Below are positions 1 through 38,419 of a stretch of 38,419 nt of DNA, in pieces. The stretch comes from a virus. The translations under genes and the position numbers were made by a program. The notes beneath the pieces were generated by a model. It did not search any database. It worked only from the letters and a program-made list of their open reading frames with translations, and had not been told where the DNA came from. How positions within the stretch are numbered: position 1 is the first letter of the stretch; the number at the start of each line of letters is the position of its first letter. The stretch lies in the IMG/VR virus record IMGVR_UViG_3300047455_000125, positions 1-38,419 of that record, one strand, 5' to 3'.

Positions 1-3000
1 GATTAAGCGATCCTTTTATATTTGGTGACAATTCACCGATTGAAAATGTCTGGAGACAGAGCTCAGAGTTTCCTTTTGCATTGTTAACAAGTTGGATTAT
101 TAATTCGCCTAGCTCGCTATTAGCAGTAGGATTTGATAGATCTAGACAAATTAGAAATACACTTGGACATATAGTTTATGAACCGACTATGGATCATATA
201 AAATTGTCTGACTTAGTGTTCCCAAATACAGCAGTTGATAGCACACAAGTTTTAACTTCTGGATTAGTTAATTATATTGTAGCATATATGGCTAGCAGTG
301 TAACTTCTAATCTTGATGATTACAAACGCAGACTAACATCTATTAAAAACTGCCTTGCATTTAAATTAGGCGGGTTTACTGATAAGTCTAAGTTTAAATT
401 AATATTAGAATCTAGAACTCCATTAAACAATGGCAATGTGTTTGTACCAGAAGAAAACTATAATATAGTGTTGCATACAAGCTCGCCGATTAAAACTATT
501 AATTATAGTGGTGTTATTGTAGAAAAACGAGCTACTGGATTTATTGTAAGAGGATACAACAGAGAAAACCCGGTGTTTAAATGGTATCGTCCTTTTAGTT
601 CAAACAAAGATATAACAGTTAATGTCGGTGGTATATCAGAAAGTTTTGTACAATGGACCGCAGGCCAGTTATACACTAAAGGAAAAAATGTTCAGTATCA
701 AAACACATTTTATAGTGTATTAGAAACACATACTGCAAATATATCTTTTGAATCAAGTAAATTTGCCAAGCTGCCAAAGCTACCTACAACTGGTGGCGCT
801 GATGCAGTATTCAAAGAACGCTTTAATAAGTTCGATGAAGAATTAATGCCATATGGTACTAATTTAAAAACAATTCAAGATGTAGTTGATTTTCTATTAG
901 GATATGAACAATGGCTATTAGCTCAAGGATTCCGCTTCGAGTATTACGACGGCGAAGAGCAAGTATTATCAGATTGGAAAAATAGCTGTAGAGAGTTTAT
1001 GTTCTGGAGTACACAGAATTGGGGAGAAGGCGCCTTAATTGCGCTAAGTCCAGTTGCAGATGAAATTAATTTTGAAACAAAATACTCTACTGTAGATAAC
1101 ATATTTGATAACTTCTACGGATATAGCTTGCTTAAATCAGACGGTACCAAACTAGTAGAAGAATTTACTCGTATTAGCCGTCAAGAACCAAACAAATTTA
1201 AAATACGTCCTAGACAAACTAGTGACGGCGTTTATGCAGTACAGATTCCAATTATTAGAAAAGAACATATTGTATTGTTAGACAATACAACAGTGTTTGG
1301 CGATGTTATCTATCAGCCACCTACTGGATATCGTCAGGATAGAATTAGAGTATTAGGATATAGAACAGTAGATTGGGATGGTAGTTTAAATATACCTGGA
1401 TTTATATACGATGAAGCAGTAGTTACAGAATGGGAACCGTGGGCAGATTATGCTATCGGTTCGCTAGTCAAGCACAAGCAGTTTTATTATAGTGCAAATG
1501 AGAAAGTACTAGGTACTGAATTATTTCAAGATAATTACTGGTCACGTCTTAATGAGAAACCTGAAAGCAAACTATTAACAAACTTTGAATATAAGACTAA
1601 TCAGTTTGCAGACTTTTACGACCTTGATACAGACAATTTTGATATTGAACAACAGAAGTTTGCACAACACTTAGTAGGATATCAAAACAGAAACTACCTA
1701 GCAAATATCATTAATGATGATGTTAGCCAGTATAAATTCTATCAAGGTATGATTAAAGAAAAAGGAACATTAAACAGTCTTAATAAATTATTTGATGTTC
1801 TAAGCGAAGCCGATAAAGAAAGTATTGACTTTTACGAAGAATGGGCAATTAAGCAAAGCCAATATGGTGCTAGTGAAGGATTTGACGAAGTTGAATTTAA
1901 ATTAAACGAAGCTAATTTTAGAACTAGTCCGCAAGCGTTTTTACTTACAAATGATATCACAGGCAATGAAACTGATTTAGTTTATAGAATATCAGACTTT
2001 GAAGCATACAAAAAGCCTGATAATTATAGCAATGCACTATTTCCTACACTTACTGATTTGCCACAGTATACAAGGAATCCGGGATATACACATATTGAAG
2101 ATGTTGCAGTTATAGTGTCTACATATGACGACTTAACAACTAAATCTTTTAATGAAATTAAAAATAATGAGTATGCTTGGGTAGGTAATAGAAACGGAGA
2201 CTGGAATGTTTATCAGCATGTAAATTCTTCATACATTATTACTAGTATTAAAGGAAATGCAACAGCAGTTAGTATTGGCGCAGTAGATAAGAACCAATTT
2301 ACAATTACATTAGATACTTCAGTAACTGATATAAAAGTTGGAGATATTATTGGCATATATGATCTTATTGAAACAAGCTATGCAACTGAAGATAGTACAT
2401 ATCCTATTGCAAGACAAACATCGTCAGACGTAGATGGTTTCTTTAAAGTACTTAAAGTAAGTATTAATGAAATTATTATTGAAACTGGAAAAGTAATTTC
2501 AGATATTAATTCTTGTAGAGGAATAGTAACAAAATTTGTTTCAGTAAGAGCAAGTACATACGAACAAGCAAATGAATATGCTCAAGCTGGCATTAGTAAA
2601 AATTCATTATTGTGGGTAGATAGTGATGATAATAATCAATGGCGAGTTATTAAAAATACTCAACCATTTAATTTGCTACAGCAAATACCTGGCGAAGATA
2701 GAGCAGCGTTAGATAGTTTTGCAAGTAATTTAGCAGTTGACAGCAGAAATGTTACATTAGCTGTATCTACTCCACTAAGTGGTTCACTAGATGAAGATCT
2801 TAATCCTATTGCAGGCGACGGAAAAGTATTTGTATATACTAGAGGCGGAAACAATCAAAACTTCCAATTCACACAAATTATCGAACCTATTTCAACTACC
2901 GCAGATCTTTACAAAGGATTTGGTAAAGGCATCGGCCTAAGTAATGACGGAAAGTATCTAGTTGTTGGATCTCCTGATGCATCAAATGTAAAGACTAAAT

Positions 3001-6000
3001 TTAAAGGCGAATTTGATCCAACTGCTGATTATCAGAATACAGAAATTGTACAATATAACGAACAGTTATGGGAAGCAGTATTAGATATACAAGGTGCTAA
3101 TGCGTCTCTACCATTTGGTAGTTTTACTGCAATGATTGAAGTAATTCAAGATAACAATATTATTGGCGGCGAAATACAATTTAACAACTTGTTAGCAGGT
3201 AACTACCCATTTACTAATACTGAAACAAATCATATCTTAGTAAGAGCAGGAGTAGACCAGTATAGAGCAACAGGTCCAGGTGATACAGTATTCTTAGATT
3301 GGTATGCAGAAACTACAGCAAATCAATCACAAAGTCCAACTAACTTATTTAGAGATCCGTTCGACGGTCAATTACCATCAGTAACAGAAGCGTTCTTAGA
3401 AAGCGGCTTAGTAGTACAAAAGAAAATTGACGTAGTATTATATATTAATGCGTTCTCTTTGTTACCAAATATAGGAGATCAAGTTGAGTCACAAGGTGTA
3501 TTTGGTTATGTAGAATACATTTATCAAGAAGGTCCGAGCGCAGTAGTTTACATAGGCGGAAGTGTAGGTATTTGGCAAGAAACTGAAGCACTTTATTTAG
3601 AAACTGGAGAATTCTTAGGACAGTATGTACGTAATGCTCCTAAAGAATTAGCTGAGTTAGATACGTCAGATGACTTAGGTGGTTATTGGTGGTTTGATCT
3701 TCCAGCAACTATTACAACAGGTGATGTAGTAGAAGATGAAGGCCGAGCACTAGCAATTTATAATATTATTCCTGCAGGCAAGACAGCTATACCAGCTGCT
3801 GGCGGAAATATTTGGGATTATAACAATACTGAACAATTCCAAGGAAATAATAATCAAAACAGTTATATTAGAACGTTTACATCTGAAGGCGAACCTGGCG
3901 CTTATGAAAACTTTGATGTTATTAAGAGCGATCTATTTGTTGTAAGAGCTCCAAAAGATCTTACTGACATATTAAATGTTGTAACTCCTGGTAATGCTAA
4001 TAATGACAAAGTTGGATTACGAGTATTAAATCTTCCTAACTTAAATGATCAATCTTATGTTGACATAACGCCTACTGGTTTGCAATATTTTTGGACTAAC
4101 AAGACTCATACATTGTATGATGTATGGGACGGTTATATCGAATTTGCACTAGATGAAAGTGATGACTTTGGTCGTAGATATGAACCTTTAGTTGGACAAT
4201 TTATTCGTGACAAAGTAACAGGTGCAACTGCACAAGTAGCGTTCTATCAAAGAAATAGTACAGAAGCAACTGTATTTGTTAAAAATGTTGCAGGAGCACT
4301 ACCGTGGTCATTAGGCTCAGACCATGGCGAACCTGCTATACTTGAAATGCTAAGAATACCAGACAATCCTTCAGCAGTGTACAGCACTACACGCCCACTA
4401 GGCGGTATTAAAACTACATCACTAGGTAGTGAAGATTTAGGCATTGGCGGAATGTGTGTATTCCAACTAGATGCAGAGCTTGATGAAGTTCCTGCAAATG
4501 ACACTATTATTGGTGCAGAATATATTATATACAAAGACAGTGAAATATTAGGCCTACCGTCAGATGCAAATATACCGTCATCTGTTAACTTGGATTGGAA
4601 GAATGTATATAGAGTACCAGTAAATGGCGATGGTGAAGTATTGCCGTTAAACAATTACGGTATGTATTCAGTATATGTTAGAGAAAATGTAAGCACTTAT
4701 ACTCCGATAGGTTCGTTTATTGTACCTGAACAAATTGATGGCTTGAGAATTGGCTCCAACATTAAGGTTGCTAAACGAAACGATCTTTATAAAGCGTTTA
4801 TTGGTTGTGAAGGCAACGGAACTAGTGCTAACCCAGGACGTATTTATTTTGTAAATAGCGGAACTGATGACGAAGGTATTTTCTACAATTGGGAACTTGC
4901 AAAAGATAAAAGATACAAAGGCCAATTTGGCGAAGATAGAAATTATTATCTAAACGAAGTTGTATTTTATGATGGCGAGTTCTATACTGCTCAAACTAAT
5001 ATTGCCGCAGGAGATCCATTTAACATCCTTGACTGGAGTTTAGCTACTGATGACAGTATTAGAAGTATTGACTATGTTGGATTTATTCCTAATAATACTG
5101 ATAATGTTGTTAATAACGATTCTAGTTTAAAATTAGATCAAACAGGATTAATATCATTTGGTAAAGATTTTGACGTAAGTGACGACGGCGAGGTTCTAGT
5201 AGTTACAGCTGAATATAATAACGGCCCTAACAAAGTAATTGTTTATAGAAATGTAAATGATAATTACCAAAAATATCAAGAATTTGAATCTACTCAGGAT
5301 AATGACGACTTCGGAGCACAAATTAGTATTAGCCAAGACGGAAGTATGATTGCAGTATCTGCACCAAATGCCAACACTAAAGATGGTGAAGAAAGGGGAA
5401 CGGTATACATTTATACTTACAATTCTGCTACTGATGTAAGAGAGTTTGAATTAACACAAACGCTTACTAGTGCTGCACCTATTAGAGGTGAAGAATTTGG
5501 TGGCAATATTGATTTTGATGGTCGTATGTTATATGTAAGTGCATTTAGCGCAGCTAGCGATGACGTTACACAGTTTGATACATACCAAACAAGATTGTAT
5601 CCAGAAAGTGTTGCTAACGGTAAAAAATATATATTAAATCCAAATAGTGCCGGTACTACTGCAACAACATTTGATAATGGATTTACATCGTTTAAAAATA
5701 TTATACCTAGCAATGGTGTTGTATATGCATATGACAGAATCCAAGATAGCTTAGTGTTTGGTCAAACAATTGATTTTAATGATCCTAATATTAAGTTCTT
5801 TGGTCGTAAAATTAATGTTAAGAATAATCATTTATATGTAAGCCTACCATCATACGATAACAAGGATAGCAACGGAGTATCTATTAACAGACCAGGTACT
5901 ATCCTTGACTATAGACGTCCTGATTCTACTAGAATTTGGGAATCGTATCGTACTCCAAATGCACCAGTTGATCTAGAAAAGATCAAACGTGTAATGCTGT

Positions 6001-9000
6001 ATGATAGAAATAAAAATGTTGTATTAGAAAACTTAGATTATATTGATCCTGTGCAAGGTAAAATTGCTGGCCCAGCTGATCAAGAAATTCGTTGGAAGAC
6101 TGTATTTGATCCAGCAACATATACTATAGGCAATTCTACAGTAGATGTAGACGAAACAGAATCTTGGGGTCCAGATCAAGTAGGACAAATATGGTGGGAT
6201 TTATCTACTTCTAAGTTCTTAAACACTTATTTAGAGGGTAGTGTAGTTTATAAATCAAACAACTTTAATACGCTGTTCTTAGGCTCGTCTGTTGATATTT
6301 ATGAATGGGTGCAATCTAATATTAAGCCAGATGCGTGGGATACTTTATCTGCACAGCCTGAAGGACCGAGCAAAGGTATTACAGGAACAACAAGATATGG
6401 TAAAGATGTATATGTTGAAAAACGAGTATACGATAGTATTGCACAGAAGTTTACTTCGTACTATTACTTCTGGGTTAAAAACAAAAAGACTGTACCAGAA
6501 ATTGAAAATAGATCTTTAAGTGCTGAAACTATTACAAAACTAATTGAAGATCCAGCCGGGCAAGGTTACAAATTTATTACTTTCTTAGGTAATGACTCAT
6601 TTGCATTGTACAACTGCGATAGCTTAATTAAAGATACCGATACTGTATTAAGTATTCAATATTGGACTTATAGTAATAAGTTTAGTAACATACACAATCA
6701 ATATCAGATTTTGGCAGAAGGATTAGACACAAGTACACCTAATAGTGAAATTGAACAAAAATGGTTTGATAGTTTAATCGGATATGATAAGCAAACACGC
6801 CCTGTACCTGATCCTAAATTAAGTGCTACAGAAAAATATGGTATTCTTAATAAACCGAGACAAAGTTGGTTCATTAACAAAGTTGAAGCTCTTAAGCAGC
6901 TAACTGAACGTGTCAATATTGTTCTGCAAGATAACTTGATAACAGATGAAAAGAATATTTCTAAACTACAAGATTTTGATCCTGCACCGACATTAATTTC
7001 AAGACATTATGATGTTGCAGTAGATACAGAAATTGATTTAGAATTTGTAGGTGTATCTCGTTTAATAACAGCAGAATTGCAAGCCGTAGTACAAGACGGC
7101 AAAATAGTTCGTGTTGATATTATTAATTCAGGCAGAGGTTACAAAGTTGCCCCAACATACGAAATTACAGGACTAGGAGCAGATGCTGAATTTGAAATAG
7201 TAATTAATACTGCTGGACAAATAACAGAAGTAAACATACTAAACACTGGTTACAACTATAATGAAAATACAGAAATAACTGTACGTCCGTTTACAGTGCT
7301 TGTTAAAGCTGATAATCAAATTCGTGGCAACTGGGCATTATATAGCAGAAATGTTGCTGCAAGAACTTGGAGCAGAATCGGAAGTCAAGCATATGATGTA
7401 ACCAAATACTGGAATTATGTAGATTGGTATGCCAGCGAGTATAATGAGTTTACAGAAATAGATCATGTAATTGAACAAAGTTACGGGTTACAAAGTATTG
7501 ACGATCAGTATGGCGACATTGTTAAAATTTTAAATGTCGGTGGCGAAGGCTGGCTGTTGTTAGAAAAAATTGACAATCAAGATACAATTGATTATACAGT
7601 TAATTATAAAACAATAGGTAAGCAAAATGGTACAATTCAGTTAAGCGAAAATTTATATAATTTTGATGCAAGTAGAGTTGGCTTTGATACACAAACATTT
7701 GATACGCAATTCTTTGATAGTCAGCCTATTGCGGAGACTAGAATAATATTAGAATCATTACGAGATGATATTTTAGTTAATGACCTTGCAGAAGAATACA
7801 ACAAACTATTTTTTGCAAGCCTGCGTTATGTATTTGCAGAACAAGGGTATGTTGACTGGGCATTTAAAACAAGTTTTGTTAAAGCAAAGCATAATGTTGG
7901 TCGACTAAGCAATCGTGTTACATATAAAAACGATGCATTATCTAGTTATGAAGATTATATTAACGAAGTTAAACCATATAAAGCTAAAGTTAGAGAATAT
8001 GTATCTGATTATGCAACTGTTGAAAACTCGAAAAGTACAGTTAGTGACTTTGATAATCCACCAAAATATAATAAAGAAACAAAAAATATTGAAGTAAGTG
8101 ATATTAGAGTTATAAACGGATTCTTGTCAGGCAACTTTGATAACTATGCAGATTATCCAAACAAGTTTTGGATAGACAATGCTTCATATAAAGTAGTTGA
8201 AATTGCAATCGCTGATCCGGGCTCAAAATATACTAGTGCTCCAGTAGTTTCAATTGAAGGTAATGCTACTGCCCAAGCATCTCTAGGCCCAGGCGGAAAA
8301 ATATCTAGCATAGTTATAACTAATCCAGGTAGCGGTTATATTACTGCACCAGAGGTAACGATTAACGGTTCAATTGCAGACGGTGGTCACCCAGCAACAG
8401 TATCTGCTAGACTCGGTGATAGTCTAATAAGATCAACACATACAACTGTTAAATTTGACAGAGTAAGTGGTACATTCTTTATAACTCAACTAAACGAGAC
8501 AGAGCAGTATGCAGGTACAGGTAGCAAATCTGAATTTGATCTTAAATGGCCTATGGATATGAGAACTAATACTATTGAAATTACGATCAATGGTGAATTA
8601 GTACTTAATAGTCAATATACATATGACAATTATATTAACAATACTGATGGATTTGACAAGTATTACGGAAAAGTTATTTTTAATGATCCGCCAAAGAACA
8701 CTTCAGTAGTTAACATTAGCTATAAGAAGTCGGTCAGATTGTTAGATGCACAGGACAGAATTAATTTATTCTATAATCCTACAAGTGGCCAAATAGGCAA
8801 AGATATTACACAATTAATGGACGGCGTTGATTACGGCGGAGTTCAAGTTAAGAGTTTTGAATTTGCAGGTCCTACTGGATGGGATACTGACAATTGGTAC
8901 ACTGGCTCTTGGGATATTTTCGATGATACATTTGATGAAGAATCTTTTGAAACAGATGGTAGCACATTAGTATTTGAATTAAGTGCTCCTCTACAAAAAG

Positions 9001-11897
9001 GTGTAACATACAACATTTATATTAACGGAGAACGTGTAGACGACGAAGCATGGGACGGAACCACAAGCGCAGCAAACTTGCAAAACAAAAAAGCGTTTAT
9101 GGCTCCTATCGTAGGCGACGGCACAACTGATACATTTACTTTTGAAAACGAAACAGGATATTTAAAATATCTTAACGATATAAATCCTGATTGGAAAGAC
9201 AATCCGCCAAAAGAAATTGTAACTATTCGCAGAACAACTTCAGACGGTTCACTATTGCCAAACGAAGAAAGCTACGATACTGCTCTGCAAGGTGGCGACT
9301 TAGCATACACTACTGCACTTGGTATTAATGCAGAAGAAATTAATGTAGACGGCGATGGATTTGTAACACCTACAACATCAAAAGGTCCAGAAGAAACAAT
9401 ACCTGGGCAAGTGCTTGATACATTAGACATTACTGTTTATGAAAGACCAGTTGACGGTTCAAGTTTAATGCAAAGTCACATGTTCAAAGGTGACGGATCG
9501 ACAACAGTGTTTAATTTAAGACAACGTCCGTTCTCATATGAAAGTATAATTGTTAAAATTAATTATAATATTGTATATGGTAAAACAGAATATAAAGTTG
9601 ACTACGATAATAATCAAGTAATATTCTACGATCCACCAGCTGATGGCGCTAATATTGTAATAATGAGCATGGGTCTTAGTGGCGAAAATATATTAGACTA
9701 TGATGAATTTACAGCAGATGGAACTACACAAGAATTCTTAACTGGAATTGCATATTCTGATACTGCACATGCTTATGTAACAGTTAATGGTGAATACCAA
9801 GCGTTTGATTTAATTGAGTCTGATGACACTTATGCAATCCCAGGAAATTGTGTAATACGATTTGTTCAACCACCGCAGGCTAGCAAATTAATACAATACG
9901 GGTTGTTTGATAGTGATATTGAATCATTTAGTCAAGTTACTATAGATGAAATTATAGCAGATGGGTCTTCAGTTAGTTACGAACTTTCAAAAGCTCCATT
10001 TAATCAAGAACCAGATGCATTCAACATAATTGTAACTGTTAATGACAAATTGTTAAATGCAGGGTACAGTGAAACATTTACAGTTGAAGGCTCTGTATTA
10101 GAGTACAAAATGAAAGTGTGGCAAGTTCCAGTTGGTTCACTATCAGGCTCACATATGAAAGTATTCTTAAATGGTAGAGAATTAGAATTCTTACAAGAAT
10201 GGACATTTGAAGGTGCATTAGCATTTAATCCTAATGTTTCGCCTGATGCACAACCTGGTAGTACTGTAATACTTAATAGAGGTATTGCTGTAGCAGGCGA
10301 TGAACTAAAAGTGTATGTTATGGATAACGGACAATACAGATTTGGTTACTGGGACGAGAACGATGCATATGTTGACACATCAGGCGCTGACAGCACTGCT
10401 CCTGTAATTTACTTTGACGAAACTTACAGTATTGGTGATGTTATCCGAGTGTATCAGTTTAGTAACCATGATGGTCAGGGTATTGATAGAGAAAATTATG
10501 ATGTTGTGCAACGTACTGAAATGACATACCAGTCTCAGGGATACTATGACTATAGACAGTTAAAGAGAGGTTTAATTAAACTAAGACAAGAAGCAGTCGG
10601 TGTTGATTATGTTTGGGTATCACTGAACGGCAAGTGGCTAACTCCTACAGCAGATTATATCTTGCTAGAAAATAAAAATTATATTGAATTTATAACTCCT
10701 GTAGTAGACGCCGATACTATTGATATTATTCACTTTAGCAATCCGCCAATTTCTAATAAGTTTGGTTGGAGACAGTTTAAAGACATGCTTAACCGCACTC
10801 ATTACAAGCGTCTAAGTAAAGATGATCAATATACTTTAGCAGAACCTTTAAACTGGTATGATAGAACGATTACTGTTCTTGAAACAGAAGGTAATTTACC
10901 AACGCCTGATCCAAAAGGAAAGATACCAGGTGTGCTGTTTATTGATGGCGAACGTATTGAGTTCTTTAGAAGAGACGGCAATGTATTAAAGCAATTACGC
11001 AGAGGAACATTGGGTACAGGTATTAAGGATAGTTACGATGCAGGAATTAAATTCTATAACCAAAGTATAGATAGTACAATTCCGTATAAAGATAAAGAAG
11101 AAACTGTAGTTGCACTTTCTGGAGAATATAAGGATATGGCATTAGTATATCCAGATAATAGTCCAGAAATGTTAGTTACTAGTATTGCTTATAACTTTAA
11201 TAATAATACAGTATTCCCACTAGGCGGACAAGTTGCAACAGTTGACGGCGAAGGCTTTAGACCAGGCGTAAGTGTACTAGTTCAAGATGTTGAATGTGAA
11301 ACAACATACGTAAGTGATACACAATTACAGTTTATAACCCCAGCATTGTCAGTAGGTTCATATGATTTAGTAATCATTAACCCTGTAGAAACAGATCCGG
11401 TATTTAGACCATCAACTAGTTTAGTTGTTCCTAAGTACCTACCATATGTACAAATATTGTTACCATTTGCTCCATATCCTAATCCTGCAAGTTCAGGCAC
11501 TTGGGATCCAGCAACTGAAACAGGATGGTACAAGGATGCATTTGAAAACTTAGGAATCCCAGAAGTATACTGGGAGGCACAAGATATTGAGGTATTTGCA
11601 AATGGTCGTAGACTTCGTAAAAATCCAATTAAAGTTTACGATGTAAACGAAGGTCAGTTTAGCCCAGATGGCGATGTTTGGTTACAAGCAGAATATGCAG
11701 TTAACAAAAATGTCGGAGCATATGTACGCCTAACTGCACCTCCAGAGCCAAATACAGTGCTAACTATAGTAAGAAAGCAAGGTTTAATTTGGAATGAAAT
11801 AACAGACGAAACGCTAGGAACATATAAACCACTAGGTCAGTCAAACACAGAAGTAGCAACTTTCTTACGTGGAAAGAGTATTGATTTACCGCGATAA
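1..11897 (+). CDS. Giant modular virion structural protein (adhesin or tail-fibre type), 5' end outside the window
   Basis: The frame is open from base 3 with no stop, so the TTG at 81 is not a credible start; the gene begins upstream and at least 3964 residues are visible. Segments, by nucleotide: aromatic G-x-x-V-x-Y/F-x-x-x-x-Y motifs resembling CBM5/12-type carbohydrate-binding modules (about 645-720, 1425-1500, 3010-3080, 4915-4995); FG-GAP-like propeller blades such as GKYLVVGSPDAS (about 2700-2990, 5150-5600, 5740-5900); GSGY-type repeats ending in TAPEVTI-like strands (about 7090-7300, 8200-8420); a run of roughly 80-residue beta modules starting DGST..F.L and ending in PP turns (about 8450-10740); an IDGERI...L..LRRGTLGT module (10920-11030); and an IPT/TIG-like Ig fold (about 11150-11400). 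No catalytic motif or membrane segment was seen. It lies directly upstream of fibre genes, which suggests a baseplate or fibre-associated receptor-binding role. Virion assignment is fairly secure; the exact role is inferred. Confidence 0.8.
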   Translation, partial: LSDPFIFGDNSPIENVWRQSSEFPFALLTSWIINSPSSLLAVGFDRSRQIRNTLGHIVYEPTMDHIKLSDLVFPNTAVDSTQVLTSGLVNYIVAYMASSVTSNLDDYKRRLTSIKNCLAFKLGGFTDKSKFKLILESRTPLNNGNVFVPEENYNIVLHTSSPIKTINYSGVIVEKRATGFIVRGYNRENPVFKWYRPFSSNKDITVNVGGISESFVQWTAGQLYTKGKNVQYQNTFYSVLETHTANISFESSKFAKLPKLPTTGGADAVFKERFNKFDEELMPYGTNLKTIQDVVDFLLGYEQWLLAQGFRFEYYDGEEQVLSDWKNSCREFMFWSTQNWGEGALIALSPVADEINFETKYSTVDNIFDNFYGYSLLKSDGTKLVEEFTRISRQEPNKFKIRPRQTSDGVYAVQIPIIRKEHIVLLDNTTVFGDVIYQPPTGYRQDRIRVLGYRTVDWDGSLNIPGFIYDEAVVTEWEPWADYAIGSLVKHKQFYYSANEKVLGTELFQDNYWSRLNEKPESKLLTNFEYKTNQFADFYDLDTDNFDIEQQKFAQHLVGYQNRNYLANIINDDVSQYKFYQGMIKEKGTLNSLNKLFDVLSEADKESIDFYEEWAIKQSQYGASEGFDEVEFKLNEANFRTSPQAFLLTNDITGNETDLVYRISDFEAYKKPDNYSNALFPTLTDLPQYTRNPGYTHIEDVAVIVSTYDDLTTKSFNEIKNNEYAWVGNRNGDWNVYQHVNSSYIITSIKGNATAVSIGAVDKNQFTITLDTSVTDIKVGDIIGIYDLIETSYATEDSTYPIARQTSSDVDGFFKVLKVSINEIIIETGKVISDINSCRGIVTKFVSVRASTYEQANEYAQAGISKNSLLWVDSDDNNQWRVIKNTQPFNLLQQIPGEDRAALDSFASNLAVDSRNVTLAVSTPLSGSLDEDLNPIAGDGKVFVYTRGGNNQNFQFTQIIEPISTTADLYKGFGKGIGLSNDGKYLVVGSPDASNVKTKFKGEFDPTADYQNTEIVQYNEQLWEAVLDIQGANASLPFGSFTAMIEVIQDNNIIGGEIQFNNLLAGNYPFTNTETNHILVRAGVDQYRATGPGDTVFLDWYAETTANQSQSPTNLFRDPFDGQLPSVTEAFLESGLVVQKKIDVVLYINAFSLLPNIGDQVESQGVFGYVEYIYQEGPSAVVYIGGSVGIWQETEALYLETGEFLGQYVRNAPKELAELDTSDDLGGYWWFDLPATITTGDVVEDEGRALAIYNIIPAGKTAIPAAGGNIWDYNNTEQFQGNNNQNSYIRTFTSEGEPGAYENFDVIKSDLFVVRAPKDLTDILNVVTPGNANNDKVGLRVLNLPNLNDQSYVDITPTGLQYFWTNKTHTLYDVWDGYIEFALDESDDFGRRYEPLVGQFIRDKVTGATAQVAFYQRNSTEATVFVKNVAGALPWSLGSDHGEPAILEMLRIPDNPSAVYSTTRPLGGIKTTSLGSEDLGIGGMCVFQLDAELDEVPANDTIIGAEYIIYKDSEILGLPSDANIPSSVNLDWKNVYRVPVNGDGEVLPLNNYGMYSVYVRENVSTYTPIGSFIVPEQIDGLRIGSNIKVAKRNDLYKAFIGCEGNGTSANPGRIYFVNSGTDDEGIFYNWELAKDKRYKGQFGEDRNYYLNEVVFYDGEFYTAQTNIAAGDPFNILDWSLATDDSIRSIDYVGFIPNNTDNVVNNDSSLKLDQTGLISFGKDFDVSDDGEVLVVTAEYNNGPNKVIVYRNVNDNYQKYQEFESTQDNDDFGAQISISQDGSMIAVSAPNANTKDGEERGTVYIYTYNSATDVREFELTQTLTSAAPIRGEEFGGNIDFDGRMLYVSAFSAASDDVTQFDTYQTRLYPESVANGKKYILNPNSAGTTATTFDNGFTSFKNIIPSNGVVYAYDRIQDSLVFGQTIDFNDPNIKFFGRKINVKNNHLYVSLPSYDNKDSNGVSINRPGTILDYRRPDSTRIWESYRTPNAPVDLEKIKRVMLYDRNKNVVLENLDYIDPVQGKIAGPADQEIRWKTVFDPATYTIGNSTVDVDETESWGPDQVGQIWWDLSTSKFLNTYLEGSVVYKSNNFNTLFLGSSVDIYEWVQSNIKPDAWDTLSAQPEGPSKGITGTTRYGKDVYVEKRVYDSIAQKFTSYYYFWVKNKKTVPEIENRSLSAETITKLIEDPAGQGYKFITFLGNDSFALYNCDSLIKDTDTVLSIQYWTYSNKFSNIHNQYQILAEGLDTSTPNSEIEQKWFDSLIGYDKQTRPVPDPKLSATEKYGILNKPRQSWFINKVEALKQLTERVNIVLQDNLITDEKNISKLQDFDPAPTLISRHYDVAVDTEIDLEFVGVSRLITAELQAVVQDGKIVRVDIINSGRGYKVAPTYEITGLGADAEFEIVINTAGQITEVNILNTGYNYNENTEITVRPFTVLVKADNQIRGNWALYSRNVAARTWSRIGSQAYDVTKYWNYVDWYASEYNEFTEIDHVIEQSYGLQSIDDQYGDIVKILNVGGEGWLLLEKIDNQDTIDYTVNYKTIGKQNGTIQLSENLYNFDASRVGFDTQTFDTQFFDSQPIAETRIILESLRDDILVNDLAEEYNKLFFASLRYVFAEQGYVDWAFKTSFVKAKHNVGRLSNRVTYKNDALSSYEDYINEVKPYKAKVREYVSDYATVENSKSTVSDFDNPPKYNKETKNIEVSDIRVINGFLSGNFDNYADYPNKFWIDNASYKVVEIAIADPGSKYTSAPVVSIEGNATAQASLGPGGKISSIVITNPGSGYITAPEVTINGSIADGGHPATVSARLGDSLIRSTHTTVKFDRVSGTFFITQLNETEQYAGTGSKSEFDLKWPMDMRTNTIEITINGELVLNSQYTYDNYINNTDGFDKYYGKVIFNDPPKNTSVVNISYKKSVRLLDAQDRINLFYNPTSGQIGKDITQLMDGVDYGGVQVKSFEFAGPTGWDTDNWYTGSWDIFDDTFDEESFETDGSTLVFELSAPLQKGVTYNIYINGERVDDEAWDGTTSAANLQNKKAFMAPIVGDGTTDTFTFENETGYLKYLNDINPDWKDNPPKEIVTIRRTTSDGSLLPNEESYDTALQGGDLAYTTALGINAEEINVDGDGFVTPTTSKGPEETIPGQVLDTLDITVYERPVDGSSLMQSHMFKGDGSTTVFNLRQRPFSYESIIVKINYNIVYGKTEYKVDYDNNQVIFYDPPADGANIVIMSMGLSGENILDYDEFTADGTTQEFLTGIAYSDTAHAYVTVNGEYQAFDLIESDDTYAIPGNCVIRFVQPPQASKLIQYGLFDSDIESFSQVTIDEIIADGSSVSYELSKAPFNQEPDAFNIIVTVNDKLLNAGYSETFTVEGSVLEYKMKVWQVPVGSLSGSHMKVFLNGRELEFLQEWTFEGALAFNPNVSPDAQPGSTVILNRGIAVAGDELKVYVMDNGQYRFGYWDENDAYVDTSGADSTAPVIYFDETYSIGDVIRVYQFSNHDGQGIDRENYDVVQRTEMTYQSQGYYDYRQLKRGLIKLRQEAVGVDYVWVSLNGKWLTPTADYILLENKNYIEFITPVVDADTIDIIHFSNPPISNKFGWRQFKDMLNRTHYKRLSKDDQYTLAEPLNWYDRTITVLETEGNLPTPDPKGKIPGVLFIDGERIEFFRRDGNVLKQLRRGTLGTGIKDSYDAGIKFYNQSIDSTIPYKDKEETVVALSGEYKDMALVYPDNSPEMLVTSIAYNFNNNTVFPLGGQVATVDGEGFRPGVSVLVQDVECETTYVSDTQLQFITPALSVGSYDLVIINPVETDPVFRPSTSLVVPKYLPYVQILLPFAPYPNPASSGTWDPATETGWYKDAFENLGIPEVYWEAQDIEVFANGRRLRKNPIKVYDVNEGQFSPDGDVWLQAEYAVNKNVGAYVRLTAPPEPNTVLTIVRKQGLIWNEITDETLGTYKPLGQSNTEVATFLRGKSIDLPR

Positions 11898-11900
11898 ATA
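11893..11900 (+). promoter_or_regulatory. Candidate T4-type late promoter (GATAAATA)
   Basis: GATAAATA matches seven of eight positions of the T4 late promoter TATAAATA. It overlaps the TAA stop of the giant gene and ends 18 bases before the next ATG, with AGGA (11908-11911) between them. Its position just ahead of a structural gene supports the call; an octamer in AT-rich DNA can also arise by chance. Confidence 0.5.
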
Positions 11901-11918
11901 CATTGACAGGAAAACAAA

Positions 11919-12533
11919 ATGGCAGACAATTTTTTTGATAAACAGGGTATATTTTTAGAAGGACATGTGAAAATACATGACCCCTCTTCTGGAGAAATAC
12001 TACTTAATAAGCGTAACGCAATACACTATGAAAATATGAGTATTGCGCTTGCAGAAAGTTTAAGTAATGCAGGCCAAGGCTGGGTGCATGAAATGAGCTT
12101 TGGCAATGGTGGTACTAGCTTAGACCCAACAGGTATTATTACATACCTAACACCAAACAGTACAGGTACTAATGCAAGTTTGTACAACCAAACATTTAGT
12201 AAAGTAGTAGATGATAGAAGCGTTAATAACGTAGATCCTGCTCGTAACAAGATTGACATTAGACATGTTAGCGGTACAAACTATACTGATATACTTGTTA
12301 CTTGTTTGCTAGATTACGGCGAGCCAGATGGTCAAGATGCATTTGATACTGCTAGTAGTACAGAAAGTTTATATGTATTTGATGAACTAGGTTTAAGAGG
12401 TTATAATCCCGACGGGACAGGACGTTTGCTAACACATGTTATTTTCCATCCAATACAAAAGAGTTTAAACCGACTTATACAAATTGATTACACAGTAAGA
12501 GTACAATCATTAACTGGTTTCAACGAGGGGTAA
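11919..12533 (+). CDS. Phage virion structural protein, 204 aa
   Basis: This is a probable virion component of baseplate or fibre type. The ATG follows AGGA at 11908-11911 with a 7-base spacer and a late-promoter-like octamer. The N-terminal part contains GHVKIHDPSSGEILLNKRNA, then a Gly-rich MSFGNGGT stretch near residue 60, and the rest is predicted to be mostly beta; no signal peptide, membrane segment or catalytic motif is visible. I recognise this type of protein from T4-like phages of aquatic bacteria, where it sits among tail genes, but I cannot name the T4 counterpart. It lies between the giant structural gene and the collar-fibre gene and ends three bases before the latter's ATG, so the two are probably co-translated. 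Confidence 0.65.
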   Translation: MADNFFDKQGIFLEGHVKIHDPSSGEILLNKRNAIHYENMSIALAESLSNAGQGWVHEMSFGNGGTSLDPTGIITYLTPNSTGTNASLYNQTFSKVVDDRSVNNVDPARNKIDIRHVSGTNYTDILVTCLLDYGEPDGQDAFDTASSTESLYVFDELGLRGYNPDGTGRLLTHVIFHPIQKSLNRLIQIDYTVRVQSLTGFNEG

Positions 12534-12536
12534 TAA

Positions 12537-14618
12537 ATGGCATATACAATTAATTACACAGACGTTGCAAACAAAGGAACTATTACAGTAGAAGACGGTA
12601 CAATTAACCGTGAAACTACTTTAGGATTTCCGGGACGCAATTCTACAGCATATGGTGCAACGATTGCAGAAAACTTTCTACATTTATTAGAAAATTTTGC
12701 TAGTAATACTCCACCAGAAAATCCAGTAGAAGGTCAGCTATGGTATGATAATACATTAACTGAAGAAAAGTTAATGGTATACAATGATACTAACTGGGTG
12801 CCTGCAAGCGGAATTACAAAATCAATTAATACTCCTCCTATTGCACAATTAGGTGATTTGTGGGTTGATACTGATAACCAACAGTTATATTTGTTTACTG
12901 GCGGTGGCTGGGTATTAGTAGGACCAAGTTTCTCAGACGGTCTAGCTACTGGTGCAAAAGCAGATCAAATTATCGGACAAGACAATTTACAATACAACAT
13001 TTTAAGAATTGAAGTATCAGGACAAACTATCGGTATTCTTAGTGGCGCAGATAACTCTTTTGTACCTAAGTCAACTATTGCAGGATTTGCATCTATTAAT
13101 CCAGGATTTAACTTAATTAATAGAGATACTGACAATGACGGATTAAGTAATTTTAAATTCTTTGGTACTGCTGAAAAAGCAGAGAACTTAATTGTTAATA
13201 ATGAAATTGTTGCTGCTGGCAACTTTTTAAGAGGAAACACTACAAGTACTACGCTATTTCCGCTTAATATCCAAAACAACCAAGGTATTAATTACGGTGT
13301 AAACGCTGAACTTACAATTGGCGTTGAAGGTAACGCTGGTGTTATCCAACATAACATTGGTGGTTCTAACATCGACATGCGTGTAAGAAACAATGATGTT
13401 GCTAGAACTGTTATACGTGTTGACTCTAGCTTGCGAGTTGGTGTTAATACTGAAGCACCTGAACAAGCACTTGATGTTGTAGGAAACATACAGTCAAGCG
13501 GTAGTGTTATTATTAATGATACTGCACAAAGCACAACAATTAATAACGGAGCACTTCAAGTTAGAGGCGGCGCCGGGATTAGACAGAATCTAAATGTAGG
13601 CGGTGAAACAAAACTTTCTAATTTACTTACAACAAATAGTATTGTCCCAGATGATAATAATATTAGAGATTTAGGTTCATCAACGAGATATTTTAGAAAT
13701 ACATATTCTAGTAATTTCTTTGGTACATTAGAAGGCACAGTTAACGGTAAAGTTAACGGTCCGTCAACATCATCTGCTAACTTAATTAATAGAACAACAT
13801 TTATTATGGAAGGCGATGTTGCAACATTGGTTCCTGTTGAGTTTGACGGAGCGTATCAAGATCCACAGTTTGATAACGGCGAAGGCAATGCAGTTGGCGA
13901 AGTACCGTTAACAAAGAAATTTAGAACTGAAATTTCAAACCAGTTTATTTCGTTAAAGCCAAGAGAATCAGATGTATCCGGAGACGACCTTATATTGTTT
14001 AATGATGTCGAAGGCGCAACTCCAGGCCTTAAAAGTGTTACTAAAGAAAATTTCTTAAAAACTATTCCAAGAACACCGGCAGGTGTTATATTACCATTTG
14101 GAGGTGATACTCCTCCTGATGATGATTGGATTTTATGTGATGGCCGAGAACTTGACAAAACTGATTATCAGGCACTATTCCAAGTAATTGGATATAAGTT
14201 CAAACCAGAATCACAGGTTGGTAATAACAACTTTGCTGTACCAGATATGCGCGGCAGAATGCCAATGGGTGCAGATAACATGGGCGGAACAAGTGCTAAT
14301 ATTGTACAAGCAACATCTGCAGATATTATAGGTGCGCTTGACGGTAGTGAAACAAAACTAATAGACGTTACTAACTTACCAGAGCACCAACATGATCTTC
14401 AGGATAAGGATAGTAACCAGTTTTATGCTATTCAAGATAGACAAGATCCATCAACTGACACTAATGTTACAGGCATTGATGGCCCAACTGCTACAAACGG
14501 CGGACAAAAACTATCAAACAGCGGCAATGTTATTAGTTCTAACCCTGTAGGACAAGAATTTAATATTATGCCACCGACAGTGACAATGAATTATATTATA
14601 TATTCTGGAAGAGGGTAA
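12537..14618 (+). CDS. Tail fibre protein with phage tail-collar domain
   Basis: This 693-residue fibre protein probably contributes to host recognition. Residues 1 to about 150 form a domain shared with the next two genes, with the signature ENF..LLENFA, then GQLWYD, then two W-D-rich repeats ending VLVGP. The middle is a beta-rich shaft (GVNTEAPEQALDVVGN, SGSVIIND). Residues about 514-580 match the phage tail collar family (PF07484 type): GVILPFGGDTPPDDDWILCDG followed by PDMRGRMPMGADN. A histidine cluster EHQH near residue 616 recalls the metal-binding histidines of T4 short-fibre tips. The C terminus, MNYIIYSGRG, is typical of collar proteins. The ATG is preceded by GAGGGG at 12525-12530 with a 6-base spacer. 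Fibre identity is secure; the position in the virion is not. Confidence 0.85.
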   Translation: MAYTINYTDVANKGTITVEDGTINRETTLGFPGRNSTAYGATIAENFLHLLENFASNTPPENPVEGQLWYDNTLTEEKLMVYNDTNWVPASGITKSINTPPIAQLGDLWVDTDNQQLYLFTGGGWVLVGPSFSDGLATGAKADQIIGQDNLQYNILRIEVSGQTIGILSGADNSFVPKSTIAGFASINPGFNLINRDTDNDGLSNFKFFGTAEKAENLIVNNEIVAAGNFLRGNTTSTTLFPLNIQNNQGINYGVNAELTIGVEGNAGVIQHNIGGSNIDMRVRNNDVARTVIRVDSSLRVGVNTEAPEQALDVVGNIQSSGSVIINDTAQSTTINNGALQVRGGAGIRQNLNVGGETKLSNLLTTNSIVPDDNNIRDLGSSTRYFRNTYSSNFFGTLEGTVNGKVNGPSTSSANLINRTTFIMEGDVATLVPVEFDGAYQDPQFDNGEGNAVGEVPLTKKFRTEISNQFISLKPRESDVSGDDLILFNDVEGATPGLKSVTKENFLKTIPRTPAGVILPFGGDTPPDDDWILCDGRELDKTDYQALFQVIGYKFKPESQVGNNNFAVPDMRGRMPMGADNMGGTSANIVQATSADIIGALDGSETKLIDVTNLPEHQHDLQDKDSNQFYAIQDRQDPSTDTNVTGIDGPTATNGGQKLSNSGNVISSNPVGQEFNIMPPTVTMNYIIYSGRG

Positions 14619-14620
14619 AG

Positions 14621-16555
14621 ATGAGTTATAAACTAAACAAAACCAACGGTGAACTATTAGTAGACTTAGTAGACGGTCAGCTTGACACTACTAGTACTGA
14701 TATAGCACTAGTTGGTCGCAACTATAAAGGTTACGGAGAAGCAATTAATGAAAACTTAATTAAGATGCTTGAGAACTTTGCTAAAACTAGCGCACCTGGT
14801 GCACCTCTTGTAGGCCAACTTTGGTACGATACAGCAGAGCAACGTTTAAAAATTTATACTGGCGAAACATTTCGTTCAGCCGCAGGAGCAGTTGTTAGTC
14901 AGTCACAACCTAACTTAGTAGCAGGCGACCTGTGGATTGATAGTTTAAATAACAAACTTTACTTTTTTGACGGTAGTGATATTGTATTAGTAGGTCCGCA
15001 GTATACAGCAAGCCAAGGCAAAACTGGTACAGAAGCGTTTACAATACTAGATACTAATGGTCAAGACCAAACAGTTTTATACTTATATATTAACGGACAA
15101 TTAAACGGTATATATTCAAGAACAGAATTTAGACCAAGAGTTAATATTGTAGGATTTCCCGTAGATCCAGATGATAATAGAGTACCAAAAAGACAATTAA
15201 TTCGTATTGGATTTAATCCAGCTAGTACTAGCTTTTGGTTTAGAGGCACAGCAACATCATCAAGAGGTTTGATTAGTGACGCTGGAGAAGAATTTACTGA
15301 AGCAAACTTTATGAAAACTGTCGGAGATACTAGTACTACTGGCAGTATAGCAATTAAAAATTCTTTAGGCCTTACTGTAGGTGTTAGTGATACAGTCTAT
15401 GCAGCACTAAGAGTTGATGTTGATGATAGTTATCTAACTATATTAGAAACACAGCGACTAGAAAGAGACTTTACTATTAGAACACGTAGAGGAAACTTAT
15501 TTGATAATGCATTTTATGCAGATTCAAAAAACAAGCGTGTTGGCATTTATACATCGGCACCAACAGTGGATTTTGATGTAAACGGCGATGCAAGAGTTAC
15601 AGGTGATCTTGAAGTTGAAGGTAACTTAACAATTCAAGGTGATACAACTTATTTGAATGTATCCAGTTTGCGTGTAGAAGATAAAAACATTGAATTAGGA
15701 TTATTAAATGATAGTGCAATTGGCGATGATACAGTTGTTGATGGCGCCGGCGTAATTATTCGTTCAACAGATGGTAATAAATCATTAACTTGGGAAGTTG
15801 AAACAGGAAACTGGACATCTAGTGAAGATTGGGATCTAGAAGTAGGACACACATATAAGATTAATGATAGAACATTGCTTTCATCAAACAGATTGCATGA
15901 TGATATTTTATATGCTGAAGGATTAATACAAGTAGGTAGCTTGTCAAACTTAACAGTAGTAGGCGATGTTAATATTGCTAACAATTTAAACTCTGCTAAC
16001 GCTCTTAATATTACAAGTAACGGTACAATAACAGTTAATACACAATTAATCCAAGGAGTTTCTACTCCAATTAGTAAACGTATTGCTGATAATACAGGCG
16101 GAAATGAAGATTTAGACAGTAGTGTAGCAACAAAAGGATATGTTGATGTAGAAATTAGTGCAGAACCAGTTGTACTAACATTTGATGCTACTGGATTTTC
16201 AAATCCGTCAGCAGTATTTTCTGACAATATTGGACCGCATGAAGATATTAAGGATGCATTAGAATACTTATATCCAGCATCGCAAAAAGCGAACGGCACA
16301 GATGCAAGAGTTTTTGCAACTTCTTATATAAGTGCAACAGTTACAGGAATTAATATTAATGCAGCAGCAGTTAAAACAACAGCTAATGTATATGTTGATC
16401 CTGATGATAGTACTACACCAGAATTTGACAGTGTGTTAAAAGATATTTCGTTTAATCCTGTTACTGGTAATGCGAACTTGTCGCCGGCAAGAGCAAAAAT
16501 AGATTTTAAAGTGGTTGCCGGAGTATGGCAGTGGCAGCGTACCACACCAGTTTAA
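14621..16555 (+). CDS. Tail fibre protein, second member of the shared-N-terminus family
   Basis: The protein has 644 residues. Its N-terminal 135 residues parallel those of its two neighbours: LVGRNYKGYGEAINENLIKM, LENFA, GQLWYDT, a second W-D repeat and VLVGPQY. This is read as the part that attaches to the virion. The shaft holds RVGIYTSAPTVDFDVNGDAR and left-handed-looking repeats (GDLEVEGNLTIQGDTTYLNV), followed by the ATKGYVD motif common in fibre proteins near their distal domain. The last 120 residues resemble no domain I know and may be the variable receptor-binding tip. No collar domain is present. It starts two bases after the previous stop, with GAGGG at 14611-14615 and a 5-base spacer. 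Confidence 0.8.
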   Translation: MSYKLNKTNGELLVDLVDGQLDTTSTDIALVGRNYKGYGEAINENLIKMLENFAKTSAPGAPLVGQLWYDTAEQRLKIYTGETFRSAAGAVVSQSQPNLVAGDLWIDSLNNKLYFFDGSDIVLVGPQYTASQGKTGTEAFTILDTNGQDQTVLYLYINGQLNGIYSRTEFRPRVNIVGFPVDPDDNRVPKRQLIRIGFNPASTSFWFRGTATSSRGLISDAGEEFTEANFMKTVGDTSTTGSIAIKNSLGLTVGVSDTVYAALRVDVDDSYLTILETQRLERDFTIRTRRGNLFDNAFYADSKNKRVGIYTSAPTVDFDVNGDARVTGDLEVEGNLTIQGDTTYLNVSSLRVEDKNIELGLLNDSAIGDDTVVDGAGVIIRSTDGNKSLTWEVETGNWTSSEDWDLEVGHTYKINDRTLLSSNRLHDDILYAEGLIQVGSLSNLTVVGDVNIANNLNSANALNITSNGTITVNTQLIQGVSTPISKRIADNTGGNEDLDSSVATKGYVDVEISAEPVVLTFDATGFSNPSAVFSDNIGPHEDIKDALEYLYPASQKANGTDARVFATSYISATVTGININAAAVKTTANVYVDPDDSTTPEFDSVLKDISFNPVTGNANLSPARAKIDFKVVAGVWQWQRTTPV

Positions 16556-16562
16556 CAAAACA

Positions 16563-16570
16563 GATAAATA
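16563..16570 (+). promoter_or_regulatory. Candidate T4-type late promoter (GATAAATA)
   Basis: GATAAATA lies in the 40-base gap between two fibre genes and ends 25 bases before the ATG at 16596. It is identical to the octamer at 11893. The Shine-Dalgarno AGGGG follows at 16584-16588. Confidence 0.5.
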
Positions 16571-16595
16571 CTAAGTCGCACATAGGGGTTTATAA

Positions 16596-18173
16596 ATGGC
16601 ATATACAATAGATACATATAGTAACAGTAGATCATGGAAAATTGAAGATGGTACTGTTGATCAGACTACTGATTTAAAATTAGTAGGTAAGAATTACGCA
16701 GGTTACGGTGAAATACAAAACGAAAACATGGTATTTTTGCTGGAAAACTTTGCAGGGCAAACTGAACCGCCAAGAAAGATTTCTGGGCAAATTTGGTTTG
16801 ATACTGGTAACAGTAAATTAAAATTTTATGACGGCATTAAATGGCGCACAACAGGTGGCGCCGAAGTTAGTTCTACAGTTCCAACAGGCCTTAAAGAAGG
16901 CGATTTTTGGTGGGATCAAGACAATGAACAACTTTACACATATAATGGCGGTGATTTTGTACTTATCGGACCCCAGAGTGCAGGATCAGGCCAAACACAG
17001 ATTGTAAGCCGTTCAGTTCGCGACAATACAGGATCAAGCAGAGGTATTATTACTGCCGTTGTAAATGACGAAGTTATATTTACAATAAGTTCGCAAGATT
17101 TTACTATTGATAGTGCAGATGTTGATTCAAATATCTTAGGCTTTGACAGAATACGTCAAGGTATTACCCTAAAGAATACACTAAACGGAAGCGGTGGCGT
17201 TACATCGGGCGATTGGAGACTAGTAGGAACAGCTACTAACTCAGAAAAATTAGGCGGATTATCATCTACATCTTATGTATTAAAAACAGATGCTAACTTT
17301 AGTCAATTAGCTCGCTTCTCAGACTTAGGTATTGCGATTGGCGATTCTAATGATTTAAAAATTAAACAAGAAATTATTACTGGCAACGGTACACAAGTAG
17401 AACGTCCGATAATTGCAAACGAAACAGGCGGATCTATTGCGTTTAAAGCTAAAAATAACTCAGGCGTTGTTGTTAACTCTTTACAAGTATTGTCTACCGC
17501 AGTTATTCCTGGCTACGTTAATGGTACAGAAACACAAAATAAGCCAACAGCAACACTTACAACCATGGGAACAGAACAATATCCATGGGAGACAATGTTT
17601 GCAAAAGAATACGTAGGTTTAGGTGTTGCAGCAACTGGCTTAGTATTAGCCGATGATGTTGATGCATATGTGTTTGATTTTACTAATGGTACTGAACCAC
17701 CAGCTAGCTTGTTAAGAAAACCAAGTAAGGCTGCATCTCCAAACACTGTAGTTGTAAGAGATCAGAATAGTGACATTTATGCAAACTATTTTCAAGGTAT
17801 TGCAACTGAAGCATTATATGCTGACCTTGCAGAAAAGTATACTACAGATGAAGAATATCCAGTTGGTACAGTAATGGCAATTGGTCAAGACGAAGCAGAA
17901 GCAACTAAAGCAATGCGTGATACTATTGCAATTGGCGTTATATCAACTGCACCTGCATATCTAATGAATAAAGACTGTGACGGGCAAGCAATCGGCTTAA
18001 AAGGCCGTGTTCCTGTAAGAGTTATTCGTCCAGTTAGAAAAGGTCAAGCAGTATATGTTGATGATAACGGATGTGCAAGCACAATGATTAATGGTGGCTG
18101 CTTAGTAGGTATAGCACTTGAAACTAATCAAGACGATGACGAAAAATTAGTCGAGTGTGTATTGAAAGTATAA
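16596..18173 (+). CDS. Tail fibre protein, third member, with an autoprocessing-like C-terminal domain
   Basis: The protein has 525 residues. Residues 1-130 repeat the family domain (LVGKNYAGYGEIQNENMVF, LLENFAG, GQIWFDT, VLIGPQ). The C-terminal 120 residues begin YADLAEKYTTDEEYPVGTVM and continue through IAIGVIS, GRVPVRVIRPVRKGQAVYV and GIALET. This pattern resembles the C-terminal domains of many phage fibres and is similar in outline to Peptidase_G2-type intramolecular processing or chaperone domains; I did not identify a catalytic residue. The gene has its own late-promoter-like octamer and AGGGG at 16584-16588 (spacer 7). The 18 bases around its start are identical to those around the start at 12537. 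Confidence 0.8.
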   Translation: MAYTIDTYSNSRSWKIEDGTVDQTTDLKLVGKNYAGYGEIQNENMVFLLENFAGQTEPPRKISGQIWFDTGNSKLKFYDGIKWRTTGGAEVSSTVPTGLKEGDFWWDQDNEQLYTYNGGDFVLIGPQSAGSGQTQIVSRSVRDNTGSSRGIITAVVNDEVIFTISSQDFTIDSADVDSNILGFDRIRQGITLKNTLNGSGGVTSGDWRLVGTATNSEKLGGLSSTSYVLKTDANFSQLARFSDLGIAIGDSNDLKIKQEIITGNGTQVERPIIANETGGSIAFKAKNNSGVVVNSLQVLSTAVIPGYVNGTETQNKPTATLTTMGTEQYPWETMFAKEYVGLGVAATGLVLADDVDAYVFDFTNGTEPPASLLRKPSKAASPNTVVVRDQNSDIYANYFQGIATEALYADLAEKYTTDEEYPVGTVMAIGQDEAEATKAMRDTIAIGVISTAPAYLMNKDCDGQAIGLKGRVPVRVIRPVRKGQAVYVDDNGCASTMINGGCLVGIALETNQDDDEKLVECVLKV

Positions 18174-18176
18174 ATA
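18169..18176 (+). promoter_or_regulatory. Candidate T4-type late promoter (TATAAATA, exact)
   Basis: This is an exact match to the T4 late-promoter octamer, overlapping the TAA stop of the upstream fibre gene. It ends 28 bases before the ATG at 18205 and is followed by AGGAAG at 18191-18196. It is the best of the three late-type sites here and probably drives the paralogous pair at 18205 and 19138. Confidence 0.6.
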
Positions 18177-18204
18177 TAGTAGCACTTAATAGGAAGAAGA
18201 TAAC

Positions 18205-19134
18205 ATGCCAGATTTAGTACGTGGACCCAACGATCCAAACGGAGCGTCTAAAATTACAGCAGCTAATTATAACGATTTGCAAAAAACAGTTGCGGATATT
18301 TTAGGCGATGGGTTCGCAGATACCGGATATGGACAAGAACTAGTTAGCACACCATTATTAGCAAGCGATATTGTTAGAGCAGAGCATATGAATTTGCTCA
18401 GAGATGACATTAACAGAATACAAGTTCACCAAACTGGTAGTCTTAGTTCGTTATTAGAATTAACACCAGGTGAAAAAGTTAGTGCTAATGATATTAATGG
18501 TGTAGTTGATAAAGGGTTTAATCAATTTGTTGCTGTTGTTAATATTTTAGAAGCAAATAAAGCTGTAGTTGACGGAACTCAAGTAACACTAGAAACTGCA
18601 ACTACTAGTACACGTTTTGCAGCGTGGAACGGTAAAGTAGTACATAGTTTTACAGCTACCTTTGATGATGCAGATCATAGACGTGCATTCTTTAATGCAG
18701 GCGGACAAATACATATGAGCGCAACAATTGAAGGTGATAATACTGCTAAAGGCGCTGACTGGAATACTATATTAACAAATATGGGAACAATTAAGTTTAG
18801 TGCTACTACTACTGAAAAAACTGGTAGTGCTGGATTGCTACAACCTATCGGAAATAACGACTTAACAACAAGTTATCAAAAAATATTCGAACGTAGAGGT
18901 CAAGCAGATTATTATGCAGAAAATAGATTCTTTATGTATGCTAAAGAAACTAGCAATCGAGCAATTCAGTTCAGCATTGAATTTGAAGATAACGATGTAG
19001 GTGATCCTAATGATGACGAACTTATCCGCGGAACTCTAACTAGCGTTGTTAAACAATTAAGACCTACTGGATCATATGTAAGTGTTAAATCTCCTGCCTA
19101 TAGTACACAATCAGACATATCTGAAGGAGATTAA
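18205..19134 (+). CDS. Phage structural protein, first of a tandem paralogous pair
   Basis: The protein has 309 residues. The N-terminal third carries ITAANYNDLQKTVADILG, GDGFADTGYGQ, and then LRDDINRIQVHQTG, a pattern shared with the next gene. The second half has DHRRAFFNAGGQIHMSATIEG, DWNTILTNMG, TSYQKIFERRGQADYYAEN and a Glu/Asp-rich FEFEDND-like strand, again matching the downstream paralogue block for block. It has no membrane segment or enzyme motif. Its position after the fibres and a late promoter suggests a virion or fibre accessory component; the precise role is unknown. The start is set by AGGAAG at 18191-18196. Confidence 0.65.
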   Translation: MPDLVRGPNDPNGASKITAANYNDLQKTVADILGDGFADTGYGQELVSTPLLASDIVRAEHMNLLRDDINRIQVHQTGSLSSLLELTPGEKVSANDINGVVDKGFNQFVAVVNILEANKAVVDGTQVTLETATTSTRFAAWNGKVVHSFTATFDDADHRRAFFNAGGQIHMSATIEGDNTAKGADWNTILTNMGTIKFSATTTEKTGSAGLLQPIGNNDLTTSYQKIFERRGQADYYAENRFFMYAKETSNRAIQFSIEFEDNDVGDPNDDELIRGTLTSVVKQLRPTGSYVSVKSPAYSTQSDISEGD

Positions 19135-19137
19135 TTT

Positions 19138-20241
19138 ATGGCAGTATCAGTTGGCGATTTAGTCGATAACACCGATTACACAGGGTTAGTTGACAGAGTA
19201 AACGCTGTCTTAGGCAACGGGTCGGGTCAAATAGGATACGGACAAGTTGTTAATTCTGCTCAAAGCTATAAAAGCATAACTTCAACTAATACAATTTCAC
19301 CTGCAGAATGGAATTCGTTAAGAACTGACATTAATAAGTGTACAGTTCATCAGACTGGTGCTAATTCTGGCATTAGTACTATTGCTTCTACACATATTAT
19401 TGGCGCAAATGCTACTGGAACTACTGTTACTAGAGTTTCAGGAGATACCTTTAGTATTGTTTCTCCTGACAATGATGAAGGATTTAACGATTTTGATACA
19501 TCAGTTGGACTATTAGAAAGTAGATCAGGACAGATTGCAGCAGGCCAATTTGATTTAACAACTGGTAGAGTTTTCGGAAACTCGGGTAGAACAACACAAT
19601 GGGGTGTTAATACTATTAACCCTATGATATTTACTGAACTGGTTGTAGAATTCGAAGGCGGATATAGTACAACAGATTCTAGTGGAAACAGTTACCAAGC
19701 AACTGGACCGGATCATCGTAGACATTTTTTTAATGCTGGTGGTGAAATCCGTTTAAGTGCAACACTTAGCGGTTCTACAGAAAAGGATACAGACTGGGGA
19801 ACAATGCTAGGCAATATGGGACAAGTTGTATTTGGAAAAAACGGAACATACTTGTCAACAGGCGGATCAGGAAGAGCTAGAGATGGTAACACTGATGTTG
19901 ATGGCGCAGGCGGCATTGAAAGTGCGTTAGGTAACTATCAGTTAAGTACAGGATATCAAATCATATTTCAAAAGAATGGATCACAAGCAGAATATGCAGA
20001 AAACTATGTTGTGATTTATGCTAAAAGAAATAGTGCAAACACTAGAATTACGTTCTTATTTGAGTTTCACGATATCGACTCTGGAGACCAAACAGGTATT
20101 GGACCTAAAGTTGACGAACCTGTATTTCAAAACGGCGGCAGTATGCAAGCAGGAATAGATTTAAAACGTCCCAACGATGCGGCTGCTGTAAATATCCCAG
20201 AACCATTATTTGAAGTAGTAACTGAACTTCGTCTCACATAA
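19138..20241 (+). CDS. Phage structural protein, second of a tandem paralogous pair
   Basis: This 367-residue paralogue of the preceding protein shares GYGQVVNSAQ, LRTDINKCTVHQTG, DHRRHFFNAGGEIRLSATLSG, DWGTMLGNMGQVVF, TGYQIIFQKNGSQAEYAEN and the FEFHDID strand. It is about 58 residues longer through insertions after HQTGANSG and around a Gly-rich loop (GGSGRARDGNTDVDGAGG). The pair probably arose by tandem duplication followed by divergence. AAGGAGA at 19124-19130 sits 7 bases before the ATG, just inside the end of the upstream gene. This is the last gene of the structural block; the next gene has its own sigma70-type promoter. The function is inferred from context only. Confidence 0.65.
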   Translation: MAVSVGDLVDNTDYTGLVDRVNAVLGNGSGQIGYGQVVNSAQSYKSITSTNTISPAEWNSLRTDINKCTVHQTGANSGISTIASTHIIGANATGTTVTRVSGDTFSIVSPDNDEGFNDFDTSVGLLESRSGQIAAGQFDLTTGRVFGNSGRTTQWGVNTINPMIFTELVVEFEGGYSTTDSSGNSYQATGPDHRRHFFNAGGEIRLSATLSGSTEKDTDWGTMLGNMGQVVFGKNGTYLSTGGSGRARDGNTDVDGAGGIESALGNYQLSTGYQIIFQKNGSQAEYAENYVVIYAKRNSANTRITFLFEFHDIDSGDQTGIGPKVDEPVFQNGGSMQAGIDLKRPNDAAAVNIPEPLFEVVTELRLT

Positions 20242-20244
20242 CAC

Positions 20245-20273
20245 TTGACAAATTCCCTAGATGACTATATACT
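20245..20273 (+). promoter_or_regulatory. Near-consensus sigma70 promoter for the accessory operon
   Basis: TTGACA at 20245-20250 and TATACT at 20268-20273 are separated by 17 bases, the optimal spacing. Transcription would start near 20280, leaving a short leader with GGAGG at 20286-20290 before the ATG at 20296. Such host-type promoters are used for early transcription in T4-like phages, in contrast to the late octamers of the virion genes upstream. Confidence 0.75.
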
Positions 20274-20285
20274 ACTAATATAGTC
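20263..20285. promoter_or_regulatory. Perfect inverted repeat over the -10 element and start site: possible operator
   Basis: GACTATAT (20263-20270) and ATATAGTC (20278-20285) are exact reverse complements separated by a 7-base loop. The repeat covers the -10 element and the predicted start, where a repressor would block RNA polymerase. An RNA hairpin is less likely because transcription should begin inside or after the loop. Confidence 0.5.
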
Positions 20286-20295
20286 GGAGGAATTT

Positions 20296-20643
20296 ATGGA
20301 CGAACGCTTAGAAAAAGCATTAGAGTTTTCAAACTACATGGTTACATTAAATAATCAACGTAGGGTTATTCACGAACAATTCTTAGAAAGCTGTGTACAT
20401 TATCTTAACGGTGGTAAGTTTTCAGTTAACAAAGATCTTATAACATTTTGCCATACCTTAATTAATAGTGATCAAACTAGTGCAGTTATTATTGATGATA
20501 ACAATACTCCAGTTAATGTAGAAGACCTACAGCAATTTTTAGATGATATCTTAAATATTTACTTTACAACGTCATACGAATATTTAGACAAGTATAATGA
20601 AATTAAAAAGAACAGAACAGTTAAAGGTCTTGTTGATCTATGA
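20296..20643 (+). CDS. Small conserved phage protein of unknown function, 115 aa
   Basis: The product is acidic and predicted to be largely helical. It begins MDERLEKALEFSNYMVTLNN and ends KKNRTVKGLVDL, with a central stretch VIIDDNNTPVNVEDLQQFLD. I recall similar small proteins from T4-like phages of aquatic bacteria but know no function for them. There is no Cys pair, membrane segment or nucleic-acid-binding motif to suggest one. It is the first gene of the accessory operon, with GGAGG at 20286-20290 and a 5-base spacer, and its stop overlaps the next start as ATGA, so it is translationally coupled to the first glycosyltransferase. It is not Gly-rich and has no obvious leader-core shape, so a precursor-peptide role is unlikely. 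Confidence 0.7.
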   Translation: MDERLEKALEFSNYMVTLNNQRRVIHEQFLESCVHYLNGGKFSVNKDLITFCHTLINSDQTSAVIIDDNNTPVNVEDLQQFLDDILNIYFTTSYEYLDKYNEIKKNRTVKGLVDL

Positions 20644-21500
20644 GCAAAGGTGTTTTACTCTTTGCACAAAATAATCATTCAGTTGATTACATTAAACAAG
20701 CAATTTTTTGTGCAAAAAAAATTAAAAAACATTTAAACCTTCCTGTGGCTCTTGCTACAGACAACTCTGATTATCTTAAAACTAATTTTCCGTATTACGA
20801 AAAATACATTGAACATGTAATAGAGCTAGACTGGTACGAATGTTCTCAAAAAAGAACGTATCGTGACGGAACAATGAGTAAGCGTGATCTTGAATGGCGC
20901 AATCACGATCGTGCTACAGCATATGATATTACACCGTTTGACGAAACTATTGTAATGGATACTGATTTTATTATTGGTAATGATATATTGTTAAATGCAT
21001 TTAACACAGATCAAGATTTTTTAATATTTAGGCATATTACAGATCTAAATATGGATAGACCTGATGAATATCGATTTAATAAGATTAGCGATAGAAGCGT
21101 AGATATGTATTGGGCTACAGTTTTTTATTTTAAAAAGACAGAAAGTATGAAATTATTTTTTGATCTTATAACACATATTAAACAAAACTGGAACTTTTAT
21201 AGACTTACATATCAAATTGCTAATAAAACTTATAGGAATGATTTTGCATTTAGTATAGCAATTCATATATTAAACGGATTTCAGAGAACCAATTGGCCTA
21301 AAACATTGCCAGGCAGACTATGGTTTACTAGTGACGCAGATGTATTAATTAAAATGGATAATGAAAGTTATACATTTCTATTAGATAAGAAACACTGGGT
21401 AGGACATTATCACGTAGGAACAGTAAAAGATGTAAACATTCATATTATGAATAAATTTGCATTAGATAGATTTATAAACGAGGACTTAGTTAATGAATAA
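20640..21500 (+). CDS. Putative GT-A-type glycosyltransferase, 286 aa
   Basis: This is predicted to transfer a sugar from a nucleotide donor in the cytoplasm. The N terminus, GVLLFAQNNHSVDYIKQA, is the first beta-alpha unit of a nucleotide-diphospho-sugar transferase fold. An aspartate pair TIVMDTDFI at residues 107-109 fits the DxD metal and nucleotide-sugar site. The C-terminal GHYHVG around residue 254 may provide the second metal ligand, as HxxG-type histidines do in GT8-like enzymes. The next gene is a diverged tandem paralogue with the same opening (LLAQNN, DY.RQA). Its ATG overlaps the previous stop. Family-level function is plausible; donor and acceptor are unknown. Confidence 0.65.
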   Translation: MSKGVLLFAQNNHSVDYIKQAIFCAKKIKKHLNLPVALATDNSDYLKTNFPYYEKYIEHVIELDWYECSQKRTYRDGTMSKRDLEWRNHDRATAYDITPFDETIVMDTDFIIGNDILLNAFNTDQDFLIFRHITDLNMDRPDEYRFNKISDRSVDMYWATVFYFKKTESMKLFFDLITHIKQNWNFYRLTYQIANKTYRNDFAFSIAIHILNGFQRTNWPKTLPGRLWFTSDADVLIKMDNESYTFLLDKKHWVGHYHVGTVKDVNIHIMNKFALDRFINEDLVNE

Positions 21501-22335
21501 AGGTTTTTGTTTACTTGCACAAAATAATTCTAAAACAGATTATGTCCGCCAAGCATATGCACTTGCACTAAGTTTACACTTGTATAATAACGATCAAAAA
21601 ATTAGTTTAATTACTAATGATATTGTGCCCAAAGAATGGCAAAGCGTGTTTGATCAAATCATTCCTATTCCGTGGACTGATAGTGCAGAAGACAGCGAAT
21701 GGAAGATCGAAAATCGCTGGAAAGTATATCATGCTAGTCCGTATGATGAAACTATTGTATTAGAAGCTGATATGTTAATTACTAGTGATATAACGCATTG
21801 GTGGGATGAATTAAGCAAACAAGATTTATTCTTTGTAAGCAATGTTAGAACTTATAGAGACGAAGTAATAACTAATAGATTTTATAGAAAAACTTTTGAT
21901 GCTAATGAATTGCCTAATTTATATAGTGCATTGCATTACTTTAAAAAAGGTGATACTGCAAAAGAATTTTATAATCTTCTTGAAATTATTGTAAACAACT
22001 GGGCATTATTTTATTCTAAGTATGCTCCTAATGAATATCAGAAATGGTGTAGCATTGATTTATCTGCTGCTATTGCAAGTAAAATATTAGGTAATGAGCG
22101 TGATATAACTAATCCTAACAGTTTTATTACGTTTACACATATGAAGCCATTAATACAGGGTTGGTATAATAAACCTGAAAAGTGGACGTCTGTCCTTGGA
22201 AAATATTTTACTGATGAACACAATTTGTTTTTAGGAAATTATTTACAAACTAGAGTATTGCATTATGTAGAAGATAGTTTTTTAACTGACGAATTAATAG
22301 AGAAATTAGAAAATGGAAAAACACTTTTATATTAA
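21493..22335 (+). CDS. Putative GT-A-type glycosyltransferase, paralogue of the preceding gene, 280 aa
   Basis: It has the same fold as its neighbour: GFCLLAQNNSKTDYVRQA at the N terminus and YDETIVLEADMLI at residues 84-95. Here the first Asp of DxD is Glu (E91-A-D93), a conservative change that may still bind metal or may alter donor choice. HYFKKGDTAKEFYNLL parallels the FYFKKTESMKLFF stretch of the paralogue. It overlaps the upstream gene by 8 bases and its own end overlaps the next gene by 23 bases. CGAGGA lies just upstream of the ATG. The EAD variant is the main reason for caution over catalysis. Confidence 0.6.
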   Translation: MNKGFCLLAQNNSKTDYVRQAYALALSLHLYNNDQKISLITNDIVPKEWQSVFDQIIPIPWTDSAEDSEWKIENRWKVYHASPYDETIVLEADMLITSDITHWWDELSKQDLFFVSNVRTYRDEVITNRFYRKTFDANELPNLYSALHYFKKGDTAKEFYNLLEIIVNNWALFYSKYAPNEYQKWCSIDLSAAIASKILGNERDITNPNSFITFTHMKPLIQGWYNKPEKWTSVLGKYFTDEHNLFLGNYLQTRVLHYVEDSFLTDELIEKLENGKTLLY

Positions 22336-22891
22336 CTTTCGAGAAGAAACTGGTGAAATATGGAAGCTAACAAATGAGTTAGATACTTCGACACCATATG
22401 TTGAAATTGATCGTGAAATGATGTTAGACTTTGCAGAAGAGCGAAAAAAGATGGATGACTATGTAGTTGTCCCATCTAGCGATAAAACATTAAAATACGA
22501 AGTTAAATTTAAACACAAAGATTTAGCAGAATTCGATGTTGATAAAAGTGTACACAGATTACCAGTAATTACAACAGTTGATACAAATAATGCATTTTTA
22601 ATTAAACAAAATTTAACAACAGGAAGTTGGACAGTAAGTTTAACTTTAGAACTTAGAGAGTTATTATCAAGTACATTATATTATAAAGATAAAAGTCAGG
22701 TAATTTACATTACGCAAAAAGATAATCCTGCGGTATTATTAGACACACTTGATATTAAGATGTACAACATATTATATTCAGATAGCTTTGAATTAACTAC
22801 ACAAGATATAAAGGTTGCAAAAAACCCTAATGTGAGTTTATACTGTGGTAAAGCATTTGAGAATTATTTTCATATTCAGGAGACAGCATGA
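22313..22891 (+). CDS. Hypothetical protein, 192 aa
   Basis: I do not recognise a function. The protein is rich in Lys, Asp and Thr and looks beta-rich, opening with HFYINFREETGEIWKLTNEL and ending with GKAFENYFHIQETA; the central part alternates hydrophobic strands and turns (SWTVSLTLELRELL). There is no membrane segment, signal peptide, Cys cluster or nucleotide-binding motif. The opening resembles small uncharacterised proteins of T4-like phages. The start lies within the end of the upstream glycosyltransferase gene and has only a weak GAGA-type ribosome site, so coupled translation is likely. AGGAG at its end serves the next gene. Confidence 0.6.
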   Translation: MEKHFYINFREETGEIWKLTNELDTSTPYVEIDREMMLDFAEERKKMDDYVVVPSSDKTLKYEVKFKHKDLAEFDVDKSVHRLPVITTVDTNNAFLIKQNLTTGSWTVSLTLELRELLSSTLYYKDKSQVIYITQKDNPAVLLDTLDIKMYNILYSDSFELTTQDIKVAKNPNVSLYCGKAFENYFHIQETA

Positions 22892-23796
22892 GCACTATTA
22901 AAGTAGTTGACCAGGATATTATTTTCTTGTCGTACGATGAACCTAACGCTGAAAAGAACTATGCAGACCTGTGTGCTAAAGTGCCGTGGGCTAAACGTGT
23001 ACACGGAGTCGAAGGTAGCGATGCTGCACACAAAGCATGTGCCGATCTAAGTGAAACAGAATATTTTGTAACTGTAGATGCTGACAATATTGTCGATCCA
23101 GAATTTTTAAATCAAGAAGTTGATTATGAAAGTTTAGGTCTGACTGCAAATCATGTGTTTAGTTGGTGCGGAAAGATTCATGTCAACGGATTAATGTATG
23201 GCAATGGTGGTCTTAAAATGTGGACACGTAAGTTTGTACACAGTATGAAGACACATGAGAACAGTGAGGACGGCGATGAGCGAGGAAAAGTTGAATTCTG
23301 CTTCGACGACAAGTATTACCAGTTTAACGAGAACTACAGCGTATCTTATACTAATGCGACACCTTGGCAGGCTTGGCGGGCTGGCTTTAGGGAAGGCGTT
23401 AAAATGAGCTTAGATAGAGGAGCTAAAGTATCTGACTTGCGTAAAGTGTGGTGGCAAAACTATCAACGATTGCTTATTTGGAGTCAAGTAGGTGCAGATG
23501 TAGAAAACGGTCTTTGGAGTGTATTAGGTGCTCGTCAAGGGTGTTATATGACAAACTGTACAGATTGGGATTATGCTAATGTACGCGACTTCGAATGGTT
23601 AAACAATTTTTGGGAAAACGAAGTTAGAAGTAGTATTGACAGCGAACACGAAGTATATGATGAATGCGAACGTCTAGGACTTGAAATCCTTAAAGGTACA
23701 GGTGTAGATATTGACGTTGCTCCATTAAGTGCAGGTCAGAGTAAGTTTTTTAAGACAGTATATCAAAATACTCCAAGGATTATTAGATCTCGATGA
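22888..23796 (+). CDS. Glycosyltransferase-like protein, 302 aa
   Basis: The N terminus DIIFLSYDEPNAEKNY resembles the first strand and loop of GT-A glycosyltransferases, and TVDADNIVDPEF at residues 62-73 gives a DAD (64-66) metal and donor site. A second copy of this family is encoded at 32751, sharing KR..GV.G....H.A, VDAD, NGLMYGNGGLKM-like (NDLVYGYGGVKLL) and RDFEWLNNF-like blocks. This copy extends about 60 residues beyond the point where the other ends. AGGAG at 22878-22882 lies 5 bases from the ATG, which overlaps the upstream stop as ATGA. It is immediately followed, with an ATGA overlap, by a radical SAM gene, and the paralogue has a radical SAM gene in the same place. Confidence 0.6.
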   Translation: MSTIKVVDQDIIFLSYDEPNAEKNYADLCAKVPWAKRVHGVEGSDAAHKACADLSETEYFVTVDADNIVDPEFLNQEVDYESLGLTANHVFSWCGKIHVNGLMYGNGGLKMWTRKFVHSMKTHENSEDGDERGKVEFCFDDKYYQFNENYSVSYTNATPWQAWRAGFREGVKMSLDRGAKVSDLRKVWWQNYQRLLIWSQVGADVENGLWSVLGARQGCYMTNCTDWDYANVRDFEWLNNFWENEVRSSIDSEHEVYDECERLGLEILKGTGVDIDVAPLSAGQSKFFKTVYQNTPRIIRSR

Positions 23797-25175
23797 GCAA
23801 CGAACAGCGTATACAGATACTTGAAGAAAAACGTGAAAAAATTAACAATGTAAGTTGTAGTTTTTGTACAGCTAAATGGCTACAAACAACGTTAATGCTA
23901 CAAAACGGATATAATCATAGTTGCCATCATCCTGCACCACATAAAATACCTTTAGAAGAAATTGCAGCAGACCCTGCTGCATTGCATAATAGTAAGTTTA
24001 AAAAAGAACAACGAGCTAAAATGCTCGATGGTGAGCGTCCTAAAGAGTGTGACTACTGCTGGAATATTGAAGATTTAGACAAAAATTACTTTAGTGATAG
24101 ACATTACAAAACATCAGACACTTGGGCTTGGGACAGATTTGATGAAATTGCTACATGTGATCCTAATAAAAATGTATACCCGAGTTATTTAGAAGTTAGC
24201 TTTAGTAATGCATGTAATTTTGCGTGTGCTTATTGCTCACCTGAAATCAGTAGCAAATGGATGGAAGATGTAAAGCAACATGGTCCTTACCCTACTAAGC
24301 ATGGTGCTCATCATTTAGACTACTTGGAAAAAACAGGTAAGATGCCCTATAAGAATAGAGAGCATAACCCATATGTAGAAGCATTTTGGAAATGGTTCCC
24401 AGACGCACTTCCGCATTTAAAAGTATTGCGCATTACAGGCGGCGAGCCTACAATGTCAAAAGATACTTGGAAACTATTAGACTATCTATTAGAAAATCCT
24501 CAAAAAGGTTTAGATGTTGCTATTAATACTAATGCATGTGTTGAAAATAAACTTATAGATAAATTAATTGAAAAAGTTAATAAACTTGCACAAGTAGGAG
24601 TAAAGGTAGACATTTACACTAGCCTCGAAAGTACAGGTGCGCAAGCAGAATATGCAAGAGATGGGTTGCAATATGGCAAGTGGTTAATAACTGTAGATAG
24701 ATTATTAAAAGAAACAAACTCAACAGTTGCTATAATGACTACTATTAATATGTTAAGCCTACCTAGTTTTATTGATTTTATGATGCTAGTTATGGACTTT
24801 CGAAAAGAATATAATAAAACATTCGAAGTTAACAGAATTCCGTTAAGCGTAAACATAATGCGCTGGCCACCACATTTGCAATGTACACTATTAGATACAG
24901 ACTATCGTATAAAAACAGCAAACACTATTGAAAAAGTTTGCGAGCAATGGTTAAAGTATTACACTAAAGAAAAATATGCTAGGTTGTATCTAGAAGAGTT
25001 TGATCAGATAAAAAGATTTTGTGACTATTTAAGAACATCAGAACCAGCAATAGAGCATAGACAGGACTTTGTACGATACATACAAGCGTACGATAAAAGA
25101 AGACATAAAAACTTTGCGGACACATTTCCGCAATATGAACATTTAATAGAGGAATGGAATGCCAAAGAAGCCTGA
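23793..25175 (+). CDS. Radical SAM enzyme with N-terminal auxiliary-cluster domain, 460 aa
   Basis: The radical SAM core is clear: C141-x3-C145-x2-C148 (ACNFACAYC) binds the [4Fe-4S] cluster that cleaves S-adenosylmethionine, and GGEP is at 216-219. Before the core, residues 22-89 hold C22, C25, C44 and the pair C86/C89 (ECDYC), laid out like a SPASM or twitch auxiliary cluster but placed N-terminally. From memory, NCBI names a family of N-terminal twitch radical SAM proteins with this order. The C-terminal third (SVNIMRWPPHLQ, YDKRRHKNFADTFPQYEHL) matches the next gene. The substrate is unknown: enzymes with auxiliary clusters mostly act on peptides, some on sugars. The start overlaps the upstream stop (ATGA). 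Confidence 0.85.
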   Translation: MSNEQRIQILEEKREKINNVSCSFCTAKWLQTTLMLQNGYNHSCHHPAPHKIPLEEIAADPAALHNSKFKKEQRAKMLDGERPKECDYCWNIEDLDKNYFSDRHYKTSDTWAWDRFDEIATCDPNKNVYPSYLEVSFSNACNFACAYCSPEISSKWMEDVKQHGPYPTKHGAHHLDYLEKTGKMPYKNREHNPYVEAFWKWFPDALPHLKVLRITGGEPTMSKDTWKLLDYLLENPQKGLDVAINTNACVENKLIDKLIEKVNKLAQVGVKVDIYTSLESTGAQAEYARDGLQYGKWLITVDRLLKETNSTVAIMTTINMLSLPSFIDFMMLVMDFRKEYNKTFEVNRIPLSVNIMRWPPHLQCTLLDTDYRIKTANTIEKVCEQWLKYYTKEKYARLYLEEFDQIKRFCDYLRTSEPAIEHRQDFVRYIQAYDKRRHKNFADTFPQYEHLIEEWNAKEA

Positions 25176-26607
25176 AGAAAATTTACAACAGTACCGTGAT
25201 AGAGTCTTAGATAGTAAAAGTAAGAGTTTCTGTGGTGCTAAATGGTATAATGCAACAACATGGCTAGGTAGTGGTACTACTGCTAGTTGTCACCATCCAC
25301 CTGCACATAAAATTCCTATTGTTGAAGTAGAAGCAAATCCAACAGCAATCCATAATACTGAGCATAAAAAAGAAATGCGCCGTATGATGCAGAATGGAGA
25401 ACGTCCACGTGAATGTGAATACTGTTGGAAAATGGAAGACATGGGTAAAGATGCAGTAAGTGATAGAACATTTAAAAGCATCATCTATACTGATGACGAA
25501 TTACAACAAGCATATCAAGCAGACGCAAACGAAAATACTAACCTCAAGACGTTTGAAATTGCATTTGATAGAGTGTGTAATCTTGCATGTTCATATTGTA
25601 ATGCTAGTTTTTCAACTACATGGGCTAAAGATATCAACAAAAATGGTCCTTATGAGAATCTAGTAAGTGATGGCGCAGGAGCATTTCATCAAAATGGTGA
25701 TTGGGCCCAACCGTATAAAAACGATGAGGACAATCCTTACATTCAAGCATTTTGGAAATGGTGGGATAACGGTCTAAGTGACAGCTTGCAAGAACTACGT
25801 GTTACAGGTGGCGAACCTTTGATGAGCGGAAACACTTGGAAATTGTTTGATTGGTTTAATGCGCAAGATACTAATATGAGATTTGCTATCAATAGTAATC
25901 TTATTGCTAAAGATGATATCATTGATAAGCTAATTGACAAAACACAAGGCATGAAACACTTTGATTTGTACACTAGTTGTGAAGCAGTTGGTGCTCAGGC
26001 TGAGTATATACGTGACGGACTTGATTACGAGTTATGGTTAAAAAACATTAAACGTATGCTAACAGAAGGAAATTGCAATGGCATCAATATTATGATGACC
26101 ATTAATAGTCTTTGTTTGTTTAGTATAACAGAATTTTTAGATGAAGTATACAAACTTAAAGAGCTTACACAGAGTAGAACTCCTACAGTAAGTGTTAACT
26201 TATTGCGTTTTCCTAGTTTTCAAAGCCCGTTAGCATTACCTAATCATATCAAAGATCATTGTCATGCTAATCTAAGCACCTGGTGGGAAGCAAACAAGCA
26301 TAAAGAAGGTTGGCACGAATTTGAAAAGGCAAGTATTGAACGTTTGATAGATTATCTTGTTACAGTAGATGCTCCGCATAGACGTACAAGTAACCCTGTA
26401 ACACTATGGCGCGACTTTAAAACATTTTATGCACAGTATGACAAGCGCCGAGGAAAAGACATCAATGTGTTTCCTGCAATTTTAACTGATTGGATTAACA
26501 GTATACCTAACACAGATATTGAAATACAAGAATTAGCAGAAAAAGAAGGTTGGATACTAAAACCAGATCCTAGGAATATTGATGATCCCCTTGCGTCCTA
26601 CGATTAA
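25159..26607 (+). CDS. Radical SAM enzyme with N-terminal auxiliary-cluster domain, tandem paralogue, 482 aa
   Basis: The core motif is C140-x3-C144-x2-C147 (VCNLACSYC), with GGEP at 217-220. The auxiliary cysteines C25, C44, C86 and C89 fall at exactly the same residue numbers as in the preceding protein, and CHHP.AHKIP and RPRECEYCW are shared, so the two are tandem duplicates. This one has about 20 additional residues at its C terminus (NTDIEIQELAEKEGW). Two related enzymes side by side could act on two positions of one substrate or form a heteromer. The start is set by AGAGGA at 25148-25153, 5 bases before the ATG, and overlaps the upstream gene by 17 bases. Confidence 0.85.
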   Translation: MPKKPEENLQQYRDRVLDSKSKSFCGAKWYNATTWLGSGTTASCHHPPAHKIPIVEVEANPTAIHNTEHKKEMRRMMQNGERPRECEYCWKMEDMGKDAVSDRTFKSIIYTDDELQQAYQADANENTNLKTFEIAFDRVCNLACSYCNASFSTTWAKDINKNGPYENLVSDGAGAFHQNGDWAQPYKNDEDNPYIQAFWKWWDNGLSDSLQELRVTGGEPLMSGNTWKLFDWFNAQDTNMRFAINSNLIAKDDIIDKLIDKTQGMKHFDLYTSCEAVGAQAEYIRDGLDYELWLKNIKRMLTEGNCNGINIMMTINSLCLFSITEFLDEVYKLKELTQSRTPTVSVNLLRFPSFQSPLALPNHIKDHCHANLSTWWEANKHKEGWHEFEKASIERLIDYLVTVDAPHRRTSNPVTLWRDFKTFYAQYDKRRGKDINVFPAILTDWINSIPNTDIEIQELAEKEGWILKPDPRNIDDPLASYD

Positions 26608-27937
26608 TCTGTATTACGATAAAATTATAGATGAAATGCCTGTACCAAATGGCATTTCATCTTACGACTTCAGTAATGACATACGTAGAATTCCATTAAA
26701 TGCTGATAAGAATTCTCCTTTTGATGTTACTACAGTATTGTTTAACGTATTAAAAGTCTTAAACGTCGAACGTGTTAATTTATTCTCAGGAAATGAAACA
26801 GCAAGTAATCTCTTTTATCCTTTAGATTTAAATAAAGGCACATCTTGGTATAATGTTGAATTTGAAAATCATATACCTGCAAAAGTTATTTCTAAAATTA
26901 GAAAAGGTAAGATGAAATTACTAATTTTTGCACCAAGATTATCTCACGATTACAGAGTGTTATGGAAATTAAGAACTCAACTTGATAAACTAGTCACCAA
27001 AGGAATAACTAAAGACAAAATTTATATTGTTTTAGGAGATCTTAATCGTGCATATCGAAAATTATTTGATAATCCTAATGTTTATGGTATAGATTGGTGG
27101 CAAATCTTTGCACAATTAGCATACAATAGCAGATACGGTATTAATGATACACATTGGGCATTTAGAGATCCGTCTTTTTATCTGCTGTCAAGTGATGAGT
27201 ATGAAAAAGAAAACTTTCAATTTGAAAATTGGAATCCAACACGAATTTTTACAGGGTTTACTGGTAATACTGCTACTCATAATACTGCTCTTATTAGCGA
27301 ATTGATATATAGGCAGTTAGATTCGTTTGGAGAGTATAGTTATAATTTAGAAAATAAACTTATACCTAGAGAACATGATAATTTTAGAATAATTGACAAA
27401 ACACAAGGTGAGGAATATGCTGCTAAAAAGCAAGAAATTATTTCTACCTTAACTTATGTTAAAAAAATAGATTATAATTTTAGTACATTAAAAAGAACTC
27501 CGCTAGTAGTTGACAAAAAACTCTACGAAGACAGTCTTATTAGCATTGTTAGTGGTTCGTATTCGCCTATGTTTGATAAATCATATCTAGATGAAATTAA
27601 TGTATTATCACCGGGGTTAGGTATATGGCGACAAATAGCCAAAGGACACCCCTTCATGGCACTAGGTTGTTTAAATACTATGGGATACGTAAGTGGCGAA
27701 GGATACTTTTTACCTACGCCAATTACAAATCAGTTTTATGATAGAGTCTCAAAGACAACACAAAAAGTTAAACTAATGTGTAACAGTATTGAACTAATGA
27801 CGCAGTTTAGCACACAAGAAATAAAAGATAAAGTAGAAGAATTGATTCCGTTTATGGATAGAAACAAGCAAAAGTTTTTTAATATGAAACATCAACGTAA
27901 GTTTGAAAAACTTTTTAGTGAGATGAAATATGAATGA
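26582..27937 (+). CDS. Possible GT-B-like glycosyltransferase, 451 aa
   Basis: The N-terminal 300 residues contain alternating strands and helices (KMKLLIFAPRLSHDYRVLW, KIYIVLGDLN) consistent with a Rossmann-like domain. Residues about 319-377 carry the block SLISIVSGSYSP, then LGIWRQIAKGHPFMALG, then GYVSGEGYF. This resembles the conserved EKT-x-K-P-I...PF(I/M)..G...L...G(F/Y) motif of exostosin- and GT10-like glycosyltransferases and related phage proteins. The Glu-Lys-Thr part is not conserved, so function is uncertain. An in-frame TTG lies at 26579, but AGGA at 26572-26575 is 6 bases from ATG 26582, which I prefer. It overlaps the upstream gene by 26 bases and lies between two radical SAM genes. 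Confidence 0.5.
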   Translation: MIPLRPTINLYYDKIIDEMPVPNGISSYDFSNDIRRIPLNADKNSPFDVTTVLFNVLKVLNVERVNLFSGNETASNLFYPLDLNKGTSWYNVEFENHIPAKVISKIRKGKMKLLIFAPRLSHDYRVLWKLRTQLDKLVTKGITKDKIYIVLGDLNRAYRKLFDNPNVYGIDWWQIFAQLAYNSRYGINDTHWAFRDPSFYLLSSDEYEKENFQFENWNPTRIFTGFTGNTATHNTALISELIYRQLDSFGEYSYNLENKLIPREHDNFRIIDKTQGEEYAAKKQEIISTLTYVKKIDYNFSTLKRTPLVVDKKLYEDSLISIVSGSYSPMFDKSYLDEINVLSPGLGIWRQIAKGHPFMALGCLNTMGYVSGEGYFLPTPITNQFYDRVSKTTQKVKLMCNSIELMTQFSTQEIKDKVEELIPFMDRNKQKFFNMKHQRKFEKLFSEMKYE

Positions 27938-29195
27938 TGATTTAAAAAATAGTCCCGGATTTTGCGTAGCGCCTTGGATGCACTTGCATGTTATTAACGA
28001 TGGCAGGTCGTTTGCGTGTTGTCAGACTCCTTTGCGTGAAGAAAATAGTTTTGGTAATGTTAAGCATCAAAAACTAATTGACGTAGTTAATAGCGATCGA
28101 GCAAAGAAGATGCGTAAAGATATGCTAGACGGTAAGCCATTGCCTAGTGCGTGTGAACGTTGTGTATCAAAACAGCAGAACAATTTAAACACAATGCGAA
28201 CTGGGTTAAACAGTAAGTGGTTTGATGAAACTAAAGATCTAATTGCTAGCACAGCAGACGATGGCAGTATACCAGAATTACAATTAAAGTATTGGGACTT
28301 CCGTTTTAGTAATTATTGCAATCTTGCATGTACAACGTGCTCGCCTCTGTTCAGTACACAATGGTCAAACGATTTTCAAAAGCTACATCCTGGTGCAGAC
28401 AAGTACAGTGACACAAAACTTATTGATCTAAAAGAAGCAAACGTATTCTGGGAAGACATTGAAGAAAATCTTGAAACAATGAAAGAAATACACTTTGCAG
28501 GCGGTGAACCTTTGATTATGCCCGAGCATTGGCGTATTCTTAAAATGCTTGATGAAAAAGAAAAGTATGATATTGATTTACGCTATAGTACAAACGGTAC
28601 CACATTAGGTAAAGGAAAAGAGAATATCTTAGATTACTGGAAGAAATTTAATTATGTTCATTTAAGTATAAGCATTGATGGTGCCGGAGATGCGTTTGAA
28701 CATATTAGATATAAAGGAAAATGGGATAGTACTTTAGAAAACCTTAAAAAGATTAGATCTAGCGGTGTAGTAGACTACTGGTTTCATCCAACTGTTAGTA
28801 TCCTTAATATATTTAGACTTACAGAGTTACACGCAGAATTGCATAAGAACGATTTAATGCCATTAGAAAGCGTACATCCTCGACGAGGGTTTTACATGGA
28901 AAATTATTGGGTAGATAGGTTTCATTTAAATCCGTTGTTTACACCTGATTACTACAGTATTACAGTGTTGCCAGAATTATTAAAAGAACAAGCAGCAGAT
29001 AAAATAACAAAGTATGGTAAGAAGTTAGAAGCTGATACAGGCATACCGTTTAGTGGCTGGCAGAACATTATAGACTTTATGTACCAACATGATAATAGTC
29101 ATTTATGGAAACAGTTTAAATGGAAATCAAAACAAATTGATGACATTCGCGATACAGATGTATTCAAATTAAATCCGGAGTTAAACAATGGCTAG
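27930..29195 (+). CDS. Radical SAM enzyme with N-terminal SPASM-like domain, 421 aa
   Basis: Residues 10-78 read like a complete SPASM motif moved to the front: FCVAPWMHLHV (C12), DGRSFACCQTP (C30, C31), FGNV, LIDVVNSDRAKKMRKDML and SACERC (C75, C78). The radical SAM core follows with C130-x3-C134-x2-C137 (YCNLACTTC) and FAGGEP ending at 194. RYSTNGT and SISIDGAG are typical strands of the core barrel. The C-terminal region (DNSHLWKQFKWKSKQIDDIR) is shared in outline with the radical SAM enzyme at 35954. Two iron-sulfur clusters are expected. It overlaps both neighbours by 8 bases, the downstream one being the SGNH hydrolase, so tight co-expression is likely. The substrate is unknown. Confidence 0.85.
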   Translation: MNDDLKNSPGFCVAPWMHLHVINDGRSFACCQTPLREENSFGNVKHQKLIDVVNSDRAKKMRKDMLDGKPLPSACERCVSKQQNNLNTMRTGLNSKWFDETKDLIASTADDGSIPELQLKYWDFRFSNYCNLACTTCSPLFSTQWSNDFQKLHPGADKYSDTKLIDLKEANVFWEDIEENLETMKEIHFAGGEPLIMPEHWRILKMLDEKEKYDIDLRYSTNGTTLGKGKENILDYWKKFNYVHLSISIDGAGDAFEHIRYKGKWDSTLENLKKIRSSGVVDYWFHPTVSILNIFRLTELHAELHKNDLMPLESVHPRRGFYMENYWVDRFHLNPLFTPDYYSITVLPELLKEQAADKITKYGKKLEADTGIPFSGWQNIIDFMYQHDNSHLWKQFKWKSKQIDDIRDTDVFKLNPELNNG

Positions 29196-30015
29196 AGGAA
29201 CTGACTTTGTACCATATCTTAGAACTTCACCTTCTAATATAAAGTCAGTTAGTGACCTCCGTGTATTCGGCAAAACACATCAGGTGTTTAAACAAAAACT
29301 TTCTTTTGTTAAACAAGGGTTTGAATTATTAGCATGTAATCAAGCAGAAGAAGAATTATTAGATCCTAAAACAGATTGGAAGTATTACATTAATGAATAC
29401 AACTTTAGGAATGAATGGGACTTAAACTCTAAAAAAGAAACAATTGGTTTTTTTGGTTGCAGCTTTACATTCGGTGAAGGTATTCATAATGACGATATGT
29501 TTGTTAATATTATTAGCGAAGCATTAGATATGAATCCTATAAATGTAGGAATGGGTGGCGCAGGATTAGAAAGAACTGTAAGAACATTTGCAGCAGCAGC
29601 TCAAGTAATTGATTTTGACTATGCAGTATTTACATTACCTGCTTGGTCGCGTCAAATGCATTTAACTCCTCAAGGGGAAATAATTAATATTATTCCGTAT
29701 TGGCCTCATCATGATTATGAAAAATTAAATCAACTGTTTACATCTGTTGATGAAGATTTTTTTATTAATCAAGCAATAACATATGTTAATTGGATAAGCG
29801 ACATAGCAAAAGCAAACAATATAAAGATAGTATTATCATCATGGGATCATCCATTAAATGAATTATGCAAATTAATGTTTCCTGAACATACAGTTAATCC
29901 TTTTCCTAATATTGATGATAAATGTGCAAGAGATAAAATGCACCCTGGACCAAAGTCTCAAGCAGCACATGCAGAGCAAGTTATAAAGGCATTTAATGAT
30001 AGAGCTTGGGTTTAG
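29188..30015 (+). CDS. SGNH/GDSL-type hydrolase or acyltransferase, 275 aa
   Basis: FFGCSFTFGEG at residues 88-98 is the block I nucleophile motif, with Ser92. NVGMGGAGLER at 119-129 fits block II, and RDKMHPGPKSQAAHA supplies the block V pair D249 and H252. A clear block III GxND is not seen, as is common in diverged members. Such enzymes remove or add acetyl or other acyl groups, often on sugars. There is no signal peptide, so it should act in the infected cell's cytoplasm or within the virion. Next to glycosyltransferases and radical SAM enzymes, an O-acetyl-sugar esterase or transferase is a reasonable guess, but the substrate is not determined. GGAG at 29177-29180 lies 7 bases before the ATG. 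Confidence 0.75.
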   Translation: MARGTDFVPYLRTSPSNIKSVSDLRVFGKTHQVFKQKLSFVKQGFELLACNQAEEELLDPKTDWKYYINEYNFRNEWDLNSKKETIGFFGCSFTFGEGIHNDDMFVNIISEALDMNPINVGMGGAGLERTVRTFAAAAQVIDFDYAVFTLPAWSRQMHLTPQGEIINIIPYWPHHDYEKLNQLFTSVDEDFFINQAITYVNWISDIAKANNIKIVLSSWDHPLNELCKLMFPEHTVNPFPNIDDKCARDKMHPGPKSQAAHAEQVIKAFNDRAWV

Positions 30016-30964
30016 AAATACAAATAATGATATTAAATATATTAATATAAAACCAGACAACAGTGAAGTAGCAAACGTCTGGTTAAGTCAACTTGACTAT
30101 CTGCTAGCAACACATAATCGAAAAATATTTCAAAAGAATTTTAGCCTATTAGGATTTCATAATAACTATAGAACTGTAGATCATATTTGCAATGACCTTG
30201 ATAGAAGTATTGCAACAATTAACTATTATAGTAAGTATAAAATAGTAGAAAATTTTGGACCTCTTCGCACTAGGTATGATCAAGAATTATTAAATATTTT
30301 ACATCATCATTTTGAAGTAATGCAGGGACAATTATGGAATCCAGGTAGTGAATTAACAACTGCTAACGGCGATACTAGACTTGCTATTTGTTATTTAAAT
30401 CATTGCTGCCATGAATTAGAAGCATGGTACGAAACTGAAAACATTCGAGATGACGGGTATACAAATGGTTACTTTTATTATAACTTACTTGGAGTAACTG
30501 AGCGTATAGAATTAGATCCAGCGTTTAAAAAAGACTTTGTTAAAGAAGTTGATGACGGATTAGTATATTTGCATTATGCACAAACTGGTAAAACTTGGTA
30601 TGAAGCATATCTAGACAATGACGATGTAGTAACAGCAGACGGCATATCAGAACATCGTGTGATTAGTGGAGAGTTTAATTGTTACTTTGGTACAGGATAC
30701 GAATTACCATCTGATGATAAGTTTACAACTTGGTTAGAGTCTAAAGGAGTAGATCCTAAAGATGAACAACTTGCATTAGGTTATGCACCTGTTGGCCGAA
30801 TACAAAATATGCCATTTAACGAAGCTATCGACTTTTTTAAAGAATATACAGATTTTTACAGCATTGAATTTAATAAAAAACGTATAGAGTATGACTTTAG
30901 ACATGCAGACACATCCTATATTAAGTTACTAACAGATATGTGGAGCAAATGGGGCCAAGCATGA
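29996..30964 (+). CDS. Hypothetical protein, 322 aa
   Basis: No family is recognised. The product is acidic and aromatic-rich. Notable blocks are LLGFHNNYRTVDHICNDLDR, a helix NILHHHFEVMQGQLWNP, CYLNHCCHELEAWYE near residue 136, and FNCYFGTGYELPSDDKF near residue 225. The cysteines do not form a radical SAM or zinc-binding pattern I can name. No membrane segment is present. The histidine- and acid-rich helix around LNHCCHELE could bind a metal, but that is speculation. The start lies 20 bases inside the SGNH gene, with AAGG 7 bases upstream, and the end overlaps the next gene as ATGA. It should therefore be made in step with the SGNH hydrolase and the next unknown. Confidence 0.65.
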   Translation: MIELGFRNTNNDIKYINIKPDNSEVANVWLSQLDYLLATHNRKIFQKNFSLLGFHNNYRTVDHICNDLDRSIATINYYSKYKIVENFGPLRTRYDQELLNILHHHFEVMQGQLWNPGSELTTANGDTRLAICYLNHCCHELEAWYETENIRDDGYTNGYFYYNLLGVTERIELDPAFKKDFVKEVDDGLVYLHYAQTGKTWYEAYLDNDDVVTADGISEHRVISGEFNCYFGTGYELPSDDKFTTWLESKGVDPKDEQLALGYAPVGRIQNMPFNEAIDFFKEYTDFYSIEFNKKRIEYDFRHADTSYIKLLTDMWSKWGQA

Positions 30965-31767
30965 TTATTAAACATCTTCCAAATTCAGACTCACATGAAA
31001 GATTGTTTTTTAACTACAAGCATCAAAATGAATATTTAGGGTTAGCAACAGTTAATAAAGATATGCTATCGTATGATACAGTAGGAAATATTAAGAATGA
31101 AATTAAAGAATTTCTAACAATCGGACTGTTTACTAGTATTAATTGGGATAATATTTCTGTAGATAATTTTGAACAATACAAAAGCGAATATAAAGTTCCT
31201 ATTGAGAACTATTGTAAATTAGTATGGTTAACAAAGGATTATATTACAAATCAGTCTTTCAAAAACCCGTTAGGAGTGCATTGGGATACTAGAGAAAACA
31301 AATGGGTAATACATCCAGGCGGCTCTCGACAAAAAATTATAGATTTATTTCATACAGGACCTTTGGAAATTTTAGCATTTAACACAGGAGGAATCGAATT
31401 AAATTTCGATAGAGTATTTTTAAATTATACTGAACTTAAAAGTTATTTTAAGCAATATGAAATGTACTTGTGCGTAGTAGCAGACCAAGGCAGTCTTATA
31501 CCCCATGTACATTTTAATAAAAATGATACTATTATTAATGAAGTACATCGATATTATTTAAAATTAAAAAAGTTTTTTGCAAAAACTAACCTAGTTGCTA
31601 ATTTTGATTTAACTGAGTTTGGATACACTGTTCCTAGAAAGTATAGAAATACTATTAATATCACTATAAAAGATTCAACAAGTTTAAAGCAACAGATTCA
31701 AGCATTATGTCTAGTACCTAGCTTTGATACATTTAACAATTACGGAGTAAAAATTGAGCGTACCTAA
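30961..31767 (+). CDS. Hypothetical protein, 268 aa
   Basis: The function is unknown. The start chosen is ATG 30961, which overlaps the previous stop as ATGA; a GTG at 30940 would add seven residues (MEQMGPS) but breaks the overlap pattern of the operon. The product opens MIIKHLPNSDSHERLFFNY. Its most distinctive block, near residue 115, is GVHWDTRENKWVIHPGGSRQ followed by KIIDLF, which recalls in outline the N/H-P-G-x-x-R motif of ParB/Srx-like nucleotide-binding domains, though one short motif is not enough to assign it. A later block reads VADQGSLIPHVHFNKND. No membrane segment or Cys cluster. Coupling to the radical SAM gene downstream suggests a joint task. Confidence 0.6.
   Translation: MIIKHLPNSDSHERLFFNYKHQNEYLGLATVNKDMLSYDTVGNIKNEIKEFLTIGLFTSINWDNISVDNFEQYKSEYKVPIENYCKLVWLTKDYITNQSFKNPLGVHWDTRENKWVIHPGGSRQKIIDLFHTGPLEILAFNTGGIELNFDRVFLNYTELKSYFKQYEMYLCVVADQGSLIPHVHFNKNDTIINEVHRYYLKLKKFFAKTNLVANFDLTEFGYTVPRKYRNTINITIKDSTSLKQQIQALCLVPSFDTFNNYGVKIERT
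31744..31747 (+). promoter_or_regulatory. Ribosome binding site supporting the TTG start at 31754
   Basis: GGAG lies six bases upstream of TTG 31754. The reading frame has no ATG before the radical SAM cysteines, so this site decides in favour of a TTG start. Confidence 0.55.
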
Positions 31768-32719
31768 TTTAGAACGTGCAGTAGTAGAAGTGTTTGGCGG
31801 CTGCAATTATAAATGTCAAATGTGTCCACAAACTACCGGCAGGGGTAAAGACTGGACACGCAAAATGCCTTTAGATATGTTTATTAACATATTAGATCAA
31901 CTACCAGGCAAGCCAGTAATCAACCTTGAAGGATCAGGGGAACCTACTATGGCAAAAGACCTGCCTTTATATATCGAACAATGCACTAAGCGAGGCTTTC
32001 CTAGTTTTATGTATAGTAATGGTAGTTTCTTTAGTGGGCACTTCATGCAAGATTGTGTTGATGCAGGCCTAAGTTTTGCTAGATTTAGTTGTATAGGGTA
32101 TAACAAAGAAAAGTATAAAGAATGGATGGCAGTAGATAACTTTGAACTTCTTAAAACTAATGTAATAAAAGCAAAAGAATACATCAAAGAATCTAACAGT
32201 AATTGTGTAATAAGCAGTTATCATTTAATACTTGATAACAATCAAGTAGACTATGAAGTAGAACAATACAGAAATAATTTTATTGGTCCTACTGGTAGCA
32301 TAGGCTACATATGGAAAATGCATAACTGGAGCGGAAACTATCAGCCTTTATATTTACGTGATCCTAGCAAACGCAGAACTTGCGGCCGCCCGTTTGCTCC
32401 TGAAATTACAATACGTAGTGGAGGTAACGGAGGTTTAAAAGGTGCAGTTACACCTTGCTGTCAAACAATGGGTCCTCCTAACGAAAGCAAAAGTGTGCTA
32501 GGACATGTGCAAAATCAAACCATAGAAGAAATATGGTACGGAGACGAATATAACAAACTTCGTAAAGCACACGAAATGAAAGATTTTGATAGTATAGACT
32601 ATTGTAAGAATTGCGATTTTCTTTATGACGATCCGGAAGTACTTGTTTGGTCAAATGATAAAACAGCAACTCCTTATCATATGCTAGGTACAAACTTTAG
32701 TCTAAAAGATTTTAGTTGA
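31754..32719 (+). CDS. Radical SAM enzyme with C-terminal SPASM domain, 321 aa
   Basis: This has the canonical order. C17-x3-C21-x2-C24 (GCNYKCQMC) lies at the N terminus, followed by EGSGEP at 59-64 in place of GGEP. The SPASM domain spans about 210-290: C210 (TCGRPF), GAVTPCCQ (C235, C236), VLGHV, IEEIWYGDEYNKLRKA and YCKNC (C284, C287). It closely follows the pattern of SPASM enzymes that act on peptides (anSME, PqqE) and of others used in sugar or cofactor tailoring. It starts at TTG within the previous gene. Its TGA stop lies inside the -35 element of the next promoter, so it ends the first transcription unit. Confidence 0.85.
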   Translation: MSVPNLERAVVEVFGGCNYKCQMCPQTTGRGKDWTRKMPLDMFINILDQLPGKPVINLEGSGEPTMAKDLPLYIEQCTKRGFPSFMYSNGSFFSGHFMQDCVDAGLSFARFSCIGYNKEKYKEWMAVDNFELLKTNVIKAKEYIKESNSNCVISSYHLILDNNQVDYEVEQYRNNFIGPTGSIGYIWKMHNWSGNYQPLYLRDPSKRRTCGRPFAPEITIRSGGNGGLKGAVTPCCQTMGPPNESKSVLGHVQNQTIEEIWYGDEYNKLRKAHEMKDFDSIDYCKNCDFLYDDPEVLVWSNDKTATPYHMLGTNFSLKDFS

Positions 32720-32726
32720 CAACTAA
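32712..32726. promoter_or_regulatory. 15-bp palindrome over the -35 element: possible operator
   Basis: TTAGTTG-A-CAACTAA has perfect 7-base arms and a single central base, centred on the -35 element. Part of the symmetry comes free with TTGACAA, but four extra matched pairs extend it. Its sequence differs from the repeat at 20263. Confidence 0.3.
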
Positions 32727-32744
32727 TTTTAAAAGTAGTATAAT
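32716..32744 (+). promoter_or_regulatory. Exact-consensus sigma70 promoter inside the island, probably giving a leaderless mRNA
   Basis: TTGACA at 32716-32721 and TATAAT at 32739-32744 are exact consensus elements with a 17-base spacer. Transcription is expected 6-8 bases after the -10 element, at or next to the ATG at 32751, so the transcript would lack a ribosome site. Read-through from the upstream promoter may also contribute. Confidence 0.8.
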
Positions 32745-32750
32745 AATAAC

Positions 32751-33428
32751 ATGTATGATATTGTCTTTATAAGTTACAACGAACCAGAAGCAGAAAATAA
32801 TTGGCAAAATTTAAAAGCACGATTTCCTAGAGCAAAACGTGTAGACGGTGTAAAAGGAATACATCAAGCACACATTGCCGCAGCTAAAAAATGTTTTACT
32901 AAAATGTTTTGGGTAGTTGATGCTGACGCAACAGTATTAGAAGAATTTAATTTTACTCATAAAGTAGACGATTATGATTTAGAAACTGTGCATGTATGGC
33001 GCAGTAAAAATCCTGTTAATGATTTAGTATATGGGTACGGTGGTGTAAAATTACTTCCTAGAAAACTTACATTAGAGATGGATTTAACAAAGACTGATAT
33101 GACAACAAGTATTAGTCAGTATTTTAAAGCAATGCCAGAAGTATCTAATATTACATCATTTAATGTAGATCCTTTTAATACTTGGAAAAGTGCATTTAGA
33201 GAATGTGCTAAATTAGCAAGTAAAACAATTGACAGACAAAACGAGGAAGAGACAAATGAAAGACTTAAAACTTGGACAACCGTGGGACACGATAGACCAT
33301 TTGGTGAATATGCAGTGGCAGGTGCTAGGTCTGGCATGGAGTTTGGCTTTTCTAGCAGCAGTGATATTTTCTTAATAAACGACTTTGATTGGTTGCATGA
33401 ACAATTTTCAAAACATACCGTGGGATAA
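32751..33428 (+). CDS. Glycosyltransferase-like protein, short paralogue of the protein at 22888, 225 aa
   Basis: MYDIVFISYNEPEAENNW aligns with DIIFLSYDEPNAEKNY of the 302-residue paralogue, which fixes the start at ATG 32751. FWVVDADATVLEEF at residues 53-66 gives the DAD site (57-59). NDLVYGYGGVKLL and the C-terminal AGARSG....INDFDWL also match. The protein ends just after the DFDWL block, so it lacks roughly 60 residues present in the paralogue, and its last 32 bases overlap the next radical SAM gene. It is the first gene after a strong promoter. Membership of the same putative transferase family is solid; activity and substrate are not known. Confidence 0.6.
   Translation: MYDIVFISYNEPEAENNWQNLKARFPRAKRVDGVKGIHQAHIAAAKKCFTKMFWVVDADATVLEEFNFTHKVDDYDLETVHVWRSKNPVNDLVYGYGGVKLLPRKLTLEMDLTKTDMTTSISQYFKAMPEVSNITSFNVDPFNTWKSAFRECAKLASKTIDRQNEEETNERLKTWTTVGHDRPFGEYAVAGARSGMEFGFSSSSDIFLINDFDWLHEQFSKHTVG
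33256..33375 (+). CDS. Candidate nested small membrane protein, 39 aa
   Basis: This short frame lies inside the 3' part of the glycosyltransferase-like gene, in a different phase and in the same phase as the radical SAM gene that starts 22 bases later. GAGGA at 33243-33247 is well placed before the ATG. The product starts MKDLKLGQPWDTIDHLV and ends with a hydrophobic stretch, VLGLAWSLAFLAAVIFS, long enough to span a membrane. The host frame here is conserved with its paralogue, so the nested frame could be a coincidence. Confidence 0.25.
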   Translation: MKDLKLGQPWDTIDHLVNMQWQVLGLAWSLAFLAAVIFS

Positions 33429-34383
33429 TATTACCGAGTTTGGCCAGAAGACTCTCCTAAAGAGCCATCTTTTCACAGTTTCGTGGATCCTGGCTAGATT
33501 TTGTAATTATAACTGCTCTTATTGCTGGCCTTACGCTAGATCTAGTACCCCTGACCACCAAGATCTAGAAATTTACTTAAAGGCCATGGATAGTATCAAA
33601 GCACAGGCTCGTGCAAATAACTTCACTGATTTTCACTTTAGTTTTAGTGGCGGAGAACCTACTGCCTATAAATACTTTGGGGAGATTATAGATCATTACT
33701 GTAGTGATACAGCACCCGAATACCAAAGTATACATATGACCACAAATCTTAGTCCAGGCAGTAAATGGTGGAACAGGTGGTTAGACGCAACAAGTAAATT
33801 ACAGCGTAGAAGCATTACTGCTAGCTATCACGCAGAATTTGCTAATGAACAAGAGTTTGGAGATAAATGTCTCCAACTAATAAAAGGAGGAACCCATGTT
33901 ACAATCAATCAAGTTATGGTTCCGGAAATGTTTGAAGACCTTTACGAACGCTTGGAACGATTTGCCGCCAGAGGTATTAATGTCACTCTCAAGCCACAGT
34001 CCGATCCTACCGCCAGTTACGTGGTACATGGATATTCAAAAGAACAAGTGGCAAGAATGCAGCAAGGATTCCCACAGCAATGGCAAGGAGAGCAAATTGC
34101 ACAAATCGCCCTCTATGACAAAGACGGAAAAGAGTACGAGTTAGATCAGGCAGAACGCTTTAATGCGTTTGGATTTAATAAGTTTGAAGGTTGGACTTGT
34201 AATGCAGGATATCAAGGATGCGTTATAAGAGAGAACGAAGTTAAGCGCAGCTATAGTTGCCATGATGAACCCTTAGGCACGTTAGACGGCGGATTTGAGC
34301 TGTTTAAAGCACCACGTAAGTGTATTACGTCAAGTTGTGTTAGTAGTGCAGACAGCAAAATACCAAAGGTAAAGAATGTATAA
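33397..34383 (+). CDS. Radical SAM enzyme with Cys-rich C-terminal tail, 328 aa
   Basis: The core has C36-x3-C40-x2-C43 (FCNYNCSYC) and SGGEP ending at 88. The C-terminal 65 residues carry GWTCNAG (C268), C275, SYSCHD (C288), and C309-x4-C314 followed by AD. The same tail layout is seen in the gene at 37351 and in the minus-strand fragment at 38312, and probably holds an auxiliary cluster of non-SPASM type. TTG 33385 is an alternative start; neither has a good ribosome site, so translation probably depends on coupling to the gene it overlaps by 32 bases. The DNA of its first 750 bases is visibly richer in G and C than its neighbours, suggesting separate ancestry. Confidence 0.8.
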   Translation: MNNFQNIPWDNITEFGQKTLLKSHLFTVSWILARFCNYNCSYCWPYARSSTPDHQDLEIYLKAMDSIKAQARANNFTDFHFSFSGGEPTAYKYFGEIIDHYCSDTAPEYQSIHMTTNLSPGSKWWNRWLDATSKLQRRSITASYHAEFANEQEFGDKCLQLIKGGTHVTINQVMVPEMFEDLYERLERFAARGINVTLKPQSDPTASYVVHGYSKEQVARMQQGFPQQWQGEQIAQIALYDKDGKEYELDQAERFNAFGFNKFEGWTCNAGYQGCVIRENEVKRSYSCHDEPLGTLDGGFELFKAPRKCITSSCVSSADSKIPKVKNV

Positions 34384-35362
34384 TTATACAGATATAAAAG
34401 AAATACATTTAGAAGTTACAAGTAAGTGTCAGGCACGTTGTCCTATGTGTCCTAGACGTATTAGTGGTGGTATGTTAAATCCGTTAATTACACTTGACGA
34501 AATCACTTTAGAACAATTTCGACAATGGTTCCCTGTAAGTTTTGTAAAACAATTAGATAGATTGTTTATGTGCGGCAATTTAGGAGATCCTATTATCGCT
34601 GAGGACACTCTTGAAATCTTTAAATATCTTAGAGAGAACAACACTAATATAAGACTTAGTATGCACACTAACGGCGGCGCACGAAGTAAAAGATGGTGGC
34701 ATGATCTTGCATACTTAAATGTAGATGTAACATTCGGCATTGATGGTCTTGCAGATACACATCATTTATATAGAGTATCTACAGATTGGCACAAGATTAT
34801 TGAAAATGCAAAATCTTTTATCGACAATGGCGGTAATGCAGAGTGGGCCATGTTAGTCTTTAAACATAACGAACATCAAATTGAAGAATGTCGTACTATT
34901 GCAAACGAAATGAAATTTAATAATTTTACAGTAAAGCATACTAGTAGATTTAAAAATGACAAATGGGCAGTGCTAGATGATAATGGCAAACCTACTCATT
35001 ATTTAGAGCCTACTAGTAAAAGTAAAAACATGATACCATTAGTTGAACAAGCACAACAGGCAGTTTCTCCTACAATTGTATGTAAAGCTAAGAAACAATC
35101 ACAGATATACGTAGGTGCAAACGGAACAGTAAGTCCATGTTGTTGGTTAGATTTTGGTTGGATATTACCCTCTCAAGAATCAAGAATTGATTATATGGAA
35201 CAGATTGAAGTGTTTCCTAATTTAAACAAACAAAGTTTAAAGGATATATTTGAATCTAATTATTTTACACATATTGAAAATACTTGGACAGATAAGCCTC
35301 TACAAGAATGTAGTAAGCAATGCGGTATTTTTGATAAACTAGGAGCACAATTTGAAAGTTGA
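34376..35362 (+). CDS. Radical SAM enzyme with C-terminal SPASM domain, 328 aa
   Basis: C18-x3-C22-x2-C25 (KCQARCPMC) opens the core. The usual GGEP is replaced by GNLGDP at 67-72, as in some SPASM subfamilies. SMHTNGG and FGIDGLADTHHLYR are barrel strands typical of peptide- and sugar-modifying SPASM enzymes. The SPASM-like region has C236, GTVSPCCW (C255, C256), a SLKDIFESNYF helix and C312-x3-C316. It differs from the SPASM enzyme at 31754 in this last spacing (x3, not x2). AAGG lies 8 bases upstream of the ATG, which overlaps the previous stop by 8 bases. The substrate is unknown. Confidence 0.85.
   Translation: MYNYTDIKEIHLEVTSKCQARCPMCPRRISGGMLNPLITLDEITLEQFRQWFPVSFVKQLDRLFMCGNLGDPIIAEDTLEIFKYLRENNTNIRLSMHTNGGARSKRWWHDLAYLNVDVTFGIDGLADTHHLYRVSTDWHKIIENAKSFIDNGGNAEWAMLVFKHNEHQIEECRTIANEMKFNNFTVKHTSRFKNDKWAVLDDNGKPTHYLEPTSKSKNMIPLVEQAQQAVSPTIVCKAKKQSQIYVGANGTVSPCCWLDFGWILPSQESRIDYMEQIEVFPNLNKQSLKDIFESNYFTHIENTWTDKPLQECSKQCGIFDKLGAQFES
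35341..35345 (+). promoter_or_regulatory. Ribosome binding site supporting the TTG start at 35352
   Basis: AGGAG lies six bases upstream of TTG 35352, and that start gives the short stop-start overlap typical of this operon. The next in-frame ATG would remove eight residues. Confidence 0.55.
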
Positions 35363-35957
35363 AATTGAAGATGTAATGTTTTGGATGGATGCTATTCGCA
35401 ACAGTGATGATAGATATCGTACATTAGAATCGTTCTGGAAAGGTCAACTTCGCAGCAAGGTCTGGCTCGCGGAACGCCTAGAAGAAATGTGCGGTACTTG
35501 GCACAAGTCTGCAAAGATTGAAATTTACGGCGGCTGGAACGGAGTATTGTCTAGCATTTTGTTTAACACAGGTATTCCTATTAAACACATTACCAGTGTA
35601 GATATTGATTCTACATGCCAAGAACTTGCAAGTACAGTAAACAAGCGTCAAGAAATGGAAGGACGTTTTACAGCAGTAACCGCAGATATGAGCGATTATG
35701 ATGGTAACGGTGACATTGTTATTAACACCAGTTGCGAACATCTTACTAACGGTGCATATACCCGCTGGTTAAACCTAGTGCCAGACGAAGCATTAATTGT
35801 GCTACAAAGTAATAACTACTTTGAGTTAGAAGAACATATTAATTGTGCAGTAGATTTAGATGACTTTAACCGTATGTCCGGACTTAATGTAATTTGGGCA
35901 GGTGAGTATCCTACAGAAAAATATACAAGATTTATGATTATAGGCAAAAAGAAATGA
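35352..35957 (+). CDS. Class I SAM-dependent methyltransferase-like protein, 201 aa
   Basis: It has a Rossmann-type pattern: IEIYGGWNGVLSSI (residues 56-69) at the motif I position, VDIDSTCQELA (83-93) whose Asp84 and Asp86 fit the SAM ribose-binding acidic residues, TADMSDYD (110-117) as motif III, and DIVINTSCEHL (121-131) as the motif IV strand. The glycine motif is degenerate (GGWNG rather than GxGxG), so binding of SAM is likely but not certain. NTSCEHL recalls small-molecule or sugar methyltransferases. It starts at TTG inside the previous radical SAM gene and ends in an ATGA overlap with the next one, so it is coupled to both. O- or N-methylation of the same product is a reasonable inference. 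Confidence 0.65.
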   Translation: MKVEIEDVMFWMDAIRNSDDRYRTLESFWKGQLRSKVWLAERLEEMCGTWHKSAKIEIYGGWNGVLSSILFNTGIPIKHITSVDIDSTCQELASTVNKRQEMEGRFTAVTADMSDYDGNGDIVINTSCEHLTNGAYTRWLNLVPDEALIVLQSNNYFELEEHINCAVDLDDFNRMSGLNVIWAGEYPTEKYTRFMIIGKKK

Positions 35958-37354
35958 AATGGTACGATAGTGAAGACACACGATTAGGAAAGTTTCAACG
36001 TGATTTAGAATCTAAGTCAAGTTGTACCTTTTGTGTACTTCCTTGGATACACTTAGCAACTAGACCAAATGGCGATATGCGTTTATGCTGCACTGCAAAT
36101 GCTAGTGGCGCAGGCGAAGATCACGAAGTAGGACTTGTTAAAATGGAAGACGGTCGTCCTGCTAACTTTGCACGTAATACTCCTCTAGAAGCATTTAATA
36201 ATGATTATATGAAAAGTGTACGTACAACTATGCTACGTGGAGAGATACCTGCAAGTTGTAAAGGCTGTTTCGACGAAGAGGCACAAGGTGTTGTTAGCAA
36301 ACGTATTTGGGAAACTGCTACGTGGATGAATGACGAAGGTGTTGATATACAAGAACTAATTGCCCAAACTGAACAAGATGGTACTGTACCTGAACGTTTG
36401 CAGTATTTAGATTTACGCTTAGGACATACTTGTAATATTAAATGCGTAATGTGTAGTCCCCACGACAGTTCAAAGTGGGTAGGTGATTGGCAGAAACTTA
36501 TTCCTGTACTACAAGACCCTGATGTTAAGAAACAAATGCGCTGGGACAAAAAAGAGTTTAATAATAAATGGCACGAGCGCAAAGAGTTTTGGGATGAACT
36601 ATATGCACAAATTCCTAACCTAAAGCAAGTATATTTTGCCGGTGGCGAACCTTTGATGATTCGTGAACATAAAACATTCTTAGAAGAAATTGTACGCCAA
36701 GGATACGAGCAAAATATATTGTTACGTTATAACTCAAACGGCATATTGGTTGATCAAGAACTAATTGCACTTTGGAGCAAATTCAAAAAAGTTAAGTTTG
36801 CTATTAGTATTGATTCGTATAAAGAAAGGGATGAATACATACGCTTCCCTACAAAGTTTACAGATGTAGAAAGTACATTACGATTACTAGACGACACTCC
36901 TGACAATATACATATTAGCATAGCAACAGCAGTACAAATATTCAATATAAAAACTATACCAGACTTTATCAAATGGAAAGTTACTAGCAACTTTAAAAAA
37001 GTAAACGTAGGGTTGATTGACGGTAATGTAATGGGAGGCGGACTAGTAAACGCACACCTTGTACACATACCTACGTTCCTAAACATTACTATGTTGCCCG
37101 CAGAAGATAAACAAGACGTACACAATCGTTTTGCAGAATTAAAGCAATGGCTATGGGACAACTACACACAAGACGATGACTTTTGGCTACACAATCCTAA
37201 AGGATGGCGCCAATGGCAAGGTTTATTAAACTATATGGATTCGAAAGATAGCACACATCTGCTGCCTAGCTTTAAAGAGTATGTAAACAAACTAGATAAC
37301 ATTAGAGGTTTGTGTGCAGCAAACTTTTTCCCAGAATTAGGACATTTACTTTGA
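35954..37354 (+). CDS. Radical SAM enzyme with N-terminal SPASM-like domain, 466 aa
   Basis: The auxiliary domain comes first: C24, FCVLPWIHLATRPNGDMRLC (C27, C45) followed by C46, a long insert, FNNDYMKSVRTTMLRG, and SCKGC (C102, C105). The core follows with C160-x3-C164-x2-C167 (TCNIKCVMC) and FAGGEP ending at 233. NSNGIL and FAISIDSYKERDEYIRF are core strands. It is most like the enzyme at 27930 in layout and in the C-terminal W-rich region. Two clusters are expected. The start is ATG 35954 in an ATGA overlap with the methyltransferase stop. The function is probably modification of the same substrate as its neighbours, which is not known. Confidence 0.85.
   Translation: MKWYDSEDTRLGKFQRDLESKSSCTFCVLPWIHLATRPNGDMRLCCTANASGAGEDHEVGLVKMEDGRPANFARNTPLEAFNNDYMKSVRTTMLRGEIPASCKGCFDEEAQGVVSKRIWETATWMNDEGVDIQELIAQTEQDGTVPERLQYLDLRLGHTCNIKCVMCSPHDSSKWVGDWQKLIPVLQDPDVKKQMRWDKKEFNNKWHERKEFWDELYAQIPNLKQVYFAGGEPLMIREHKTFLEEIVRQGYEQNILLRYNSNGILVDQELIALWSKFKKVKFAISIDSYKERDEYIRFPTKFTDVESTLRLLDDTPDNIHISIATAVQIFNIKTIPDFIKWKVTSNFKKVNVGLIDGNVMGGGLVNAHLVHIPTFLNITMLPAEDKQDVHNRFAELKQWLWDNYTQDDDFWLHNPKGWRQWQGLLNYMDSKDSTHLLPSFKEYVNKLDNIRGLCAANFFPELGHLL
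37339..37342 (+). promoter_or_regulatory. Ribosome binding site supporting the TTG start at 37351
   Basis: AGGA lies 8 bases upstream of TTG 37351, whose TTGA overlaps the upstream TGA stop. A longer frame from 37312 would overlap the upstream gene by 43 bases and lacks this support. Confidence 0.5.
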
Positions 37355-38328
37355 AAGAAATAATTAGAATAGATACAATGGAGTCAAAGAATAGACTTAG
37401 AATAGAGTTTATGATTGGTAATTATTGTAACTACAAATGTTGGTATTGTGGTCCGTATGCAAATGGCGGCGATACTCGTTGGCACAACGACTATAACGAG
37501 TTAGTTAAAAACTTTAGACATTTATTAGACTTTTATATTAGTAACGGAAGAAATAAATTTGAAGTTAATTTATTAGGTGGCGAGCCGACATTATGGCCAG
37601 ATGTTGCAAAATTTGCTAGAGAATTAAAAGCTAATTACAATGTTAAAATAACCGTTAGTTCAAATGCCAGCCGAACACTACGATGGTGGGAAAAGAATGT
37701 AACAGCATTTGATAAAGTACTTTTTAGTTATCATCATAAAGAAGTAACAGACATTAATCAATACATTGATGTATTAGACTTAGTATACAGTAAAGGCATT
37801 CCTATTAATGCACTAGTTTTGATAGATCCTACCGCATACGAAGAATGTGTTGAAGCAATTGAAATAATGAAACAACGTAGTAAGCATCCGTGGTTTATTT
37901 CTGCAATGGAAGTTCATCCTCCCCAGTATACTGGAAATCAACGAGACATTTTTAAGGATCATACTAAACGTAGACCGCCAATATGGAGAGTTTTTAAAGA
38001 CGAACACGAAAACATTCTTAAAGGTAAGACTAAAGTTACATATGATGATGGATCTAAAGAAAAAGTTAATAGAAATTTCTTTTCTGTAAATGACTTGAAC
38101 GAATTCGAAGGCTGGATGTGTAATATAGGTATTGAAAATATTAATATTCAAAAAGACGGCACAATTACAGGTACTTGTGGTAACTTGTTATACGGTGAAG
38201 AAAAATTCTATAATTTATACGATAAAGACTTTACTGAAACATTTAATCCAGAGCTTGTGCCAACTGTATGTACAAAAAACAAATGTTGGTGCCAACCTGA
38301 AATGTTAATGACTAAGTGGAAACTTTAG
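37351..38328 (+). CDS. Radical SAM enzyme with Cys-rich C-terminal tail, 325 aa
   Basis: The core is C26-x3-C30-x2-C33 (YCNYKCWYC) and LGGEP ending at 79, with LFSYHHKEV near 124 echoing the ASYHAEF stretch of the enzyme at 33397. The C-terminal tail has GWMCNIG (C257), GTCGN (C276) and C307-x4-C312-x-C314 (CTKNKCWC). With the enzyme at 33397 and the minus-strand fragment it forms a third radical SAM subfamily in this island. The TTG start is supported by AGGA at 37339; ATG 37378 is an alternative that would still keep the whole core. It is the last + strand gene, and its 3' end overlaps the convergent gene by 17 bases. Confidence 0.8.
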   Translation: MKEIIRIDTMESKNRLRIEFMIGNYCNYKCWYCGPYANGGDTRWHNDYNELVKNFRHLLDFYISNGRNKFEVNLLGGEPTLWPDVAKFARELKANYNVKITVSSNASRTLRWWEKNVTAFDKVLFSYHHKEVTDINQYIDVLDLVYSKGIPINALVLIDPTAYEECVEAIEIMKQRSKHPWFISAMEVHPPQYTGNQRDIFKDHTKRRPPIWRVFKDEHENILKGKTKVTYDDGSKEKVNRNFFSVNDLNEFEGWMCNIGIENINIQKDGTITGTCGNLLYGEEKFYNLYDKDFTETFNPELVPTVCTKNKCWCQPEMLMTKWKL

Positions 38329-38419
38329 TTAAAGGAATATCAGCAGCGCATGTACACCATTTACGTGTGCATGTAATCCATTCTTCGGGTGCTTCGAAAC
38401 TACCATCGTAAATATTACC
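38312..38419 (-). CDS. C-terminal end of a convergent radical SAM protein, rest outside the window
   Basis: Read on the minus strand from the window edge, 35 residues run open to a TAG at 38314-38312. They include YDGSFEAPEEWITC and then C-x4-C-x-C (CTRKWCTC) followed by AAD. The same cysteine spacing ends the convergent gene at 37351 (CTKNKCWC), and the GSFEAP...C....C..AD layout matches the tail of the enzyme at 33397 (GGFELFKAPRKC). This makes it very probably the 3' end of a ninth radical SAM gene. The core lies beyond the window and cannot be checked. Confidence 0.65.
   Translation of the reverse strand, partial: GNIYDGSFEAPEEWITCTRKWCTCAADIPLTKVST

Follow-up and report, generated by a model that had tools for sequence, protein, structure and literature searches.

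In IS10 and IS50, mRNA that reads in from outside folds over the transposase start, whereas mRNA from the element's own promoter does not. This protection from outside transcription belongs to insertion sequences, whereas the locus described here is a phage operon; in the accessible text of one IS10 paper (PMC5006887), neither 'read-through' nor 'readthrough' was found. Among phages, a review describes T4 genes e, soc, 49 and I-TevI, in which the ribosome site is hidden in upstream-initiated mRNA, likewise by a hairpin over the Shine-Dalgarno (PMC3014915). For gene e, whose late promoters are so placed that mRNA begun at them starts past the 5' strand of the hairpin, it reviews experimental evidence that this mRNA translates well; the T4 cases it names are few. 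A paper on mobile elements of T4-like phages (PMC2988022) may also bear on insulated leaders. A literature search for promoters inside Shine-Dalgarno-hiding hairpins and for read-through silencing returned no sigma70 case, subscription literature lying mostly outside that search.

The window, by which we mean the whole stretch of DNA analysed, is a linear virus record of 38,419 bases (IMGVR_UViG_3300047455_000125). It contains a hairpin with a sigma70-type promoter inside, which looks like an early-type version of the T4 trick. The features concerned are as follows.

18169-18176, + strand: T4-type late promoter box TATAAATA, before ORF 18205
20245-20273, + strand: sigma70-type promoter, TTGACA at 20245-20250, a 17-nt spacer and TATACT at 20268-20273; matches the consensus and is kept in relatives
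20250-20256, + strand: AAATTCC, 5' strand of the outer stem in the predicted fold, pairing with GGAATTT at 20289-20295
20263-20270 and 20278-20285, + strand: inner stem, GACTATAT and ATATAGTC around a 7-nt loop at 20271-20277; a perfect 8-7-8 repeat whose pairing is kept while its letters change in relatives
20280, + strand: expected transcription start, the 7th nt after the -10 by spacing; own transcripts would lack the 5' arm
20286-20290, + strand: Shine-Dalgarno GGAGG, predicted unpaired at 0.31 in read-through mRNA and 0.81 in the own transcript
20296-20643, + strand: 115-aa gene, first of the block, with no Pfam or PHROG match
20640-32719, + strand: rest of the block, in which every ORF is listed with an overlap to its predecessor; four match radical SAM and the others have no assignment
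32716-32744, + strand: second sigma70-type promoter; 6 nt lie between the -10 and ATG 32751, and there is no Shine-Dalgarno

In layout, the putative insulated leader works like the T4 gene e type, and its sigma70 inner promoter makes it a variant of that type, not a member. The inner promoter of the gene e type is T4 late, whereas in the window and 37 other leaders it is sigma70-type, and the order in time would be reversed, the long mRNA here being expected to be late-type and the inner promoter early-type. Unlike the T4 cases, the hairpin heads a block of overlapping genes and is represented by 38 distinct leaders of one gene, with six more that carry TAAATA instead.

An earlier note on this DNA had described a sigma70 promoter, TTGACA-17-TATACT, with its -10 and expected start inside a perfect inverted repeat, and we confirmed the coordinates of both. 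The promoter matches the consensus at 11/12 positions and is the best of 48 sigma70-type matches in 15000-26000, a region whose shuffles gave a mean of 45.5 such matches versus the real 48. The 5' arm of the repeat extends to the third base of the -10, and the start, which we infer to lie at about 20280, falls within the 3' arm; in 29/38 leaders the seventh base past the -10 is A. GGAGG lies directly 3' of the repeat and is followed by the ATG (20296) of the 115-aa ORF. RNA from 20242 to 20310 had a predicted fold of -13.6 kcal/mol versus -7.2 for shuffles (z -3.1), in which two bases of GGAGG sit in a bulge and the end of the Shine-Dalgarno, as part of GGAATTT, enters the outer stem. An intrinsic terminator was considered and rejected: the stem is AT-rich, GGAGG stands in place of a U run, and the hairpin is absent from the terminator-like matches. 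Rfam covariance models run over 19100-21500 gave two matches far under the gathering score and none across the hairpin.

Taken alone, the window repeat is not beyond chance. The window holds 9 perfect 8-bp inverted repeats (loops 3-12) versus a mean of 7.1 (range 2-13) in 30 Markov-1 resamplings, so such repeats are common in it, and an AT-rich, self-complementary TATATA -10 could yield dyads unaided. The significance of the repeat therefore comes from the comparison with relatives and not from the repeat count in the window.

A scan with the 115-aa protein found related viral contigs, 68 in all, at 42-91% identity. Genes 20640 and 21493 have relatives in 68/68 loci, with all best hits on the same strand, and genes 18205 and 19138 in 60/68, also on the same strand, several of the loci ending early. 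On conservation, which the earlier note had proposed as a check, the flanking genes are thus kept in relatives, as is the dyad over the -10. The window and the 68 loci together gave 69 leaders, or 46 after dropping identical 60-nt leaders. A promoter matching at least 10/12 positions was found in 38 of the 46, with a 17-nt spacer in 34 of those 38. The fold, exchange, dyad-count, Shine-Dalgarno and promoter-control calculations on the 38 targets exclude the 8 leaders below 10/12, and L059 and L064 were omitted wherever a Shine-Dalgarno was needed (n=36).

For the fold test, each sequence ran from 12 nt 5' of the -10 up to the last base ahead of the ATG, and we swapped 3' halves between phages. 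The 38 native leaders folded at a mean of -7.24 kcal/mol versus -3.78 for exchanged halves, a difference that held for 26 representatives of less than 75% identity (-6.66 versus -3.63 kcal/mol), and in both sets 0/20000 permutations were as low. Native halves fold far better than exchanged ones, and therefore the arms co-evolve. The letters of the dyad vary, with pairing kept, even among relatives whose downstream proteins are 80-90% identical. In six leaders, all with a Shine-Dalgarno (L022, L033, L044, L057, L058 and L060), at least 15 of 37 exchanged halves match or beat the native one, and RNAalifold, given 15 close leaders aligned by MAFFT, returned no consensus pair, perhaps because loop lengths differ. 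From these comparisons, a conserved RNA hairpin at the leader of the 115-aa gene is very likely.

Other sigma70-type promoters served as controls. They were sought in 33/68 contigs, which gave 117 matches and, from 60 stretches, 60 distinct controls; the set excludes 29 of the 48 matches in contig G027 and two near contig ends, and one control cut off downstream (L146) was scored 0.0. Their mean fold was -3.36 versus about -7.2 for the 38 targets (p 1.7e-7). A fold at -5 or lower was reached by 10/60 controls versus 16/25 target representatives, so a stem near the -10 is not unique to the 115-aa gene, and to that extent the controls fit a chance origin. However, the exchanged halves retain the -10 yet fold much worse, and other promoters with a similar -10 fold weakly on average; we consider it very improbable that chance produced the dyads.

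The earlier note took the dyad for a repressor operator, that is, a DNA site at which a dimeric repressor, encoded by phage or host, would sit over the -10 and the start and shut the promoter. This is the usual site of repressor action, the arms form symmetric DNA, and the antisense strand too folds better native than exchanged (-5.29 versus -2.84). An operator does not, however, fit arms whose letters differ between close relatives while their pairing persists, or pairing that extends into the Shine-Dalgarno. The exact 23-mer, which the earlier note had suggested looking for elsewhere, occurs once in the window even when 3 mismatches are allowed, and folding at the 60 other sigma70-type promoters is weak on average and in 50/60 individually. 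As for the small DNA-binding protein that was also to be sought, Pfam and PHROGs recognised none among the scanned neighbours, many of whose ORFs are without assignment. The varying arms, the single site, the weak control folds and the Shine-Dalgarno pairing suggest that read-through mRNA forms an RNA hairpin, and we regard an operator as unlikely. What stands of the proposal that a dedicated switch, rather than the late program, governs these genes is that they have a strongly conserved promoter of their own, distinct from the upstream late box of T4 type; the repressor operator is not supported.

The two strands also differ. Across the 38 leaders, the sense fold exceeded the antisense fold by 1.95 kcal/mol versus 0.94 for exchanged halves (0/20000 permutations), and for the 26 representatives by 1.50 versus 0.91 kcal/mol (743/20000), which moderately favours RNA read in the sense direction. 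Ungapped dyads contained 7 G.U versus 4 A.C.

In the 36 leaders with a Shine-Dalgarno, this site was predicted to be unpaired at 0.29 in native read-through RNA versus 0.42 with foreign 5' halves (0/20000 permutations), and at 0.59 in the own transcript, which by spacing would be without the 5' strand of the helix; native read-through was the lower in 33/36. With more upstream sequence included, the read-through value was 0.23, below the own transcript in 35/36. The contrast was stable whichever base from the 5th to the 8th past the -10 was taken as the start, and its mean was stable over 15-37 C. In upstream-initiated mRNA the Shine-Dalgarno was predicted to be under 0.5 unpaired in 32/36 leaders, and opening in the own transcript is partial, 14/36 remaining under 0.5 unpaired. 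By comparison, 34 distinct gene starts that follow intergenic gaps in the upstream flanks have open sites, at 0.64, whereas 44 target leaders gave 0.24 (p 4.5e-9). Applied to T4 gene e, such a calculation gave a read-through value of 0.00 and, for transcripts from two assumed starts, 0.87 or 0.50; for soc it gave 0.31 in read-through and 0.79 in the own transcript, and the hairpin of gene 49 was also seen.

Foreign 5' halves expose the Shine-Dalgarno, so that pairing to that site seems selected. This counts against a role of the hairpin in the upstream mRNA, whether in stabilising its 3' end or as an RNase processing site between the upstream genes and the block, with the Shine-Dalgarno pairing a by-product. 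The position would suit such a role: the hairpin starts 22 nt past the end of the upstream stop codon, and in 68/69 loci an open frame on the same strand terminates 36-105 nt upstream, the 69th (L051) being a cut locus. Leaders L059 and L064, however, which have no Shine-Dalgarno, also have no stem (-1.3 and 0.0 for their short leaders), and there is no U tract for termination. We judge a role confined to the upstream mRNA to be improbable.

Hiding of the Shine-Dalgarno in read-through mRNA would require transcripts that enter from upstream. ORFs 12537, 14621 and 16596 have matches among tail or virion families, and ORFs 18205 and 19138 have no family match in Pfam or PHROGs; a single ORF of 3938 aa (81-11897) lies upstream of the tail-type genes. 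Transcripts reading into the hairpin would likely originate at the late box at 18169. ATAAATA was found in 31/35 upstream intergenic stretches on the sense strand and 0/35 on the antisense, many of the stretches coming from close relatives, and 6/7 contigs searched encode a gp55-like late sigma factor. A T4-type capsid protein was found in 4/16 contigs, all fragments. Between 18205 and 20296, a single terminator-like match was found on the sense strand, a weak one within ORF 19138. With late boxes upstream and only this weak terminator match, late transcription is expected from the sequence to continue into the 115-aa gene.

We therefore weigh the following course of events, all support for which is computational; the promoter, the dyad, their conservation, the predicted hiding and the late boxes are themselves observed by computation. 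A long mRNA from the upstream genes, begun at the late box at 18169, would carry both arms and fold, and the folded read-through mRNA would block translation of the 115-aa gene. An mRNA begun at about 20280 would start past the 5' arm and leave GGAGG free. The following ORFs overlap head to tail, and for this reason closing the 115-aa gene may, by coupling, also lower translation of the rest of the block. We infer the read-through, its timing, the coupling and the effect on the protein made, and we think it probable that the leader provides translational insulation, with read-through mRNA silenced and own-promoter mRNA translated.

Natural variants of the leader bear on this. In L059 and L064, which form one lineage on the protein tree, the ATG is the 8th and 7th base after the -10, respectively, and by this spacing both would be leaderless. 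TAAATA occurs in 6/8 leaders without a good sigma70 promoter and in 0/38 leaders with one; on the protein tree its state requires two changes, of which well-supported branches force only one. The site is still hidden in 4/6 TAAATA leaders (0.01-0.06 unpaired; L054 and L055 are near-copies) and is open in L018 and L029 (0.70 and 0.72). One might guess that the TAAATA leaders are late promoters, a label that stays a guess because TAAATA is just part of the late box. The mRNA from the second sigma70-type promoter in the window, beginning at or close to ATG 32751, would probably be leaderless, and the same layout, with 5-6 nt, was found in seven relatives (L102, L107, L109, L131, L133, L134 and L143).

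The predicted model of the 115-aa protein is confident (pLDDT 93). Its best match is an uncharacterised phage protein, followed by weak matches to DUF4376 phage proteins, and a PDB fold search with it returned nothing at E 0.001 or better. ORFs 20640 to 31754 overlap their predecessors by 4-29 nt; two of the block ORFs have TTG starts and one GTG, and some of these overlaps may be smaller. Radical SAM matches within the block are ORFs 23793, 25159, 27930 and 31754, with 25159 below Pfam's cut-off, and those after the second promoter are ORFs 33385, 34376, 35954 and 37312. The region 23793-38328 thus has eight radical SAM genes, three with SPASM above Pfam's cut-off, and contigs G003, G006, G010, G026, G027 and G030 have 12-13 radical SAM matches. 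Pelagimyophages have a variable host recognition cluster with radical SAM cassettes, as here, according to the available part of PMC7029224, a likeness in gene content. Prediction of middle and late promoters in pelagimyophage genomes is given there as unsuccessful, and that part of the paper describes no hairpin, whereas here one stands at the block start. Among cultured phages, no match was found to the DNA of the region or to the 115-aa, 302-aa and 286-aa proteins; a search with ORF 11919 did find relatives, the best in Sinorhizobium phage Phosso and Agrobacterium phage Atu_ph07.

If late transcription enters early-type genes in compact phage genomes, the time classes would be kept apart by the start point of the mRNA rather than by a regulator, and the arrangement would offer a readable signature for promoters and their timing in uncultivated phages. 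A wider rule is possible, although we hold it only tentatively: sigma70-type units behind late genes may be translated only from own-promoter mRNA, through either a start-opened hairpin or a leaderless start without a Shine-Dalgarno (32751; L059 and L064), with timing evolving by promoter exchange inside a kept hairpin. One gene here supplies natural variants by the dozen, among them exchanged promoters and leaderless replacements.

Among the other promoters, a recurring sigma70-type promoter (L127, L138 and L116) carries TAAATA in its spacer. It lies within a strong hairpin in L127 and L138 (-15.2 and -11.8) but not in L116 (-2.5), and the gene behind it may encode GTP cyclohydrolase I, to judge by eye. 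Rfam gave no match on seven promoter stretches, this promoter type included. A sigma70-type promoter also stands directly before the gp55-like gene in 4/6 contigs (G024, G026, G027 and G032; L164 and L165).
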